Of a DNA stretch of 59,763 bases, positions 1 to 59,763 are shown piece after piece. This DNA comes from Oligoflexia bacterium. GTDB lineage: Bacteria; Bdellovibrionota; Bacteriovoracia; Bacteriovoracales; Bacteriovoracaceae. Position 1 is the first letter of the stretch. The number at the start of each line of letters is the position of its first letter. A program made the translations under genes and the position numbers. Below the pieces are notes generated by a model, which was given only the letters and a program-made list of their open reading frames with translations, was not told the DNA's origin and did not search any database. Location: positions 1 to 59,763 of the forward strand of contig JADGAM010000005.1 of NCBI GenBank assembly GCA_015232015.1, read 5' to 3'.

Positions 1-320
1 AAAAACACAACATTTTCTTTAATATTTATCCCTGCTTTTGCCTCTTCAACATACCCTGATAAAAATACCACAGGAGTTTTTTGATTTGGACCAGCTTCTG
101 CTCTTACACAATTTATAAACTCCGCTCCAGTCATCTCAGGCATTCTATGATCTGAGATGATAACGTCATATTTTTCTTGTTTAGCATAACCAAGACCCTT
201 TAAACCAGACCCCGCAGTCTGCACATCACAGGTGAAACTATCTTGCAAAAAATCAGATAAAATACCTCTTATATCTTGCTCATCATCTACAACAAGAAAA
301 TTATATTTGCCTTTTACCAT
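1..320 (-). CDS. Response regulator receiver protein (3' end cut by window)
   Basis: The gene starts at the ATG at 318-320 behind a GGAG and runs off the window edge. The 106 visible residues form a CheY-type receiver domain: an acidic pair in VVDDEQD near residue 12, the phospho-acceptor Asp at about residue 57 (IISDHRMPEMTG), and the switch segment VVFLSGY. No output domain is visible, but the C-terminus is missing. It closely resembles the receiver protein at 41104-41502, sharing the F-C-D motif in helix 1 and the GYxEEAK segment, so the two are probably paralogues. Partner kinase unknown. Confidence 0.85.
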   Translation of the reverse strand, partial: MVKGKYNFLVVDDEQDIRGILSDFLQDSFTCDVQTAGSGLKGLGYAKQEKYDVIISDHRMPEMTGAEFINCVRAEAGPNQKTPVVFLSGYVEEAKAGINIKENVVF

Positions 321-427
321 GAAAATTCTCCTCGATTTCTAAACAAAATAGTGATCATCAACATAAGCATCTATACATAATATATTATGTGTACATATAT
401 ATAGATTAAAATCGATCAAAAAAAATA

Positions 428-2011
428 TCAAGTACTAATAGCTTTTTTAGATATTTCTTTGCCCAGTGATATTATTAATTGAAAAAGCTTATCAAGATCT
501 TCAGACGCAGTATTTTGATTCAATATTACCAATCTTAATGCCAATTTTCCCTTCCAAATTGCATAATTAATCATAAAATGCCCTTCAGAAATTATCTTTT
601 GCCTAATATGATAATTTATATCATTTTGAATTTTGAGATTATCTACATTACATTCTATACTACAACTGTCGGTATTATTATTGTTATATCTAAAAAGAAG
701 GATAAGTGACTGTCTTGGCACAATTAATTCTAAATTATCATTTTTTTTAATACACTCTTCTGCGTACTCTATAAGAGAAATAAGTTTACTAAATCTCTTT
801 GCTATTCCCTCATCACCAAAATATTGCCATAAACCCCACAGCTTCAGTGAATCTATTTTTCTTCCACATTGTAGAGAGTACTTACCAATATCATTATCGT
901 TATCATTATCGTTATTGTTATTGTTATTGTTATTGTTATCACTTTGAAAATCATCAGGACTTTGAGTATGAAATAAATAATCTCCTTCTCCTCCAGAAAT
1001 GGCATCTCTTAAAATACTTCCTTCCTTTAACATAATTGCAGAGCAAGTTAATGGAACTCCCATCAGTTTGTGTGCATCCAAAGAAAAAGAATCAGCAAAC
1101 TCTATGCCTTTAAGTATATCTTCATTTTGTTCTTTTGAAAAAAATCTTGATGGGTTAATTAGTAGCGGCCCTAAAAAAGCACCATCCACATGAAACCATA
1201 ACCCATATTTATTTGCTATTTCATATATTTTGTTAAATGAATCGATTGAGCCAGTAACTGTTGTTCCAAAAGTTGCGGCCACAAAAAAGGGTCTATCTCC
1301 AACAGTAATCGATTGTAAAATAGCTTTTTCTAATTCATCAACTCTCATTTTTCCATTTTCATCACTTGCAACCTTTACAACATTTTTGTGACCAATACCT
1401 AGTATATTTGCAGCTCTAAAAAATGAGTAGTGGGCCTCTTCAGAAATAAAAACTTTCAATTGATTTTTTATTGTACAAAAACCATCTTCCTTAAATTTTG
1501 GAAAAAGATAGTTTCTTGCACACAACAAGGCCATCATATTAGCATAACTACCACCCAAAACCAAAAGACCATCGGCCTCAGTCACCGAACCAGCTGCAAG
1601 CTTATGCTTATCCTTGGACCAAATCATCTCAGCAAATTTTTCAATTAATTTTTTTTCAATTAGTGTTGCAATTGGTGTCATCTCATAGGTGGCCATCGAT
1701 GAATTATTAAGAGTAGATAAAAATTCTGCGGCCAATGCAGGAATTTGCAATTCCCCATATAACTGATTAAAGAAATGCCTGTGCCCACTTAAAACACTAT
1801 GATCTAAGAATAGCTGCATACTATTGCAAAAATTTGTAAAGGCCTTGCCACAATCTTCAATATTATTTGGAATTATTAGATTTAATTTTGTTTTTAAATC
1901 ACTAATTGAAATGGCATTAGTAATTTTTTGTTGAGGATTATCTAATTTTTCTAGATAATCAATTATTGTTTTATATGTCCAAAGAAGCAATTCTTTTTCT
2001 TCAATATTCAT
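428..2011 (-). CDS. Group II PLP-dependent amino-acid decarboxylase (glutamate/cysteine-sulfinate decarboxylase-like)
   Basis: The protein has 527 residues and the fold-type I group II decarboxylase motifs: the substrate/PLP-stacking His in EEAHYS near residue 194, HVDGAF with the PLP-nitrogen Asp at about 276, and the Schiff-base Lys at about 315 in DAHKLMGVPL. The stretch from that Lys through CSAI, YLF and LQCGRK is arranged as in animal glutamate and cysteine-sulfinate decarboxylases, so an acidic amino acid is the likely substrate. An Asn/Asp tract at about 358-374, encoded by 6-bp repeats, interrupts the usual loop before LQCGRK. It is the last gene of a minus-strand run with KAS, ACP and an FAD enzyme, 40 bp after its neighbour. 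A weak GAGG lies 10 nt before the ATG. The true substrate and product are not known. Confidence 0.85.
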   Translation of the reverse strand: MNIEEKELLLWTYKTIIDYLEKLDNPQQKITNAISISDLKTKLNLIIPNNIEDCGKAFTNFCNSMQLFLDHSVLSGHRHFFNQLYGELQIPALAAEFLSTLNNSSMATYEMTPIATLIEKKLIEKFAEMIWSKDKHKLAAGSVTEADGLLVLGGSYANMMALLCARNYLFPKFKEDGFCTIKNQLKVFISEEAHYSFFRAANILGIGHKNVVKVASDENGKMRVDELEKAILQSITVGDRPFFVAATFGTTVTGSIDSFNKIYEIANKYGLWFHVDGAFLGPLLINPSRFFSKEQNEDILKGIEFADSFSLDAHKLMGVPLTCSAIMLKEGSILRDAISGGEGDYLFHTQSPDDFQSDNNNNNNNNNDNDNDNDIGKYSLQCGRKIDSLKLWGLWQYFGDEGIAKRFSKLISLIEYAEECIKKNDNLELIVPRQSLILLFRYNNNNTDSCSIECNVDNLKIQNDINYHIRQKIISEGHFMINYAIWKGKLALRLVILNQNTASEDLDKLFQLIISLGKEISKKAIST

Positions 2012-2051
2012 AATAAAATTACCTCAACATAACATTACATAAATAAAATAA

Positions 2052-3671
2052 TTACTCTTGATTAATATAAAAGTTAGCGATGGTTACTCCACTAAGTAAA
2101 GCACCCACTATTCCTAAAAAACCTTGGTCTGTGCCTGCTAAAAAAAGATTATGACAGTTTGCTGTTGGTAAACGACCATCTTTAAATTTTAATTTTGCTC
2201 CGTAAATACTACCTTGTAAATGCCCAGTATACTTGTGTATTGTTCTAGGAGTAAAAATATCATGATCGATTATCTTGGCCTGGCCAGTGTCACCGCTATC
2301 AATTGTAGGTAGAAGTTTTTTTAGGAGTGTCTTTGATGTTTTAAGTAATCTTGCTTTCTCTATAATATATTCTTCTCTAGAATATTTCGACCATAATTGA
2401 TAGTTGGCCAACATACTAAAACGGATCATGCTTTCTGATGATGATAATAATGATGATGATGTGGAAGATAGTGAATTAACTCCAAAATTATTAGGAAAAC
2501 AAACCACTGAACTATTGCTATCAACATTATCTTTTGGTTTATTATAAAAAAATTTATTTAAAGAATTGTTGTTGTAAAATATAATTGAAGTATCTTGGTA
2601 GTTTGCAGGAATTTCTTTATCTAAAATTAAAATTGTCTCTGTAAATGATAAATTTCCCACTAGCTCAGAATGCTCAGAATCTTTTTTCGCTAATTTCTCT
2701 TTCTCTAACTTCTCTACTAATCCCATAGTCTCAACATATCCTATTGTTGAGATCACTTTTTTACTCTGAATAATCTCTCCCGAATGCAAAGTAATTTCCC
2801 ACTCTCCATCTTTTCCATCTTTTCCATCTTTAAGTTTTAGAGAAGATACTTTTTTATTAAATTGTAATACCTTTTCAATCTTATAAATTGCATTTTTATC
2901 ACACTCTTCTTGTATGCGTGAGAGTAATAAATTAATTATGGTACGAACTCCACCTTTAGGTTTAGAAAATCCCTCTAGAAAAATGCTTCTAAACATAATC
3001 ACAAATTGTGAATAGTCCATATCATTTTCCCAAGAGCTACCGTACAAAAAAAGTGGAGTAAAAATCATCTCTAATAAAAGTGGATCTTTTATTATCTCAG
3101 ATACTTTTTCTTTAGCACTTAAATAAGGTTGATATAAATTATCATCAGAGTAAGAGACAACAAAGTTTATTAATTTTATAAAATTATCAATCTCTTTAGG
3201 GAAATATTCTTTTACTTCAGAAATCAAAAGTTCCATCTCATTAGAAAATTTTAAAGTACATCCTTGATATGCAAAATCAATTTTAGATATACGTTGTTGT
3301 TGCAAATCCATTTTATCAAAAGGAATTCTTAGTTGCCTCAACACCTTTAAAAAAGCATTGGGATTGTAATTTGCCCTAAGATTTGCTCTAAGATTAGAAA
3401 TATTACTACTATGATTATCACTACTACTATTATCACTATTATTATTATTATTAACGTTTTTATGTTTTAATTTGGGATTTGCATAGTTGGTTAAGGCATG
3501 TAGGCCAACATCAAAATCTCGTGATCCTCGCGAGTAATAGGAGTTAAGTCCACCTGCAATTGAATGTTTTTCTAATAATAAGACATTTTTATCAAACATT
3601 AATGCACGAATTGTTGCTGCTAATCCAGACATTCCTGCACCGATTATAACGACATCATATATTTGATTCAT
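2052..3671 (-). CDS. FAD-dependent oxidoreductase of the phytoene desaturase / carotenoid isomerase / retinol saturase family
   Basis: The N-terminus carries the Rossmann dinucleotide-binding fingerprint IIGAGMSGL (residues about 9-17), followed by the ADP-ribose acidic residue in LLLEKH and the GG motif of AGGLNSYY, typical of carotenoid desaturases and isomerases. The C-terminal FAD motif LFLAGTDQGFLGIVGALLSG is present. At 539 residues it is slightly long because of low-complexity Asn/Ser inserts at about residues 75-93 and 410-425. Such enzymes act on long conjugated or isolated C=C bonds of lipids. Between ACP and decarboxylase genes it may modify an ACP-bound or released acyl chain; this is inference. 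No strong Shine-Dalgarno precedes the ATG. Confidence 0.82.
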   Translation of the reverse strand: MNQIYDVVIIGAGMSGLAATIRALMFDKNVLLLEKHSIAGGLNSYYSRGSRDFDVGLHALTNYANPKLKHKNVNNNNNSDNSSSDNHSSNISNLRANLRANYNPNAFLKVLRQLRIPFDKMDLQQQRISKIDFAYQGCTLKFSNEMELLISEVKEYFPKEIDNFIKLINFVVSYSDDNLYQPYLSAKEKVSEIIKDPLLLEMIFTPLFLYGSSWENDMDYSQFVIMFRSIFLEGFSKPKGGVRTIINLLLSRIQEECDKNAIYKIEKVLQFNKKVSSLKLKDGKDGKDGEWEITLHSGEIIQSKKVISTIGYVETMGLVEKLEKEKLAKKDSEHSELVGNLSFTETILILDKEIPANYQDTSIIFYNNNSLNKFFYNKPKDNVDSNSSVVCFPNNFGVNSLSSTSSSLLSSSESMIRFSMLANYQLWSKYSREEYIIEKARLLKTSKTLLKKLLPTIDSGDTGQAKIIDHDIFTPRTIHKYTGHLQGSIYGAKLKFKDGRLPTANCHNLFLAGTDQGFLGIVGALLSGVTIANFYINQE

Positions 3672-3727
3672 ATGCTTAAACTTAATTAAGAAATCAACAA
3701 GTAGTAAGTCATTTGGATTTTTTTAGT

Positions 3728-3976
3728 TTAATTTACTAACTTTGGAGAGAGATACTGAACACAACTACCAAGTGTGGCCAATTTTGGATAATCCTCAGGA
3801 GGAACCTCAATCTTATATTTTTTCCTTAGTTCCATTACGATATCTAAAAAATCCATAGAATCTAATTCTAATTGTTCCCTTAAGGCAATATCATCTTTTA
3901 AATTCTTCAAATCTTCATCAGGCGCAATATCTGCAATAATATCAACTACTACCTGTCTTACCTCTTCTTGAGTCAT
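3728..3976 (-). CDS. Acyl carrier protein (stand-alone, cluster-specific)
   Basis: This is an 82-residue four-helix carrier protein with the phosphopantetheine-attachment Ser at about residue 40 in LELDSMDFLD, followed by acidic helix II. The start is the ATG at 3974-3976, which has GGGAGG at a spacing of six; a longer in-frame reading to 3991 lacks a ribosome site. The sequence departs from housekeeping AcpP, whose motif is usually DSLDTVE, and it sits directly downstream of a ketoacyl synthase gene rather than beside fabD/fabG. That argues for a dedicated carrier in a specialised pathway. It needs a phosphopantetheinyl transferase, which is not encoded here. Confidence 0.9.
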   Translation of the reverse strand: MTQEEVRQVVVDIIADIAPDEDLKNLKDDIALREQLELDSMDFLDIVMELRKKYKIEVPPEDYPKLATLGSCVQYLSPKLVN

Positions 3977-4082
3977 CAAATTACCTCCCAAAATGGATTA
4001 CTTGGATTACGCTTATGCTTATAAACTTCAAAAAAATAATAACAATAAAAAATACAACAAATTAATTAATCAAACAACAAGT

Positions 4083-5321
4083 CTAATATTTTTTTACAAT
4101 CAGAGTAGAATTTATGCCTAACATTCCAAAAGAGTTGTTTAAAATATAATTGACCTCTCGCTTAATAGGGCCATTAATAACTAATCCCTTTATTATACAT
4201 TTTTGCTCCAGTTCCTTAATATTTGTAAATGGGTGAACTAATCCATCAGTAAAACTTGGAAGATTTCCTGCTAGCTCTAAAGCTCCTGAAGCTCCCATTG
4301 TATGACCAATAAGATCTTTCATTCCATTAATATTTACCTTATTAGAAGTGTTAAATAGAGTTCCCACCGCTTCACACTCAATAATATCACCTGACTCCGT
4401 ACCGGTAGCATGAAGACTTATAATATCAATATCATTGACAGAAATTTTTGCCATCGATATTGCTTTCATTATACAATCCATCTGTCTTTGAGCATTTGGT
4501 AATACAAAATCAGTTGAATCAGAATTTATATGATATCCTACAATCTCTCCATATATTTTAGCATTTCTTTTGATTGCATCCTCTAATCTTTCTAAGGTAA
4601 GAATTGCTCCACCTTCTGAAATAACTATTCCATTACGAGTAATATCGAGAGGGCGTGATGCCAAAGATGGCATCTCATGAAATGCTAATGCCCCTTGCGC
4701 CTTAAATGCAGCAAAAATACCAAATGTATTAGTTGACTCAGAGACTCCTCCTGCTAATGCGAAATCAATTTCTCCAAGTTGTAGCATTTGGCAAGCATTA
4801 ATAAGTCCTACATTTCCGGCAGCGCAGGCAGCACCTAAAGTGTAGTGTGGCCCGGTAATTCCCAAATTGAGGGTTACTTCTCCTGCAGGATTATTAGCAA
4901 CTGTTCGAGGATTGTGATGATGCGACCAAAAATCTACATTTAAATTATTTTGATGTAATTCAAAGATTTCATTTTCAGTCTCAACATTACCGTGTTCTGT
5001 AATGCCTAAATAAACTCCCAATCTTGATTTATCAACTGCGGCCCAAGGCAACTTCGAATCAACAATTGCTTCATTAGCACAATAAATACTTATTGCTCCC
5101 GCGCGTGTGCCTCTTCTTCTGGCCTTCTTCGATTGATATTTATATTCATCAAATTTACAAATACCAGCAGGCCACTTTCCCATATATCTTATTTCTTTAA
5201 GCTCTATTCCCGAAATTCCATTTAAGATAGCATTTCGAAATTCCGGCAAATTATTTCCATTAGGAGAAGCAATTCCTACTCCAGTTATTACTACGCGTGA
5301 TCTATTATTTATGTTATTCAA
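4083..5321 (-). CDS. Beta-ketoacyl-ACP synthase (KAS II/FabF-like)
   Basis: A condensing enzyme of about 412 residues with an intact Cys-His-His triad: Cys in GAACAAGN (about residue 166 from the start chosen), His in LHATGTESGD (about 304) and His in IGHTMGASGA (about 340). It should elongate an acyl chain with malonyl-ACP. The start is set at TTG 5319-5321, because GGAG lies six bases upstream; another TTG at 5333 has no such site and no ATG is near. It leads a minus-strand run followed by ACP, FAD enzyme and PLP decarboxylase genes, and its promoter region (5322-5618) is shared with a divergent dienoyl-CoA reductase gene. Basic segments such as KKARRRGTR are unusual for housekeeping FabF. 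Confidence 0.9.
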   Translation of the reverse strand: MNNINNRSRVVITGVGIASPNGNNLPEFRNAILNGISGIELKEIRYMGKWPAGICKFDEYKYQSKKARRRGTRAGAISIYCANEAIVDSKLPWAAVDKSRLGVYLGITEHGNVETENEIFELHQNNLNVDFWSHHHNPRTVANNPAGEVTLNLGITGPHYTLGAACAAGNVGLINACQMLQLGEIDFALAGGVSESTNTFGIFAAFKAQGALAFHEMPSLASRPLDITRNGIVISEGGAILTLERLEDAIKRNAKIYGEIVGYHINSDSTDFVLPNAQRQMDCIMKAISMAKISVNDIDIISLHATGTESGDIIECEAVGTLFNTSNKVNINGMKDLIGHTMGASGALELAGNLPSFTDGLVHPFTNIKELEQKCIIKGLVINGPIKREVNYILNNSFGMLGINSTLIVKKY

Positions 5322-5569
5322 ATTACACTCCAAATCTTATATTTCAAATCAAATTAGATATAAGTACTTTACCCGACTGAATCTCTGTAAATTAGATTTT
5401 TAAATTTTGAAGTTTAAAATTTAAAATAAATGTCTGAACTCTTCAATAGAAATGATAATATTTTCATAAAATTATCTTCTGTAAAAAATATAAAAAAATA
5501 TAAAAAAGTTTTATTTTTACTAACGCAATTTTAAACAGTTATAGTATTTATATAACATATTTCTTATTA

Positions 5570-5605
5570 CATTTATTTATGCATTTATTTATGCATTTAT
5601 TTTAG
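5570..5605. repeat. 12-bp tandem repeat upstream of the FadH gene
   Basis: Two perfect units of CATTTATTTATG are followed by a third diverged unit in the leader of the gene at 5619. Each perfect unit ends in ATG. The repeat lies just before the ribosome site AGGA. The rest of 5322-5618 is very AT-rich and shows no feature I can name beyond its role as divergent promoter region. Confidence 0.8.
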
Positions 5606-5618
5606 CAGGAATGCTTTT

Positions 5619-5666
5619 ATGGGTATCAAACCTTTTATGGATATCAAACCTTTTATGGATATCAAA
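5619..5666 (+). repeat. 18-bp tandem repeat in the 5' coding end of fadH
   Basis: Two 18-bp units plus a partial third encode the repeated peptide M-[GD]-I-K-P-F. Each unit carries an ATG in frame, so copy changes would alter the N-terminus without breaking the gene. No conserved domain lies here. Confidence 0.85.
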
Positions 5667-7886
5667 CAAAGAGGAAGAGAAATGAGAAGTGAAATGGGGA
5701 CCGAAAGTGAAAAATATACTGGACAAATTTATCCTCATCTATTTTCTCCTCTTGATTTAAAATTCACAACATTAAAAAATCGAAGTGTGATGCTCTCGAT
5801 GCATACAGGCCATGAAGATCATTTTTTTTTTACAAAACTTTTACATTTCTATCAAGAGAGAGTGAGAGGAGATATTTCTCTTATTATAACAGGAGGAATC
5901 TCTCCAAACGTTAGTGGAGAGTTAAAATTTATGGGGGCCAAGCTTAGTAATTGGTTTGAAATAAAAAAACATCAATATTTAACAAAAAATTTGCATGCAA
6001 TTGATAATAAAACCAAAGTAATTATGCAAATACTTCATAGTGGAAGATATGCTTATCACCCACTTTGTGTTGCACCTTCTCGAATTAAATCCAATATAGC
6101 TCCTTTCACTCCTAGAAAACTAAGTTTGAATACTATTACCAAAACAGTAAATGATTTTATAGAATGTGCTATGCGGGCCCGAGAGGCCGGTTATGATGGT
6201 GTGGAAGTAATGGGTGCTCAAGGTTATTTAATAAATCAATTTTTAAACTCTAAAACCAATAAAAGAGAGGATGCTTATGGTGGTAATTATCAGAATATGA
6301 TTCGTTTTCCCTTAGAGATTGTAAGAGGAATTCGTGAAACCATTGGGCCAAATTTTATTATCAGTTACCGAATATCTATCGTTGATTTTATAAGTAGTGG
6401 ACAAAGTTTTCAGGAAGTAATACATCTGGCCCGTGAGATTGAAAATGCAGGTGCAAATATAATAAATACAGGAATAGGCCAACATGAGTCTTCTGTTCCC
6501 ACCTCCCAAATGCTAGTTCCTGAGGCCGCATTTTTACCTTTTATAAAGCAATTAAAAGAAAATGCTAAATTAAATATCCCTCTGATTGCAGGAATTAGAA
6601 TCAATACTCCAGAGATGGCAGAAAAAATTTTGACCCAAGGATATGCTGATCTAATAGGACTCGGCCGTCCCCTATTGGCCGATCCACACTTTCTTACCAA
6701 GAGCAAGCAGGAGCGAAGTAATGAAATAAGAACATGTGTGGCCTGTAATCAAGGGTGCCTTGATGAAATATTTAAAGGTAATGTAATAAATTGCATGGTA
6801 AACCCTGATGTTTTAAGTGAAATCACTTACGAAAACAGTTTTAAAGATTCAACTCACTCGAAAAATATTGCAGTTATTGGAGCAGGAGTAGCAGGTCTTT
6901 CTTGCGCAGTAACCTTAGCTGAAAAAGGTCATAAGGTACATTTATTTGAAGAAGAAAGTTATATTGGTGGGCAACTTTTTTTGGCGGCCACAAGTATAGA
7001 TGGCAAAAAGGAATTTTTAAAAATAATAAATTATTATCAAAACGCCATTAAAAAATTAGATATTAAACTTTATCTTAATAAAAAAATTTCAATAGAAAAT
7101 TTTGAAGATGAATTTTTTAATCACAAAATTAAAATGGATAAAGTAGTTTTGGCCCTGGGTACGAGAGCAAATATGATTACTAATATTGTTGGAATTAATC
7201 ATCCTAAAGTCGTCTCTTACTACAATCTATTAAAACAATTAAAGCAAAAAACTATTCAACTAGGTAGTCGGGTGGCCATCATAGGAAGTGGTGCCATTGC
7301 AATTAGTGTGGCCTATATGTTGTTAAAGAATAACAACAACAATAGTAGTAATAATAAAAATTATTATCAGGATTGGAAGATCGATTTAAGTTACACAAAT
7401 AGAGGAGGACTTTTTAATTGCGAACAACAAAATGAACAAGAACAAGAGCAAGAACAGAAAGACAAAGAAGGGCAAAAAGAAAAAAATAGAATAAAAAAAA
7501 TCTATCTATTACAACGAGGTGACAAAAAATTAGCACGAGGAATTGGAAAAACCTCTCGTTGGATTTATCTTAAAACAATTAAAAATAGTAATATTGTAGA
7601 AGTGATACGTAATGCTTGTTATGAAAAAATTGATGATCAAGGATTACATATTACAATTGATGAAATTCCACACCTATTAAATGTTGATAATGTTATTCTC
7701 TGTAATGGACAAACCACTAATTTTGATCCAACTCTTTATGAAAAACTCTGCACTTTGCTTAAAAGTACTTCCCTTAAAAATTATAAAAATGTACATATTG
7801 TGGGAGCTACTAGCGATGAAAAAACAAGTTCATTTGATGCTCGCGAAGCAATCCACCAAGGGTTTTTTACAGCAATGAAAATTTAA
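5619..7886 (+). CDS. fadH: 2,4-dienoyl-CoA reductase, FadH type (OYE barrel + FeS + FAD/NAD domains)
   Basis: The N-terminal half is an FMN-binding old-yellow-enzyme barrel with the FadH signature GYDGVEVMGAQGYLINQFL and the FMN-phosphate region IGLGRPLLADP. A CxxCxxxC plus distal Cys cluster motif (CVACNQGC, then NCMVNPD) follows near residues 372-392, then an FAD-binding fingerprint VIGAGVAGLSC. The family reduces 2,4-dienoyl-CoA with NADPH during breakdown of unsaturated fatty acids. At 755 residues it is longer than the usual 670 or so, owing to a repeated N-terminus and Asn and Glu-Gln inserts in the last domain. Start sites are ambiguous: ATG 5619 (AGGA upstream) or ATG 5682, which has AGAGGA at good spacing and lies closer to the conserved YPHLFSPL. 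It is divergent from the KAS/ACP run. Confidence 0.9.
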   Translation: MGIKPFMDIKPFMDIKQRGREMRSEMGTESEKYTGQIYPHLFSPLDLKFTTLKNRSVMLSMHTGHEDHFFFTKLLHFYQERVRGDISLIITGGISPNVSGELKFMGAKLSNWFEIKKHQYLTKNLHAIDNKTKVIMQILHSGRYAYHPLCVAPSRIKSNIAPFTPRKLSLNTITKTVNDFIECAMRAREAGYDGVEVMGAQGYLINQFLNSKTNKREDAYGGNYQNMIRFPLEIVRGIRETIGPNFIISYRISIVDFISSGQSFQEVIHLAREIENAGANIINTGIGQHESSVPTSQMLVPEAAFLPFIKQLKENAKLNIPLIAGIRINTPEMAEKILTQGYADLIGLGRPLLADPHFLTKSKQERSNEIRTCVACNQGCLDEIFKGNVINCMVNPDVLSEITYENSFKDSTHSKNIAVIGAGVAGLSCAVTLAEKGHKVHLFEEESYIGGQLFLAATSIDGKKEFLKIINYYQNAIKKLDIKLYLNKKISIENFEDEFFNHKIKMDKVVLALGTRANMITNIVGINHPKVVSYYNLLKQLKQKTIQLGSRVAIIGSGAIAISVAYMLLKNNNNNSSNNKNYYQDWKIDLSYTNRGGLFNCEQQNEQEQEQEQKDKEGQKEKNRIKKIYLLQRGDKKLARGIGKTSRWIYLKTIKNSNIVEVIRNACYEKIDDQGLHITIDEIPHLLNVDNVILCNGQTTNFDPTLYEKLCTLLKSTSLKNYKNVHIVGATSDEKTSSFDAREAIHQGFFTAMKI

Positions 7887-7900
7887 TTTTTGAACACCGA

Positions 7901-7920
7901 CTTAGGAATGGGAACTTAAT
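7901..7920 (+). repeat. Copy 1 of a dispersed GGAATGGGAAC motif at convergent gene ends
   Basis: The stretch TTAGGAATGGGAACTTAA lies between the convergent genes ending at 7886 and 7923. Near-identical copies lie at 28954-28972 and, inverted, at 31731-31748, each also between convergent genes. Confidence 0.6.
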
Positions 7921-7922
7921 TT

Positions 7923-8402
7923 TTAGATAGCAGCACCTTCATTGATCCAAGCAATAATAGAATTTTGTTCCTCGGTAGTAAGATGCTGATCAATTATGTG
8001 AATATTATAAGGAACACAATTTACTTTACCTGCATAGTTGGTAATATTATTATAGGTCCTATTTAAAATTGCAACTAAGTATGATTGATTCAAATCCCTT
8101 GCTGTTACATATGGAATATCGGCACAAAAAGTACTACTTTGTCCCGCACATTTAAGTGTTGTAAGTGTACTATGAGCTTTTTCTTTAGTAGAAAAATCCA
8201 ATTTTACTCCTAGATTATCATAAGGATCCTGTCCAGGAACATGACAACGAATACAATTTGGTTTGAAAGTATTTTCATACAAATTTGTAAAACGAGAGGC
8301 AGGAATTGCTGTATCATTATTTTTTGAGCAACCATATGTAAGGGTCAAAAATAAGAAAAGAAAAATAAATAAAGTTTTACTTTTAATATTCATAATATCC
8401 AT
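7923..8402 (-). CDS. Lipoprotein with a c-type haem-binding motif
   Basis: From the ATG at 8402 (AAAGGAG just upstream; an ATG at 8393 is a close alternative) the protein has a signal peptide ending in a lipobox with Cys at about residue 25 (TYGCSK). A CIRCH motif at residues 50-54 fits covalent haem attachment, as in c-type cytochromes. Four further Cys lie downstream, in KCAG, TFCAD and VNCVPY contexts. The C-terminal helix ending EEQNSIIAWINEGA resembles the last helix of cytochrome c domains, but a clear distal Met ligand is not evident. The rest is not recognised. It is probably a membrane-anchored periplasmic or surface protein; a redox role is inference from the motif. Confidence 0.7.
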   Translation of the reverse strand: MDIMNIKSKTLFIFLFLFLTLTYGCSKNNDTAIPASRFTNLYENTFKPNCIRCHVPGQDPYDNLGVKLDFSTKEKAHSTLTTLKCAGQSSTFCADIPYVTARDLNQSYLVAILNRTYNNITNYAGKVNCVPYNIHIIDQHLTTEEQNSIIAWINEGAAI

Positions 8403-8489
8403 AAACTCCTTTTTTATAATTTTTGTGCATTTTACTCTAGAAAGCAAAGTTTTTCTTTTCAAAACTTAAAAATAAGGGAGGGAGGGAAT

Positions 8490-10361
8490 CTACGTATTTT
8501 TAGTAATTATTTCTAGTACACAAACGTTATTTATCACTCTTTTTGATTCTTGTGAGATTTTATAAATATTATGAATACTTTTTTTTAAACTTTGTATTTG
8601 GGATATCTTAAACGAAAAATAGTTCACATCTGTTGTTTTGAAAAAATTTTCAAATGAAAAATTATGAGGTGTTGAAATATGTTTATCAACTTCTCCCTTA
8701 GCATTTACAACTGGCAAAGTTTTAAAAATTCCTCCTCCAAAGTTATTTAGTATAATTATTATAAGAGGGGGAAGATACAAATTATATTCTTTAAGAAAAT
8801 TTGCATTTAAATATATTAATGAATTTAAATCATGGATCATGGCCAAATCACCAATTACTAAAGTTACTGCTTTTTTAGATGAAATAGCATACCCTATACT
8901 ACTGGCCATAAAACCTTCGATTCCACTTACCCCCCTATTAGAAATAATTTTCAATTCTTTATTCTTATTTGGATTCATTTTACCTATATTCATTTTATTT
9001 GGAAGGTAACGATTAAAAAGTCTAATAGTCAAACTGTTGGCCAAATATAAAATATGATCATTAATAAAACATTGATTTGAAATCTCTTGAACTAGATTTT
9101 TAAAAATTAAATTTTCATCATCAGGATGATCTAATTTTATTTTTTCAATCTTATTAATTTTATTATATTCTACTTTTTTAAAATTTATTTTTTTAAAATA
9201 ATTTATTGCTTGCAAACAAAAAACATCAAGCGCTAACTCAATTTTTAAGTTTACTCTATGAACTGGATCTTGTTTATTAGGATATTCATTAATTAAAATA
9301 TAATTACTTTCTTTGTTTTTTTCTGTTAAGTATTTGTAAAACCCATTAGAAAGTACTCTTCCTCCTAAATGTAAAATTAAATCAGGCGAGTGTTTTTTCT
9401 CACTTAAAAAATTTAAAACAAAATCATTCTCAAAGTTTAAAGAGTAGCGAGCATATCTTAGAGATGACAAAACATCATAATAAACATAAGTGATTTTATT
9501 TTCACTTAAAAAATTTATCATCTCCACAATAGGTTTTAAATTACAAGTTGTTTTTAGGCGGCCTACTACTATTAAAATTTTTTTAGCATTTGCTATTGTT
9601 GTGGCAGTTGGGGCAATTTCAGAAAGATATGTTGAAGGGCGAATAATTTTAACTATTTTATTAAAATTATTTTTATATATTTGTTTTAATTTTTTTTCTA
9701 CAAAACGCTCTAACAATAAGGCGTTTCTTTGATTATTCCATAATGGTTCTCTAAAAGGAACATTGATGTGAATGGGGGCACTTGGATAGGCATGGGCGGT
9801 GGCAAATATTTGATCAATTTCTCTTACTAATGCCTCAATAGGATAATCAGAATCAGCAGGTAACATATTTAAATTAGCTTTACTATACTTTGAATATATT
9901 TGATTTTGATCGATGGTTTGGTTAGCATCACTATTAACCATCTCTAGAGGACGATCAGCACTTAATATTATAAGAGGTATTTGATCTCGATATGCCTCGA
10001 TAATTGCGGGATAATAATTAGCAAGCGCTGTTCCTGATGTACAAATTAAAACTGCTGCCACATTATTACTGGCCTTCGATGCTGCTAATGCCAGATAGGC
10101 CCCCGCTCTTTCATCTATTGCAGGAATTGAGATAATTGAAGCATCTCTTTTTTTAATATAATTTATGGCCCATACGAGGGGTGCACAGCGGTGGCCGGGA
10201 GAAATAATAAAATTTTTTACTCCATTTCGCCTTAATCCCTCTAATATTATTGTAGAATATAAAAAATTATTTTTTAGTATTTTCTCTTTTGCTATTGATT
10301 TTGCTAGTGATTTTGTTACTGATTTTTCTTTTGATTTTTTTTTAAGTAAATTATTTTTCAA
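8490..10361 (-). CDS. menD: 2-succinyl-5-enolpyruvyl-6-hydroxy-3-cyclohexene-1-carboxylate synthase (MenD)
   Basis: This ThDP enzyme joins 2-oxoglutarate to isochorismate in menaquinone synthesis. MenD hallmarks are present: ISPGHRCAPL, CTSGTALANYYPAI, ADRPLE followed by ANQTIDQ, then SNRGVSGIEG, GDLAMIHDLNSL (ThDP/Mg site) and LNNFGGGIFKTLP. The frame is open back to a GTG at 10496, but that would overlap the first codons of the divergent gene at 10454. TTG 10359-10361 has AAGGAA at a spacing of eight and leaves a 92-bp divergent promoter, so I chose it. The product is then about 623 residues, still longer than the usual 560-580, with a Lys/Ser-rich N-terminal extension. No other men gene is in view. 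Confidence 0.9.
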   Translation of the reverse strand: MKNNLLKKKSKEKSVTKSLAKSIAKEKILKNNFLYSTIILEGLRRNGVKNFIISPGHRCAPLVWAINYIKKRDASIISIPAIDERAGAYLALAASKASNNVAAVLICTSGTALANYYPAIIEAYRDQIPLIILSADRPLEMVNSDANQTIDQNQIYSKYSKANLNMLPADSDYPIEALVREIDQIFATAHAYPSAPIHINVPFREPLWNNQRNALLLERFVEKKLKQIYKNNFNKIVKIIRPSTYLSEIAPTATTIANAKKILIVVGRLKTTCNLKPIVEMINFLSENKITYVYYDVLSSLRYARYSLNFENDFVLNFLSEKKHSPDLILHLGGRVLSNGFYKYLTEKNKESNYILINEYPNKQDPVHRVNLKIELALDVFCLQAINYFKKINFKKVEYNKINKIEKIKLDHPDDENLIFKNLVQEISNQCFINDHILYLANSLTIRLFNRYLPNKMNIGKMNPNKNKELKIISNRGVSGIEGFMASSIGYAISSKKAVTLVIGDLAMIHDLNSLIYLNANFLKEYNLYLPPLIIIILNNFGGGIFKTLPVVNAKGEVDKHISTPHNFSFENFFKTTDVNYFSFKISQIQSLKKSIHNIYKISQESKRVINNVCVLEIITKNT

Positions 10362-10453
10362 AGTAACTTTTCCTTGACCTTTCAAAACAAAATAACCTAA
10401 TATGTGGCCCTTTAACGGTTTTAACTTTATTAACCTATCTCCAGGAGATTCAA

Positions 10454-10798
10454 ATGAAAAGAAATTTAATTTTATGTTCAAAACTAACTTTGTCACTAAC
10501 TTTAGTACTAACCTTAATCCTAAGCTACTCTCTATTCACCTCTGCTAACGATGCAAATGCTACAATTGATCCATATTCACAGTGCTTACAAGAAGCATTT
10601 AATAAACACGATCATTCAAAACAACTTGAAAATGATCGCTTCTTTAACGACCTAAAATTTTGTTATAAATTTCCTTTCGAAAGCTCCCGTTATAACAACT
10701 GTTACGCTGAAACAGAAAAAAGACACCAAGAAAATCTTTTTGATATCACTCGTGAGTTAAATCTAGATAAGAAAGCTTGTTTCGAATTCATGGAATAG
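10454..10798 (+). CDS. Small secreted four-Cys protein of unknown function
   Basis: A strong ribosome site (AGGAG, spacing seven) precedes the ATG. The 114-residue product starts with a typical signal peptide ending around SANDANA. The mature part of about 80 residues is helical-looking and holds four Cys in the contexts QCLQE, FCYKF, NCYAE and ACFEF, which suggests two disulfides and a CHCH-like or helical hairpin arrangement. I do not recognise the family. It is divergent from menD and converges on the peptidase gene ending at 10831. Confidence 0.75.
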   Translation: MKRNLILCSKLTLSLTLVLTLILSYSLFTSANDANATIDPYSQCLQEAFNKHDHSKQLENDRFFNDLKFCYKFPFESSRYNNCYAETEKRHQENLFDITRELNLDKKACFEFME

Positions 10799-10830
10799 TT
10801 GTTAATAAAAAATACCTGGCATGCTATAAA

Positions 10831-13011
10831 CTATTTCCCAATTTGCTTCCAGAGGTATGAATAAATCAATGCACTCACTTTAGCTAATTGTTCATTGTTT
10901 GTAGTACCAGCATGCCCACCCTCAATATTTTCAAAATAATAAATTTTATGAGAGTACTCTAACATTTTGGCCGCCATTTTTCTTGCATGTCCGGGATGAA
11001 CTCTATCGTCTTCAGTACTTGTGGTGAAAAATATTTGTGGATATGATTTTTCTTTAGATAAATTGTGATAAGGAGAATAACTAAGAAGTACTTCTCTCAT
11101 TTTTGGATCCTCTGGATCACCATACTCATCCATCCAAGATCTGCCTACAAGAAGTTTTGAATAACGAAGCATATCTGTTAAAGGTACTTGGCAAACAACT
11201 GCATTATATAACTCTGGCCTCTTTGTAACCGCAGTTGCCACCAATAATCCTCCATTGCTTCCTCCCCATATCCCAAGATGTTTTCCTGAGGTAATTTTCT
11301 CCTTAATTAATTCTTCAGAAACAGCAAAAAAATCTTCAAAAATTTTATGTCTATTTTCTTTTAAAACGCTTTTATGCCAATTGGGCCCATATTCTCCACC
11401 TCCCCTGATATTGGCCAAAACATACACTCCACCTTTTTCCAACCAAGCATTACCAACCATCTCCAAATAATTTGGAGTCATTGATGATTCAAATCCTCCA
11501 TAGGCATATAATAGCGTTGGATTTGTTCCATCATATTTTATATTTTTATTATGTACTATAAAATAAGGAATCTTGGTTCCATCTAAACTAGTGGCAAACT
11601 TTTGAAGGGTAATAAATTTTGATGAATCAAATCTTTGTGGCAACGATTTTATTTTTTGTAATTTATTTGTTTGTTGATTGTATAAATAAAGCGAAGTTGG
11701 AGTAAGGAAATCTGTGTAATAAAAAAATGCTAAATTGGAAAATACACTCATATCAAAAATATTTGCATTACCCATAGTAGGTAGATCAATTTTTTTTGCT
11801 ACCCAATTATTAATTTTATTATTAGGTTTTAATTTTAAAATACTTGATTTAACATCATTTAAAACACCAACATATATGGCATCTTTTCCACTTAAAACAT
11901 ATTGAATAATTTGCTTGTCGCTATTTTCAATAACCACATTAAAACTTTTTTCATTTACTCGATTTTTCACTACATCGTTGTAGTTTAGGCCTATAATACT
12001 TCCAGCAGCTACTTTTTTCTTTACTTTCTTTTTATAAATTTCAAACTCATCTTTAATTTTAAATAAAATAGTTCCATCAAAAACATCATAGAAGTCTGCG
12101 GTAAGAGGAATAGGAAGTTTTGTTAGGGTATCATCATCTTTTAAAATAAATACCTCTTTTTGTAAGTAAGAAATAATTCTAAAAACGAAGTGATAATTTT
12201 TCTTTTCAGTAAATATTGTAAATGCAGAAGCTGAGTTATCATCAATTTTTCCTTCGAAAATAGTTTTAGCTTCATTTAAGTTTGTTCCTCTCTTCCACTT
12301 CTTTACAATTCTAGGATACCCTGTTCTTGTTAAACTATCTTTTCCAAAATTTGTAGCTACAAAAACTGTATCTCTGTCATACCAAGTAATTCTATGTTTC
12401 TCTTCTTCTAATAAATTAAACCCATCTTTAACAAACTCTTTTTTAAAAAAATCAAATTCTCTAACAACAACAGCGTCTTTTCCTCCTTTAGATAAAGAGA
12501 TAAGATTTCGATCATAACTAGGTAACAACCATCTAGAACCCTTATAAACCCAATTTTCTTTTTCCTTTATCGCCAATTGATCAATATCTAAAACAGATTC
12601 CCATTGGGTATTTTCTTTTAAATAACTATCAAGTTGTGTTCTTCGAATAAGACCCTTTATATTTTTTTCATCTTGCCAAAAATTATAAAGAAATTTCCCT
12701 CTATTTGTTGGGTAAGGAATCTTATCTTTGGCATTTAAAATATTAAGACTTTTAAAATAAAATTCTTTATAATCTACATAATTTTCTAATACCGCCAAAG
12801 TCTCTGCATTTCTTTCTTTGACCCAATTAATTGCTTTTTCACCTTTAATATCTTCAAGCCAAAAGTATGGAACTTCATTTTTTTCAATATTTTTTTCAAT
12901 ATTTTTATTAATATTATTATCAACACTATTTTTCATAGGTTCTCCAGAACATGATAATAAAAAAAAGCACAGTATCATTAAAAAATATAAAATATTTTCA
13001 CTCATTTTCAT
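10831..13011 (-). CDS. Prolyl oligopeptidase family serine peptidase (S9A), lipoprotein
   Basis: The N-terminus has a lipobox (FFLLSCSGEP), so the enzyme is anchored in the envelope. A beta-propeller domain fills about residues 40-430, followed by the alpha/beta-hydrolase domain: IRGGGEYGPNWH, the nucleophile in WGGSNGG (about residue 580), the acid in TEDDRVHPGH and the His in IEGGHAG. The length of about 726 residues matches S9A enzymes, which cleave after proline in short peptides. The start is ATG 13009-13011, with AGGGAAG seven bases upstream, in preference to a GTG two codons earlier. It follows yjbQ by 16 bp and is probably cotranscribed. Degradation of imported or prey-derived peptides is a guess. 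Confidence 0.93.
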   Translation of the reverse strand: MKMSENILYFLMILCFFLLSCSGEPMKNSVDNNINKNIEKNIEKNEVPYFWLEDIKGEKAINWVKERNAETLAVLENYVDYKEFYFKSLNILNAKDKIPYPTNRGKFLYNFWQDEKNIKGLIRRTQLDSYLKENTQWESVLDIDQLAIKEKENWVYKGSRWLLPSYDRNLISLSKGGKDAVVVREFDFFKKEFVKDGFNLLEEEKHRITWYDRDTVFVATNFGKDSLTRTGYPRIVKKWKRGTNLNEAKTIFEGKIDDNSASAFTIFTEKKNYHFVFRIISYLQKEVFILKDDDTLTKLPIPLTADFYDVFDGTILFKIKDEFEIYKKKVKKKVAAGSIIGLNYNDVVKNRVNEKSFNVVIENSDKQIIQYVLSGKDAIYVGVLNDVKSSILKLKPNNKINNWVAKKIDLPTMGNANIFDMSVFSNLAFFYYTDFLTPTSLYLYNQQTNKLQKIKSLPQRFDSSKFITLQKFATSLDGTKIPYFIVHNKNIKYDGTNPTLLYAYGGFESSMTPNYLEMVGNAWLEKGGVYVLANIRGGGEYGPNWHKSVLKENRHKIFEDFFAVSEELIKEKITSGKHLGIWGGSNGGLLVATAVTKRPELYNAVVCQVPLTDMLRYSKLLVGRSWMDEYGDPEDPKMREVLLSYSPYHNLSKEKSYPQIFFTTSTEDDRVHPGHARKMAAKMLEYSHKIYYFENIEGGHAGTTNNEQLAKVSALIYSYLWKQIGK

Positions 13012-13027
13012 AATCACACTTCCCTAA

Positions 13028-13444
13028 TCACTCTCCAATAATTTTTATTAAAACTCGTTTTCTTCTCTTTCCATCAAATTCATAATAAAAAATATGTTCC
13101 CATGGACCAAGATGAAATTTTCCATCAGTTATGGCCACGACTACTTCACGACCCATAATTTGACGTTTTATATGAGCATCAGCATTATCCTCGTAACCAT
13201 TGTGTTGATATTGTGAAACTGGTTCATGTGGTGCCAAACGCTCTAAAAATTTTTCATAATCATTATGTAAACCTGATTCATTATCATTTATAAAAACCGA
13301 GGCTGTGATATGCATGGCATTTACTAAACACAACCCCTCTCTCACACCACTTTCTCTCAATGCATTTTCTACATCATCATGTATAGAAACAATTTTTCTT
13401 CTTATAGGAATTTCTAACCATAATTCTTTTGAATAGGATTTCAT
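13028..13444 (-). CDS. yjbQ: YjbQ/UPF0047 family protein (secondary thiamine-phosphate synthase-like)
   Basis: The 138-residue protein matches the compact UPF0047 family in length and motifs: [16 protein letters not shown], the acidic/His region ENxDAHIKR around residues 85-95, and [18 protein letters not shown] at the end. Conserved His and Glu residues form the putative metal or phosphate site. YjbQ homologues have weak thiamine-phosphate synthase activity; the physiological role is unsettled. It lies 16 bp upstream of the S9 peptidase gene on the same strand. Confidence 0.9.
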
Positions 13445-13562
13445 TATTAACCACCTTTTTAATAATTTTTATTATCATTAAATATCATGACATAAATGTT
13501 TTTCACATAAAAATTTCATATAAAAATTGTAACCATTTTTTAATTTTAGTCGATAATAACTT

Positions 13563-14393
13563 ATGTATTTTTTTAAAATTAAAAAACCTATAAAAATATT
13601 TTTTATTTATTACTTTATCTTTATAATTTTATTTTTGTTTTTTATTTTAGCTAATTCTAAAAATTGCTACTCTCAAAAAATAATGAATTTAAATATTACT
13701 CCCCAAATTCTTTATAACAAAAGAGTAAATGCAGTAGTAAAAATTAATATCTATAAAAAAAATGAAAACTCTCCAATAAGTCATGGCACTGGAACATTTG
13801 TTTCAAAAGATGGTCTCCTAATTACAAATCAGCATGTGGCCCAGTACTTATTTCATCCTGAATACCAAATAGAAATTATCACCTATGGTAAACAACAATT
13901 ACCCAATGTCATCTTTATTGAATGTTCGGATAAAAGGCAAATTGATTTATGTTTATTTAAATTACCAATTACTGCAAAAGCATGGTTTCCAGTCTCTGAT
14001 GATAAAATTTCTTTAGGTCATGTTGTTTATAAAATTGGTCATGCTCACAGTTTGGAATATAATTTCACTCAAGGATTCACTGTTAAAAGAGAAGCAAATA
14101 TTCCTTTCCTATTAGATTATAGAACTACTGAAAATAGTAATGTTGAATTTATTGAAGTAAGTGCGTTATTGCGCCCAGGAGACAGTGGAGGCCCAATCTT
14201 TGATTCTCAAGGAAATCTAATTGGTATCAGTACTATGAGAATTACTGAAGTAATAGATGTAAAAACAGGAGGAAGTAGTAGTAGATTTTTGGCCATTTCT
14301 GCTCGTGAAGTTTATGATTATATTCAAAAAAATAAATCAACAATTGATAATGGAGGCAGACAAGTTTTCAAGTTATTATTTCACAGGCCCTAA
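13563..14393 (+). CDS. Trypsin-like serine protease with N-terminal membrane segment
   Basis: A long hydrophobic N-terminal segment (residues about 11-32) is a signal peptide or anchor. The chymotrypsin-fold triad is visible: His91 in LITNQHVAQ, Asp128 in IDLCLFKL, Ser208 in RPGDSGGPIF. The arrangement resembles HtrA/V8-type proteases, but there is no PDZ domain after the catalytic domain, which ends near residue 260. It should act in the periplasm or outside. No ribosome site is evident before the ATG, so the start is tentative. It converges on the small gene ending at 14399 with only five bases between. Confidence 0.88.
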   Translation: MYFFKIKKPIKIFFIYYFIFIILFLFFILANSKNCYSQKIMNLNITPQILYNKRVNAVVKINIYKKNENSPISHGTGTFVSKDGLLITNQHVAQYLFHPEYQIEIITYGKQQLPNVIFIECSDKRQIDLCLFKLPITAKAWFPVSDDKISLGHVVYKIGHAHSLEYNFTQGFTVKREANIPFLLDYRTTENSNVEFIEVSALLRPGDSGGPIFDSQGNLIGISTMRITEVIDVKTGGSSSRFLAISAREVYDYIQKNKSTIDNGGRQVFKLLFHRP

Positions 14394-14398
14394 AAAGA

Positions 14399-14671
14399 TT
14401 ATGCTGTTTTCTTCTTCTTATCATTATTAGAATTATTCCCATGCTTTTTATCTTTTTTGTTGTCCTCAACTATTTCTAAAGATTTTTTATTTATAGTTTT
14501 TTGATGTTCATCTTTGTTTTCAATAGAATTAAAGGCCTTCCAAAAATTTGCAGTTGCATGTCCCTCAGAGGGACCAATACCTTGCAAGCTTGGATATTCA
14601 TCACAATAAGCGATATAGTGAGTTCCTTTAGTATTCATCTTATATTTTAATATGACTTTATTAAAATCCAT
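14399..14671 (-). CDS. Small protein with HicB-like N-terminal half and Lys-rich tail
   Basis: An AGGAGG seven bases before the ATG supports a real gene. The first 50 residues (YIAYCDEYPSLQGIG then ATANFWKAF) recall the partial RNase H-like beta fold of HicB antitoxins, where a protein substrate-like strand ends in an Asp-Glu-x-Pro turn. The last 30 residues are almost all Lys, Asn, Asp and Glu. No DNA-binding domain and no adjacent HicA-type toxin is seen, so a toxin-antitoxin role is not supported. Function unknown. Confidence 0.6.
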   Translation of the reverse strand: MDFNKVILKYKMNTKGTHYIAYCDEYPSLQGIGPSEGHATANFWKAFNSIENKDEHQKTINKKSLEIVEDNKKDKKHGNNSNNDKKKKTA

Positions 14672-14686
14672 AAAAATACCTCCTAA

Positions 14687-14698
14687 TGCAATATTGCA
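14687..14698. promoter_or_regulatory. 12-bp perfect palindrome upstream of the small gene at 14671
   Basis: TGCAATATTGCA lies just upstream of the AGGAGG of the minus-strand gene. A perfect dyad there could be an operator; there is no direct evidence. The rest of 14672-14914 holds only weak inverted repeats (for example AAGTGC at 14792 and GCACTT at 14821). Confidence 0.3.
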
Positions 14699-14914
14699 AG
14701 TATAAAAATAAAATATACTAAACCTAAAAACCTATCGGTTTAAAAAAATAAAACAAAAAATAAAAACTCGAAAAACATAGAAAAAATTGAAAAGTGCGAG
14801 TGATAGTGCTAGTGTTATATGCACTTCTCATTAAGCAATCAATTAGAACTAAAATAAATCTAATTTATTTTACAAACCCTTAGGATTTGAATCTTTGTTA
14901 AAAGAGATAAACAA

Positions 14915-16891
14915 ATGAAAAATTCATTTAAAAATATAAGAGACTATGGAGTTATTGGTAATCTTGTAACTTGCGCTCTGATTGCTAGTGATGGATCTAT
15001 TGATTGGTTATGTTTTCCCTACTTGGAATCACCTTCAATATTTGCCGCCCTTTTAGATGTAAAGAGAGGCGGACATTTTTATATTACCCCCACTGGTTTT
15101 TATAATTCAACACAAACTTATATAAAAGAAACAAATGTATTAGAAACTACTTTTTTTACAGCAACTGGAACAGCAGTTATTACAGATTTTATGCCATTAA
15201 AAGGTATTGATGACTCTTATCCTCTATCTATGCTTTTTAGAAAAGTAAGATGTCTTTCTGGATTTATAACCATGGAAATAAGTTTCAGTCCGCGCTTTAA
15301 CTACGCTCAAGATGTTCCTACTTTTGAAAAAATAAAAGAAGGCATTTGCTGCAAAAGTAATAACCAAGCACTTATTCTTCATACTACTCTTCCTTTAGAT
15401 ATAATTGCTGATAACGAGGCAAAAGGAGTATTTAATCTATTTGCAAGAGAAGCATTAGATCAACTTTGGATAGCAATAGAATATCAAAATCAAAAAATTG
15501 CTATTGTTGATACTAGCACTAAAACTCCTTTTACAATTAAAAATTTCTCTCAGAAAAATCTAGAAAGTTTATTACGAAAAGTTATCCGCTATTGGCGCAA
15601 GTGGGTTGAAAGCGCTACTAGTTCCGAATCAGTTAATAATAATCCTTGGTATGATTTACTAATTCGATCAGGCCTAACACTTAAGCTTCTATCAAATCCT
15701 GATACAGGTGCCATTGCAGCGGCGGCCACCACTTCACTTCCAGAAAAAATTGGAGGAATTCGCAATTGGGATTATCGCTATGCTTGGCTTAGAGATGCAT
15801 CTTTTACAGTACAAGCATTTTATCATCTAGGTCATACTCAAGAGGTAAATGATTATAGAAAATGGATAGAGGGAATAATTCAATATACTAAAGATTTTTC
15901 AAAAATATATATTATGTATGGCATGCATAGCGAACTAGATGATATAGATATATATGAATCAGTTCTTTCTAATCTTTCTGGTTATAAAGATTCAGGCCCA
16001 GTGAGAATCGGTAATGATGCCGTTAAACAAAAACAACATGATATTTTTGGAGAGCTAGTAAATGTCATCTATGATACCAGTCGATATGGACATGATATTA
16101 CTGATGACAGCTGGATTGTGACTATAAGAATTGTTAATCATGTTTGTGAAATCTGGGATACTCCTGATTCTGGTATTTGGGAAATTAGAGGAGGGCAACG
16201 GCACTTTGTTTATTCTAAATTAATGTGCTGGAGTGCTATTGATCGTGGCATTCGTATTGCTGAGATTAAAAATAATAAAAAAAATAATGATAATAGAATA
16301 TCTATAACAAATAAAACAAATGAAACAATTGAACTAAGTGAGATACAATTAAATAAATGGAAAGAAGTTAAAAAAGAAATAGAAAACGTTATTCTTACTC
16401 AGGGTTTTAGTAAAAAAATGAATTCCTTTACTCAGGTGTTAGATAGCGACATTCTCGATTCTTCACTTCTATTAATTCCTATTCTAGGATTTTTACCAGT
16501 TGAAGATGAAAGAGTGCAGGGAACTATTAATGCTATAATAGAGCATCTCAGCGCTGGAAAAGGATTAATATATCGTTATCTCAATGATGATGGATTGGCC
16601 GGTGATGAAGGTTGCTTTTTACTGTGTACTTTTTGGTTAATAGAGGCATTGACCCTATCTGAAAGAATTGAAGAAGCAGAAAAATACTTTTTAGAAATGT
16701 TAAATTATTTAAGTCCACTTGGGCTATATTCCGAAGAGGTGGATCCTTTAACTGGAGAACAGCTGGGAAATTTTCCTCAGGCCTTTAGCCATATTGGATT
16801 AATCAATTCCGCTCTTTATTTGGGAATTGCCAAAGGAAAAAAACATAAAGGTCCGGAACCTATTGGTATAGATGAACAACACAAAATCTAA
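14915..16891 (+). CDS. Glycoside hydrolase family 15 (glucoamylase/trehalase-like)
   Basis: The start (IRDYGVIGNLVTCALIASDG, then DWLCFPYLESPSIFAALLD) is the standard N-terminus of bacterial GH15 proteins, which begin with a beta-sandwich domain. The (alpha/alpha)6 barrel follows, with IGGIRNWDYRYAWLRDASFT near residues 284-303 and the late segment DEGCFLLCTFWLIEAL near 561-576; the latter should carry one of the two catalytic Glu. The length of 658 residues suits the family. It lacks a signal peptide, so it is probably cytoplasmic and acts on alpha-glucans or trehalose; specificity cannot be read from sequence. A Lys/Asn-rich insert lies at about 450-475. Confidence 0.92.
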   Translation: MKNSFKNIRDYGVIGNLVTCALIASDGSIDWLCFPYLESPSIFAALLDVKRGGHFYITPTGFYNSTQTYIKETNVLETTFFTATGTAVITDFMPLKGIDDSYPLSMLFRKVRCLSGFITMEISFSPRFNYAQDVPTFEKIKEGICCKSNNQALILHTTLPLDIIADNEAKGVFNLFAREALDQLWIAIEYQNQKIAIVDTSTKTPFTIKNFSQKNLESLLRKVIRYWRKWVESATSSESVNNNPWYDLLIRSGLTLKLLSNPDTGAIAAAATTSLPEKIGGIRNWDYRYAWLRDASFTVQAFYHLGHTQEVNDYRKWIEGIIQYTKDFSKIYIMYGMHSELDDIDIYESVLSNLSGYKDSGPVRIGNDAVKQKQHDIFGELVNVIYDTSRYGHDITDDSWIVTIRIVNHVCEIWDTPDSGIWEIRGGQRHFVYSKLMCWSAIDRGIRIAEIKNNKKNNDNRISITNKTNETIELSEIQLNKWKEVKKEIENVILTQGFSKKMNSFTQVLDSDILDSSLLLIPILGFLPVEDERVQGTINAIIEHLSAGKGLIYRYLNDDGLAGDEGCFLLCTFWLIEALTLSERIEEAEKYFLEMLNYLSPLGLYSEEVDPLTGEQLGNFPQAFSHIGLINSALYLGIAKGKKHKGPEPIGIDEQHKI

Positions 16892-17005
16892 AATTAGAAA
16901 TAAATAAATAAATTTTTAATTTAATGAAAAAAATGGAAAATGGGATGAGAAAATAGGATGAGGGAAAAACTATTCGATGATGATTTAATTAAAAAAATAA
17001 ATTAT

Positions 17006-17986
17006 TTACTTTATTTCTTGCTCTAAATAATTCATAGTCTTATCAATTTTTTGTAAGTTTTGCTTACTTTGCTCTGATAAATTTTTGTTATTGTGATCTT
17101 CAGCTGGCATAGAAACATCTTCTTTGTTTGTTTGATCTACAGCTTGTTGCTTTTGAGTCTGCTGAGGTTGAAGCTTTAGTGTTTTATTGTCCATCTCCAT
17201 CTTCTCTGCCATTTCTTTTATTTCTGAAACTTGATTTTTAAGAGATTCCAATCCTTGCTTCATGTCTTTTTGATTTTGTTGTTTTTCTTGCTCTAACTTA
17301 GTTTGTTTGCTTACACTTTGACTTTGAGTTTGTTGATCTTGAGTTTGATTATCGAGCATTTTTTTATGGTCAGCAATTTTTGCTAAAAGTTTAGCTTCCA
17401 TAGCAAATACATTAGTTGCATCAACTATTGCTGGAATTGAGTTATCATTAGCTGCTTCGTTAGTACTATAAATAGGATAACCAATATATCTATAAGCAAG
17501 ACATACTAATCTATATGGATGATAGTAGCAATAGCATGCTGGATTACTTCTAAATGTACAATAGCGAGGATAGTATGGTCTATATGGTCTATAATGTCTG
17601 TATCCATATCCATATCTATAATCTGGATAATATCTACCTGGGAAAGGTCTATACATACGGAAATTTCTATCGCCACGGAAATGTCTGTCTCCACCACGAC
17701 CTATACGGAAATTTCTATCACCACGGAAATGTCTGTCACCACCACGGCGGAAAGAACGACGATCTCGGTCCAATAATGAGATAAAATCAGAATTCTCTAT
17801 ATTTGAATTCAAGACATCCTCATCCATATCATTGTATCCTAGATCATTGGCAACACTGGCATTTAAATCACTTGCACTTTGGGCCAGGTCGTTCACTAAC
17901 TCATTAACTTTTTCACTGCTTGCATACAAGGAAAATGAGAAAACAAAAGTTACAAACGCGAATAAGGGTAGAAAATACTTAGTCAT
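17006..17986 (-). CDS. Secreted Arg/Tyr-rich repeat protein with Gln-rich coiled coil
   Basis: GGAGG at a spacing of four precedes the ATG. A signal peptide (to about YASS, residue 24) leads into a low-conservation segment, then a 15-residue duplicated unit R-G-G-D-R-H-F-R-G-D-R-N-F-R at about residues 81-110. An extremely Tyr/Arg/Pro-rich stretch (110-150) follows, then a short Cys-containing region, and a Gln/Lys/Glu-rich coiled coil from about 195 to the end. The order resembles structural or surface-binding proteins rather than enzymes. I do not recognise a family. The basic aromatic repeat could bind polyanions such as LPS, peptidoglycan or nucleic acid; this is inference. Confidence 0.75.
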   Translation of the reverse strand: MTKYFLPLFAFVTFVFSFSLYASSEKVNELVNDLAQSASDLNASVANDLGYNDMDEDVLNSNIENSDFISLLDRDRRSFRRGGDRHFRGDRNFRIGRGGDRHFRGDRNFRMYRPFPGRYYPDYRYGYGYRHYRPYRPYYPRYCTFRSNPACYCYYHPYRLVCLAYRYIGYPIYSTNEAANDNSIPAIVDATNVFAMEAKLLAKIADHKKMLDNQTQDQQTQSQSVSKQTKLEQEKQQNQKDMKQGLESLKNQVSEIKEMAEKMEMDNKTLKLQPQQTQKQQAVDQTNKEDVSMPAEDHNNKNLSEQSKQNLQKIDKTMNYLEQEIK

Positions 17987-18106
17987 AAGACCTCCAAATG
18001 GTAAGATGTTAATAAAAATTCCTCGTTTTTCACACGAAGAAACTTAAAAGTTACACCACACATTTATGGCATTTTCATAGTTGCTTGCTTGTAAAAGCGG
18101 TTGTGC

Positions 18107-18135
18107 ATTTTAATAGAATAATCTATCAGAGTCAA
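18107..18135 (-). promoter_or_regulatory. Sigma-70-type promoter for the gene at 17986
   Basis: On the minus strand TTGACT (18135-18130) and TAAAAT (18112-18107) are separated by exactly 17 bp, implying a leader of about 115 nt before the ATG at 17986. The rest of 17987-18332 is AT-rich with no gene; the hsp20 promoter must also be there, but I cannot point to it. Confidence 0.5.
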
Positions 18136-18332
18136 GTTCATATTTTGAAATGATTAGGAAAAATAAAATTATAAAAAAATACATAAAGGAATAAATAATA
18201 AATCCCTTTTAATAAAATAAAAGGACAGCTGAATTTTAAATTAGACAATAGATAAGCATGTCTAACTTTAATTCTATATTATTAATTTTCATGTTAAAAT
18301 ATTTAGCTGCAATTTTAACAGGAGGCAATGCT

Positions 18333-18782
18333 ATGAAATTTTTACCTAACATTTTCAGAGGGCATAATTCATTACCATCCATCCTTGATGATTTTTTTGA
18401 TGATGATGATTTTAAAAACATTTTTGCTCATAAAAGGCAAAGTAAATTTCTTTCACCTTCAATTGATGTTATAGATGATACAGATAAATATATTTTAAAA
18501 GCAGATTTACCGGGAGTGAATAAAAAAGATATCAAAGTTGAAGTTAAAGATGGATTTTTAACTATTTCTGGAGAAAGAAAAGAAGAAAAAGATGTTAAAG
18601 ATGAAGGCTATCATAGACAAGAAAGATTTTATGGTAGATTTCAAAGAAGCTTTCCTGTTGGGGAAGCAATAATGGAAGATAAAGTAGAAGCTAAATATAA
18701 TGATGGTGTTCTTACCCTGGAACTTCCGAAAAAAGAAGAAGCAATAAAAAAGAAAACTGTTAAAGTTATAGATGTCAAATAA
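18333..18782 (+). CDS. Hsp20/alpha-crystallin small heat-shock protein
   Basis: An AGGAGG seven to eight bases before the ATG at 18333 fixes the start; an in-frame ATG at 18258 has no ribosome site. The 149-residue product has a short N-terminal arm, an alpha-crystallin domain (about residues 35-130) with SPSIDVIDDTDKYILKADLPGV, and the ADGVLTLELPK-type motif (here YNDGVLTLELPKKEE). It ends in a Lys-rich tail with VKVIDVK in place of a clear I-x-I anchor. It should hold unfolding proteins as an ATP-independent chaperone in the cytoplasm. No heat-shock operator (such as CIRCE) is seen. Confidence 0.95.
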   Translation: MKFLPNIFRGHNSLPSILDDFFDDDDFKNIFAHKRQSKFLSPSIDVIDDTDKYILKADLPGVNKKDIKVEVKDGFLTISGERKEEKDVKDEGYHRQERFYGRFQRSFPVGEAIMEDKVEAKYNDGVLTLELPKKEEAIKKKTVKVIDVK

Positions 18783-18871
18783 TAAAAAAAAGGCCATTAA
18801 CTTAATGCTATAAAAGTAGAATAAATATAATAACAATAATAGCTCTATTAATAAACATAACGATTGCAATT

Positions 18872-19984
18872 TTGATTTATCAAAGTCTTTTTTGTTCTTA
18901 CTCTCTCACTAAAATTCTTTTTTTGAAATACAATTATTTTCATTGGGTGGCGAAAATAATTACCTTTATTATAGGAATGGGTCCTATTCTTTATTTTTAT
19001 TCGATAAAAAAATTACAAAATAGTTTGTTAGCAGAAGTTGGTGCCATCTTAATGGGTTTATTGGCATTGCTGTTTTTTATAACCATTGGATATCAACTGA
19101 CATTATTGGTAATCAAAATACTCTCTAAGCTTGTTTCCATTAATTATTATCGATCACTAGTAATAACAGTAGAAATTGCTTGGTTGTTAGTTGCTGTTTA
19201 TTATCTATTTTCAAGTTTTCAAGAAGGATACAGGCCTCCTAGCGTAAACAGTGTGAGAATTGCTATTCCTAATTTTTCTTATCCTAATTTAAAATTAGTT
19301 TATTTAACTGATTTGCATCTTGGACCATTATGGAAAGAAAAATTTACTAGGCATATAGCAAAGGAGATTAAAAATATAAAACCAGATATTCTACTTTTAG
19401 GAGGAGATGTTATCGAATTAGACCCACTTTTTTCACCCTCTCTCCCTCTAATTCTGCAACCATTTTTAGAAATCACCGCCAAAATTCCTTCTTATATGGT
19501 ACTTGGTAATCATGAATACTATAATAATCTTTTAGCAATAATTGATATTTTGCCAAAATATAATATTCATTTGTTAAAAAATGAAGGTCTTATTATTGGA
19601 ACACCTCCACATGCTTTTAATTTGCTGGGGGTAAATGATTATAGTGGCGTAGGTCTTGGTGAATACGCTCCTAATTATAAAATGGCCTTTAGAAATAGAG
19701 ATCCTAATTTATCTACTATTTTGCTTGCTCATCAACCAAGATGTGTCGCCGATTTAGAAGAAAAAAATAAAATCGATCTGATTTTATCGGGACACACCCA
19801 TAATGGTCAAATTTTTCCTTTTAATCTCTTTGTTAAATTAGTACAACCTTACGTTGTTGGACTTCATAAGCATTTTCAAAATACACAAATCTATGTTTCT
19901 GCTGGTACCGGAAGTTGGGGTCCACCCATACGCTTTGGTAGTCGAAATGAAATAACTCTTATAGAAATTGTTTCTACAAAATAA
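18872..19984 (+). CDS. Membrane-bound metallophosphoesterase (YkuE-like)
   Basis: Three to four hydrophobic segments fill residues 1-120. The calcineurin-type domain follows, with all metal-site blocks: LTDLHLG, LLLGGDVIE, LGNHEYY, LLAHQPR and LSGHTHNGQIFP. Relatives hydrolyse phosphomonoesters or UDP-diacylglucosamine-like lipids; the substrate here is unknown. The start is uncertain: TTG 18872 has no ribosome site, and the frame stays open and hydrophobic back to about 18806 without ATG, GTG or TTG. The true N-terminus may therefore use a rare codon, or an upstream frameshift may have removed the original start. Confidence 0.88.
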   Translation: MIYQSLFCSYSLTKILFLKYNYFHWVAKIITFIIGMGPILYFYSIKKLQNSLLAEVGAILMGLLALLFFITIGYQLTLLVIKILSKLVSINYYRSLVITVEIAWLLVAVYYLFSSFQEGYRPPSVNSVRIAIPNFSYPNLKLVYLTDLHLGPLWKEKFTRHIAKEIKNIKPDILLLGGDVIELDPLFSPSLPLILQPFLEITAKIPSYMVLGNHEYYNNLLAIIDILPKYNIHLLKNEGLIIGTPPHAFNLLGVNDYSGVGLGEYAPNYKMAFRNRDPNLSTILLAHQPRCVADLEEKNKIDLILSGHTHNGQIFPFNLFVKLVQPYVVGLHKHFQNTQIYVSAGTGSWGPPIRFGSRNEITLIEIVSTK

Positions 19985-20039
19985 CTATTTCTGAACTATT
20001 TTTGAGTTGTTTTTGAACTTTTTCTGATCTAAAGGCCTG

Positions 20040-20132
20040 TCAAAAAATAACATTACTTACAATTATCATTAACAATAATAAAATAATTGAAATCAATGTG
20101 GTCGGAGAAATCATACTCTCTTTCCTAATCAT
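20040..20132 (-). CDS. 30-residue single-membrane-span micropeptide
   Basis: The ATG at 20130-20132 has GGAGG at a spacing of seven, one of the better ribosome sites in the window. The peptide starts M-I-R-K-E-S-M-I-S-P, then has one unbroken hydrophobic segment (about residues 13-25, Leu/Ile-rich) and ends -VIF, with a TGA stop. It is too short for usual gene callers. It lies 49 bp downstream of another micropeptide gene on the same strand. Size and layout fit small membrane regulators or type I toxin-like peptides; nothing in the sequence decides between them. Confidence 0.55.
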   Translation of the reverse strand: MIRKESMISPTTLISIILLLLMIIVSNVIF

Positions 20133-20181
20133 AACCAATCCTCCACGTGCTTATAATCATAAGTTATAGTCGTAAATTACA

Positions 20182-20286
20182 TTACCCTCTAAATTTTTTA
20201 CTTTTATGTGGTCTTTTTCTTTTTCTTACTGTTACATTTCTATGGAAATAAAATCTTTGATTTTTTGATTGGATAAACTTCTTCAT
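20182..20286 (-). CDS. 34-residue strongly basic micropeptide
   Basis: AAGGAG lies nine bases before the ATG at 20284-20286. The product is 34 residues and extremely basic (the middle reads VRKRKRPHKSKK) with aromatic residues in the first half (RFYFHR). The charge suggests nucleic-acid, ribosome or anionic-membrane binding. It is not one of the small ribosomal proteins I can recall. It is followed by the hydrophobic micropeptide at 20132, and both lie 156 bp or more downstream of the response-regulator gene, so they may form their own unit or a tail of that transcript. Confidence 0.5.
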   Translation of the reverse strand: MKKFIQSKNQRFYFHRNVTVRKRKRPHKSKKFRG

Positions 20287-20442
20287 AATTTTTTTCTCCT
20301 TAATTTATTAATTTATTAATAAAAAATTTATTAATACAGATAAGAATCTGTAAAATTCCTACCCGATACAAATAAATTATCTTACAAAATAAACATTTTT
20401 GTGTCAGAAGAATGTCAAATGATTGTCAAATGATTGTCAATT

Positions 20443-21165
20443 TTAGCTGACTACTATTTTGTAACCAATTCCTCGCACGGTTTCAAATAGATGATCAGCA
20501 ATTTTTTGACGAAGTTGCAAGATATGTGTGTCCACAGTTCTGGTTGTTGGATAATTATTCATACCCCATACTTTATTTAAAATTTCTTCCCGAGAAAACA
20601 CACGTTTTGGACTTTCGGCCAATAGAAGAAGAAGATCATATTCCATCTTAGTTAGTTCAATTTTTTTGTTATTATAAAATACTTCTCTAGTTTTTAAAGT
20701 TATTTTTAATAATTCTAATTCAATTGAATCGTCATTTTCATTTTTTAGTGCATCAGATATCTCTTCACTATTATTTTCAAATTTTCTAATTTGCACTCGA
20801 ATACGTGCTATTAGTTCACGAGGATCAAAGGGTTTTGTTAAATAATCGTCGGCACCACTTTCAAGACCTAAAACTCTATCAACAAGTTCATTTCTTGAAG
20901 TTAACATGATTATTGGAATATTTTGATTTAACTTTCTAACCTTTTTCATGAAATCCAGACCTTCTCCGTCAGGTAATATCCAATCTAAAAGTATCATTGA
21001 TTTTGAAGAAGATCCTTGAGAAATTAATTTTAATATTTCATCGGCCTCACTAAGGTTTTTATACCAAGTGATATTCATTGAAAATGTTTTTAGATAATCT
21101 ACTAAAGATTGGCCAAGACTAAGATCATCTTCAACAAGATAAATATTAAAATCTTTGTATTTCAT
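20443..21165 (-). CDS. OmpR/PhoB-family DNA-binding response regulator
   Basis: The receiver domain (residues 1-125) has the acidic pair in LVEDD, the phospho-acceptor Asp at about 61 in MILLDWILPDGEG and the conserved Lys in YLTKPFDP. The winged-helix effector domain (about 145-240) ends with the recognition-helix and wing motif TRTVDTHILQLRQKI...VRGIGYKI typical of OmpR-type regulators. It overlaps the kinase gene upstream by 20 bp, so the two are translationally coupled and form a cognate pair. The regulon is unknown; the adjacent upstream genes make mevalonate-pathway enzymes. Confidence 0.95.
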   Translation of the reverse strand: MKYKDFNIYLVEDDLSLGQSLVDYLKTFSMNITWYKNLSEADEILKLISQGSSSKSMILLDWILPDGEGLDFMKKVRKLNQNIPIIMLTSRNELVDRVLGLESGADDYLTKPFDPRELIARIRVQIRKFENNSEEISDALKNENDDSIELELLKITLKTREVFYNNKKIELTKMEYDLLLLLAESPKRVFSREEILNKVWGMNNYPTTRTVDTHILQLRQKIADHLFETVRGIGYKIVVS

Positions 21166-22759
21166 TAAATTTTTTCTCCAATTTATGTCGACTTAATTTT
21201 ATCTGAAAGCGTGTTGGTGTTGGTAAAAAACTCAATTGTCCATCTAAATCCTCAACAATTTTTTTTACTATCTTTAATCCTAGTCCCATTCCCTTGCTCT
21301 TAGATGATTTTACAAAATCACCACACATCTGCTCAATAGTTTTAAAACTGCAACTTCCCTCATCAGCAACCTCAATTAGCAATTCATTATTTTTAGAAAA
21401 AAACAAAGAAAAGGTGACAGGTGACAATCCATGAGCAAAACTATTTTCAATTAAATTTTTTAAACAAATACCTATCCAATGCTGATCAAAATAAAAAAAG
21501 GAATCTTCTTTTAAAAGAACAATTTTTAATTGCCCTTCTTCTATTTTATTTAAAAAATAGTGATCAATTATTTCAGATAAAAAAACATTAATAGAATCAA
21601 TTTTTTTAAGTTGAAATTTAAAAACATTTTTAGAAGAAAGATTAAGATAACTTGAACTTTTTTCAACAAGCCTTTGTAAACGATATACATCATTTGATAA
21701 TCTTAATGCTATATCTTGCAGTGGTAATCCAATATGGTTAAAATTTTGTTGAATTTTTTCAATCCCCAAAAGCATGGCCGCCACAGGAGTTCTAAATTCA
21801 TGAGTTAAAATCTGTAAACTATGCCTACGTTGATCTTCGCTTTTTCTCTCTTTTAAAATATTTTTTATTAACACCATAACGACAAGAATCAAAAGCACAA
21901 TAGATGTAACAAAAAGATAAATTGAAAAACTCCCAACCATTTGAAAAAGATAACCCACAGAATATCTCCAACAACTATTTCCCATTTCATAAAGACATTT
22001 TTTTTGATTCTGATCTTGGCGTTTTTCAATCATTATAAATTGACTACTATCCAAAAATTTTTGAACCTCATTTAAATCATAGATATAATAACGTCCATCA
22101 ACTAATGAATCGAATTTTTTAACTAACAAATAATCATCAAGTAAAATTAAAACATCCGCGTTCACAAGATATTGCAAACGAGCAAGATTAAAACTACCAA
22201 AAATATCTAACAATTTACTCTTGGAAACTTTCTTTTCATTTTTAATTTCATTTAACTCAAGAATATGAAATAGATTTAGATTACGTTCAATCCAATCTCG
22301 ATTTAACTTTACTTTTTTCATTTTGTAGTAAAGATAAACATAACTTTTACCGCTTGGATGTATATATGGTGGGTATTCAAAAAACATATCTGGCAATTCA
22401 TCTATCAAAGAACATTCAAATTGTTGCCACAACTCATCTTTACGATATATATCTAAAAAATTTTTATATTTTTCCTTTTGTTTTTGTTGGCAATTAATTT
22501 TATTATTTTGAGAGAGAGACGATGAGCTGTATAGCTCAGGATTAAGAAGCTTTCTCTTCTCAAAATTATCATAAATTTTAAAGATATCAATAATTCCATT
22601 TGCCTTAACAGATGCAACCATTTTAAAAATAGTTTCTTCAACTGAAACTTCTTTTTCTTGATTATTATAAAAATCTTGATCTTTAAAAAGATATGACCAA
22701 CGTCCAAGAATGAATGCCATAACAATAATTATAGCAATTAAAAACAGATGTATGCGCAT
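21146..22759 (-). CDS. Membrane sensor histidine kinase, possibly VxrA/DUF3404-like
   Basis: A signal anchor (residues 4-20) and a second membrane helix (about 278-299) bracket a periplasmic sensor domain of about 255 residues. The kinase core has the H-box ILTHEFRTP with His at about 320, the N-box LIENSFAHG, and the G2 region KGMGLGLKIVKKI. In the sensor, the segment YPPYIHPSGKSYVY and the Cys pair in CLYEMGNSCWRY remind me of DUF3404 sensors such as Vibrio VxrA; this is from memory and needs a profile search. The start codon sits at the end of an ATTT tetranucleotide tract with no Shine-Dalgarno, so translation probably depends on the DUF35 gene just upstream. Confidence 0.9.
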   Translation of the reverse strand: MRIHLFLIAIIIVMAFILGRWSYLFKDQDFYNNQEKEVSVEETIFKMVASVKANGIIDIFKIYDNFEKRKLLNPELYSSSSLSQNNKINCQQKQKEKYKNFLDIYRKDELWQQFECSLIDELPDMFFEYPPYIHPSGKSYVYLYYKMKKVKLNRDWIERNLNLFHILELNEIKNEKKVSKSKLLDIFGSFNLARLQYLVNADVLILLDDYLLVKKFDSLVDGRYYIYDLNEVQKFLDSSQFIMIEKRQDQNQKKCLYEMGNSCWRYSVGYLFQMVGSFSIYLFVTSIVLLILVVMVLIKNILKERKSEDQRRHSLQILTHEFRTPVAAMLLGIEKIQQNFNHIGLPLQDIALRLSNDVYRLQRLVEKSSSYLNLSSKNVFKFQLKKIDSINVFLSEIIDHYFLNKIEEGQLKIVLLKEDSFFYFDQHWIGICLKNLIENSFAHGLSPVTFSLFFSKNNELLIEVADEGSCSFKTIEQMCGDFVKSSKSKGMGLGLKIVKKIVEDLDGQLSFLPTPTRFQIKLSRHKLEKKFNEIQRF

Positions 22760-22785
22760 TTATTTATTTATTTATTTATTTATTT
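22758..22785. repeat. (ATTT)7 tetranucleotide tract between DUF35 stop and kinase start
   Basis: Seven ATTT units run from inside the ATG of the kinase gene (minus strand) through the stop codon of the DUF35 gene at 22776. Read on the coding strand as TAAA repeats it gives stops in every frame, and it replaces any ribosome site for the kinase. Confidence 0.9.
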
Positions 22786-23171
22786 TGAGGCACAAATTTA
22801 TATCCATAGGCAATTATTCCACTCTCCCCGTCTTCTCTAATCTTTCTTATCTCCATAACTACCCTACTAACATTTTTTATTTCATCAACTGTACAGTCTG
22901 CAATTTGAGTAGTTACTCGTACTCCATTTGTTAGCTCTACTATGGCCACAACATAAGGAGATAAATCTTCAAAACCCACTGGTGGTACATATTGAATAGT
23001 GTAAGTAACTATCTTTCCTTCTTGGGGAAGATCTACTACTTCAAAATCACGCCCTTTACATTTTGGACAAATAATTCTTGAGGGAAATTCTATGTGATTG
23101 CATTTCTTACACTTAGAAGCTTCAAAACGATATCTATGATTATATTCACGCCAATTTTTTGCTGGAAACAT
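22776..23171 (-). CDS. DUF35 OB-fold zinc-ribbon protein, thiolase/HMG-CoA synthase scaffold
   Basis: The 131-residue protein has a rubredoxin-like zinc ribbon with Cys21, Cys24, Cys35 and Cys38 (CKKCN and CPKCKG), then an OB fold with YTIQYVPPVGFEDLSPY. In archaea the equivalent protein bridges acetoacetyl-CoA thiolase and HMG-CoA synthase so that the intermediate passes along a shared CoA site. Here the gene directly follows the thiolase gene (ribosome site GGGAGG inside its end, adjacent coordinates), with the HMG-CoA synthase gene before that, as in archaeal operons. Confidence 0.9.
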   Translation of the reverse strand: MFPAKNWREYNHRYRFEASKCKKCNHIEFPSRIICPKCKGRDFEVVDLPQEGKIVTYTIQYVPPVGFEDLSPYVVAIVELTNGVRVTTQIADCTVDEIKNVSRVVMEIRKIREDGESGIIAYGYKFVPQNK

Positions 23172-24353
23172 TTATAATACCTCCCATATATGAACAAGTG
23201 AACTACCTCCACTTCCTCCCATATTCTGAGTTAAGGCCCGTCTTGCATTCTTTATTTGCCTACTGCCTGCTTCAGCTCTTAACTGAGTAACCACCTCATA
23301 AACTTGCGCTACTCCAGTGGCCCCTAATGGATTGCCTTTGGATTTTAGTCCCCCAGATGGGTTAATAGGTAACTTTCCATTTAGTGATGTATCTCCTCTC
23401 TCAGTGGCCAGAGCGCCTATACCTCTCTCGAAAAAACCTAATGATTCACAAGCAATTATTTCTGATATGGTAAAGCAATCGTGAACTTCAGCAAAGTGAA
23501 TATCTTTTGGTGTTAGGGAAGACATCTTATATGCTTGTTGAGCGGCCAATGTAGTAGAGTTAAATGTTGTTAAATCATGTCTTGAGTGAAGAGCGATAGT
23601 ATCTGTAGCATGACCACTGCCTGATAATTTTATAATTGGTCTATTAGGAGTACCTGTGCTACTTGTTCTACTAATTTTTTTTGCCACATCCATTGAACAC
23701 ATAACAACTGCTGCTGCTCCATCTGTTATTGGTGAACAATCAAGTAATCTTAGAGGGTCAGCAACCAGTGATGAGTTATTAACTTGTTCTACTGTTAACT
23801 TCATTTGAAATTGAGCATGTGGATTTAATAATCCATTTTGATGATTTTTAACTGCTACCTGAGAAAGTTGATTTCGAGTTGTTGCATATTTTTCCATATG
23901 CGCTCTACAAATTAAAGCATAAATACCTGCAAAAGATATTCCTTGAAATGCTTCCCATTCACTATCTAAAGCAGTGGCCAAAATGTCAGTTGCTTTCGAG
24001 CTATCAACATCACTCATCTTCTCAACTCCACCCACTAAAACAACATCACTCATTCCTGAGGCCACGTCAATAAAACCTTGTCTTATGGCCAAAGCACCAG
24101 AGGCACAAGCACTCTCTACTCTTGTTGTAGGAATAGATCCTTGACCTAAATAATCGCTTAAGAGCGATGATAAATGCTCTTGTCCTATAAAAATTCCTGG
24201 TGACATTGAACCAACATACATTGAATCTATTCTATCTATTTTAGCATCATCAATTGCATTTAAAGCAGCTTCTACATAAATATCTCTTAAAGACTTATTC
24301 CAAAGCTCCCCCCACTTATTAATTCCTATTCCTATAATTGCAACATCTCTCAT
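23172..24353 (-). CDS. Acetoacetyl-CoA thiolase, archaeal type
   Basis: The 393-residue thiolase-fold protein has the nucleophilic Cys at about 83 in [11 protein letters not shown] and the segments [34 protein letters not shown] and [17 protein letters not shown]. It lacks the classical bacterial C-terminal CxG motif and resembles the archaeal thiolase / SCP2-thiolase group. It should condense two acetyl-CoA to acetoacetyl-CoA in complex with its neighbours. GGGAG lies ten bases before the ATG, and 45 bp separate it from the HMG-CoA synthase gene. Confidence 0.92.
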
Positions 24354-24398
24354 ATATATATCGATCTCCCCAAATTTTTTTTAATTAATTTTTTTAAA

Positions 24399-25460
24399 TT
24401 AACACTCTAAATTTTTTCTAATTTTTTTTCTAAACTTTACATAGGTTCCATAATCTATGTAAATTTTGTTTTTATCTAGGTAGTCAGTAGTTATTGCGGC
24501 CAGATTCTGCTTTTTTCCAATATTATCTGTAACTGTAAAAATAAAAGAATCACTAGCGGCACCTGAACCATATGAGACCATTAAAATTTTATCCCCGGCC
24601 TTTGCAATATCTAAAATAGCAGCGAGCCCTAGAGGAGAAGATCCTGAATAGGCATTTCCTAAACGAGGAGATAACCATCCAACTTCAATTTGCTTGTCAG
24701 TAAAATCTAACATTTTAGCAACTCTTTGAGGGAATTTTCCGTTTGGCTGATGAAAAACTGCATAGGTAAAATCTTTTGCTTGCATATTTGCTTTCGTCAT
24801 AATTTCTTTAGCAGAATTTACTGAGTGGGAAAAATAGGCGGGTTCCCCCGTAAAACGTCCTCCATGGCGAGGATAGTGCATATAATCTCTGCGCCAAAAA
24901 TCGGGAGTGTCTGTAGTATGTGAATGAGTAAAATCGATAGTAGCTACTACATCTTCGCTACCCATGATGTATGCTGCAGCACCTGCTGCGGCAGAAAATT
25001 CTAAAGCATCGCCTGGTGCTCCTTGAGAGGTATCGGCGGCAATAGCGAGTGAGTATTGTACCTCTGCTGATTTAACATGAGAGTATGCAATATACATTGC
25101 TTCAGATCCGGCCTTACATGCAAATTCTAAATCACTAATATGAATATGAGAGGTAGTTCCTATCGCTTCAGCTACCACTGTACCACTTGGCTTTACAGCA
25201 TAGGGATGAGACTCAGAACCAACATAGAGAGAACCAATTTTTTGAGGATTAATATTTGAACGTTTAAGAGCATTTTTTGTCGCTTCGATTGACATTGTAA
25301 TTGTATCTTGATCAGGGCCTGGAACAGATTTCTCTCTCAACATTAGGCCTTTTTTATAAGTATCCGCATCTAATCCCCATACTTTTGCAATATCTTCAAC
25401 TTTAATGCGGTACCTTGGAACATAGGAACCCCAACCAACAATTCCTAATGTTTTTGTCAT
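24399..25460 (-). CDS. Hydroxymethylglutaryl-CoA synthase, archaeal type
   Basis: The start is ATG 25458-25460 with GGGAG at a spacing of eight; a nine-codon upstream extension has no site. The 353-residue protein starts TLGIVGWGSYVPRYRIK and has the catalytic Cys at about 115 in DLEFACKAGSEA and a His in FHQPNGKFP. The length and motifs match archaeal HMG-CoA synthases rather than Firmicutes MvaS or eukaryotic forms, which are longer. It should make HMG-CoA from acetoacetyl-CoA and acetyl-CoA, the entry to mevalonate. It heads a run with thiolase, DUF35, kinase and response regulator genes. HMG-CoA reductase is not in the window. Confidence 0.95.
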   Translation of the reverse strand: MTKTLGIVGWGSYVPRYRIKVEDIAKVWGLDADTYKKGLMLREKSVPGPDQDTITMSIEATKNALKRSNINPQKIGSLYVGSESHPYAVKPSGTVVAEAIGTTSHIHISDLEFACKAGSEAMYIAYSHVKSAEVQYSLAIAADTSQGAPGDALEFSAAAGAAAYIMGSEDVVATIDFTHSHTTDTPDFWRRDYMHYPRHGGRFTGEPAYFSHSVNSAKEIMTKANMQAKDFTYAVFHQPNGKFPQRVAKMLDFTDKQIEVGWLSPRLGNAYSGSSPLGLAAILDIAKAGDKILMVSYGSGAASDSFIFTVTDNIGKKQNLAAITTDYLDKNKIYIDYGTYVKFRKKIRKNLEC

Positions 25461-25486
25461 AAGCAATTCTCCCTCGATAAAATGCA

Positions 25487-25526
25487 TGTCATATTTTCAT
25501 ATTGTCATATTGTCATATTGTCATAT
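25487..25526. repeat. 8-bp tandem repeat (TGTCATAT, five units) upstream of HMG-CoA synthase
   Basis: Five units, four perfect and one with a single change (TTTCATAT), start 26 bp upstream of the ATG and right behind the ribosome site. A tandem operator or slippage-prone leader is possible. The rest of 25527-25736 is AT-rich and shows nothing I can name. Confidence 0.85.
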
Positions 25527-25736
25527 GTAATATTGGATGATAATTAATCCATTTTTTCTAACATCTAAGTCATTTGGTGGCAAATACTATTTTTTCTTAA
25601 GAATAGAGCTTTAGTTCTAAAAATTACCAAATATATCCAAGATTTTAGCTTGAAGTAAAAAAAATTTTTAAATCAATTTATAAATTATAATCAAGATGAT
25701 TAAATCAGAGTTATCAAACATTAATGAGTTTACACA

Positions 25737-26690
25737 ATGATAAAAAAGATAAAAGCGGAAAAGAATTTAAAAATTAAAATTAAACTTAAATTGGATTCTT
25801 TGTCCTTTTATTTTCCTTTATGGGCATTAATTATCACCAATTTTTTTTGGGGAACTACTTTTATTTTTACTAAGGTATTAATAAACTCCTATCACCCGTT
25901 TGCACTCTTAAGCATACGTTTTATTTTAACCTCTTTAATTCTTTTTTTAATTTATCCACGAACTATTATTAGGGAAAGTAGAAATATCTTAGTTAATCAC
26001 TATTTTCAAGTTTTTGCTGTTATAAATTTCTTAGCAATAGCATTTCAAACTACAGGATTACAATATACAACTGCCTCTAAATCAGGAGTAATCACTTCAC
26101 TTTGTATCTTAATTGTACCTCTCGTAAATCAATTCATCTTCAAGGAAATAATTCCAAAATTTTATTACATAACAGTTTTATTTGCATTTTGTGGAATCTA
26201 TCTAATAAGTTTTGGATTAACATTACCTAAGATAATTAATTTTGGAGACCTCTTAACTTTTTTTTCAGCAATTTTCTATGCTTTCTACATCTCTATCTTA
26301 GAAAAAATTGCAAACAAATTTAGTGGAGCAACTATAATTTTTTACGTTTTCTTGTTCACGGCCATATTATCTCTGCCTTTTATTCCATTAATAGATAAAT
26401 CACTTCCATCACTAGAAACTTTTTTAGATATAAAGGTACTAATAAATTTATTTGGTCTTATAATTCTTGGAGGAATAATACCCTATTTATTAATGGTATA
26501 TGGTCAAAAATATGTTTCCTCTGCTCTAGCAGCACTAATATATATTTTAGAACCAATTTTTACTGCCATTCTTTCCTTTATTTTTTTACAAGAAAGACCA
26601 TCATTTATTCAGTTAATAGGTATGCTTATTATTTTCATCTCATTATTTGTAGGAGTTTCTATTTTATCACAAACACCAAAAAATATTTGA
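25737..26690 (+). CDS. EamA-family (DMT superfamily) membrane transporter
   Basis: The 317-residue protein has about ten hydrophobic helices in two halves. Each half shows EamA hallmarks: NFFWGTTFIFTKVLI with PFALLSIRFILTSLIL in the first and ALAALIYILEPIFTAILSFIFLQERPSF in the second. The family exports or imports small metabolites such as amino acids or drugs; the substrate cannot be told. A Lys-rich N-terminus precedes the first helix. It is divergent from the HMG-CoA synthase run, and 76 bp separate it from the next gene on the same strand. Confidence 0.92.
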   Translation: MIKKIKAEKNLKIKIKLKLDSLSFYFPLWALIITNFFWGTTFIFTKVLINSYHPFALLSIRFILTSLILFLIYPRTIIRESRNILVNHYFQVFAVINFLAIAFQTTGLQYTTASKSGVITSLCILIVPLVNQFIFKEIIPKFYYITVLFAFCGIYLISFGLTLPKIINFGDLLTFFSAIFYAFYISILEKIANKFSGATIIFYVFLFTAILSLPFIPLIDKSLPSLETFLDIKVLINLFGLIILGGIIPYLLMVYGQKYVSSALAALIYILEPIFTAILSFIFLQERPSFIQLIGMLIIFISLFVGVSILSQTPKNI

Positions 26691-26766
26691 TTTAATATTT
26701 ATTTTCTTTTACTATTTGTCCTAATACAACATCCAACATCCAACACTTGTAAAACGAGGGTATTTT

Positions 26767-28956
26767 ATGTCTGATCTCTTCAAAAAAACTTTCAGAGGTT
26801 ACTTAATAGATCATCACTCACCAGATCCCCCAACTATTACCTTTGATAAATTAAATACTGAAGAATATCTGCTTTTTTTTAAAGAGGCGCACATTAATAA
26901 TCTAATGCTCTACTGTAAAGACCATTGGGGAGTTACCTATTATGATACTAAAATTGGTAAACGTCATCCAGGGCTTCGAGATAGAGATTGGATAAAAGAG
27001 TTACGGCCCATTCTAAAAGAAAATAATATTGAATTCAATGCTTACTATTGCCTTGAATATGATAATCATGCCCCGAAAACATGGCCCGAATGGAGATTAC
27101 TTAAGGCCGATGGTTCTCCATTACGTTGTCAATACAGTCGAGCTCAATGGCATATGCCCTGTTATCAAAGTGAATATCGTAACTATGTTCTACAACAGCT
27201 AAAAGAAATTATAACTAATTATTCACCAGATAGTTTATTTCTAGATATATTTGGCAAATCACTTTGTTATTGTCCAAATTGTTTAGAGCTTTTTAAACAA
27301 CGTCATCCCAAAGAAAAATACAACGATCTTTTTATTGATGGACTACCAAAAAGTGAAGAAGAGCTTTTAAAACACAATAAAATAATAAATAAATTCTTAG
27401 ATGATTTGGCCTATGAGATGTTAAAAGAGATTGTAACAAATCTTAAACAAATTGATCCCCAATTAGCAATCACTATTAACTTTGCGGCCTTATATCCCAA
27501 AAGAATTAGAGATCTTTTAGATTATCAATTTACTGAACCATGGGCCGGAAATTGGTTATCTGCGGCCTATGCCCGCGATACCGCCATCAATCAGTATCCT
27601 CAATTAGGGCCTGGTGATGTATCAGAAGTATATAATTATCGCTCTGAAAATATTTATAAATTAGCAGCAGCAGAGATTGTAGCGCAAGGATGTAGATCAT
27701 TTATCTATAGTGGTTCTCAACACCCTGATGGCACCTTAGAGCACGAAGAAGCAAAAAGAATTGGATCCGCTTATGCTGAAGTAAAAAAATTTGAAGAATA
27801 TCTAACTGATCGCCAAGTGATTGCAGATATTGGAATAATTCAAAGTGACTTGGCCGACTTGCTGAGATCTCCGCAAACACTTTCTGTAAATGCCATAGCT
27901 AGAGTTAAAAAAGGCAGCCTTCATAGAGATGCTTTGTTAGGGGCGATGAAACTTTGTGATTACTCAAAATACAGTTGGAATATTATTCCTGAACAACAGG
28001 CCACATGCAATTACATTCGCTCTAGGGGATATAAAGTTTTAATCCTTCCTGATGTATATCATGTTAGTGATCAACTGGCGGCAACTCTAAAAGAGTTTGT
28101 TGTTAATGGAGGAACTTTAATTACTGCTGGTGAGAGCGGATTATTAGATGAGAGTGGAAATAACTATAAGGACAATGATTTTCATCCCACAATAAAAGAA
28201 CTTCTTTCGATTTCTTTTATTGGCATAGAAGATAAATTTGCACAAAGTGAATGGGGCGCTTACTTAAAAATACTTAATCCTAATGATGAGATATGGAGAT
28301 ACACTCCTTCACAAACATTTCCCCCAGTATCATCAATTCATTATAAAATTAAAATTAATAGCGATATCAATAGCAGTGGTGACCAGAGTAAAAATAAAAA
28401 TCAAAAAGTCTTGGCCACATTTATTGATCCAGTAACTGAAGTTACCTCTGAAAAATGGGTAAATTGGTGGTCTCCTCCACCAGCTGTCTGTGAAATAAAT
28501 ATGCACAATAGTGCTCACGACAACGCTGCTGCTGCTGCTATTGTTGAAAATAAATTTGGCCAAGGACGCACTATTTATTCAGCATTTAATTTGTTTTCCA
28601 TGGAAAATAAAAATTTTCATCTTCTAGATAATATCTTTAAAGGAATTTTAGACAAACATTTAAACTTTAAATTACGTTTAGTTACCTCTTCCCCTCATAT
28701 TGTGGGCATTGTTTCGTATGAACGAAAAGATCAAATCATCGTTCATCTTCTCTCTCACCTGGCCTCTCGTTGTAATGGAGATGCTCCCTACATTGAGGCG
28801 GGAACATTAGAGGTATCTTTTCAGTGGAGGAAAATAAAAAAAGTATCTTTAGTGTATCCTCAAAAAAATAATTTAAATTTTGAATTAACAAAAGATGAAA
28901 TTTATAACATTACACTACCAAATTTTAATCTTCATCAGATCGTTATTATAGAGTAA
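26767..28956 (+). CDS. Putative glycoside hydrolase (GHL6/GH42-like, with beta-galactosidase trimerisation-type domain)
   Basis: The 729-residue protein begins with a TIM-barrel-like domain (FRGYLIDHHSPDPP, then CKDHWGVTYYDT and FNAYYCLEYDN). It contains SLFLDIFGKSLCYCPNCLELF near residues 158-178, where Asp is the likely nucleophile position and three Cys lie close together. About residues 360-500 (VIADIGIIQSDLADLL to LKEFVVNGGTLITAGESGLL) form a flavodoxin-like domain as in GH42 trimerisation domains. A beta-sandwich probably ends the protein. No signal peptide is seen, so it is probably cytoplasmic. Substrate unknown. GAGGG lies seven bases before the ATG. Confidence 0.7.
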   Translation: MSDLFKKTFRGYLIDHHSPDPPTITFDKLNTEEYLLFFKEAHINNLMLYCKDHWGVTYYDTKIGKRHPGLRDRDWIKELRPILKENNIEFNAYYCLEYDNHAPKTWPEWRLLKADGSPLRCQYSRAQWHMPCYQSEYRNYVLQQLKEIITNYSPDSLFLDIFGKSLCYCPNCLELFKQRHPKEKYNDLFIDGLPKSEEELLKHNKIINKFLDDLAYEMLKEIVTNLKQIDPQLAITINFAALYPKRIRDLLDYQFTEPWAGNWLSAAYARDTAINQYPQLGPGDVSEVYNYRSENIYKLAAAEIVAQGCRSFIYSGSQHPDGTLEHEEAKRIGSAYAEVKKFEEYLTDRQVIADIGIIQSDLADLLRSPQTLSVNAIARVKKGSLHRDALLGAMKLCDYSKYSWNIIPEQQATCNYIRSRGYKVLILPDVYHVSDQLAATLKEFVVNGGTLITAGESGLLDESGNNYKDNDFHPTIKELLSISFIGIEDKFAQSEWGAYLKILNPNDEIWRYTPSQTFPPVSSIHYKIKINSDINSSGDQSKNKNQKVLATFIDPVTEVTSEKWVNWWSPPPAVCEINMHNSAHDNAAAAAIVENKFGQGRTIYSAFNLFSMENKNFHLLDNIFKGILDKHLNFKLRLVTSSPHIVGIVSYERKDQIIVHLLSHLASRCNGDAPYIEAGTLEVSFQWRKIKKVSLVYPQKNNLNFELTKDEIYNITLPNFNLHQIVIIE

Positions 28957-28972
28957 GGAATGGGAACCTAAT
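28954..28972 (+). repeat. Copy 2 of the GGAATGGGAAC motif, overlapping a stop codon
   Basis: TAAGGAATGGGAACCTAA begins with the TAA stop of the gene at 26767 and lies between convergent genes. See 7901 and 31731 for the other copies. Confidence 0.6.
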
Positions 28973-29001
28973 ATAATTATAGTTTTATAATTACCCCTTA
29001 T

Positions 29002-29409
<408 letters not shown>

Positions 29410-29456
29410 TTTATTTTCCTCCTGATCTATAATTATATTATAAACTATTTCTTTTT

Positions 29457-31670
29457 ATGAGGAAACAAACCTTGGGTAAATCATCAGCATTAATTAAAGA
29501 AAATGAAAATCTAGAATTGGAGAATTCCGCAGAAGAAAAAGTGCTAGAATCAGCACTAGAAACAGAACCTGAAACAGAACCTGAAGCAGAAACAGAAGCA
29601 GAATCAAAATCATCTCCTTCACTAGAAATTGGTATTTACGAACCATCTGCTAATGAAAAAGGATCTTCCACAAAGCCCAATTATAAACCTTCCTTTACTG
29701 AAATTGATTCTATGGATTCGATTGATGGCGAAGTTGACGTAAATAGTGGTGAAAAAAACTATTTCATTAGTTTTAATGGAGAAGAATACATTTTTGTAAA
29801 ACACTCATGTCTTGTTGGTGCTAATGAAAATGCTAAAATTAACATAGCAGATATTCATAAATCACCTCAAATATGTAAATTCTACGTTCATAATGGTCTA
29901 CTTTATCTTCTCTGTTTACAAAATATAACTGAGGTAAAGGTTCAATCAAAAATCTTAAAGGCAGGAAAACTACATATATTAAAATATAAAGATAGTATTT
30001 CTATCGAGTATCATAAATTAGAGATCTTCCCTGAAATTCCTTTAATTTTAGAAGATCCAGAAGAAATGGCACGTAAGAGAAAGGAGCGAGAAGAGGAATT
30101 TAACAAGTCAATTGGAATGGATAAGGATGGTAAAAAGATAAATAAAGAAGAAGAAAAAAAAGAAAATGATAAGGAAAAGCTAGAATCTCTATCTTTTTCT
30201 GAGAGGATAGATCTATTTATTACTGATTTTAAAGATAATATTAAATATATCTACACTGCCTTATTAAATGATCTTTTATTTATTTCATTTTTTGATAAAA
30301 ATCCTAAAACGCATTTGGCCTCCTCTTTTCGAAGAGTACCCGCCTTTATTTTAGATTTAATTTTAGCATCATCTCTTCATTTCATACTACTTAATCTTAA
30401 AATCAAAGAATACATTTTAGCTAATCACCATCTTAATAGTGATCTACTCTCTCTCTTTTCTCCTCTTTTTTCAATACTAGGAACGACCCATGCTACAATA
30501 ATAATTAGCAATATAAAAACTAATATCGATGCAATTCCCCTTTTGCTTTTTATAACTCAACAAATACTATTTACTTTTATTTTGGGAACAACACTTTTTG
30601 GATTCGTTTTGGGAATTAGAGCTCACGGCAATCTATTATTTAATCGCACAGTAGGACTCATTCGTTGCATTTTTGGAATAGTAACTCTACCTTTAGTTAT
30701 TTTTGATTTACCTCTATTAATGAACGCTCCCTCAGTAAAAGAAATTATTTTTAGATCCCTTCTTATTACAAGAATTAAAGATCCTGTTAGTAAGAATGAA
30801 GAAAAAGAAGTAACAGCTGAAGAAAAAAATAAAAAAGAAGATGAAGATAGTGATGATGAAAAAGATAAGGATAAATATAAAAAAGATGAAAAGAATGATG
30901 CCAGTCAAGAAGATGAAAAAGATAACATAGATGATTTAGTTATAGAAGAGATAACTATTGAACAAGAAATTGCTCAAATAATGATTATACCTAATCGTTT
31001 GCGACTTATTCAAAAATACATTAGAGAAAATTTAAATAAAAATATTATAAGTTCTAAATTACTTTTATTTTATGACAAAATAAGCACCCTATTAGAAAAA
31101 TTATTATTACAAAATATTTATAGTCGAAAAAATAATTTTAAATTTCCTGATATCTCCACAAGACTTTTTGCGCTTTCTTTAGACATTGCCGTTCCGACAG
31201 GTCTTTGTAAATTTATAATTGAAGAAAATCAATTAAATGTTTTTTCTAACAGTATTTTAAAGGAATATTTTGTTATCAATTCACTTGTAACGACATATGT
31301 TTATAATTTTTACTCAAATATTATCTTCTATTCAAATCAAATTTTACATACATCAATATCACTTGATTATATGTACCGATCTCTATTTTCAATCATTCCA
31401 CCAATGCCTGTAATTTTATTTTATTTAACTTTTAATTTGTTATTAGGAGTATCTTTATTTCAATTCATCTTAGGCATTAGGTCATCATACAAATCTTTCA
31501 TCTTTAAAAGGATAATGGCCTCAATAAGATCGGCAATCGGCCTTACTTTACTTCCATACATTGTATTCGAATTAAGTTTAATTTTTAAGATTCCATCGTT
31601 TAAAGAAATCGTAACCAGAGGAGCATTGGTAGAATATTATCGAAATAAAACGAAAAAAAATAAAAAATAA
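29457..31670 (+). CDS. FHA-like domain fused to two RDD-family membrane domains
   Basis: Residues 1-75 are an acidic repeat-rich head (E-T-E-P units). About 103-200 have the strand pattern of an FHA-type domain (CLVGANENAKINIADIHKSPQICKF etc.), though the classic phosphothreonine-binding Arg and Ser are not clear. Two RDD-like membrane units follow, at about 275-445 (FRRVPAFILDLILAS, then LGIRAHGNLLFNR) and 565-730 (STRLFALSLDIAV, then LGIRSSYKSFIFKR), joined by a Lys/Glu-rich linker of about 60 residues. RDD proteins are poorly understood membrane proteins, some linked to ion transport. A duplicated RDD with a cytoplasmic FHA-like head is unusual. No ribosome site precedes the ATG. Confidence 0.7.
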   Translation: MRKQTLGKSSALIKENENLELENSAEEKVLESALETEPETEPEAETEAESKSSPSLEIGIYEPSANEKGSSTKPNYKPSFTEIDSMDSIDGEVDVNSGEKNYFISFNGEEYIFVKHSCLVGANENAKINIADIHKSPQICKFYVHNGLLYLLCLQNITEVKVQSKILKAGKLHILKYKDSISIEYHKLEIFPEIPLILEDPEEMARKRKEREEEFNKSIGMDKDGKKINKEEEKKENDKEKLESLSFSERIDLFITDFKDNIKYIYTALLNDLLFISFFDKNPKTHLASSFRRVPAFILDLILASSLHFILLNLKIKEYILANHHLNSDLLSLFSPLFSILGTTHATIIISNIKTNIDAIPLLLFITQQILFTFILGTTLFGFVLGIRAHGNLLFNRTVGLIRCIFGIVTLPLVIFDLPLLMNAPSVKEIIFRSLLITRIKDPVSKNEEKEVTAEEKNKKEDEDSDDEKDKDKYKKDEKNDASQEDEKDNIDDLVIEEITIEQEIAQIMIIPNRLRLIQKYIRENLNKNIISSKLLLFYDKISTLLEKLLLQNIYSRKNNFKFPDISTRLFALSLDIAVPTGLCKFIIEENQLNVFSNSILKEYFVINSLVTTYVYNFYSNIIFYSNQILHTSISLDYMYRSLFSIIPPMPVILFYLTFNLLLGVSLFQFILGIRSSYKSFIFKRIMASIRSAIGLTLLPYIVFELSLIFKIPSFKEIVTRGALVEYYRNKTKKNKK

Positions 31671-31730
31671 AAAATAAAGAAAAATAAAAAAAAATAAAGA
31701 ATGAAAAATAATGAATCTTTCCAGTAGTTA

Positions 31731-31748
31731 TTAAGTTCCCATTTCTTA
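31731..31748 (-). repeat. Copy 3 (inverted) of the GGAATGGGAAC motif, overlapping a stop codon
   Basis: On the minus strand this reads TAAGAAATGGGAACTTAA, starting with the TAA stop of the endonuclease gene, between convergent genes. It differs at one or two positions from the copies at 7901 and 28954. Confidence 0.6.
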
Positions 31749-32591
31749 TCTTTTTATAGAGGAGATTGCTCTATTAGCACAACGTTCTTTTAAAATTGAA
31801 TTTTCATTTCCTTGAACTAGCATAATTTTTTTTGCCCGCACACACTCCCAATCACTAACTGGGTACATCTTATCCCAGGCCTCAAATAATTTTCGATTTT
31901 TTTCGCTAACAATTCCGCGACCCTTATAAGTCTGGTCCATATACATGTATGTTCTTGCAACTATGCCTTTAGCAAAACTCATCGGTTCAAATTTATTATC
32001 TTTAATTTTCGCCTTACATCCACCGAAATCTCCTGCACCACTTGTTTTACCCATACCACTACTGTTATCTGAAGCAATTTCGGCCATTGAATAATTTGAC
32101 CGCAGACCATTTAACTCTCCTACTTCTGGCCAAAGATTGTATAAGTCTGCTTCCATTTTTGCAAACTGCTTATTCTTTTCAGCACACTTGCGTCCTCGAA
32201 AAGATTTTCCTTTTTTAATGCAAAGAGGACTTCCCTCTCTCCACTCAACAAATGAACGGCCAAATGCCTCCGCAGGAACTACATGCTCCCACTCCAATTT
32301 ACTGGCCCTCCTAGCATCATGCTTGATTTGATATCCGCAACTGGCCAAATCAATTTTATTCCCACTATATTTGCAATTGCAATAAATGGTATAAGGATGT
32401 TCTTTGTGAATTTTATTAATAATTTTTTTGGCCTTAGAAAAAGAATTAATATTTTCATTTCCAGTAGCAGCATTCGCTATCGTTATTAACCCCGATCCCA
32501 TCAGTGACCCAATCAATGATGCTACTTGTGCTAAATATAAAGACAACATTAATGCAAATAAAAAATAAATTGTTTTTAAAAAATTCATCAT
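31746..32591 (-). CDS. endA: Secreted endonuclease I (EndA/NucM family)
   Basis: GGAGGG precedes two adjacent ATGs (32591 and 32588). A signal peptide fills the first 40 or so residues. The mature part has the beta-beta-alpha-metal nuclease motif LEWEHVVPAEAFG with the catalytic His, then NLWPEVGELNGLRSNYSMAEI with the metal-binding Asn, and the conserved end ARTYMYMDQTY and SDWECVRAKKI. Such enzymes cut DNA without sequence preference in the periplasm or outside. Eight or more Cys suggest several disulfides, including a CNCKYSG stretch. It may degrade environmental or host/prey DNA. Confidence 0.93.
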   Translation of the reverse strand: MMNFLKTIYFLFALMLSLYLAQVASLIGSLMGSGLITIANAATGNENINSFSKAKKIINKIHKEHPYTIYCNCKYSGNKIDLASCGYQIKHDARRASKLEWEHVVPAEAFGRSFVEWREGSPLCIKKGKSFRGRKCAEKNKQFAKMEADLYNLWPEVGELNGLRSNYSMAEIASDNSSGMGKTSGAGDFGGCKAKIKDNKFEPMSFAKGIVARTYMYMDQTYKGRGIVSEKNRKLFEAWDKMYPVSDWECVRAKKIMLVQGNENSILKERCANRAISSIKR

Positions 32592-32835
32592 AATTCCCTC
32601 CAATGATAAATTTTAAATTTGCAGAGTGTTTGCAAAGAGTCTGGTACAAAGACATGGCTTTGGTACAAAAATTAAACTAAGTTTTACTATTTATACTAAG
32701 AACAATTTAAAAGAACAAATAACAAATGAAAAAACCAAGGTGTTATGATAGAAACTTAAAAAGCAAAACCATCAATAACAATGAAGAGTAACAATTTGTT
32801 TTTTTATTGATGAGTAATAAAGGTGAAAAATAGCA

Positions 32836-33849
32836 ATGACTGATATTGAAATTAATCTATTGATTAAACTAATTAAACATCTGGGAGAAATGATCCATAA
32901 AATCGAATATCAAATATTTTTTGCTCTAATACTGGATTTAATTTTTGGTGATCCAAGATGGTTTCCTCATCCCGTAAAAATAATGGGAATCTTGGCCACA
33001 AGAATAGAAAATCTCTTTAGAAGAAATCCATACCTTAGCAGCAATAGCTTATTTATCAGAGGTATTTTTTCCGCAATCTTAGTTTATTTTTTTAGCATTT
33101 TTGCCATAATCATTATTAAACAATTGGCATTTTTCATCCATCCTGTGTGTGCAGATTTAATTAGTATTTTTATCCTCTATACAACTATTGCCTTAAAAGA
33201 TCTTATCAAACATTCTCAAGATGTTTATCAATCACTTATTGAAAAAAACTTAATTTTGGCCAGACAAAGATTAAGTCTTATAGTTGGTAGAGATACATTA
33301 AATTTAGATGAAAAAGAGATCATTCGCGGTACCGTAGAGTCCGTGGCCGAAAATTTAGTAGATGGAATCCTCTCTCCTTTGCTTTTTGCTTTTCTCTTTG
33401 GAGTTGAAGGTGCTATTTTTTATAAGGCCGTTAATACTTTGGATTCTATGTGGGGTTATAAAAATAAACGCTATCTACACTTTGGTTGCTTTGCCGCTAG
33501 AGTAGATGATGTGGCCAATTTCATACCCGCTCGTCTTTCAGTTCCATTTATTGCTTTGGCGGCCTTAATTTTAAAATTAAATGCTAAGAACGCTTATTTC
33601 ATGGCCCTTAGAGATGGACATAAACATCCTGGTCCTAATTCTGGTCGCCCGGAGGCGGCCACTGCAGGTGCTTTAAACATTCGTTTAGGAGGAATAAATT
33701 ATTATCAAGGACGCAAATCAATTAAACCATATTTAGGAGATGCTTTAGAAGAATTAAATTTAAAACACATCAAAAATGTAAATTGCTTAATTGTTTCTAG
33801 TACTCTTCTTTTTGTTTTATTTTTATTTTTTATAATTAAATTAATATAA
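32836..33849 (+). CDS. cbiB: Adenosylcobinamide-phosphate synthase (CbiB/CobD)
   Basis: This integral membrane enzyme of 337 residues attaches the aminopropanol arm to cobyric acid. Family motifs are clear: ALILDLIFGDPRWFPHPVKIMG near the N-terminus, GRDTLNLDEKEIIRGTVESVAENLVDGI in the middle and HPGPNSGRPEAATAGALNIRLGG near the end, among four to five membrane helices. It lies apart from the other cobalamin genes here (41543-45579, opposite strand). No cobalamin riboswitch is visible upstream. It precedes an epimerase-like gene by 34 bp. Confidence 0.95.
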   Translation: MTDIEINLLIKLIKHLGEMIHKIEYQIFFALILDLIFGDPRWFPHPVKIMGILATRIENLFRRNPYLSSNSLFIRGIFSAILVYFFSIFAIIIIKQLAFFIHPVCADLISIFILYTTIALKDLIKHSQDVYQSLIEKNLILARQRLSLIVGRDTLNLDEKEIIRGTVESVAENLVDGILSPLLFAFLFGVEGAIFYKAVNTLDSMWGYKNKRYLHFGCFAARVDDVANFIPARLSVPFIALAALILKLNAKNAYFMALRDGHKHPGPNSGRPEAATAGALNIRLGGINYYQGRKSIKPYLGDALEELNLKHIKNVNCLIVSSTLLFVLFLFFIIKLI

Positions 33850-33883
33850 TTAATATAATTAATATAGTTGAATATAAATTAAC

Positions 33884-34792
33884 ATGAATATAAAAACAAT
33901 TTCCATATTAGGCGCTGGATGGCTTGGAACTGAGTTAGCATCTAAGCTTCTTCTTGAAAATAAATATCACATAAAAGTATCTACTACTTCTATAAATAAG
34001 ATTGATAAATTTATTAAAATGGGATTAGAACCATATCTAATAAATTTTTCACCTACACTTAATAATATGAGTGCTAGTGGCATTAACAGCGATAACAACT
34101 TCCTCCATTTTTTTAAATCTGATCTTCTAATTATTTCAATCCCTCCTAAAGTAAAAACGTACGGCGAAGAATTTCATCTTAATCAAATTAAAGAATTAAT
34201 TAACTATCTTTTATCAGTACCAAATTCATTTGATGGTTATATAATTTATTTAAGCTCAACTTCTGTGTATGGAGATTATCAAGGTATTGTTGATGAAGAA
34301 ACGCCGGCAACACCATCTAAAGCATCAGGTAGAGTAATTTTGGCCGTAGAAAATATCTTAAAAGAAAAATTTACAAATAAATTAACCATTATTCGTCTAG
34401 GTGGATTAATAGGCCCAGGAAGAGAGCCATCACATTTTAGTAAAAAAAATCCGAAATTAATAGATTCCAATCTTCCTATAAATCTGATTCATTTAGATGA
34501 TGCCTGTAGAGTTATTATCTCTGTAATTAAAGAATCAGCTTGGAATGAAACATTTAATGCTGTTTCTGATGAGCACATTTCAAAAAATGAGTTTTATAAA
34601 AACATCCTATTATCTGAGTCAACTACCTCTTCAGTTTCTATTAGTCTTCACGCTTACATTAACATTAATGTTAACGTTAACTCATTAAACATTTTTCCAA
34701 ATAAAAATCAAAAAAATGTAAATAACTTCTCTAACAATGGTAAAATAGTTTTAAATAACAAAGTAAAATATTTATTACGGAAAAACAGATAG
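33884..34792 (+). CDS. NAD(P)-dependent epimerase/dehydratase-like SDR protein (YeeZ type)
   Basis: The N-terminal Rossmann motif reads ILGAGWLGTELASKLL, the GxGWLG variant seen in YeeZ-type proteins. YLSSTSVYGDYQG and an RLGGLIGPGR segment follow, as in extended SDR enzymes. The Tyr of SVYG is in place, but the canonical YxxxK Lys is not obvious. It lies 34 bp downstream of cbiB on the same strand, so they are probably cotranscribed; a role in cobalamin metabolism is not supported by anything else. The last 40 residues are Asn-rich and low-complexity. Substrate unknown. Confidence 0.8.
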   Translation: MNIKTISILGAGWLGTELASKLLLENKYHIKVSTTSINKIDKFIKMGLEPYLINFSPTLNNMSASGINSDNNFLHFFKSDLLIISIPPKVKTYGEEFHLNQIKELINYLLSVPNSFDGYIIYLSSTSVYGDYQGIVDEETPATPSKASGRVILAVENILKEKFTNKLTIIRLGGLIGPGREPSHFSKKNPKLIDSNLPINLIHLDDACRVIISVIKESAWNETFNAVSDEHISKNEFYKNILLSESTTSSVSISLHAYININVNVNSLNIFPNKNQKNVNNFSNNGKIVLNNKVKYLLRKNR

Positions 34793-34844
34793 AACTTATG
34801 ATAAAATAATTAATTATTAAAGTAATAATTGTTAAAGGTAAAAA

Positions 34845-35207
34845 ATGTCTGTAAACACTATTAACACTCACAATAAAGAGATAATACATTTGGATTTTAA
34901 AAATTTTAATCCAGATATGCTGATAACTGAATTAGATATAGCTAGAAATTTAATTGCTACAAAAAAACATAACTCGGTCCTTATTATTGCAGATATAACT
35001 GGTACATCTTTTGATCCAAAAATATTAATTCATCTTAAATTTTTCATGGATCACAATAGAAAATATGTTAAATTTACTGCCATGCTTGGAGTTACAGGTA
35101 TGAGAGAAACAATAGTGAATCAAATAATAAGATTTACCGGAAGAACAAATATTAAACTTTTTAATAATTACAATGAAGCTGAAAACTTTTTAGTTAATCT
35201 CGAATAA
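34845..35207 (+). CDS. Small STAS-like protein of unknown function
   Basis: The 120-residue protein has alternating strands and helices: VLIIADITGTSFDP as a central strand and loop, then LKFFMDHNRKYVKFTAMLGVTGM and a C-terminal IKLFNNYNEAENFL. The pattern resembles STAS/SpoIIAA-like domains, in which an NTP-binding or Ser-phosphorylated loop mediates regulation. I cannot place it in a family. AAAGG lies eight bases before the ATG. It is the last of three plus-strand genes starting with cbiB. Confidence 0.6.
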   Translation: MSVNTINTHNKEIIHLDFKNFNPDMLITELDIARNLIATKKHNSVLIIADITGTSFDPKILIHLKFFMDHNRKYVKFTAMLGVTGMRETIVNQIIRFTGRTNIKLFNNYNEAENFLVNLE

Positions 35208-35237
35208 GATTTAATTAAATGCAATTAATTATTTTCT

Positions 35238-36029
35238 TTACTTTATTGCCTTTAGTTTAATCACTAATAGTGGTCCAAAGAAAATCTTCCAATATTTTGC
35301 ATTTACAATCGATGCCATTTTCTGGGCCAATCCATAATTAAATTTTGCCATAAAAGGTGTTAATAAATGAGAAGTAGTTTTTAATTCAATTTTAAATTTT
35401 TTTTGAAAATCACTCATTATAAACAGCATCTTTTTTTCAAAATTTAGAAACGTAAACTTGCTAATATGTTGTTCCTTATAGGAGATATCAGAAAATTTAT
35501 TTAAATAAAATTCTAATAATGGCCAAATACTAAAGTAGTTGGGAGTAGTTATAATTAACTCACCATTAGACTTTAGTAAGTTATGTGCGCCCTTTAGCAT
35601 TTGTGATATTTCCATCGCATTTAAATGCTCAATAACTTCTATAATAGTAACCACATCAAAAAAATCATTATACTTATTGCCAAGTGTATCTTTTAAATCA
35701 GAAATATAAATAAAATCTCTAAACTTAGTTCCATATTTGTTACTAGCAAAGTTTATTTGTTTGGGTAAAATATCAATTCCTAATTGATATGAAAAATCAC
35801 TCTCTGCAAGAGTTCCAAGAAATGTCCCTGAAAAACATCCGATATCTAGTACATTTTTTTTATTTGTATTAGTTTTTGTATTTGTACCATTATTATTATC
35901 TGTGATAATTTTTTTTACAGTCTCAAATTTTGACCAATGCCAAAATCCACGCACGCTTTTATCTGTATGATAAATCTTATCATAATAATCTTCAGTAATT
36001 TCGTTATAATCAAACTCTTTTTTCATCAT
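35238..36029 (-). CDS. Class I SAM-dependent methyltransferase
   Basis: Motif I (VLDIGCFSGTFLGTL) near residues 60-74, followed by an acidic residue at the end of strand 2 (LGIDILPKQ) and the DVVTIIEVIEHL post-motif, identify a Methyltransf_11/23-type enzyme of 263 residues. The C-terminal third (TTPNYFSIWPLLEFYLNKF) is typical of enzymes acting on lipids or glycans. The substrate is not known. An Asn/Thr-rich repeat insert (about residues 44-57) precedes motif I. It lies 28 bp downstream of the secreted metalloprotease gene on the same strand. Confidence 0.88.
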   Translation of the reverse strand: MMKKEFDYNEITEDYYDKIYHTDKSVRGFWHWSKFETVKKIITDNNNGTNTKTNTNKKNVLDIGCFSGTFLGTLAESDFSYQLGIDILPKQINFASNKYGTKFRDFIYISDLKDTLGNKYNDFFDVVTIIEVIEHLNAMEISQMLKGAHNLLKSNGELIITTPNYFSIWPLLEFYLNKFSDISYKEQHISKFTFLNFEKKMLFIMSDFQKKFKIELKTTSHLLTPFMAKFNYGLAQKMASIVNAKYWKIFFGPLLVIKLKAIK

Positions 36030-36057
36030 ACTAATACCTTAGTAAAGAGTACGATAT

Positions 36058-37842
36058 TTATTGGGTTTTCAAATAGAGCTGATAAAATAAATTTTTAGCA
36101 CTGCTATTATTAGAGGCAATGTAGTAAAACCACAAATCAGTAAACATTTCATGTGCAGCTGCCTTTAACTCATTTCTCATTTCACGTTTTTTCTCATTAT
36201 CTGCTAATCGATCACTAGTAGTATCAACTAAAGCACTTAAATCAAAATTTGGAGTAAATAAAGCAGGAACACTATCATAATTTTGCTCATGATAGGCGGT
36301 CATATATACCTTCACCAATTTCTCTGCGGTTGGAAGATAAGTGGCAACATCACTATCACTCAATCTACTTAATGGATTATTTTCATTCAAAAGCGCTGAC
36401 TCCTCTTGATTGGGAGTAGGAATTATGTCTTTAAGATGCTTGGCCAAAGCTAAACCAAATACATTATCTTTTTTAGAAGTATCATTTTTTGCTAAGAGGA
36501 AGGTCGAATATCTATCTTTTTTGTGACTTTTTTTATAATTGGTTATGTAGAGATGAGCTCGTTTGTAATCGGAATCTTCATATAAAAACATACTTACATC
36601 TTTTAAATATTCTAGATCATTCATCCCATCAGTATATTTACCTGCACATACTCGACATGAACTTGCATAACGCCTTCGCTGATAATTATAATCTCTCTGC
36701 GTGTTTTTTTCCATACAACACTCTTCACAAGCATATGCATACTCCACATCACTCCCATGTCGATAACTCATATTATGAAAAAACTCATGAAAAATGGTAC
36801 GCCTAAAATATTTTGCATCTATCTTATTTTTATTATCTGTATCACTGTTATTGTATCTTGGATTTATAGAAATATTTGGATGTTCTGCTGCCGGTGTGGT
36901 AGCTATCACATCTCGTGTGCCCGTTGAAGCATGGGCCACAGTTCCACTCCAATCGTAACCTGTCTTTGTCTCATTACAAATGAGCTTTGCAGGCGCTCTG
37001 CCCGCCTTTGAGTCAGTAAGTATATTTTCTAACTTTGTTAGATTAACACTTGCACCTTTTGTAGGAGGTGGAGTGCCTGCCAATTCAACCAGACAACTCA
37101 CTCCCTCTTGAAACGCCAGCTTTACGTTAGTCTTAACAAAACTCTCTCCTAATTTATCCAAACACGATTGATGGATATTATAACCATATGATGTTTTATA
37201 AAAACCATCGGTTATATTGGAAGTAACATCCGTTGCATTCAAACTTAATCTATTAATTATACTTTCTGAAGTTACACACATTACCTCACTCCCCCTAGAA
37301 CTAGAAACATCACTCTTTTGATCCTTATCAACACTTATTACTTTTATAACTGCATAGTTACCGGCCACATCTAACTTTTTAGTTACTATCAAAATAATGT
37401 TGGGATTATCAGGAAGAATAGTATGCTCTTCTATCATTTCAAATTTTCCATCATGATCATCATCATATTCAACTTTTTTAATTAATCTACCAGCAGGAAA
37501 ATATCTTATTATTTTATCGGTTTTACCATCTAAATTTCTATCCTCCTCTTCCCTTGTTACTATCTTACCGTCTTCATAAAATATTTTGCGAAAAAATATG
37601 CCTTCAACACTCGAATTATAAAAAACACTTTCTAACTTATTACCAACATAATTTCTTTTAATTTTTGCGTCTCCTACCATCTTTTTCACCTCAAGGCCTA
37701 AACCTTTTAATGAAGATGACAGCGTTTCTTCTTGGCAGCCACTTCCTGCTGTCGGCATGACCTTCCCTGCATTGTCTACATCGCTTGCATATGTTTGATT
37801 AGCACAAACAAAAATCAGGGCACAAATAAGTAGTAAAAACAT
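36058..37842 (-). CDS. Large secreted protein with HExxH zinc-protease motif and EF-hand-like calcium loops
   Basis: AGGAG precedes the ATG at a spacing of seven. A signal peptide (to about YASD, residue 21) is followed by two Asp-rich calcium-loop-like stretches (DRNLDGKTDK and DDDHDGKFEM, about residues 98-135). A HEFFH zincin motif follows near residue 345 in RRTIFHEFFHNMSYRHGSD, where a third His lies 6-7 residues after the second. Ten or more Cys are present, clustered as ACEECCMEKN and SSCRVCAG just after the motif. I do not recognise a named peptidase family. It is probably an exported protease matured by calcium. Confidence 0.75.
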   Translation of the reverse strand: MFLLLICALIFVCANQTYASDVDNAGKVMPTAGSGCQEETLSSSLKGLGLEVKKMVGDAKIKRNYVGNKLESVFYNSSVEGIFFRKIFYEDGKIVTREEEDRNLDGKTDKIIRYFPAGRLIKKVEYDDDHDGKFEMIEEHTILPDNPNIILIVTKKLDVAGNYAVIKVISVDKDQKSDVSSSRGSEVMCVTSESIINRLSLNATDVTSNITDGFYKTSYGYNIHQSCLDKLGESFVKTNVKLAFQEGVSCLVELAGTPPPTKGASVNLTKLENILTDSKAGRAPAKLICNETKTGYDWSGTVAHASTGTRDVIATTPAAEHPNISINPRYNNSDTDNKNKIDAKYFRRTIFHEFFHNMSYRHGSDVEYAYACEECCMEKNTQRDYNYQRRRYASSCRVCAGKYTDGMNDLEYLKDVSMFLYEDSDYKRAHLYITNYKKSHKKDRYSTFLLAKNDTSKKDNVFGLALAKHLKDIIPTPNQEESALLNENNPLSRLSDSDVATYLPTAEKLVKVYMTAYHEQNYDSVPALFTPNFDLSALVDTTSDRLADNEKKREMRNELKAAAHEMFTDLWFYYIASNNSSAKNLFYQLYLKTQ

Positions 37843-38026
37843 TTACTCTCTCCTTGCACTTACTTTTTATATAATTACCAAAATACGCTATCTGCGATTT
37901 CCTCCCTTTAATTTAATGATACCTAAATTTTTATATCTTGCTATAATTTCTTTATTTTATTTATTATTTAAATTAAAATTTTAAATATAAAAACAATTAT
38001 AAAACAGATACAGAAAGGAGGCATCA

Positions 38027-38932
38027 ATGAGAAAAAAGGTTTTACATTTTTTTATTTTATGTTTTTTTATTATAATAATTGTAAAAAATATAGGTATTGC
38101 AAATTCAACCGATCATGAGTGCAAAGAAGATAAATCCAAAATAAAATCTTCAGTAGTTGATTTATTGAAGAAGATTTCTATATCTATAGATGATGTACGA
38201 TCAACGTGTATCTCCGATACAGAGATAAACGAATGTTTAAAATATTTATCGGCATTAAGTGATTTGGAATTACAAGATCTTCGTATAAAAAATATGTTTA
38301 CCAGTATGGGACGGCCATTGTTGATAAAGATTGCCTTGCTAGACGAGCGTAACCATATGTTAAAGAGATTAATAAAGGCAGGGTGGGATATTAATGATTC
38401 TGAGAAAAGTTATTTTATGAATACTGCAATAATTTGGACCATAGCTAATGCTCAAAATAAGAATATTGGGACTCTTCTAGAATGTGAAAAATTGGATCCA
38501 TCGATTGCAGATGGTATGGAGGGGAGTAAAAATACACCACTACATTTAATGTTATCCAAAGGAGATTGTCATGAAGGTATATCAGATCAAGGTGCTTGTA
38601 TCGAGAGAAAACATGTTATTAACATTATTGAAAAGATATCTGAAAATAAAAACGAGAAAATTAGAAATTCCATTAACAGTAAAAATGCATACGGACATAC
38701 TCCTTTACACCTGGCCATTCTGAGAAGAGATGTAGATATGGTACGACTTTTATTAAAAAGTGGTGCCGATAAAAGTTTAATTTTAGGAGATAAAATATTT
38801 TTAACACAATTAATGAATGCTTCAAGTAAAAAAAGAACAGATATGTTAGAAGAGGAGGGAATTGTAATTGTTCCATTAAAAACAGACAAAGACGAGGAAC
38901 GTTTATCAGAAATAAATCTAATGTTAAAATAA
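38027..38932 (+). CDS. Secreted ankyrin-repeat protein
   Basis: AAAGGAGG at good spacing precedes the ATG. A signal peptide (residues 1-26 or so) is followed by four or five ankyrin-like repeats; the clearest are NTPLHLMLSKGDC and GHTPLHLAILRRDVDMVRLLLKSGADKS. There are three Cys in the N-terminal part. Secreted ankyrin proteins bind other proteins in the periplasm or host cells. The neighbour on the minus strand is the secreted metalloprotease, divergent over 184 bp that hold nothing I can name. Confidence 0.82.
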   Translation: MRKKVLHFFILCFFIIIIVKNIGIANSTDHECKEDKSKIKSSVVDLLKKISISIDDVRSTCISDTEINECLKYLSALSDLELQDLRIKNMFTSMGRPLLIKIALLDERNHMLKRLIKAGWDINDSEKSYFMNTAIIWTIANAQNKNIGTLLECEKLDPSIADGMEGSKNTPLHLMLSKGDCHEGISDQGACIERKHVINIIEKISENKNEKIRNSINSKNAYGHTPLHLAILRRDVDMVRLLLKSGADKSLILGDKIFLTQLMNASSKKRTDMLEEEGIVIVPLKTDKDEERLSEINLMLK

Positions 38933-38938
38933 ATTGAA

Positions 38939-38993
38939 AATGATCTTAAAATGATCTTAAAATGATCTTAAAATGATCTTAAAATGATCTTCC
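38939..38993. repeat. 11-bp tandem repeat (AATGATCTTAA, about five units)
   Basis: Four perfect units and a fifth ending in CC follow the stop of the ankyrin gene by seven bases. The 11-bp period is close to one DNA helical turn. A second 11-bp-period array with a different unit lies at 45593. Confidence 0.95.
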
Positions 38994-39149
38994 TGAAGAA
39001 TTAAAAATTAGAAAATTACACTAATTTACATAACTTTTACCAATCTTTTGCATATCTTTTAAAAAGTTTCTTAGTTCATTATCGTATAATCAATTTAATT
39101 TCTACTTTAATTTCCACTTTGTTTATACACACTGTTATTTTGTTATTAT

Positions 39150-39274
39150 GTAACTACTCACGGCCCTTAGGAAATTTCGATTGAATTTCAGAGGAGCGCG
39201 GAGGCGTACATAAAAGTACGCCGCACAAGCGACGATGGAATTCAATCGAAATTTACAAGGGACCGAGTAGTTAC
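39150..39274. repeat. 125-bp long inverted repeat / cruciform element upstream of the radical SAM gene
   Basis: The outer arms (39150-39187 and 39239-39274) pair over about 36 positions with few mismatches, starting GTAACTACTC on the left and ending GAGTAGTTAC on the right. Inside lies a perfect nested hairpin GGCGTAC-ATAAAA-GTACGCC (39203-39222). The inner 50 bp are much richer in G+C than the surroundings. The element ends 27 bp before the ATG at 39302, so it lies in the leader of that gene. It has no ORF. It looks like a dispersed MITE-like or structured RNA element; with the 11-bp array it fills the gap 38933-39301. Confidence 0.85.
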
Positions 39275-39301
39275 GTTATTATTATTTAGGAGTTTATTAA
39301 T

Positions 39302-40927
39302 ATGGCGTTACTATTAACCTCAGTATTTGCACCATATGGTATTGATGATGATTATGGAAGAAAAGAAAATAAGATGGAGCTTTTTCATAATCAAGTTACT
39401 CGCGAGCAAGGAATTTTTTCCTATCGTTTTCATCATCCTTCGCAAAACTTATATTTTTTAGCAGAAAATATTAAAGAACCTTCTACTATCTTAGATTTTC
39501 CTTCTCTTAGGCGCTTTAAAAAAGAGTTAAAGAAAAATTATGAGTATGTAGGAATTACTTTTATTGTTCCTAACTTTAAAAAAGCACAATTAATGGCCAA
39601 ACTTGTAAGAGAAATATCGCCTGAAAGTAAAATTATTTTAGGTGGCCATGGAACTAATATTAAAGAAATTGAAAAATTAATAGAGCATGATTATATTTGT
39701 AAAGGAGAGGGAGTAGATTTTTTAAGAAAAATTTTAGGCGAAGATAAGGATGGTACATCTCTTGCTACTACACCGATAAAACACCCTCTCATTCATAGTG
39801 CTTTTAATCGTAAGGTTATGGGCGTTCCCCTTCCTCGTGATTCTGGAATATTAATAACTGGAGTTGGTTGTGCTAATCGATGTCGCTTCTGTGCTACAGC
39901 TCACTTTTTCGGTCAATATATTCCATATTTAAAAACAGGCAAAGAGATTTTCGATGTTTGTTGTAACTTTCAAAAAGAATTAGGTGTTACTGATTTTGGA
40001 GTATTAGATGAGAATTTTTTAAAAATGCCTAATCGAGCACTAGAATTACTTAATGAGATGGAAAAACACCAACGCTTTTTTACCTTTGCTGTTTTTAGTT
40101 CAGCAGAGACTTTGTTGGCCTTGCCCAATTTAGATATATTAAATCGCTTAGGAATAACTTTTATTTGGATAGGAGTTGAATCTAAAAAAGAAATCTATAC
40201 TAAAAATAAGGGAGTAGATTTTAAAAAACTTATTTCAGATTTAAAGAATCGTGGAATTAGTGTGTTGGCCTCTGCAATTTTGTTTTTAGAGGAACATGAC
40301 AAAGTAACCATTCATGATGATATTGATTTTGTTATTGGATTGCGCCCTGATTATTTGCAATTCATGCAATTAGGTCCAATGCCTGGAACAACTCTTTATG
40401 ATGATTATGAACAAAAAGGAAAATTATGTGATAATGTCGAATATGAGGAAAAGCATGGTCAAGATAAGATTTGGTTTACACATCCAAATTTTTCCAGAGA
40501 AGATTCAAAGATATTTTTAAAAAATGCATTTAAGTTAGATTATGAGACAAACGGTGCCTCTTTTTTACGGGCGATAGAAACAACTATAAATGGATATAAC
40601 TATAGTATTAATCATACTCACCCTAATATTAAGGGTCGGGCCTTAGAAAAAAAGAAATTTTTAAAGATGATTCGTTGGTTTATGTTAAGTTCCCTTATAT
40701 TTGCTGAAAATAAAAAAACTAAAGAACAAGTTTTAGAACTTAAGAGCAAATTAAAAGAAATATTAGGACCTACAACAATTATTGATTATGTAATCTCTTT
40801 TGTTGTACTTTTATTTGGAATAAAAGAATACTTAAAATTATATATTTTTGGGGACTATCGCAGGCCTAGCTCTCATAAATATACTTACAAAAATAATTTG
40901 CTCTTTCTCCAAAATAATGAAGAATAG
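39302..40927 (+). CDS. Radical SAM protein with B12-binding-like N-terminal domain
   Basis: The CxxxCxxC motif is C190-A-N-R-C194-R-F-C197 in a GVGCANRCRFCATAHFFG context. The N-terminal 150 residues have the Rossmann-like pattern of cobalamin-binding domains (YVGITFIVPNFKKAQ, then IILGGHGTNIKEIEKLI), but the base-off DxHxxG motif is not seen, so B12 binding is doubtful. The C-terminal part (VISFVVLLFGIKEYLKL) is hydrophobic, suggesting membrane association. AGGAG precedes the ATG. Substrate unknown; these proteins often modify lipids or tetrapyrrole-like molecules. It is followed by a CheY-like gene after 176 bp. Confidence 0.85.
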   Translation: MALLLTSVFAPYGIDDDYGRKENKMELFHNQVTREQGIFSYRFHHPSQNLYFLAENIKEPSTILDFPSLRRFKKELKKNYEYVGITFIVPNFKKAQLMAKLVREISPESKIILGGHGTNIKEIEKLIEHDYICKGEGVDFLRKILGEDKDGTSLATTPIKHPLIHSAFNRKVMGVPLPRDSGILITGVGCANRCRFCATAHFFGQYIPYLKTGKEIFDVCCNFQKELGVTDFGVLDENFLKMPNRALELLNEMEKHQRFFTFAVFSSAETLLALPNLDILNRLGITFIWIGVESKKEIYTKNKGVDFKKLISDLKNRGISVLASAILFLEEHDKVTIHDDIDFVIGLRPDYLQFMQLGPMPGTTLYDDYEQKGKLCDNVEYEEKHGQDKIWFTHPNFSREDSKIFLKNAFKLDYETNGASFLRAIETTINGYNYSINHTHPNIKGRALEKKKFLKMIRWFMLSSLIFAENKKTKEQVLELKSKLKEILGPTTIIDYVISFVVLLFGIKEYLKLYIFGDYRRPSSHKYTYKNNLLFLQNNEE

Positions 40928-40967
40928 TTTTAATAATAATAGTTAGGATAGGTCCTTAATTACATTG

Positions 40968-40995
40968 TTGATATTTATTCATATACGATTAAAAT
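40968..40995 (+). promoter_or_regulatory. Possible sigma-70 promoter for the receiver gene at 41104
   Basis: TTGATA (40968-40973) and TAAAAT (40990-40995) are separated by 16 bp, about 100 bp before the gene start. Confidence 0.35.
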
Positions 40996-41103
40996 ATATT
41001 TATAGTTTCAAATAATAAAATACTTACAATCTTGAATGTTTCACTACGTTTTGTTTTAAGTAGAAACTATTTAACATTCATTTTTTTAGTGGAGTTAAAT
41101 TAT

Positions 41104-41502
41104 ATGAAATACAAAATTTTAATCGTTGATGATGAAAATGATATTATTTTCCTGTTAACGGAACTTCTTAAAAAAAACTTTTCTTGTGACATCTCTGCTG
41201 AAACTAACGGTACTGAGGCATTTATCACTTCTTTAGAAGAAGAATTTGACCTTATTATTACAGATTATCTTATGTCTGAAACAACTGGAAGCGAATTCAT
41301 TAATGAGCTGAGAGAGAATAAATGGGTAAATCATTTAACTCCCGTTGTTTTATTTACAGGTTACATAGAGGAAGCAAAATTGAATCTCTCCTGTTTCGAT
41401 AATGTTTTTTTTGTTGATAAAACCAAATACCAGGATGAACTCGTTCCTACTGTACAAATGATTTTTAATTTTTATGCAAAAAAAGCATTCGCATCAGCAT
41501 AA
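41104..41502 (+). CDS. Single-domain response regulator
   Basis: GGAG lies nine bases before the ATG at 41104; a 24-codon upstream extension has no such site and is not conserved in the fold. The 132-residue product is a bare receiver: acidic pair in IVDDEND, Asp54 in LIITDYLM, Thr/Gly in VVLFTGYIEEAK and Lys in VDKTKYQ. The usual Pro after the phospho-acceptor (MPxxxG) is replaced by MSETTG. It resembles the receiver at 1-320. A link with the radical SAM gene upstream is possible but untested. Confidence 0.88.
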   Translation: MKYKILIVDDENDIIFLLTELLKKNFSCDISAETNGTEAFITSLEEEFDLIITDYLMSETTGSEFINELRENKWVNHLTPVVLFTGYIEEAKLNLSCFDNVFFVDKTKYQDELVPTVQMIFNFYAKKAFASA

Positions 41503-41504
41503 GG

Positions 41505-41526
41505 ACTTAAAGGAGCGACCCTAAGT
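41505..41526. terminator. Possible stem-loop between convergent genes
   Basis: ACTTA-AA-GG and CC-C-TAAGT form an imperfect stem around AGCGA between the ends of the receiver gene and cobC. There is no U-tract, so a terminator role is only suggested by the position. Confidence 0.25.
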
Positions 41527-41542
41527 AAGGACCCAATCGAGT

Positions 41543-42169
41543 CTACTGAATCGATCCTGCTGTCTTTCCAAAGTAATTAATGACTGTTTTTCTCTGAGAA
41601 ATTACCTCTAATTTTGTAACACTTGCATTAGGTGGAAGATAACGAAAAAAATCATTACTCTTCATAATATGGTTTATTATCTGACTAATTGTTCCCCCAT
41701 GAGTAACTACCGCAACAGAGGCCACATTCGAAGTTGTCGACATATTATTTTTTATCTCTCTATAAGTTGTTATAACCCTACTCTTAAACTTGCTATTGCT
41801 TTCTCCATTAGGGAAATTAAATTTTAGTTGTTCTTTCATCCATTTATTAAAGTGTTGTGGATATTGTAACTTAATTTCTTCTATGTTTAATCCTTCAAAT
41901 AAACCTAAATGTATTTCTCTAAACCCAGGATTTTTTTTTATTCTCCTATGTGGAAATAAGATTTTTGCGGTTTCAATTGCTCGAACAAGATCACTACAAT
42001 AAATTTTATCAACATTATTTAATTCATGATTTTTATTTTTTTTAATGTTTTTTTGTAGTGATAAAACCTCTTTTTTTCCAAATGAGTTCAATAATACATC
42101 AGTATAACCACAAAATATTTTTTTAAAATTAGCATCAGTTTGGCCATGTCTAATTAAATAGATAATCAT
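41543..42169 (-). CDS. cobC: Histidine phosphatase, probably alpha-ribazole phosphatase (CobC)
   Basis: The RHG motif IRHGQTDAN with the phospho-accepting His near residue 8, the conserved Arg-x-x-x-T in SDLVRAIETA and the second His in VTHGGTISQI identify the histidine phosphatase superfamily. Its start overlaps the stop of the cobD-cobQ fusion gene by 4 bp, so the two are translationally coupled. That context supports CobC, which dephosphorylates alpha-ribazole phosphate or adenosylcobalamin phosphate late in B12 assembly. By sequence alone it could be a phosphoglycerate mutase relative. Confidence 0.85.
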   Translation of the reverse strand: MIIYLIRHGQTDANFKKIFCGYTDVLLNSFGKKEVLSLQKNIKKNKNHELNNVDKIYCSDLVRAIETAKILFPHRRIKKNPGFREIHLGLFEGLNIEEIKLQYPQHFNKWMKEQLKFNFPNGESNSKFKSRVITTYREIKNNMSTTSNVASVAVVTHGGTISQIINHIMKSNDFFRYLPPNASVTKLEVISQRKTVINYFGKTAGSIQ

Positions 42170-44922
42170 ATCTTCATATCCTCATAAATTCTTTTTACAT
42201 TTAATGTTTTTCTTAAATGTAGGGCCAAGAGATCAAGGGATTTTTCTACAGAGTAGCAGTGATTAACTTTTTTTATTGGCAATCGACCTTTCGATATATG
42301 AATTTGATCTAGGAAGAAACGCCTGAATTCATCTTCATCAAAGACTCCATGTAAATAAGTGCCATGTACTTTTTTATCAAGTGAAGATATGGCCAAAATA
42401 TCATCATTTGCATTATTTGCATTATTTGCATTGACCTTAGTTATTGTTGTATTACATTCCCCAATAATTTTGCTTTTCCCATGATGAATCTCGTATCCAC
42501 TCACTTTCAAATTTGATTTTTGATGAATGCCTTTTGTTTGCACCAAAGTTTTTTCTTTTTCCAGTACTGTTGTTATTGGTAATAATCCTAAAGTGTTAAT
42601 TTCCCCTGCTGAAGATTCAATATGGTATGGATCAGTTATCTTTTTTCCTAGCATTTGATATCCACCACAGATTCCAAAGATAACTGTATTATTATTATTA
42701 TTATTATTATTTGAAAATAAGGATTTAATGGCCTTATCAAGACCTCGAGAACACAATTCTTTATAATCGGCCAAAACATTTTTACTTCCGGGAATAATAA
42801 TTAAATCAGGAGTTGCAAGTTCCTCTGCATTTTTTACCACTCTTAAGCGCACATCCGCTTCATGTCGGAATGGATCCAGATCTGTAAAATTTGAAATTTT
42901 AGGTAAATCAATAACTGCAATATCAATACGCTCTTTCAGCAAAGAATCATCATGAAATTTTCCACTGCTAAATTCTAATGAATCTTCATCCGGAAGTAAT
43001 AAATCTTTTAAGTAGGGAACAACCCCAATAACAGGTACCGAACAAATATTTTCTAAATAATCTATTCCACTTTTTAAGAGTGATTCAATTCCTCTAAAAC
43101 GATTGATGATAAAACCTTTTATCAACTTTTTTTCCCATTCTGTAAGTGTAGTAATTGTTCCTACAAACTGACCGAAAACTCCTCCACGATCAATGTCACC
43201 AACCAAATAGACGCTGGCATTTGCATATTTCGCCATATTCATATTTACTAAATCATTTTGTTTTAAATTTATCTCACTAATACTGCCGGCCCCTTCCATC
43301 ACAATTAAATCGTATTCCTCTCTTAAAGAATCATATGCCTGCTTAACATGAATAAATGCCTCTTCTTTAAATGCCATATATCTAGAATAGTGCATATTTG
43401 CTATGGGTTTTCCATTTAGGATAACTTGGCTGCCATTATCACTATTAGGCTTTAACAAAATGGGATTCATGCGAGCATCGGCCACCACCCCGGCCGCCTG
43501 TGCTTGTAATCCCTGTGCGCGACCAATCTCTTCCTCATTAATAGTTACAAAAGAGTTTAAAGACATATTTTGTGCCTTAAAAGGAACTACTTGAATTCCA
43601 TCTTGATAAAAAATTCGTGCTAGTCCAGCAGTTAAAATACTTTTTCCTACACTTGAACCTGTCCCTGCAAGCATTATAGGTTTATATTTGCTTTTATTTT
43701 TATTTTTACTCTTATTTTTACTACTATTTTTATTTGATAAATTTATTGCCGATCTTTTTTCTACTTCGAAAATACTTGTGAAGGCCTCAATTAACTTTAT
43801 GTTTTCTTCTTGGCCTTTTACTGCTATTCGAATGAATGCTGATGATGATAATCCTAGAAAATTTGAAGTATCCCTGACTGCAATGTGATATCCAATTAAT
43901 AATTTATTAATAATTTCTTTAACTTCATCTTGTGACCTATCTATAAATTTTAATAAAATAAAATTTGCTTCACCTTCAAAAATTTTTATTTTCAAATCGC
44001 AACTCTCTTGCAACTGTAATAATTGAAAGACCAACTCTTCTCTCAATTTTTTAACCTCTTTTTGAGTTTGCACACAAAAGTCGCTCTCTATATCTGTACA
44101 ATTTTTTCTATCTTTATAAAATCTACAACCTAAATTGGCGGCCAAGGAATTTACATTCCAAATAGGAAGTACTTTTTCGATATCTTTAGCATAACTAGAA
44201 TTGGTCACTAAAAATCCTAGACGCAAACTAGGTATTGCTAAAATTTTTGTAAGGGATCTCAAAACAATTACATTTTCAAATGATGATTTTAAAAGATCTA
44301 CATTATTATTCGCATCTACAAAGTCAATAAATGCTTCATCAATAATAAAAATTGCTTGAGGGTATTTGTTACAAAAATTTTTAAGCTGTAATATATCTAA
44401 ACACTTTCCGGTAGGATTATTAGGATTGGCCAAGTATATAACAGAACGTTCTTCTCCAATTAAATTTATTTTGCCTTTTATCTTCTCCCAAATATCAATA
44501 TTAACTAAAAAATCATTTTCCTCCTCTAGAAATACTATTTCTAGATTTTTCCATGATCTAGTATAGAGACTAAAAGATGGGGCCAATGTAATAGGAATAC
44601 GATTAGCAAGAAAATCAATGTAAGGGGCAAAGGCAAGAAATTCTGCAACTCCATTTAACACAACAATATTTTCTATTTTTAAATTATAGTAGCTAGCAAT
44701 GCTACTTTTTAATTCAAAATAATTTCTATCTGGGTAATGAATTATATCACTTATTGAACGGTTGATATCTGCTCTGATCCACTCTGGAAATCCTAAGGGA
44801 TTAATGTTGGCCGAAAAATCTAATATCTCTTTACTCTCACAATTAAGTTCTCTGGCCAACTTATAAACTTCTCCTCCATGGGCACCACTAGTTGACCCTA
44901 AAGTTAAATTATTATCATTCAT
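42166..44922 (-). CDS. cobDQ: Fusion of L-threonine-phosphate decarboxylase (CobD) and cobyric acid synthase (CobQ)
   Basis: Residues 1 to about 385 are a class I aminotransferase-fold enzyme (NANINPLG-like DFSANINPLGFP, YLANPNNPTGK, PLP Lys226 in RSLTKILAIPSLRLGF), matching CobD, which makes aminopropanol phosphate. A linker of Asn/Lys/Ser repeats (about 395-412) leads to CobQ from about 415. It has MLAGTGSSVGKSILTAGL, FKAQNMSLNSF and GRAQGLQAQA in the amidoligase part and FGICGGYQMLG (Cys nucleophile) plus a YLHGVFDE His segment in the glutaminase part. An Asn-8 tract precedes the Cys motif. CobQ amidates four side chains of the corrin ring. It lies seven bp after cobU and overlaps cobC. 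Fusing these two genes is unusual. Confidence 0.93.
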   Translation of the reverse strand: MNDNNLTLGSTSGAHGGEVYKLARELNCESKEILDFSANINPLGFPEWIRADINRSISDIIHYPDRNYFELKSSIASYYNLKIENIVVLNGVAEFLAFAPYIDFLANRIPITLAPSFSLYTRSWKNLEIVFLEEENDFLVNIDIWEKIKGKINLIGEERSVIYLANPNNPTGKCLDILQLKNFCNKYPQAIFIIDEAFIDFVDANNNVDLLKSSFENVIVLRSLTKILAIPSLRLGFLVTNSSYAKDIEKVLPIWNVNSLAANLGCRFYKDRKNCTDIESDFCVQTQKEVKKLREELVFQLLQLQESCDLKIKIFEGEANFILLKFIDRSQDEVKEIINKLLIGYHIAVRDTSNFLGLSSSAFIRIAVKGQEENIKLIEAFTSIFEVEKRSAINLSNKNSSKNKSKNKNKSKYKPIMLAGTGSSVGKSILTAGLARIFYQDGIQVVPFKAQNMSLNSFVTINEEEIGRAQGLQAQAAGVVADARMNPILLKPNSDNGSQVILNGKPIANMHYSRYMAFKEEAFIHVKQAYDSLREEYDLIVMEGAGSISEINLKQNDLVNMNMAKYANASVYLVGDIDRGGVFGQFVGTITTLTEWEKKLIKGFIINRFRGIESLLKSGIDYLENICSVPVIGVVPYLKDLLLPDEDSLEFSSGKFHDDSLLKERIDIAVIDLPKISNFTDLDPFRHEADVRLRVVKNAEELATPDLIIIPGSKNVLADYKELCSRGLDKAIKSLFSNNNNNNNNTVIFGICGGYQMLGKKITDPYHIESSAGEINTLGLLPITTVLEKEKTLVQTKGIHQKSNLKVSGYEIHHGKSKIIGECNTTITKVNANNANNANDDILAISSLDKKVHGTYLHGVFDEDEFRRFFLDQIHISKGRLPIKKVNHCYSVEKSLDLLALHLRKTLNVKRIYEDMKI

Positions 44923-44928
44923 TTTACT

Positions 44929-45579
44929 TTAACCTTTAATCTTTATAGAAATTCCACTTACTAAAAAATATACTTCATGGGCATTTTTAGCTATTAATTG
45001 ATTTATTCTACCAACAAAATCTCGATACTTCCTTGAAAGAGAATTTTCTGGAACAATACCCATACCAAGTTCATTGCTAACAAAAATTACACAACTATTA
45101 CTATTGTTATGATTTGATTCTAAGTTTGATAGTGGTTCCAACATATCGTTTGCTATCTTCAACAGTTCTTCCTCTTGCAATTTTGGATTGTGATAAATAA
45201 GGTTATTTACCCACAAAGTAAGACACTCTACTAATATAATTACTTGTTGCTTTTGGTATTGATTTTTATTTTGATTTTTGTTTTGATTTTTGTTTTGATT
45301 TTGATATCTAAAAAAAATCTTTTTCAAATCTAACTCTTCTTCTATAGTTTCCCAAAGTTTTGCACTACGATTTTTTTTATGTTGATTTATTCTCTCTTGC
45401 ATTTCTAAATCACCCTTAATAATAGGTGCCGTTGCTAAATAAATTTTTCTTTGCTCGTTACTTTTCTCATTACCTTCATTACCGTCATTACCATCATTAT
45501 CTATTTCTTCTGCGTACTTTTGAGCAAAGCTACTTTTTCCACTCCTACAACCACCAGTTACAAAAATAATTTTTGCCAT
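44929..45579 (-). CDS. cobU: Adenosylcobinamide kinase / cobinamide-phosphate guanylyltransferase (CobU)
   Basis: The P-loop GGCRSGKSSFAQ lies at residues 9-20, the guanylylated His is probably in ERINQHKKNR (about 67), and VSNELGMGIVPENSLSRKYRDFVGRIN near the end is a CobU signature. An insertion of repeated Asn-Gln-Asn-Lys (about residues 97-110) and a Gly-Asn-Asp run near 28-37 make the 216-residue product longer than the usual 180. It opens the minus-strand cob run. No cobS (cobalamin synthase) is in the window. No cobalamin riboswitch is apparent in 45580-45761. Confidence 0.93.
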   Translation of the reverse strand: MAKIIFVTGGCRSGKSSFAQKYAEEIDNDGNDGNEGNEKSNEQRKIYLATAPIIKGDLEMQERINQHKKNRSAKLWETIEEELDLKKIFFRYQNQNKNQNKNQNKNQYQKQQVIILVECLTLWVNNLIYHNPKLQEEELLKIANDMLEPLSNLESNHNNSNSCVIFVSNELGMGIVPENSLSRKYRDFVGRINQLIAKNAHEVYFLVSGISIKIKG

Positions 45580-45592
45580 AATTGCCTTTTTA

Positions 45593-45646
45593 AAATTTAA
45601 TTCAAATTTAATTCAAATCTAATTCAAATTTAATTCAGATTTATTC
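45593..45646. repeat. 11-bp tandem repeat (AAATTTAATTC, about five units) upstream of cobU
   Basis: Four units (one with a single change) plus a diverged fifth unit lie 14-67 bp upstream of the cobU start. The period matches one helical turn and the A-tracts are phased, which would bend the DNA. Confidence 0.9.
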
Positions 45647-45761
45647 AAATTTTTCCTAGCACTCACATCAATACATCTCGTGTTACAATTATCATATTAA
45701 ATATAGTTACTCATTAATTTAAAACCTTTTTACTCAGGATTTTATAAGGGAAAGAGATTTT

Positions 45762-46832
45762 ATGACTAATACAACACTGCCTCCTTCATCAAGTTCTAAT
45801 AATTCTAGTAATTCTAGTAATTCTAATAATTCTAAAAATTTTGCTCAAGGCCTATTAACCAATAGTTCCAGAGATAAAATCCTTCTTGAAAGCGGTACAA
45901 ACGAAGTGGAAATGATGGAATTTTTTATCAACAATCAAGTTTTTGCAGTTAACGTTGCTAAAGTACAATCTCTAATACTATATGATGAAAAGCAATTAAC
46001 TCCCTTAACTGATGCTCCTAGGTATTTACGTGGACTCATCCTCATTAGAGAATTATCCCTTCCATTGATAGATTTGAACTTTGTATTAAAGATTGAAGAA
46101 CGTAAAGATATTGCTAGAAGAATAATAATTGTTATGTCTTTTAATAATCTTGTAGTTGCAATGCTTGTTGATGGAGTGATTGGGATTTCTAGAATAAATT
46201 GGAGTAAATTTTCTCCTATAAATGAATACAATGCTAACACTCCTCAAATGTATATTGGTAATTATATAAGGCATGGAAAAAACATTTTAATCTTAGATTG
46301 TGAAAAGATTGTGGCCGAAATTTTCCCATGCACAAATATTGAGCATGCAGCGACAATTAACAATGTTACAAATAAAGATGCTCGTTCTCATATAAAAATA
46401 GTTCATATTGATGATTCAAGCACAGTTAGGAGTCTAATTTCCAAGGTATTAAAACAAGCAGGATATTCTAGTATTACAAGCTATAATAATGGTCAAGAAG
46501 CATACGAAAATTTCAAACGATTACATGAATTTATTGTAAAAAACGATAAAAATATAAATGAAAAAATAGACATTATCATAATCGATATTGAAATGCCTCA
46601 AATGGATGGCCTTACTCTTTGTAGAAAAATACGAGATGAGTTTGGTTGGACACATATACCTGTTATCATGTTCTCATCATTAATAGATGAACAGATGAAA
46701 ATAAAATGCGAATCAGTTGGTGCCACTACTCAAGTATCCAAGCCAGAGATTCATACTCTAATTAGTATTATGGATCGTATGATGTCCATGCAAAAATTAA
46801 AAAATCAAAATGAAATGGCATTTACTGTATAA
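45762..46832 (+). CDS. cheV: CheV-type chemotaxis coupling protein (CheW + receiver)
   Basis: After a Ser/Asn-rich N-terminus (residues 1-45) comes a CheW domain at about 48-200 (MEFFINNQVFAVNVAKVQSLI, YLRGLILIRELSLPLIDL). It is followed by a receiver domain from about 210, with the acidic pair in VHIDDSSTVRSLI, the phospho-acceptor Asp in IIIDIEMPQMDG and Lys in VSKPEIHTL. CheV couples chemoreceptors to CheA and is adjusted by phosphorylation. AAAGAG lies eight bases before the ATG. It stands alone without other che genes in view, divergent from cobU. Confidence 0.93.
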   Translation: MTNTTLPPSSSSNNSSNSSNSNNSKNFAQGLLTNSSRDKILLESGTNEVEMMEFFINNQVFAVNVAKVQSLILYDEKQLTPLTDAPRYLRGLILIRELSLPLIDLNFVLKIEERKDIARRIIIVMSFNNLVVAMLVDGVIGISRINWSKFSPINEYNANTPQMYIGNYIRHGKNILILDCEKIVAEIFPCTNIEHAATINNVTNKDARSHIKIVHIDDSSTVRSLISKVLKQAGYSSITSYNNGQEAYENFKRLHEFIVKNDKNINEKIDIIIIDIEMPQMDGLTLCRKIRDEFGWTHIPVIMFSSLIDEQMKIKCESVGATTQVSKPEIHTLISIMDRMMSMQKLKNQNEMAFTV

Positions 46833-46881
46833 TATAATTAGAATTAGGTAATTAGGTAATTAGGTAAGTAAGCGAGTAAAG

Positions 46882-47817
46882 CTACTTGCCTACAATACCA
46901 GCACTAAATGAGCTCACTAAAAAATCAATCAAAATTTTTACTTTTTCAGATCTAGTTTTTTCTTGAATATAAACTAAACTAATGGTGTTTTTTAATACCT
47001 TTCCATTACCTTTAAAAATGTGGAATTTGCATCCTTCTTTTTCTAATTTAGCTATGTAATGAAAAGGTAGAACTCCCACACCAAATCCTTCAGTAATCAT
47101 TTTGGCCACACCTTGAACATCCATCATTGCTGAGCGAACATTGCACTTAATATTTATACTCTTATAGTGATGTCTAAACCACGCATTTAAAAGTGGGCCA
47201 CCTTCTGCATAGTCAATGTAATCTAATGTTTCAAAAAATTTCTTGCTCTCAGTTTGTATCTTTCCTTTATCTATTGTTTGCATATATACCTTAGAAGAAC
47301 ACAAACATAGCTCCTCATCAAAGACCCTAACAGATTTAAGTATTCTATCCATTGCCAAATCATCTACTATGGCAAAATCCAACTCTCCTCTCAGCAATAG
47401 ATCGTTCATCTGAGATGCTAATCCATATTGAATAGTATAAGTTATTCCAGGGTGTTTTTTTCCGAACTCCACCAATAGTGGCAACACCATGTTATTTCCA
47501 AATTCAATAGGTATTGCGAGCGATATATTTCCTGATAAAACTTTATCACCACCCTTAATAGCAAAAAGTGCTTGTTCAATATTATTTAAACTCTCATAGC
47601 ATTTTTCATATAAGGTATTTGCAACTGCTGTTGGTATTGGTCTCTGTTTGATACGATCAAAGAGCTTTACATCTAACATCTCTTCTAACACTTTAATGTG
47701 TTGGCTTACTCCCGACTGAGTCATGTGCAACTCTTCAGCCGCCTTCGTCATACTTCGTGTTCTAAAAACAGATTCAAAAATTCTAATATGATTTAAATTA
47801 ATGTTATCTATTAACAT
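46882..47817 (-). CDS. LysR-family transcriptional regulator
   Basis: The N-terminal winged helix-turn-helix (LNHIRIFESVFRTRSMTKAAEELHMTQSGVSQHIKVLE, residues 8-46 or so) is typical LysR. The effector-binding domain follows, at about 90-300. Length 311 is normal. It is three bp downstream of the gmhB-like gene, and its ribosome site (GGAG, spacing eight) lies inside the end of that gene, so the two are cotranscribed. The effector and targets are unknown; no divergently transcribed partner is adjacent, which is unlike most LysR genes. Confidence 0.95.
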   Translation of the reverse strand: MLIDNINLNHIRIFESVFRTRSMTKAAEELHMTQSGVSQHIKVLEEMLDVKLFDRIKQRPIPTAVANTLYEKCYESLNNIEQALFAIKGGDKVLSGNISLAIPIEFGNNMVLPLLVEFGKKHPGITYTIQYGLASQMNDLLLRGELDFAIVDDLAMDRILKSVRVFDEELCLCSSKVYMQTIDKGKIQTESKKFFETLDYIDYAEGGPLLNAWFRHHYKSINIKCNVRSAMMDVQGVAKMITEGFGVGVLPFHYIAKLEKEGCKFHIFKGNGKVLKNTISLVYIQEKTRSEKVKILIDFLVSSFSAGIVGK

Positions 47818-47820
47818 AAA

Positions 47821-48486
47821 TCAATCTCCTTTCAGCAAATGGTGCAATAATTGTTGATGGTTTTCATATACTATATTTTTATCAACTCCATCTAATGAAT
47901 AATTTTGTTTAATTAAAAAAGTGCGAAGTCCAGGTAACTCTAATATTATATCCGATTTCTTATCTCCAATCATAATGCTTTTTTCTAAATCTATAGTAAA
48001 TTCTTTTGCTGCCTCTAAAAGCATTCCAGGTCTTGGTTTTCTTAAATTACTCTCTTGTTTATAGTATCCAATGCCCTTTGTAGGATGAAAAGGGCAATAA
48101 TACCATTTATCAATAGTAATTCCCCATCTATGGTCCAAGATCTCTTCTATAGCATTATTAATTTTTACAACATCTTCTTCTGAAAAATAACCTCTGGCCA
48201 CTCCCGCTTGGTTAGTTACTACGAATACAAAAAAATCATGATTTCTGGCCCATTTTATTATGGGAATAATTTCGGGATAGATTTCAATTTGCTGCACATC
48301 TTTTATATATCCAACATCTTTTATTATTACTCCATCTCTATCTAAAAAAAGGCCGGGCCTTTTAATTCTAGTAATGCCGGCGCTTTTTTTTATATTTTCA
48401 CTCTGATTTTGAGTCTGATTTTGAGTTTGATTTTTGTCTTGATTTTGGTTTTGATTTTTAATCTGAGGATGATCTTTATTTTGCAT
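47821..48486 (-). CDS. gmhB: HAD phosphatase, D-glycero-D-manno-heptose-1,7-bisphosphate 7-phosphatase-like (GmhB)
   Basis: HAD motif I is LFLDRDGVI (Asp nucleophile and acid/base Asp), followed by VTNQAGVARGYFSEEDV and motif IV IGDKKSDI, as in GmhB and histidinol-phosphate phosphatases. The zinc-binding loop keeps CPFHP, but the two later Cys of the usual CxCRKP motif are replaced (ESNLRKP), so zinc binding may be lost. An Asn-Gln/Lys repeat of about 25 residues forms the N-terminus. GmhB acts in LPS heptose precursor synthesis; histidine synthesis is an alternative. It precedes a LysR gene on the same strand. Confidence 0.85.
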   Translation of the reverse strand: MQNKDHPQIKNQNQNQDKNQTQNQTQNQSENIKKSAGITRIKRPGLFLDRDGVIIKDVGYIKDVQQIEIYPEIIPIIKWARNHDFFVFVVTNQAGVARGYFSEEDVVKINNAIEEILDHRWGITIDKWYYCPFHPTKGIGYYKQESNLRKPRPGMLLEAAKEFTIDLEKSIMIGDKKSDIILELPGLRTFLIKQNYSLDGVDKNIVYENHQQLLHHLLKGD

Positions 48487-48604
48487 AATAAAATTTTACC
48501 AATATCACGCATTAAAATTTAAAATATTAAACTTAATACACTTTGGGCATTTATAATATAAAACACTCATGCTAAACTTATTAAAAATTATTATTGTAAA
48601 TTTT

Positions 48605-48656
48605 GATTGAATTAATTGGCAATACCAGCGGTGCGGTAATAATCAATTAATCAATC
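48605..48656. repeat. Imperfect inverted repeat in a divergent promoter region
   Basis: Arms GATTGAATTAATTG (48605-48618) and CAATTAATCAATC (48644-48656) pair with one bulge around a 25-base, more G+C-rich centre. The element lies between the gmhB-like gene and the plus-strand gene at 48714 and could be an operator or a small structured element. Confidence 0.5.
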
Positions 48657-48713
48657 ATCGCATACAACTACATACTTATTACTTATTTATAATAAAAAAT
48701 AAACAAATAAAAA

Positions 48714-49676
48714 ATGAAGATAAAAACACTTGCACAATATATCTCACTACTTTTCTACATATCTCTTTCTTTTTCTATTTCTATTTCTTTAATCTACGCG
48801 CAAGCGCAAGCTCCTTCTTCTATTACACCAGTATCAAGTCCTACTCCTACTCCTACTCCTACTCCTCTTCCTAAAGTTAAATCATCCCCATCTTTAAAAG
48901 ATGTTTGCGTAGAAAATTTAAAGTCTCTTCCCTCTCAACATAATTTAGAGAAACTAAATTTAGTCTGTTCCTCCGTCACCTCAATTCCCTCCTGTAAAAG
49001 TAACAATGGAGAGATAATATTTCATTATGACAAAAAAGGTGAAAATAAACGTGGTTTAAAGATATTTGCCTTCTCACTTATTCATGGAGATGAACCATTA
49101 AGTGGAAGTGTTACGAGATCATGGATGGAACGCCTAACTGAAATCGCACCTAGAAATAGTTGGAGAATTATACCTATTGCTAATCCAGATGGCTGGCACG
49201 CCAATACAAGAGCTAATGCTAAAGGGGTTGATTTGAACCGCAATTTCCCTAGCAAAAATTGGGAAAAAGAGGCCTATAATTATTGGGCCAAAGACATGAA
49301 AAAAGATCCCAGACGCTACCCAGGAAATAAAGCTGCATCAGAAGCAGAAACTAAATGTATTATCGAACATATAAAAAATTTCAAACCAGATTTCATTGTG
49401 ACCATTCATACCCCTCTAGGAACGCTTGATTTTGATGGACCTAAATTAAAATATCCCAAATATAAAGATCTTCCTTGGATTAGATTAGGAAATTATCCGG
49501 GAAGTCTTGGACGCTATATGTGGAAAGATGGCAAAATTCCAGTTTTAACTATAGAGTTGAAAGGGGAAAATTCTGTTAAACGAATGGGAGATCTAGACAA
49601 ACTTCAAGATATTTCAAGTATAGTAGCAATTATGGCCAATAAAGGTTCCCTAAAAAATCGTACGACTGATGATTAA
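48714..49676 (+). CDS. Secreted M14-type zinc carboxypeptidase / murein peptide amidase-like
   Basis: A signal peptide (to about IYAQAQA, residue 32) is followed by a Pro-Thr repeat linker (43-54). The M14 domain has the zinc ligands His124 and Glu127 in LIHGDEPLSG, the substrate-binding NPDGWHANTRANAKGVDLNRNFP block and the third ligand His in VTIHTPLG. The catalytic Glu is probably in VLTIELKG. NRNFP and WHxNTR features resemble MpaA, which cuts the L-Ala/gamma-D-Glu/meso-DAP stem, so a role in murein turnover or prey wall degradation is plausible. Its stop codon abuts the ATG of the next gene. Confidence 0.88.
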   Translation: MKIKTLAQYISLLFYISLSFSISISLIYAQAQAPSSITPVSSPTPTPTPTPLPKVKSSPSLKDVCVENLKSLPSQHNLEKLNLVCSSVTSIPSCKSNNGEIIFHYDKKGENKRGLKIFAFSLIHGDEPLSGSVTRSWMERLTEIAPRNSWRIIPIANPDGWHANTRANAKGVDLNRNFPSKNWEKEAYNYWAKDMKKDPRRYPGNKAASEAETKCIIEHIKNFKPDFIVTIHTPLGTLDFDGPKLKYPKYKDLPWIRLGNYPGSLGRYMWKDGKIPVLTIELKGENSVKRMGDLDKLQDISSIVAIMANKGSLKNRTTDD

Positions 49677-51035
49677 ATGATTGAATACAAAATCGACAAA
49701 GTAATACTTCACCCTCTCTCAATTAAAGCACTTAAAAGTGGACATCCTCATATTACAAAAGATCAATATAGTGAAAAATTCCCCTCAAAATCGCTTTTTT
49801 TGTACGGCATTAGCGCTAATGCTAATAAAGATCAACATCCAATTTGTTTGTTCTTACATGATCCCGAACATAAGAAAATAAAAGGGAGAGTTTGGTCTTG
49901 GTTATGCGCAAATACAGGCGCAAATACAGGCGCAAACACGGCCATAGACTTTTTAACAGAACTTAATAACCGCATTTGTTCATCCTTTGAGAAGAGAATC
50001 AAGCTTAATATTAGCAATGAACGTGAAAATTTTTATCTAATATTTGCTGAGGCCGACCAAATCCCTGGAGTATTTGTTATCCATCTTGGGGAACATATTC
50101 TAATTCAGATTTATTGTTTCTTCTGGAGATCATTTGAAAATAAATTTTTAGAGCTCTTAAAACAAAATTTAAAAAAAATTTTTCCCAATAAAACATTTCA
50201 CTTTCACCTAAAATATAGAGAACAAAATAAAGGCAATAAAGGCAATAATTCTCTCTCTGTGAATGCTATCACACCCATGCCCTCGCCTTTATCCTTACCT
50301 TCTGAAAAATTTATAATAAATGAGTTTGAAATAAAATATCAAATCGATATCTCAAATCTTTCAGATATTGGTCTTTATACTGATATGGCCTCAATTAGAA
50401 AAAGACTTATTCCTTATTTAAAGCTTTCAAAAAATCTCTTAAATCTCTTCTGCTACACTGGGGCATTTTCTTTGTTGGCACTAAAACATCTTGTAAAACA
50501 AGTTACCTCTGTTGATCTCTCAGCAAAATATTTACAATTATTAGATGAAAATTATCAACTCAATAAAACAAATATTAATACCCAAAATTTTGATAATAAA
50601 AATTTTGATTCTCAAAATTGTGAGAACCAAAATACTAAACACACACATGTAATTATAAACCAATCTGTAAGTCACATGATAACTCATGCTCTTAAAAAGC
50701 AAAATCATTATTATGATTTTGTAATTATTGATCCTCCCTCTTGTTCAAATGATAAAAATAAAACCTCATCGGCCATGCAAATGTATAAAGAGCTCTTACC
50801 TAATATAATAAAATTGATTGCAAATGATGGATATTTGTTAATGTTTATCAATAACCATCAAATATCTTTTAATGATTTTAAAACAAAAATTAGTATTATT
50901 TTAAAGGCATTAAATTCCATTAATACCCATATAGTTGAAGAATTTAGATTATCACAAGATTGTCCCACACTTAAAAATTTTCCAGAAGGCGATTATATAA
51001 AAGGCCTGCTACTTCAAATCAAGGAGAGAAGATAA
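49677..51035 (+). CDS. Class I SAM-dependent rRNA methyltransferase (RlmI-like)
   Basis: An N-terminal PUA-like domain (residues 1-75, VILHPLSIKALKSGHPHITKDQY) precedes a RlmI/RlmK-type catalytic domain with motif I NLFCYTGAFSLLALKH, SVDLSAKYLQLLDENYQLN and the catalytic block VIIDPPSCS. These enzymes make 5-methylcytosine in 23S rRNA, but the catalytic Cys of the second motif is not verified here. Low-complexity inserts (N-T-G-A repeats near 80-87 and repeated Asn/Phe/Asp near 302-320) enlarge it to 452 residues. The ATG follows the stop of the peptidase gene directly, and the tex gene follows after one base. Confidence 0.85.
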   Translation: MIEYKIDKVILHPLSIKALKSGHPHITKDQYSEKFPSKSLFLYGISANANKDQHPICLFLHDPEHKKIKGRVWSWLCANTGANTGANTAIDFLTELNNRICSSFEKRIKLNISNERENFYLIFAEADQIPGVFVIHLGEHILIQIYCFFWRSFENKFLELLKQNLKKIFPNKTFHFHLKYREQNKGNKGNNSLSVNAITPMPSPLSLPSEKFIINEFEIKYQIDISNLSDIGLYTDMASIRKRLIPYLKLSKNLLNLFCYTGAFSLLALKHLVKQVTSVDLSAKYLQLLDENYQLNKTNINTQNFDNKNFDSQNCENQNTKHTHVIINQSVSHMITHALKKQNHYYDFVIIDPPSCSNDKNKTSSAMQMYKELLPNIIKLIANDGYLLMFINNHQISFNDFKTKISIILKALNSINTHIVEEFRLSQDCPTLKNFPEGDYIKGLLLQIKERR

Positions 51036-51036
51036 A

Positions 51037-53409
51037 ATGGTATCAACAACTAGCTCATCAAACACCAGCTCACACTTTGATATAAACGCAATTAATTATT
51101 GCCAAAAAAATACTAATATTACCAAATGGCAGATTGAAAATCTTTTAAAACTCCTTGTTACTGAATCTTGTTCTGTACCTTTTGTGGCCCGTTATCGTAA
51201 AGAAGTTACAGGAAATCTTGATGAGGTTCAAATTAGAGACATTGAAAAATATTATCAAGAGTATCTGGAAACTGAAAGTCGTAGATCTTTCATCCTAGAA
51301 ACCTTAAAAAAATTAGAGGTCTTAACTCCAGAGCTAGAAAAATTAGTTTCTAGAGCGCAAAATATTAAAGAGTTAGAAGATCTCTATGCTCCCTATAAGA
51401 GCAAGAAAAAAACCAAAGCAATGCTTGCTAAAGAATTGGGGCTTTTACCTTTGGCCCAAGAGATGATGACCACCTTAAAAACCATAGAGCAACTAAGTAG
51501 TGAGTTTATACCTACTGAAAAAGTCACCTCTTTTGAACAGGCACTTGAAGGCGCCACTCACATTATCATTGAAACATTTGCTCATAATCTTAAAGTAAAA
51601 GAAAGCTTAAGAAAAGAGTATTGGGAAAATGGAATTTTAGCATCAAAATTAAGAGATGAAGGTAAGGAGATTGAAGACTACTTGAAATTTAAAGATTTTT
51701 TTGATTTTCAAGAAAGTGTAAAGAGTCTTAAAGATGCAAAAAATACTCATCGTTATTTAGCAATAAGAAGAGGTTTTACTCTTAAAGTGTTAAAGATGGA
51801 GGTTGAATTTGATAAAGATCAGGCACTGACCATAATTAAAGAGGAATTTTTTGCTGATGAAAAAAAACATGGAGTAATAAAAATTCTAAAACAAGCGGCA
51901 GAGAAAGCATACTCTCTACATATTCATCCTTCACTTGATCTTGAAATAAAAACTGATTTAAAAGAAATTGCTGATGAGGCGGCCATAAATGTATTTTCTA
52001 TCAATTTAAAAAACTTGTTACTGGCCCCTTACTTAGGAGCAAAATCAGTAATGGGAGTGGATCCAGGGGTGCGCACAGGTTGTAAAATTGTGGTCGTTGA
52101 TGATACTGGAAAATTTGTTGTTGATTTTGTAATTTATCCACATCCACCACTAAGAGATATTCAAAATTCTAAAGTAATGATTGAAAAAACTATTGAACAC
52201 TTTAAAATTCACCATGTGGCCATAGGTAATGGTACATATGGGAGAGAAACTTTGCAATTTTTTGAAGATGAAGTTAGTCAAGTTAAAGAAAAACAAGTTT
52301 TGGCCACCATGATCTCAGAGGCCGGAGCATCCATTTACTCAGCATCAGATATTGCACGAGAAGAATTTCCCGATAAAGATCCAACTGTAAGAGGGGCAAT
52401 ATCAATTGCTAGACGTTTTCAAGATCCCCTGGCCGAATTAGTAAAAATTGATGCTAAATCCATTGGAGTTGGTCAATATCAGCATGATGTAAACCAAAAT
52501 AAATTAAAAAAATCTTTGGAAAATGTTGTTGAAAGTTGTGTGAACTTTGTAGGTGTAGATTTAAATACAGCTTCTGCTCCACTGCTCTCTTACATCTCGG
52601 GAGTGGGGCCAAAACTAGCACAAGCAATAGTTAAATACCGCCAACAAAAAGGCGGCCTTAAAAATCGTCAAGAGTTATTAGAAGTTCCTCGCTTTTCTAA
52701 TAAAGTTTTTACAGAAGCAGCAGGTTTTTTAAGAATTTATAATGGAGAAAATCCATTTGATCAAACCTCCATTCACCCTGAACAATATCCAGTTTTAGAG
52801 GAGTGGAGCAAAGGTGCAAAACTAAATTTAAGAGAAATCGTTTTAAACAAAGAGACTGATAAAATATCTCTACTTGCAAAAGATAAATCTTTAAGTGAAA
52901 AAATTGGAACATTCACTTTTAGCGATATTATAAAATCCTTATCTGCTCCCTCACAAGACCCTCGAACAACATTTAAATCTGTTGAATTTAGTCAAAAATT
53001 ACGAGAATTTTCTGATCTTTCAATTGGAGAATGGTATACAGGAGTAGTTACAAACATTGCTAAATTTGGAGCATTTGTTGATATTGGTATAAAAGAAAAT
53101 GGTCTCTTACACATCTCTGAGGTGTCTGATAAATATGTAAGCGATGTTTTAGAAGAGATTAAAGTTGGACAAGAGGTAAAAGTTAGAGTGATTTCTATTG
53201 ATAAAGAACGTAAAAGAATTTCTCTTTCAAGAAAAAGCGACACTCCTCTCTCTTATTCACCAACTTCACCAACTTCACTAGCTTCTAAATCAAACACGGC
53301 CACTCAACACAAAAATAAGAGCAAAGACAATCAACAACATCAAGCACACCAACAGCAGCAAGTTCACAACAATGCATTTTCAAAATTAAAAAACTGGAAA
53401 TCCAGCTAA
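51037..53409 (+). CDS. tex: Tex family RNA-binding transcription accessory protein
   Basis: Domain order is as in Tex: an N-terminal helix-turn-helix region (ITKWQIENLLKLLVTESCSVPFVARYRKEVTGNLDE), a YqgF-like domain starting VMGVDPGVRTGCK near residue 339, a helix-hairpin-helix region (LSYISGVGPKLAQAIVKYR) and an S1 domain near the end (GEWYTGVVTNIAKFGAFVDIG). The length of 790 residues is usual. The C-terminal 45 residues are Ser/Gln/His-rich. It binds nucleic acids and affects transcription and RNA stability. GGAGAG lies six bases before the ATG. Confidence 0.97.
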   Translation: MVSTTSSSNTSSHFDINAINYCQKNTNITKWQIENLLKLLVTESCSVPFVARYRKEVTGNLDEVQIRDIEKYYQEYLETESRRSFILETLKKLEVLTPELEKLVSRAQNIKELEDLYAPYKSKKKTKAMLAKELGLLPLAQEMMTTLKTIEQLSSEFIPTEKVTSFEQALEGATHIIIETFAHNLKVKESLRKEYWENGILASKLRDEGKEIEDYLKFKDFFDFQESVKSLKDAKNTHRYLAIRRGFTLKVLKMEVEFDKDQALTIIKEEFFADEKKHGVIKILKQAAEKAYSLHIHPSLDLEIKTDLKEIADEAAINVFSINLKNLLLAPYLGAKSVMGVDPGVRTGCKIVVVDDTGKFVVDFVIYPHPPLRDIQNSKVMIEKTIEHFKIHHVAIGNGTYGRETLQFFEDEVSQVKEKQVLATMISEAGASIYSASDIAREEFPDKDPTVRGAISIARRFQDPLAELVKIDAKSIGVGQYQHDVNQNKLKKSLENVVESCVNFVGVDLNTASAPLLSYISGVGPKLAQAIVKYRQQKGGLKNRQELLEVPRFSNKVFTEAAGFLRIYNGENPFDQTSIHPEQYPVLEEWSKGAKLNLREIVLNKETDKISLLAKDKSLSEKIGTFTFSDIIKSLSAPSQDPRTTFKSVEFSQKLREFSDLSIGEWYTGVVTNIAKFGAFVDIGIKENGLLHISEVSDKYVSDVLEEIKVGQEVKVRVISIDKERKRISLSRKSDTPLSYSPTSPTSLASKSNTATQHKNKSKDNQQHQAHQQQQVHNNAFSKLKNWKSS

Positions 53410-53426
53410 AATTAAGACGGAAACTG

Positions 53427-53939
53427 TCACTTTTGAAACGGTCTTTTATTTGCTATTAATTCAACTTTCTCTAACGAATAACTATTTACATTAATATTTT
53501 TTTCAATATTAAATTTATCATTTGAAAGCTTGATCGTATAAATCCCATTGTTTAAAGGTGCGCTAAAAGAAAAAAATCCTTCATTGTTACTTGTTGTTTC
53601 ACAAATTGTAATATTCTCTTTTAATAAAATAATTTTTTGAAATCTTATTGGTAAATCATAATTCCCAAATTGATCAACCTGCCTTAAAAATGCTACTCCT
53701 TTAATTACGGTGTTTTTTTCTATCCTTTCTACAACAAAGGGAACAGGAACAGGGGAGATGAAATTACCAATTTGTATAGGAATTAAAGCATTGGCCCGAG
53801 ATTGATAGTGTTCTCCATTTAGATAATTAAGAGTAGATTTTTTTTCTTGTTGAGGTCCATAGGCACATGAAAAAACAAATGTTAGTAAAAACACAATAAA
53901 TATTATTTTTATTTTGTAGTTTATTTTAAAATTTATCAT
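53427..53939 (-). CDS. Lipoprotein with carboxypeptidase-regulatory-like beta-sandwich
   Basis: The signal peptide ends in a lipobox (FVFSCAYG). The mature part of about 140 residues has the strand-turn pattern of CarboxypepD_reg-like domains: VIKGVAFLRQVDQFGNYDLPI, then NNEGFFSFSAPLNNGIYTIKLS. Such domains are structural or binding modules in the envelope. It converges with tex, 17 bp apart. I do not recognise a more specific family. Confidence 0.7.
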   Translation of the reverse strand: MINFKINYKIKIIFIVFLLTFVFSCAYGPQQEKKSTLNYLNGEHYQSRANALIPIQIGNFISPVPVPFVVERIEKNTVIKGVAFLRQVDQFGNYDLPIRFQKIILLKENITICETTSNNEGFFSFSAPLNNGIYTIKLSNDKFNIEKNINVNSYSLEKVELIANKRPFQK

Positions 53940-54006
53940 AATGATAAACTATTCGACGATTTTTTAATAACCTTTATAATAATTATTATAACTGTGATTG
54001 CAGAGG

Positions 54007-54045
54007 GATTATGTCCCCTAGTTCCGTTTCAGCGATTATGTCCCC
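54007..54045. repeat. Direct repeat GATTATGTCCCC at the end of a decayed insertion sequence
   Basis: Two copies of GATTATGTCCCC (54007-54018 and 54034-54045) lie 27 bp apart, about 55 bp before a transposase-like fragment. Such GATTATGTCCCC repeats resemble the ends of some HTH-transposase insertion sequences that I recall from other bacteria. The region 53940-54613 otherwise holds only AT-rich sequence without an intact gene. Confidence 0.5.
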
Positions 54046-54098
54046 ATAAATAATATTAATTTAGTTCCTGGTATTCTTAAGAATAACGGAAGGTAGCG

Positions 54099-54275
54099 AT
54101 GGGGATGGTTATCATGAACAAAAAAGATCAACAAATTTACAATCTAGCACTTGAAGTGATTTATCAGAGATTAACAATTGTTGAATTTTCTACTCTTATC
54201 AACAAATCTTATCGTCCAATCTCAAGTAATAAGGTATTTGTATTTATTAAATTTGTGTCTTCTATTGTCTTTTAA
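54099..54275 (+). pseudogene. Remnant of an HTH-type transposase (ISNCY-like N-terminus)
   Basis: An open frame of 58 codons begins MGMVIMNKKDQQIYNLALEV and has a helix-turn-helix pattern (RLTIVEFSTLINKSYRP) like the first domain of ISNCY-type transposases, where this block normally continues as SYRQxxR. After SYRP the sequence becomes unrelated (ISSNKVFVF) and the frame stops, so the element is truncated. The flanking GATTATGTCCCC repeats fit an insertion-sequence end. Assignment rests on a short motif and memory, so it is tentative. Confidence 0.5.
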
Positions 54276-54613
54276 ATAGAAGATCCCTTTGTCAAAAAGC
54301 CCATTTTTTTTTCCTAAAAACTTGTGCCTCAAAAAATCATTATTATCATTCTATTTTTTCAACAAAATACCTTTTCGGCTAAGCTCAAGCTGGCAATGTT
54401 CTTTTTGATGGATAGAAACTTCAGTGGATATTTTGATTTGGCCACAACTATCTGTAGAGAAAATTAAAAAAGAAAATTAAATTTGTTATTAGGCAATACC
54501 ATACTACTGATAATTTTTAGATAGCGATAATCGAAACTTTATATTAGTCAATGTAACTTAAATTGAATATAAGATCGGTCCAACTTATTAACACGCAAAA
54601 ACAAAGGAAAAAA

Positions 54614-55135
54614 ATGAAAATTAAACTGCTGTTAGTGTTTACTTTAATGCTATCTTCACTTCAAGTCTATGCTCAAGGAAGTAAATGTGAAATGCTGGAA
54701 GATCTTTTAAAGATCACAAAAAAACATCGTGTAATTCTGGAAATCTCACCTAGTGAGGGAAAAAGCTTTGAAGACTATGAAGATTGCTGGGTAAAATACA
54801 ATTACAATTTTTGGGGAAATGCTGAAGCAATTGGAATAAAAAAGGGATTAGAAGAAGTTATCTTACCAAATGTTTCCAAAGTGTTTGGGAGTAATACGGC
54901 AAAAATAGTAGCAAAGCAATTTGAAAACTATTTAGCAATTAAGGCCGATAAAGCGACCAATACTGCTTATTTTGAAGCTATAACAATTGGCAAGCAAAAC
55001 TATCACTTGGTGGGTAGCTATGATGAAGATGGACTTGATAATTTCTACATCTATCCTGTAGATAGTGCCACTCCTCTCGTATATATCTCTTCTTCTAACC
55101 ACTGGCCTTTGAATAATCCTGAACTAAATCCTTAA
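54614..55135 (+). CDS. Secreted protein of unknown function between transposon remnants
   Basis: AAAGGA eight bases before the ATG at 54614 fixes the start; an in-frame ATG at 54563 lacks a ribosome site. The 173-residue product has a signal peptide (cut near VYAQG, residue 20) and only two Cys (KCEML and DCWVK). The middle is helical (NAEAIGIKKGLEEVILPNVSKVFG) and the end is beta-rich (FYIYPVDSATPLVYISS). I do not recognise it. It is bracketed by an HTH-transposase remnant and a Tn3 transposase remnant, which suggests it arrived on, or survived next to, mobile DNA. Confidence 0.7.
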   Translation: MKIKLLLVFTLMLSSLQVYAQGSKCEMLEDLLKITKKHRVILEISPSEGKSFEDYEDCWVKYNYNFWGNAEAIGIKKGLEEVILPNVSKVFGSNTAKIVAKQFENYLAIKADKATNTAYFEAITIGKQNYHLVGSYDEDGLDNFYIYPVDSATPLVYISSSNHWPLNNPELNP

Positions 55136-55172
55136 AGTAGTATCTACAGCGATTACGAAGCATAATTAAACA

Positions 55173-55381
55173 TCAACAGAGATTAAGGAATCCCAGGTCA
55201 AGACCAAAATATTTTGGCGAATGCCGAGCTATAAGAGACTCCCTTTCGGTTAAAAATTTTTGACCATCAAAACTGGCATGTAGTAAATCAGGTTGCAAAT
55301 TCCAGCATTGAAAAATAGGTAGTTTTGCGATGGCATTGCTAATAACATCGTTGGCGGCCCGAAGACCTTTTTTACTGCCTA
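55173..55381 (-). pseudogene. Tn3-family transposase (TnpA) fragment
   Basis: Read on the minus strand from about 55381, the frame gives AIAKLPIFQCWNLQPDLLHA, then SFDGQKFLTERESLIARHSP and KYFGLDLGFL before a TGA at 55173. The DGQKF motif with its upstream LPIF-W and downstream KYFGL is the hallmark of the Tn3-type DDE transposase domain, containing the first catalytic Asp. Only about 65 residues remain of a protein of about 1,000, and no terminal inverted repeat is recognisable, so this is a decayed fragment. Confidence 0.75.
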
Positions 55382-55385
55382 TATA

Positions 55386-56987
55386 TTATTTGGGATGTTG
55401 ACTATTGTCATTATCAGTCGATGTACTGAGCAGAAAAGCTTTTTTTAGCCTTTTAATAAAATTATTATTAAGATCTCTATCGTCAACATTTTTAACAACT
55501 TCTTCAGTAATTTCAAAAATATCTTCTTTTATAACAGAGATTACTTTATTGATTGTTGGTCCCCACGGGGAGTTAGTGCTCAAGAGTGGTTTTAAAATTT
55601 TTTCCCCTAAAAAACCTCTACTAGGTGTTAGGGCAGTATGTTCCTCGTTATATTTGGGATAATCATAAGGATTAATAAAGTGGGCAAAATCTCGTTCTGT
55701 TGAATACTTAGAACTAGAATCCATTAAATAAAAATTTTTTGCAATAACAGAAAGATCTCTGGCCTCCATCACTGCAATTAGATCGGCGAATAACTCATTA
55801 TGAGGTAAGCTGCTAGTAATAATAAGATCATTGTCTATTGATCTTAATGCCTTATTATACATATTTAGATAAAAAATTGCATGACCAAACTCATGGGCAA
55901 GAATTGGATCCTCACAATTTCTTATAAATCCACTTTCACTCTCTTTCTCTGCTCTGCACTGATAAGTTCTCGCAAAAAAATCATCCATATTTTTTTCACC
56001 TATAAATATGGTATTTCTTAATTTATTATAAGAGGAGTCGGAAGCAGTACCATACGGTATTATTTTAATGTTTATTTCACTGGGAATCTTTATATTCTCT
56101 TTACATAGCTCACCGGCAACTCTTTTAATTACTTGTAAATAATTATGTATATTTTTTTGATGAGAAAACTCTTCTATCACATTAACATTAATTGTTTGGT
56201 GATCACAGTATGTTACCGGGTAACAATGACCGCTTGGATAATTGTGTTCTTTAATTCCAATCAATCCCACTACCCCACTTTTTTTGTTCTTTATTCCCCC
56301 TCTAAGAAAATCAGTATTGGAACATTCGTCGGGTGTACTCACTGATGGATCTGAATCCTCCTTAGCTCTGGCGCTCTTTGTTTGTTGGGATAACTTATAT
56401 CCTGAATAGATATTCGCAGAGGCCACTAACGCTATCAAAGCAACCGCCTTAATTTTAGTTAGTAAATTTGAGTTATCGCAAGGAGGGGCTTCATCTGAAA
56501 CTTCCTCATCTGGATTTTTTTCCTTAAATTGTTTCGATGATTGTGCCCAATTTTCAAATGTTTTATAAGTTCCATCTTCGTTTTTATCAATAGCAATCGC
56601 AGGCCTACTTAAAATATATTCATCGCCACTTTTTACCCTGGTCCAGAAAGATTCCTCACTAAAATATCTATTAATGGCGACCTTTAATTTCTCATCTATT
56701 TTTGTTTTACTTAGATTGTTTTGGATATCTACCAGGGCCTTCCTGATTACATCTTTTGCTTCTTCACTTATTTTTTCTTTTTTATTTTCATAATCAATAA
56801 GGGACCACTCTAAATTATTATCATAAATTGGATCTAAAAAATATTTTTCCCAAAGTTCGTCTACGTCAATTCCCTGTTCCTCTAATTTTATAGTAATATC
56901 TTTATCAGTTAAGAATGATTTACCTGCATAAAGATTAGTTACACTAAGTGTGATTAAGATTATAATAATTAAATTGTGAATTTTCAT
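55386..56987 (-). CDS. Secreted HExxH zinc metalloprotease-like protein
   Basis: A signal peptide (to about NLYAG, residue 22) is followed by a helical N-terminal region and one hydrophobic segment (about 176-196), then a catalytic-looking domain with ILAHEFGHAIFYLNM near residue 364 and HNELFADLIAV some 25-30 residues later. The HEFGH plus a distal Glu in NELFADL fit a gluzincin-type zinc site. Cys are paired in the middle. The family is not one I recognise. It follows the ParB-like secreted gene on the same strand and ends next to the Tn3 fragment, in an apparently acquired region. Confidence 0.78.
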   Translation of the reverse strand: MKIHNLIIIILITLSVTNLYAGKSFLTDKDITIKLEEQGIDVDELWEKYFLDPIYDNNLEWSLIDYENKKEKISEEAKDVIRKALVDIQNNLSKTKIDEKLKVAINRYFSEESFWTRVKSGDEYILSRPAIAIDKNEDGTYKTFENWAQSSKQFKEKNPDEEVSDEAPPCDNSNLLTKIKAVALIALVASANIYSGYKLSQQTKSARAKEDSDPSVSTPDECSNTDFLRGGIKNKKSGVVGLIGIKEHNYPSGHCYPVTYCDHQTINVNVIEEFSHQKNIHNYLQVIKRVAGELCKENIKIPSEINIKIIPYGTASDSSYNKLRNTIFIGEKNMDDFFARTYQCRAEKESESGFIRNCEDPILAHEFGHAIFYLNMYNKALRSIDNDLIITSSLPHNELFADLIAVMEARDLSVIAKNFYLMDSSSKYSTERDFAHFINPYDYPKYNEEHTALTPSRGFLGEKILKPLLSTNSPWGPTINKVISVIKEDIFEITEEVVKNVDDRDLNNNFIKRLKKAFLLSTSTDNDNSQHPK

Positions 56988-57086
56988 ATTTCTTTCCTAT
57001 AATTTTGGTTGTTAATCGTTTAAGCTCACATTTTTTGATTAAGTTAATATGTGACCAATAATAGTCACCCATCACCTTTTTTACCC

Positions 57087-58505
57087 CTATGTATTGAGCT
57101 TCTCTTCAATCATCAGTCTGCAGGACTTAAGTCGACCAGAGGAATCGCCACAGTCGCCATTTTTTGCGTTTTCAAGTAAAAAACTTCTTACCTCTTTATC
57201 GGTTTTTATTAAATCTTTTACTTGTTCTTTTAATTGATTTATCTCTGAGCAGCTCCAACTTTTTACAGGAGAATAGCAACTCTTGGTCTGAAGTCCAGAG
57301 ACACATTTTGCTAGTTTCGCATGGATTAATTCAGATAGGCGAAACTCCATAAAATTTTTAAAAAAGTCACCATCGGTTATTTTTAATTCGTAAAGTGCTG
57401 TACCTACTAAAGATCTCATGGGATTATCTGGGAAAATTGTAAAGTTATTAGGGATGTTTTTATTTATAAAGTCATTCCACATTTGTTCTTGTTTCTGAGG
57501 ATTGTCGTAATGTTTTTCTAGCATACTATTTAAATCCTTTATCGATTCTGCAGTAAAGTAAAATTTGTTTGATCCTACCATGTGCTCGCCAAAGGTCTTC
57601 CAGCTTCGTCCAACAAAATTATCAGTTATGTTTAATCGCGCCTTATATTGATTTAAGTTACCTGTACTGCTTTGACTTTCAATCTCCAATTGATCCTTCA
57701 AGATTCCTACGGTAACACGGTGGTGACCATCGGAAAGAAAAACGGTACCGTTAGGAGCAATCACTGCAGGAAATGGTTTTCCAGATAACTTCTTTTGAAA
57801 GTCATCGTGACTTAAACTTCTACTTATATTAAACATAGCAATTACAGCTTCGTGTCCCACAGACATTTGAGATGGACGAATTCTAAGTAAGGGTGATTCA
57901 ACTATAGTACCGGGAGAAATTTCTGTAACACAACTAGGAACATCTTCAACTGATCCACCTCTTGCGGAGGAAATGACCGAAAGTAGGGAGTCACTTCCAG
58001 AGCAAGTCTGAAGTTGATCGTTAATATAGTTTGTTTGATTGATAAAACTTCTTAATCCTTGATCAGTACTCTCTCTACTGACAGTGCCAGAACTCTGTTG
58101 GCAGCTTTCACTATTGTATTTGTCACTAGAAGATGCTTTGTTGGTATGTTTGGCGTTTGAGATATTATTGCAACCGTTGATGATTTTGGCAGATAAAATA
58201 AGTCCAAGCAGTAAAACAGTAGTGAAGCGAGCTTTTAAGATTGGCGTGAATGGTTTAGATAGGTGTGACGACCCCTTAAAAGATGGAGTTTCTTTTTTTA
58301 TTGTTGATCTCCATTTGTTAGTTGCTTCTAATTTTATTCTATGATCATAGGATGTTTTGAAATATTCTCTAGAACTTTTATAATGGTTTTTGTTTGCAAA
58401 GGCATCTATCGAGGTTAATTGGAGTGAAATTAAGGATATTAGTGTATATTGAAAAATGAATTTGTTTAATCCATATAATACATTGATAAATCTTAGTTTT
58501 TTCAT
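57087..58505 (-). CDS. Secreted ParB-like protein (ParBc_2-type DGHHR motif)
   Basis: A signal peptide precedes SIDAFANKN (about residue 38). A second hydrophobic segment (about 90-112) suggests anchoring. The middle domain has RIRPSQMSVGHEAVIAMFNI followed by a Pro-rich turn and FLSDGHHRVTVGIL near residue 257, as in ParB/sulfiredoxin-like folds (ParBc_2), where the Asp-His-His-Arg block is the nucleotide or catalytic site. Cys-rich segments occur in the C-terminal third. Secreted ParB-like domains are uncommon and their role is not established. GAAGGGG precedes the ATG. It lies 99 bp upstream of the metalloprotease gene. Confidence 0.72.
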   Translation of the reverse strand: MKKLRFINVLYGLNKFIFQYTLISLISLQLTSIDAFANKNHYKSSREYFKTSYDHRIKLEATNKWRSTIKKETPSFKGSSHLSKPFTPILKARFTTVLLLGLILSAKIINGCNNISNAKHTNKASSSDKYNSESCQQSSGTVSRESTDQGLRSFINQTNYINDQLQTCSGSDSLLSVISSARGGSVEDVPSCVTEISPGTIVESPLLRIRPSQMSVGHEAVIAMFNISRSLSHDDFQKKLSGKPFPAVIAPNGTVFLSDGHHRVTVGILKDQLEIESQSSTGNLNQYKARLNITDNFVGRSWKTFGEHMVGSNKFYFTAESIKDLNSMLEKHYDNPQKQEQMWNDFINKNIPNNFTIFPDNPMRSLVGTALYELKITDGDFFKNFMEFRLSELIHAKLAKCVSGLQTKSCYSPVKSWSCSEINQLKEQVKDLIKTDKEVRSFLLENAKNGDCGDSSGRLKSCRLMIEEKLNT

Positions 58506-58800
58506 GGGCCCCTTCTCTTTTTATCCCCTGTTAATGATGATATTGCCTGACAAAGATGATGATAGTTATTTGGGCAATTTTTATTTGTTTCCAGTTGTTA
58601 TGATATTACTGTGGTTCGGAGAGGTCTCGCGCAAAAAGCTTGATTCCTCCTCTAAATCGCAGTCCTTAATTACAAGGATACCATGGTCAGGTAATCGATA
58701 ATCCAAAAGATAAAAAAAGTTTTTCACTCAAATAATTTTTAGTGGTTATATCAAGTTAGAAAATTTAAATAAAAAATATACTGGCCCAATAAGGTGGCCC

Positions 58801-58833
58801 TACCGGATCTGATGTGTCTACCGGATCTGATGT
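58801..58833. repeat. 18-bp-period direct repeat (TACCGGATCTGATGT twice)
   Basis: Two copies of TACCGGATCTGATGT lie 18 bp apart. The gap 58506-59131 otherwise holds AT-rich sequence and, at its end, the IS5-like remnant; there is no gene I can support on either strand. Confidence 0.8.
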
Positions 58834-58882
58834 TGCAAAAAATGCCTATTTTGATACTAATTTCCTACTTTTTTCCCACACA

Positions 58883-59038
58883 AGCTTTGTTGCACGAATC
58901 GATTTTTTGAAAATGATCTCCCTAAAAAACTAAATTTTGAAAAATTAAATTCTTATTGTTTCAGGCATTTCTAGCTTAGACATGATGTTTAGTATTTTGT
59001 AACCAATGGCCGCTTCAACTTTTTATCGATTTTTCCGA
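58883..59038 (-). pseudogene. Remnant of the 3' end of an IS5-like transposase with terminal repeat
   Basis: The minus strand reads VEAAIGYKILNIMSKLEMP and then ETIRI before a TAA at 58945. This is the type of C-terminus (KILNxMxxLGMPxS) that I recall from IS5-group transposases. A frameshift separates it from the upstream FGKIDKK. About 45 bp after the stop comes AGCTTTGTTGCACGAATC (58883-58900), which resembles an IS5/IS903-type terminal inverted repeat (GGCTTTGTTGCA...). No other copy of the repeat is visible. Tentative. Confidence 0.5.
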
Positions 59039-59131
59039 ACAGTCTAATTGCTAATATGTATAAGCTGTATACGCGCGAGCGCAGTCGGCGGACACCCGCT
59101 TTTGAGGAATAGGTAATAGGAGAAATTATAT

Positions 59132-59763
59132 ATGTTTAACCGCCTATGCGAGTTTCCTCTTAGAAAAAAAATACTTTTTTACTATCTAATATTAATAGTA
59201 TTAATATTTTTTTATTTACTCTGCCTATGGAGTTCAACTTCTACTTTAAATGCTTCTGAAGAGAAGAAAAGTAGTTATTATCAAGAAACAGTCGGAAATA
59301 AGGCCGCCAATTTAATTGAATTACAAAACGTTGTTAAAAAGGCAAGACCATTACCTTTTAAAGTTCAAGTGCCAGAGATATCTCCAATACCTCATGAAAC
59401 CATTTTGAATTATTTAAATACTCATGCAGTTGAATGGAAAAAATTATGGTCGGAAATTAAAAGCTTTTCTAGCAGTGATTTAGAGAAATTGGCGGCCTTG
59501 GGAAAATTAATAAAAACTACTTTTGAACAAAGTTATCAAGATACAAAATTTTTTGATTCGGTTCTTAGTAAATTTATAGAAGGTAATTTGGGAAATATGA
59601 TCATGGTACGTAGTACTGGCAAGGAAGATACCGCAGAGATTGCCAACCCGGGAGGAAATGAAAGTCTACCGGCATATCCCAATAAGAAAGCAATCGCCAA
59701 GGCCATAGGAGTGGTAGTTGCATCCTACTTTAGTGAGAAATCGTTAAAGCAACGGCATATAAG
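59132..59763 (+). CDS. Membrane-anchored PEP synthase / pyruvate phosphate dikinase N-terminal (ATP-binding) domain protein, 3' end cut
   Basis: AATAGGAG precedes the ATG at good spacing. Residues 1-35 contain one strongly hydrophobic segment, a signal peptide or anchor. The following part matches the PPDK_N/PEP-utiliser ATP-grasp start: VGNKAANLIEL (about residues 56-66), then MVRSTGKEDTAEIANPGGNES near residues 161-181, corresponding to the RSSATxEDLxxxSFAGQ block, and AIGVVVASYFSEKSLKQR at the cut end. Known PEP synthases are cytoplasmic, so export or anchoring of this domain is odd. The rest of the protein, including the phospho-His domain, is outside the window. Confidence 0.78.
   Translation, partial: MFNRLCEFPLRKKILFYYLILIVLIFFYLLCLWSSTSTLNASEEKKSSYYQETVGNKAANLIELQNVVKKARPLPFKVQVPEISPIPHETILNYLNTHAVEWKKLWSEIKSFSSSDLEKLAALGKLIKTTFEQSYQDTKFFDSVLSKFIEGNLGNMIMVRSTGKEDTAEIANPGGNESLPAYPNKKAIAKAIGVVVASYFSEKSLKQRHI

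Follow-up and report, generated by a model that had tools for sequence, protein, structure and literature searches.

The window, by which we mean the whole 59,763-nucleotide stretch of DNA that was analysed, is crowded with tandem arrays, and the excess is a property of the genus, seen in two genomes: that of the window (G000) and that of a congener (G001). As the probable explanation we see slippage of long units, in excess throughout the genus, with reading frame and the tolerance of protein loops acting as filters. Counted as non-overlapping TRF arrays with a score of at least 50, the window has 31 arrays, or 51.9 per 100 kb, compared to 5.0 in one order-2 Markov shuffle. Other stretches of G000 (209 kb) have 43.5 arrays per 100 kb, and the one congener examined has 33.9 over 292 kb, with two of its 20 stretches picked around the decarboxylase and thus not all of them random. 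Shuffles of the three genus sets gave 5.0, 1.4 and 0.7 arrays per 100 kb, and 17 other relatives (approximately 0.79 Mb, 28 arrays) ranged from 0 to 8.3. G030 (GC 54%) was included in this count and left out of the exact-run count given below. Since G019, with 30% GC, reaches 8.3 arrays per 100 kb, GC content does not explain the density in the genus. The preliminary description had proposed a census against relatives and composition, and by both standards the density exceeds expectation.

An ORF-by-ORF search covered 212 ORFs in G000 and 312 in G001, and at least one array was found in 47 and 72 of them, respectively (22-23% of sampled ORFs); 26 of the 149 arrays found in this way were perfect. 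Matched orthologous genes had 28 arrays in 17 genus copies and four in 64 copies from relatives (score of at least 40), five of the nine gene families having been picked because the window copy has a tract. In MutS, MutL, PolA and RecJ, which were not picked for tracts, there were 10 arrays in seven genus copies versus two in 31 copies from relatives.

The density had also been called unusual for bacteria. It is far above that of composition and relatives, but it is not unique, as six of 79 other named loci reach at least 46 arrays per 100 kb. Five of these belong to the cyanobacteria Moorena or Symploca, an unrelated phylum with a similar density (47-64 per 100 kb). L232, a contig of a Bacteroidales MAG, has 10 arrays in 12.5 kb, a density equal to that of the genus studied. 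What is distinctive is the combination of two congeners, arrays in more than a fifth of ORFs, a sharp onset at 5 nt and matched relatives without them. Poly-Asn was considered as a signature and rejected: the Asn8 pattern turns up here and there across the phylum, in 36 of 368 genomes, and G000 does not stand out by it, its 16 overlapping hits comparing with 20 and 14 in two other genomes, within sampling. A search of the open-licence PMC literature on repeats in bacteria, Bdellovibrio and Bacteriovorax found no description of the genus or of such inserts in it.

Arrays within the window

Tracts had been reported in eight proteins besides the decarboxylase (the FAD enzyme, FadH, CobU, CobDQ, GmhB, pseudo-receiver, RlmI and M14 proteins), and all were located. 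Beyond the nine proteins first named, arrays were found in the MenD-like, prolyl-oligopeptidase-like, CheW-receiver and Tex-like genes. Proteins and coding arrays are as follows.

428-2011, minus strand: group II PLP decarboxylase, GAD/CSAD type (PF00282, E 6e-71; fold match CSAD 6zek)
889-945, minus strand: array under study, 6-nt units encoding N9(DN)3D, decarboxylase residues 359-374
2052-3671, minus strand: FAD oxidoreductase with arrays at 2685-2715, 2805-2831, 3369-3395 and 3401-3448; tracts NNNNN, LRANLRAN and DGKDGKDG
5619-7886, plus strand: FadH-like flavin enzyme with arrays at 5614-5667 and 7422-7456 (EQ), plus an Asn run; tracts NNNNNSSNN and EQEQEQEQ
10287-10338, minus strand: 12-nt array, 4.3 copies, in a MenD-like TPP enzyme (PF02776)
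12877-12935, minus strand: 12-nt array, 4.8 copies, in a prolyl-oligopeptidase-like protein (named by sequence appearance)
29298-29338, minus strand: 6-nt array, 6.8 copies, (SE)n, in a pseudo-receiver-like protein (no match in a Pfam search)
29558-29603, plus strand: 6/12/18-nt array, ETEPEAETEAE, near the N terminus of the protein at 29457-31670
42402-42432, minus strand: 9-nt array, 3.4 copies (NANNANNAND), in CobDQ; no array there in the congener
42687-42711, minus strand: (AAT)8, N8, in CobDQ; no array there in the congener
43681-43735, minus strand: 6-nt array, 9.2 copies (Ser/Asn/Lys), in the linker joining the CobD-like and CobQ-like parts
45247-45302, minus strand: 12-nt array, 4.7 copies (NQNK), in CobU (PF02283); tract NQNKNQNKNQNK
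45467-45499, minus strand: 9-nt array, 3.7 copies (NDG/NEG), in CobU; tract NDGNDGNEGNE; no array there in the congener
45794-45840, plus strand: 9-nt array, 5.2 copies (SNS), at the N terminus of a CheW-receiver protein
48394-48466, minus strand: 12/24-nt array, NQ-rich, at the N terminus of a GmhB-like HAD phosphatase
48839-48866, plus strand: 6-nt array, 4.7 copies (PT), past the signal peptide of an M14-like peptidase
49906-49936, plus strand: 12-nt array, 2.6 copies (ANTG), in an RlmI-like methyltransferase; another 12-nt array at the congener site
50583-50633, plus strand: 15-nt array, 3.4 copies (QNFDN), in the RlmI-like methyltransferase

Several other features of the window were recorded. 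A single frame at 42166-44922 joins the CobD-like and CobQ-like parts; the fusion is full-length in G001 and in the sister genus G020, and is absent from nine other family genomes searched. A 48-nt unit occurs in about two copies at 17655-17746 within an Arg/Gly/Tyr-rich, secreted-looking protein. Five perfect copies of the 11-nt unit AAAATGATCTT occupy the intergenic gap between an ankyrin-like and a radical-SAM-like gene (38937-38991), and a second 11-nt array (5.5 copies, 45593-45652) separates cobU from the CheW-receiver gene. At 22758-22785 a perfect (ATTT)7 spans the stop codon of the gene at 22776-23171 together with the ATG of the histidine kinase that comes next, so that a change in copy number would shift the stop-to-start spacing by 4 nt per step. 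An 8-nt array at 25487-25535, (TGTCATAT)6 with about six copies, ends at the start codon of an HMG-CoA-synthase-like gene; every copy contains an ATG followed by a nearby TGA, so that mini-ORFs of three codons each form a ladder in front of the gene.

The decarboxylase insert and the re-use of sites

The decarboxylase had been described as carrying an (N)9(ND)n insert built of 6-bp units, and this reading was borne out. TRF places the array at 889-941, with a unit of 6 nt in 8.7 copies or of 18 nt in 2.9 copies. The product runs from N359 to N367 and continues as DNDNDND, residues 359-374 being NNNNNNNNNDNDNDND. On the minus strand AAC and AAT alternate strictly before giving way to AACGAT/AATGAT, and the strict alternation indicates that the Asn run is a 6-nt unit repeated and not a series of randomly chosen Asn codons. 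The longest exact period-6 self-match in the array spans 23 bases. The corresponding maximum per window averaged 9.3 over 200 order-3 Markov windows, with a largest value of 13.

The enzyme has the marks of a group II PLP decarboxylase, namely the PF00282 domain, the PLP lysine region (DAHK) and the catalytic loop tyrosine, and its best structural match is CSAD 6zek (Z 43.5, rmsd 1.7, 467 residues aligned). H314, K315 and Y345 are invariant in 48 of 48 sequences, and Y345 aligns with the tyrosine of 'YLF' in GAD65, residue 425 by arithmetic from the entry numbering, which ends at 584. Since the insert starts 14 residues past the invariant Y345, the presumed catalytic tyrosine, the array extends the segment behind the catalytic lid and leaves the tyrosine intact. 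A model of the enzyme, for which 47 homologues were used together with the window protein, has a mean pLDDT of 89.8; residues 351-370 average 50, while most of the core exceeds 90. In this model the insert is a poorly predicted loop just past the presumed catalytic tyrosine, and the earlier suggestion of mapping inserts on structures to see whether they fall in loops thus has a positive answer for the one insert modelled.

Genomic relatives were collected with an alignment scan (396 found, 80 kept); a scan with the single sequence, unlike the alignment scan, found none. The stretch from YLF to SLQCGR has 30 residues in G000, 19 in G001 and a median of 11 in the 80 sequences, one of the 80 loci (L249) being without a usable frame; in the sister genus G020 it has 10. 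The two congeners fill the site differently, with N9(DN)3D in G000 and a 12-nt unit giving HQDDHQDD in G001. Likewise, the M14-like peptidase has PTPTPT in the window and an unrelated 12-nt array, DKDKDK, in G001.

To compare sites across the congeners, 17 reciprocal pairs were aligned, three of which are antisense shadow ORFs. Eight of 24 G000 arrays (23 distinct ones, since one shadow ORF counts the decarboxylase array twice) had a G001 array no more than 10 columns away, compared to 3.1 expected on position shuffling, and eight shared sites were reached in 10 of 2000 shuffles. Re-use of sites is thus shown. Seven of the eight have clearly different units in the two genomes; in the eighth, NKGNKGN versus NKANHKANH, the units may be related.

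Neighbouring copies were compared in 58 3n arrays of G000 and 82 of G001. Mismatch at codon positions 1, 2 and 3 was homogeneous in both, at 0.139, 0.145 and 0.156 in G000 (chi-square p 0.67) and 0.134, 0.117 and 0.142 in G001 (p 0.35). Were the repeated peptide of importance, most differences would be expected at third positions; the equal mismatch argues otherwise and indicates that there is no constraint on the repeated peptide. Selection for the tracts themselves is without support. Asn is 2.4- to 2.7-fold enriched among array residues, and Leu, Tyr, Phe and Val are depleted, a residue make-up of the kind that surface loops accept.

Unit length, reading frame and repair genes

The preliminary description held that most arrays in coding sequence are 3n-bp repeats, and the counts agree. 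The unit is a multiple of three in 118 of 127 coding arrays, including 19 of 19 in the window, compared to 36 of 94 elsewhere, which is near one third (Fisher p 7e-19). The window has 12 non-coding arrays, a class that takes in arrays overlapping a gene end, or about 200 per 100 kb of non-coding DNA, several times the density within genes; across the genus the non-coding density is 105-201 per 100 kb, compared with 0-70 in relatives. Because arrays are found genome-wide and non-coding DNA is hit harder, the 3n rule reflects filtering and no mechanism peculiar to coding sequence. Read most simply, the counts mean that arrays form in all parts of the genome and those that are not 3n are purged from genes.

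The name microsatellites, used earlier for these inserts, suits them in part. They do lie in frame within conserved enzymes, but 109 of the 127 coding arrays have units of 9-24 nt, which brings them closer to minisatellites, and units of 1-4 nt are, measured against expectation, not raised above the level of relatives. The arrays consist of head-to-tail copies of units of at least 6 nt, as minisatellites do. Exact runs with units of at least 5 nt (periods 17, 19, 20, 22 and 23 omitted) numbered 89 in G000 (269 kb) and 94 in G001 (387 kb), compared to three in 351 kb and six in 320 kb of pooled relatives and three in 60 kb of G019. This is 13- to 39-fold above the two pooled sets and approximately 5- to 7-fold above the AT-rich G019. 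With units of 1-4 nt, the observed number came to 0.48 of the Markov expectation in G000 and 0.45 in G001, versus 0.39, 0.50 and 0.31 in relatives; the raw counts of 22-28 per 100 kb versus 12-13 are in keeping with the lower GC.

MutS and MutL score above the curated cut-off in both genomes and keep the expected motifs, being neither missing nor truncated, and RecJ and XseA are present in the genus. Genus-only inserts occur in the mismatch-repair genes (L129-L132), one of 31 columns in MutS and several in MutL, and MutL itself has three and four arrays in the two genomes. Genus-only substitutions were found at 5 of 187 invariant columns in PolA, 19 of 179 in RecJ, 31 of 321 in MutS and 9 of 97 in MutL, in a genus with a long branch and with unequal numbers of comparison rows. 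Because MutS, MutL and RecJ carry both genus-only inserts and substitutions, it is conceivable that repair is weakened or partly lost. A search for SbcD gave one sub-threshold match in G000 and nothing in G001; five of 14 further family members likewise yielded none, and the three of these that were sampled have 0-5 arrays per 100 kb. Loss of SbcD is therefore not sufficient as a cause, since relatives with few arrays lack it as well. PolA is intact in G001, and its apparent split in G000 comes only from unread bases (N) within it. A Gly-to-Ser change in the PolA nuclease motif seemed specific to the genus in a comparison with two relatives, but was rejected because G007 and G002 have it as well. 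No molecular lesion was identified among MutS, MutL, RecJ, XseA, SbcD and PolA.

Origin and meaning of the arrays

We infer that slippage was the event behind the arrays, that its rate was raised beyond mere tolerance and that mismatch repair is active. Tandem duplication followed by copy-number change, both by strand slippage with units of about 5-24 nt, would occur in excess throughout the genus. The loops that Escherichia coli MutS can repair measure at most four nucleotides (PMC5427490, citing Iyer 2006), and prokaryotes generally suppress 1-3 nt repeats but not longer ones (PMC4060949). As loops above about 4 nt are not handled by bacterial MutS, longer slips would persist. Mismatch repair appears to be working and would hold 1-4 nt slips at the level of relatives; given the unit spectrum and the MutS loop limit, the genus looks proficient in mismatch repair, and the excess would consist of slips that this system cannot see. 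Reading frame would be the first filter, with mainly 3n units surviving in coding DNA, and the second would be survival where the protein tolerates extra polar residues, in surface loops, linkers and termini. Such permissive sites would be struck repeatedly, in different species and by different units. Part of the excess could come from a higher tolerance of indels.

That tolerance could be taken as the whole explanation, with slippage at a normal rate in a lineage that, through small effective population or large genome, keeps indels that its relatives purge. Both genomes (4.9 and 5.6 Mb) are larger than most family members listed, and MutS, MutL and RecJ are altered at 9-11% of the columns invariant in six to eight relatives, which is what a weakening of purifying selection would produce. 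We nevertheless regard relaxed selection as unlikely: a non-coding excess that equals the coding one in strength would not be explained by protein-level selection, the 3n filter is strong, a coding fraction of 0.87-0.90 indicates that the genome is not decaying, and G020 is equally large (5.6 Mb) with 8.3 arrays per 100 kb. Artefacts of metagenome binning are scarcely credible. The genome of the window, in 413 contigs, has a completeness of 85% and the congener is apparently a MAG, but both genus genomes show the arrays while other relatives, several of them apparently MAGs, do not, and a copy divergence of approximately 12-16% with 3n coding units would not be the product of assembly error.

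Phase-variation loci classically rely on frame-shifting units. If the arrays were adaptive contingency loci, in-frame length change would tune enzymes, or arrays near start codons that are not 3n would switch expression; in one enzyme the array adjoins the catalytic loop, and the (ATTT)7 and (TGTCATAT)6 arrays touch gene starts. The spread of arrays over 22-23% of sampled ORFs, the absence of codon-position bias, units that are not conserved from congener to congener and coding units that, in 118 of 127 arrays, cannot shift the frame make this very improbable. Classical microsatellite instability through loss of mismatch repair would find some encouragement in the genus-only inserts of MutS and MutL, but it was rejected, and we give it very little credence, because both genes are present above their cut-offs with their motifs and mono- to tetranucleotide tracts are no commoner against expectation than in relatives.

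The excess of long-unit slippage that we favor has partial parallels elsewhere. Plasmodium proteins contain polar, Asn-rich low-complexity inserts in conserved enzymes encoded by an AT-rich genome. The inserts described here are alike in all these respects, and they differ in being bacterial, in having units mostly of 9-24 nt and in that a relative of like GC (G019, 30%) is far poorer in arrays. Bacterial VNTR or minisatellite loci similarly have tandem units of 6-24 nt, some perfect, but the arrays of the genus reach 22-23% of sampled ORFs. The survey of long simple sequence repeats in prokaryotes by Mrazek and co-workers (PMC4060949) reports suppression of 1-3 nt units but not of 4-11 nt units, the same split as in G000 and G001; longer units are in general normally represented there, whereas here those of at least 5 nt are far above relatives and lie within ordinary enzymes.

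We also advance, tentatively, a stronger form of the slippage explanation, which may well prove wrong: the genus could be a stable mutator for long units, in which small-loop repair works and the removal of loops or flaps of at least 5 nt is altered. Arrays would then be born across the genome at least 10-fold faster than usual, and they would extend the same loops over and over in core enzymes, among them the mismatch-repair proteins. Candidates for the altered step would be a flap nuclease, an exonuclease, a polymerase or a helicase. If this is true, two repair capacities, for loops of up to about 4 nt and for longer ones, would be separated in an unmanipulated lineage, and the step that limits long-unit slippage elsewhere could be sought by comparing the genus with its sisters. 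The genus would also be a natural experiment on where conserved enzymes can take up random peptides, with insert tolerance readable in core enzymes as well as in a repair system that carries inserts in its own genes.

Follow-up and report, generated by a model that had tools for sequence, protein, structure and literature searches.

The window, by which we mean the whole 59,763-nucleotide stretch analysed here, belongs to an Oligoflexia bacterium genome (G000) that is 84.7% complete. On its minus strand a VxrA-like sensor histidine kinase gene with a DUF3404 region (21146..22759) and an OmpR/PhoB-type response regulator gene (20443..21165; Pfam Response_reg and Trans_reg_C) overlap and make up one operon, and no operon of further genes continues from the pair in G000. 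The 458 bp between the regulator stop (20443) and a convergent metallophosphoesterase gene (18872-19984, plus strand) house two small ORFs, both on the minus strand and 49 nt apart: a basic 34-aa ORF, MKKFIQSKNQRFYFHRNVTVRKRKRPHKSKKFRG (20182..20286), with a Shine-Dalgarno region containing AAGGAG (20293..20301), and a 30-aa single-span membrane ORF, MIRKESMISPTTLISIILLLLMIIVSNVIF (20040..20132; 32 aa when read from an upstream in-frame TTG), a candidate small gene. A sequence-only reading of this DNA had pointed to both as unlisted micropeptide genes, and in its description it was accurate: each ORF has an ATG, a stop and a Shine-Dalgarno site at the reported minus-strand coordinates, the basic peptide has 34 residues behind AAGGAG (and a net charge of +14), and the membrane peptide has 30 residues behind GGAGG at a spacing of 7. 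It overlooked, however, the main feature of the locus, a tandem array of 11-bp regulator-type repeats that precedes the basic ORF. A second array with an 11-bp period, unrelated in sequence to the first (AACTATTTCTG on the plus strand; 4.5 copies, 73% matches), lies at 19983-20031, between the membrane ORF and the metallophosphoesterase stop. A convergent Hsp20-like gene is found near the regulator locus both in G000 (18258-18782) and in G029 (L075:6189-6584), which may be chance. Rfam gave no match on either strand of 19800-20600, and no plasmid matched among those searched with the intergenic DNA.

The best NCBIfam model for the kinase is VxrA (E 2.9e-45), which scores about 100 bits above the next model, and the DUF3404 match reaches 27.7 bits against a gathering score of 25. 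In five kinases of the group VxrA ranks first among the family models; for those of G001, G020, G011 and G029 it is the sole model at E 1e-20. Since the kinase score of about 155 bits is far below the equivalog cut-off of 750, we call the system VxrAB-like and not VxrAB; the family-model comparison behind this label is that of the kinase. The regulator is 80% identical to its orthologue in G001.

The repeats begin directly after the regulator stop and read, from 20440 to 20402 on the minus strand, TTGACAATCAT TTGACAATCAT TTGACATTCTT CTGACA, that is, four 11-bp direct repeats of which copy 4 is CTGACA. This last repeat is also the predicted -35 element of a promoter for the basic ORF (20379..20407, minus strand), followed by a 17-nt spacer and TAAGAT. 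In G001 there are six repeats, and the promoter elements are CTGACA, 17 nt and TACGAT. The promoter scan by itself was no better than shuffles, and the weight therefore rests on the array and on its conservation. A whole-genome search for TTGACA-N5-TTGACA-N5-TTGACA placed the regulator locus best in G000, in G001 and in G020 (the closest other genus), with 0, 1 and 2 mismatches, respectively, against 3 mismatches at all other loci, which is about the background level of a reversed-pattern control. In Vibrio cholerae the VxrB motif is TTGACAAAA-N2-TTGAC (PMC7695739); the G000 array reads TTGACAATC-AT-TTGAC and fits the motif core and the 11-bp spacing, apart from two differing bases in the first half. 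The array is predicted to be a VxrB-type binding site for the response regulator, and in the literature searched we found no report of such a site in a group distant from Vibrio. Further regulator targets with shorter two-repeat sites may exist elsewhere in the genome; one possible target is marked by the two-repeat site ATGACAATCTTATGACAATC between divergent genes (L051; G000:C360:16382-16401).

The basic ORF was compared across 129 family genomes, in which G001 is the only genome of the genus besides G000. At E 0.001 the peptide is present in 2 of the 129, both of this genus, with no match in the remaining 127; weaker matches across the family (E 0.006-0.1) were dismissed as chance, as many contain stops and none passes E 0.001. 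The G001 orthologue, MKAIFFLKSQKFFYLRNVTTKKRKRQHKSKKYRG (contig JADFZW010000006.1, L002:1498-1602, plus strand), sits directly behind the orthologous kinase and regulator genes, shares the length, the AAGGAG site and the stop position, and is 59% identical in amino acids to MKKFIQSKNQRFYFHRNVTVRKRKRPHKSKKFRG. The 102 coding bases align without an indel, whereas the leader is poorly conserved (its alignment is interrupted by a gap of some 29 nt) and the DNA downstream of the ORF can hardly be aligned. By the NG86 method the ORF has a dS of 1.00, a dN of 0.26 and a dN/dS of 0.26, an estimate that rests on about 19 synonymous sites because two orthologues are known. Its dS is close to that of the regulator (dS 1.08, dN 0.14) and of the kinase (dS 1.14, dN 0.20), and it has therefore diverged for as long as its neighbors, under purifying selection (Fisher p about 0.003-0.009). 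When the same 28 substitutions were placed randomly in a neutral simulation, 0.2% of trials left the frame open with 20 or more of the 34 residues identical. By these comparisons the basic ORF is very probably a real gene. AlphaFold2, run on the two-sequence alignment, predicts a helix at residues 2-23 and a basic tail (mean pLDDT 77). No relative of the peptide was detected among viral contigs and phages. A leader peptide for attenuation was considered and rejected, as no larger gene on the same strand comes after it before the convergent gene is reached.

The array is not confined to this genus. At a threshold of shuffle p <= 0.02, a triple-repeat array is called just after the regulator gene for 34 of the 65 family orthologues of the regulator that were examined. 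What stands behind it varies: a DsbA-like lipoprotein gene (thioredoxin fold) in 25 of the 34, an HPF-like gene in two (L032 and L151, from two other genera), the micropeptide in two (both of the G000/G001 genus), and none of these in five, among them L176 and L189. The L032 product matches Ribosomal_S30AE at E 0.0015, below the family cut-off, and the L151 product has no match of its own. The first 180 bases past the regulator stop at L176 (reverse strand of the locus) contain the array, a short stretch and a strong GGGCCTAGAGATAGGCCC hairpin with a T-run, an arrangement that resembles a short RNA, or a short ORF that continues into its terminator. A very short lipoprotein-like ORF lies behind the array at L189; judged by sequence, the genes behind the regulator at L036 and L189 look like truncated N-terminal relics of the DsbA-like lipoprotein. 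The gene order in G020 is regulator, array, a 108-aa ORF and the DsbA-like gene; this ORF (L073:8191-8619, minus strand) starts with ATG, has its own AAGGAG and is as far from the regulator as the micropeptide is, and it has no Pfam match. At L039, where the regulator orthologue has no array, a 43-aa single-span ORF with a Shine-Dalgarno site, MPEKLWVLLILLITWAALPISLIVANTVFDRDVVKPGEHAGHH, begins 78 nt past the regulator stop. Two related ideas were discarded. The DsbA-like protein has not been lost from the genus, since both G000 and G001 encode a homologue of 67-68% identity at another locus (where the 420 bp upstream showed no triple-repeat array), and an origin of the peptide from the DsbA-like gene was set aside, as no similarity between them was seen by eye. 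We tentatively suggest that the array marks a conserved output slot of the family, usually taken by the DsbA-like lipoprotein and sometimes by an HPF-like ribosome factor or by what resembles a short RNA. A single genus would instead have filled the slot with a newly arisen 34-aa cationic peptide, which would be the system's only dedicated effector and represent a new stress-micropeptide family; this wider proposal as a whole is possible, although the odds are somewhat against it.

In our main reading, the basic ORF is a true micropeptide gene restricted to this genus, and the upstream VxrAB-like system has it as its dedicated output; we assign this reading a probability of about 0.7. Going by the kinase family, envelope or cell-wall stress would be sensed by the VxrA-like kinase, and the phosphorylated regulator would bind the 11-bp TTGACA array beside its own gene, as the repeat sequence and the V. 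cholerae VxrB motif suggest. With the last repeat serving as the -35 element, a short transcript would be switched on and translated into a cytosolic, mostly helical peptide of charge +14, for which the comparative evidence argues as to coding and the structure prediction as to the helix. The peptide might then act on a negatively charged partner in the cytosol, for instance RNA or the ribosome. As it has no match and belongs to no family in Pfam, NCBIfam or PDB sequences, its biochemical role is deduced from composition and analogy: the HPF-like gene in the same slot in two other genera, taken with a cationic cytosolic peptide, suggests the RNA or ribosome target, which we regard as a plausible guess held at low confidence.

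The main alternative to such a target is that the peptide feeds back on the system itself by binding its own kinase or regulator, in the manner of PmrD, MgrB or MzrA. Small basic connectors of two-component systems do exist, PmrD for example (PMC2919465), and in G000 as in G001 the peptide gene comes directly after those of the kinase and the regulator. However, in related genera the pair and the array persist with a DsbA-like or HPF-like gene in the peptide's place, and the pair thus needs no such peptide; nor was a sequence relation to known Pfam or NCBIfam families found. We consider a connector unlikely. Still less probable is that the transcript acts mainly as an sRNA and that the ORF is incidental or secondary. 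This idea draws on V. cholerae, where VxrB activates the sRNA VadR via repeats of a like kind (PMC7695739), and on the terminator hairpin that ends the short stretch behind the L176 array. A VadR-like role is disfavored because the RNA of the ORF is unstructured and codon-constrained: it folds no better than shuffles in the two genomes (z -0.01 and +1.43), and its substitutions obey codon constraint. In addition, no terminator-like site was seen after the ORF, and it is the leader, not the ORF, that is poorly conserved and carries the indel of about 29 nt.

The readings that give the membrane ORF a role turn on chance levels and on conservation. Among 3000 dinucleotide shuffles of the gap, 0.6% contain one or more ATG ORFs of 28-60 aa with a strict Shine-Dalgarno site and 0% have two, a TM-like ORF with such a site occurs in 0.07%, and one with a net charge of at least +10 never does (0%), but these percentages overstate the surprise because the place was picked from a 60-kb window. 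Conservation is the stronger test, and in the sequence comparison it separates the two ORFs: it speaks for the basic one and against its neighbor. The stretch with the membrane ORF is absent from G001, where a convergent RND-type gene takes its place and stops some 10 bp past the basic ORF, and a search of 38 other genomes (G001 and 37 further ones) gave no convincing relative, the best match having E 0.15 and an internal stop; phages gave no relative either. The membrane ORF therefore lies, as far as sequence can tell, outside the conserved unit. The sequence-only reading, which had placed two micropeptide genes just after the two-component system and likened the basic and hydrophobic pair to small regulators or toxin-like peptides, is thus supported in part, for an unlisted gene of the basic peptide and not for the membrane peptide. 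A bicistronic toxin-like or membrane-active pair can appeal to the common strand, the 49-nt distance, the Shine-Dalgarno site on each ORF and the rarity of TM-like ORFs in the shuffles, but G001 carries the basic ORF without the other and the wider genome set has no convincing membrane-ORF relative; the pair is not conserved as a pair, toxin-like action found no support, and we rate this explanation as very improbable. The membrane ORF on its own could instead encode a small protein that is recent, confined to this species and translated from the basic-ORF transcript, which is doubtful but clearly more probable than the pair. It has a good Shine-Dalgarno site, an ATG and a single-span composition (19-residue Kyte-Doolittle maximum 2.8), and no terminator-like site was seen before it. 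On the other side, hydrophobic frames arise readily in T-rich DNA (the window has 31% G+C), the place was chosen from 60 kb, and G001, the closest genome in the comparison, has no such stretch.

If our main reading holds, the locus is a compact case, open to testing, of a stress-sensing system in which the promoter stays and the gene behind it is exchanged, and a regulatory site of the VxrB type, known from Vibrio, would also occur in a distant group. For those who annotate small proteins, the locus shows cleanly how comparison splits a probable micropeptide from a look-alike ORF next to it. Among known systems, Vibrio VxrAB (WigKR/VbrKR, with vxrCDE and the sRNA VadR) is alike in that VxrA is the nearest kinase model, the DUF3404 region, the repeat core and the 11-bp spacing are shared, and the regulator drives, or here is predicted to drive, small outputs. 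It differs in that the kinase studied here scores far below the VxrA equivalog cut-off and no further operon genes follow; the known small output is an sRNA in Vibrio, and its predicted counterpart is a conserved 34-aa ORF here and a DsbA-like lipoprotein in much of the family. In PhoB/OmpR-type promoters, too, 11-bp direct repeats occur, and the final copy lies 17 nt from the -10 element. The Pho box consists of 11-bp direct repeats of CTGTCAT, the last copy of which replaces the -35 element, whereas the repeat here is based on TTGACA. Like PmrD, the arginine-rich DUF1127 proteins and ribosome-associated peptides such as bTHX, the micropeptide is small, strongly cationic and predicted to be cytosolic, but it has no sequence relation detectable in Pfam or NCBIfam.
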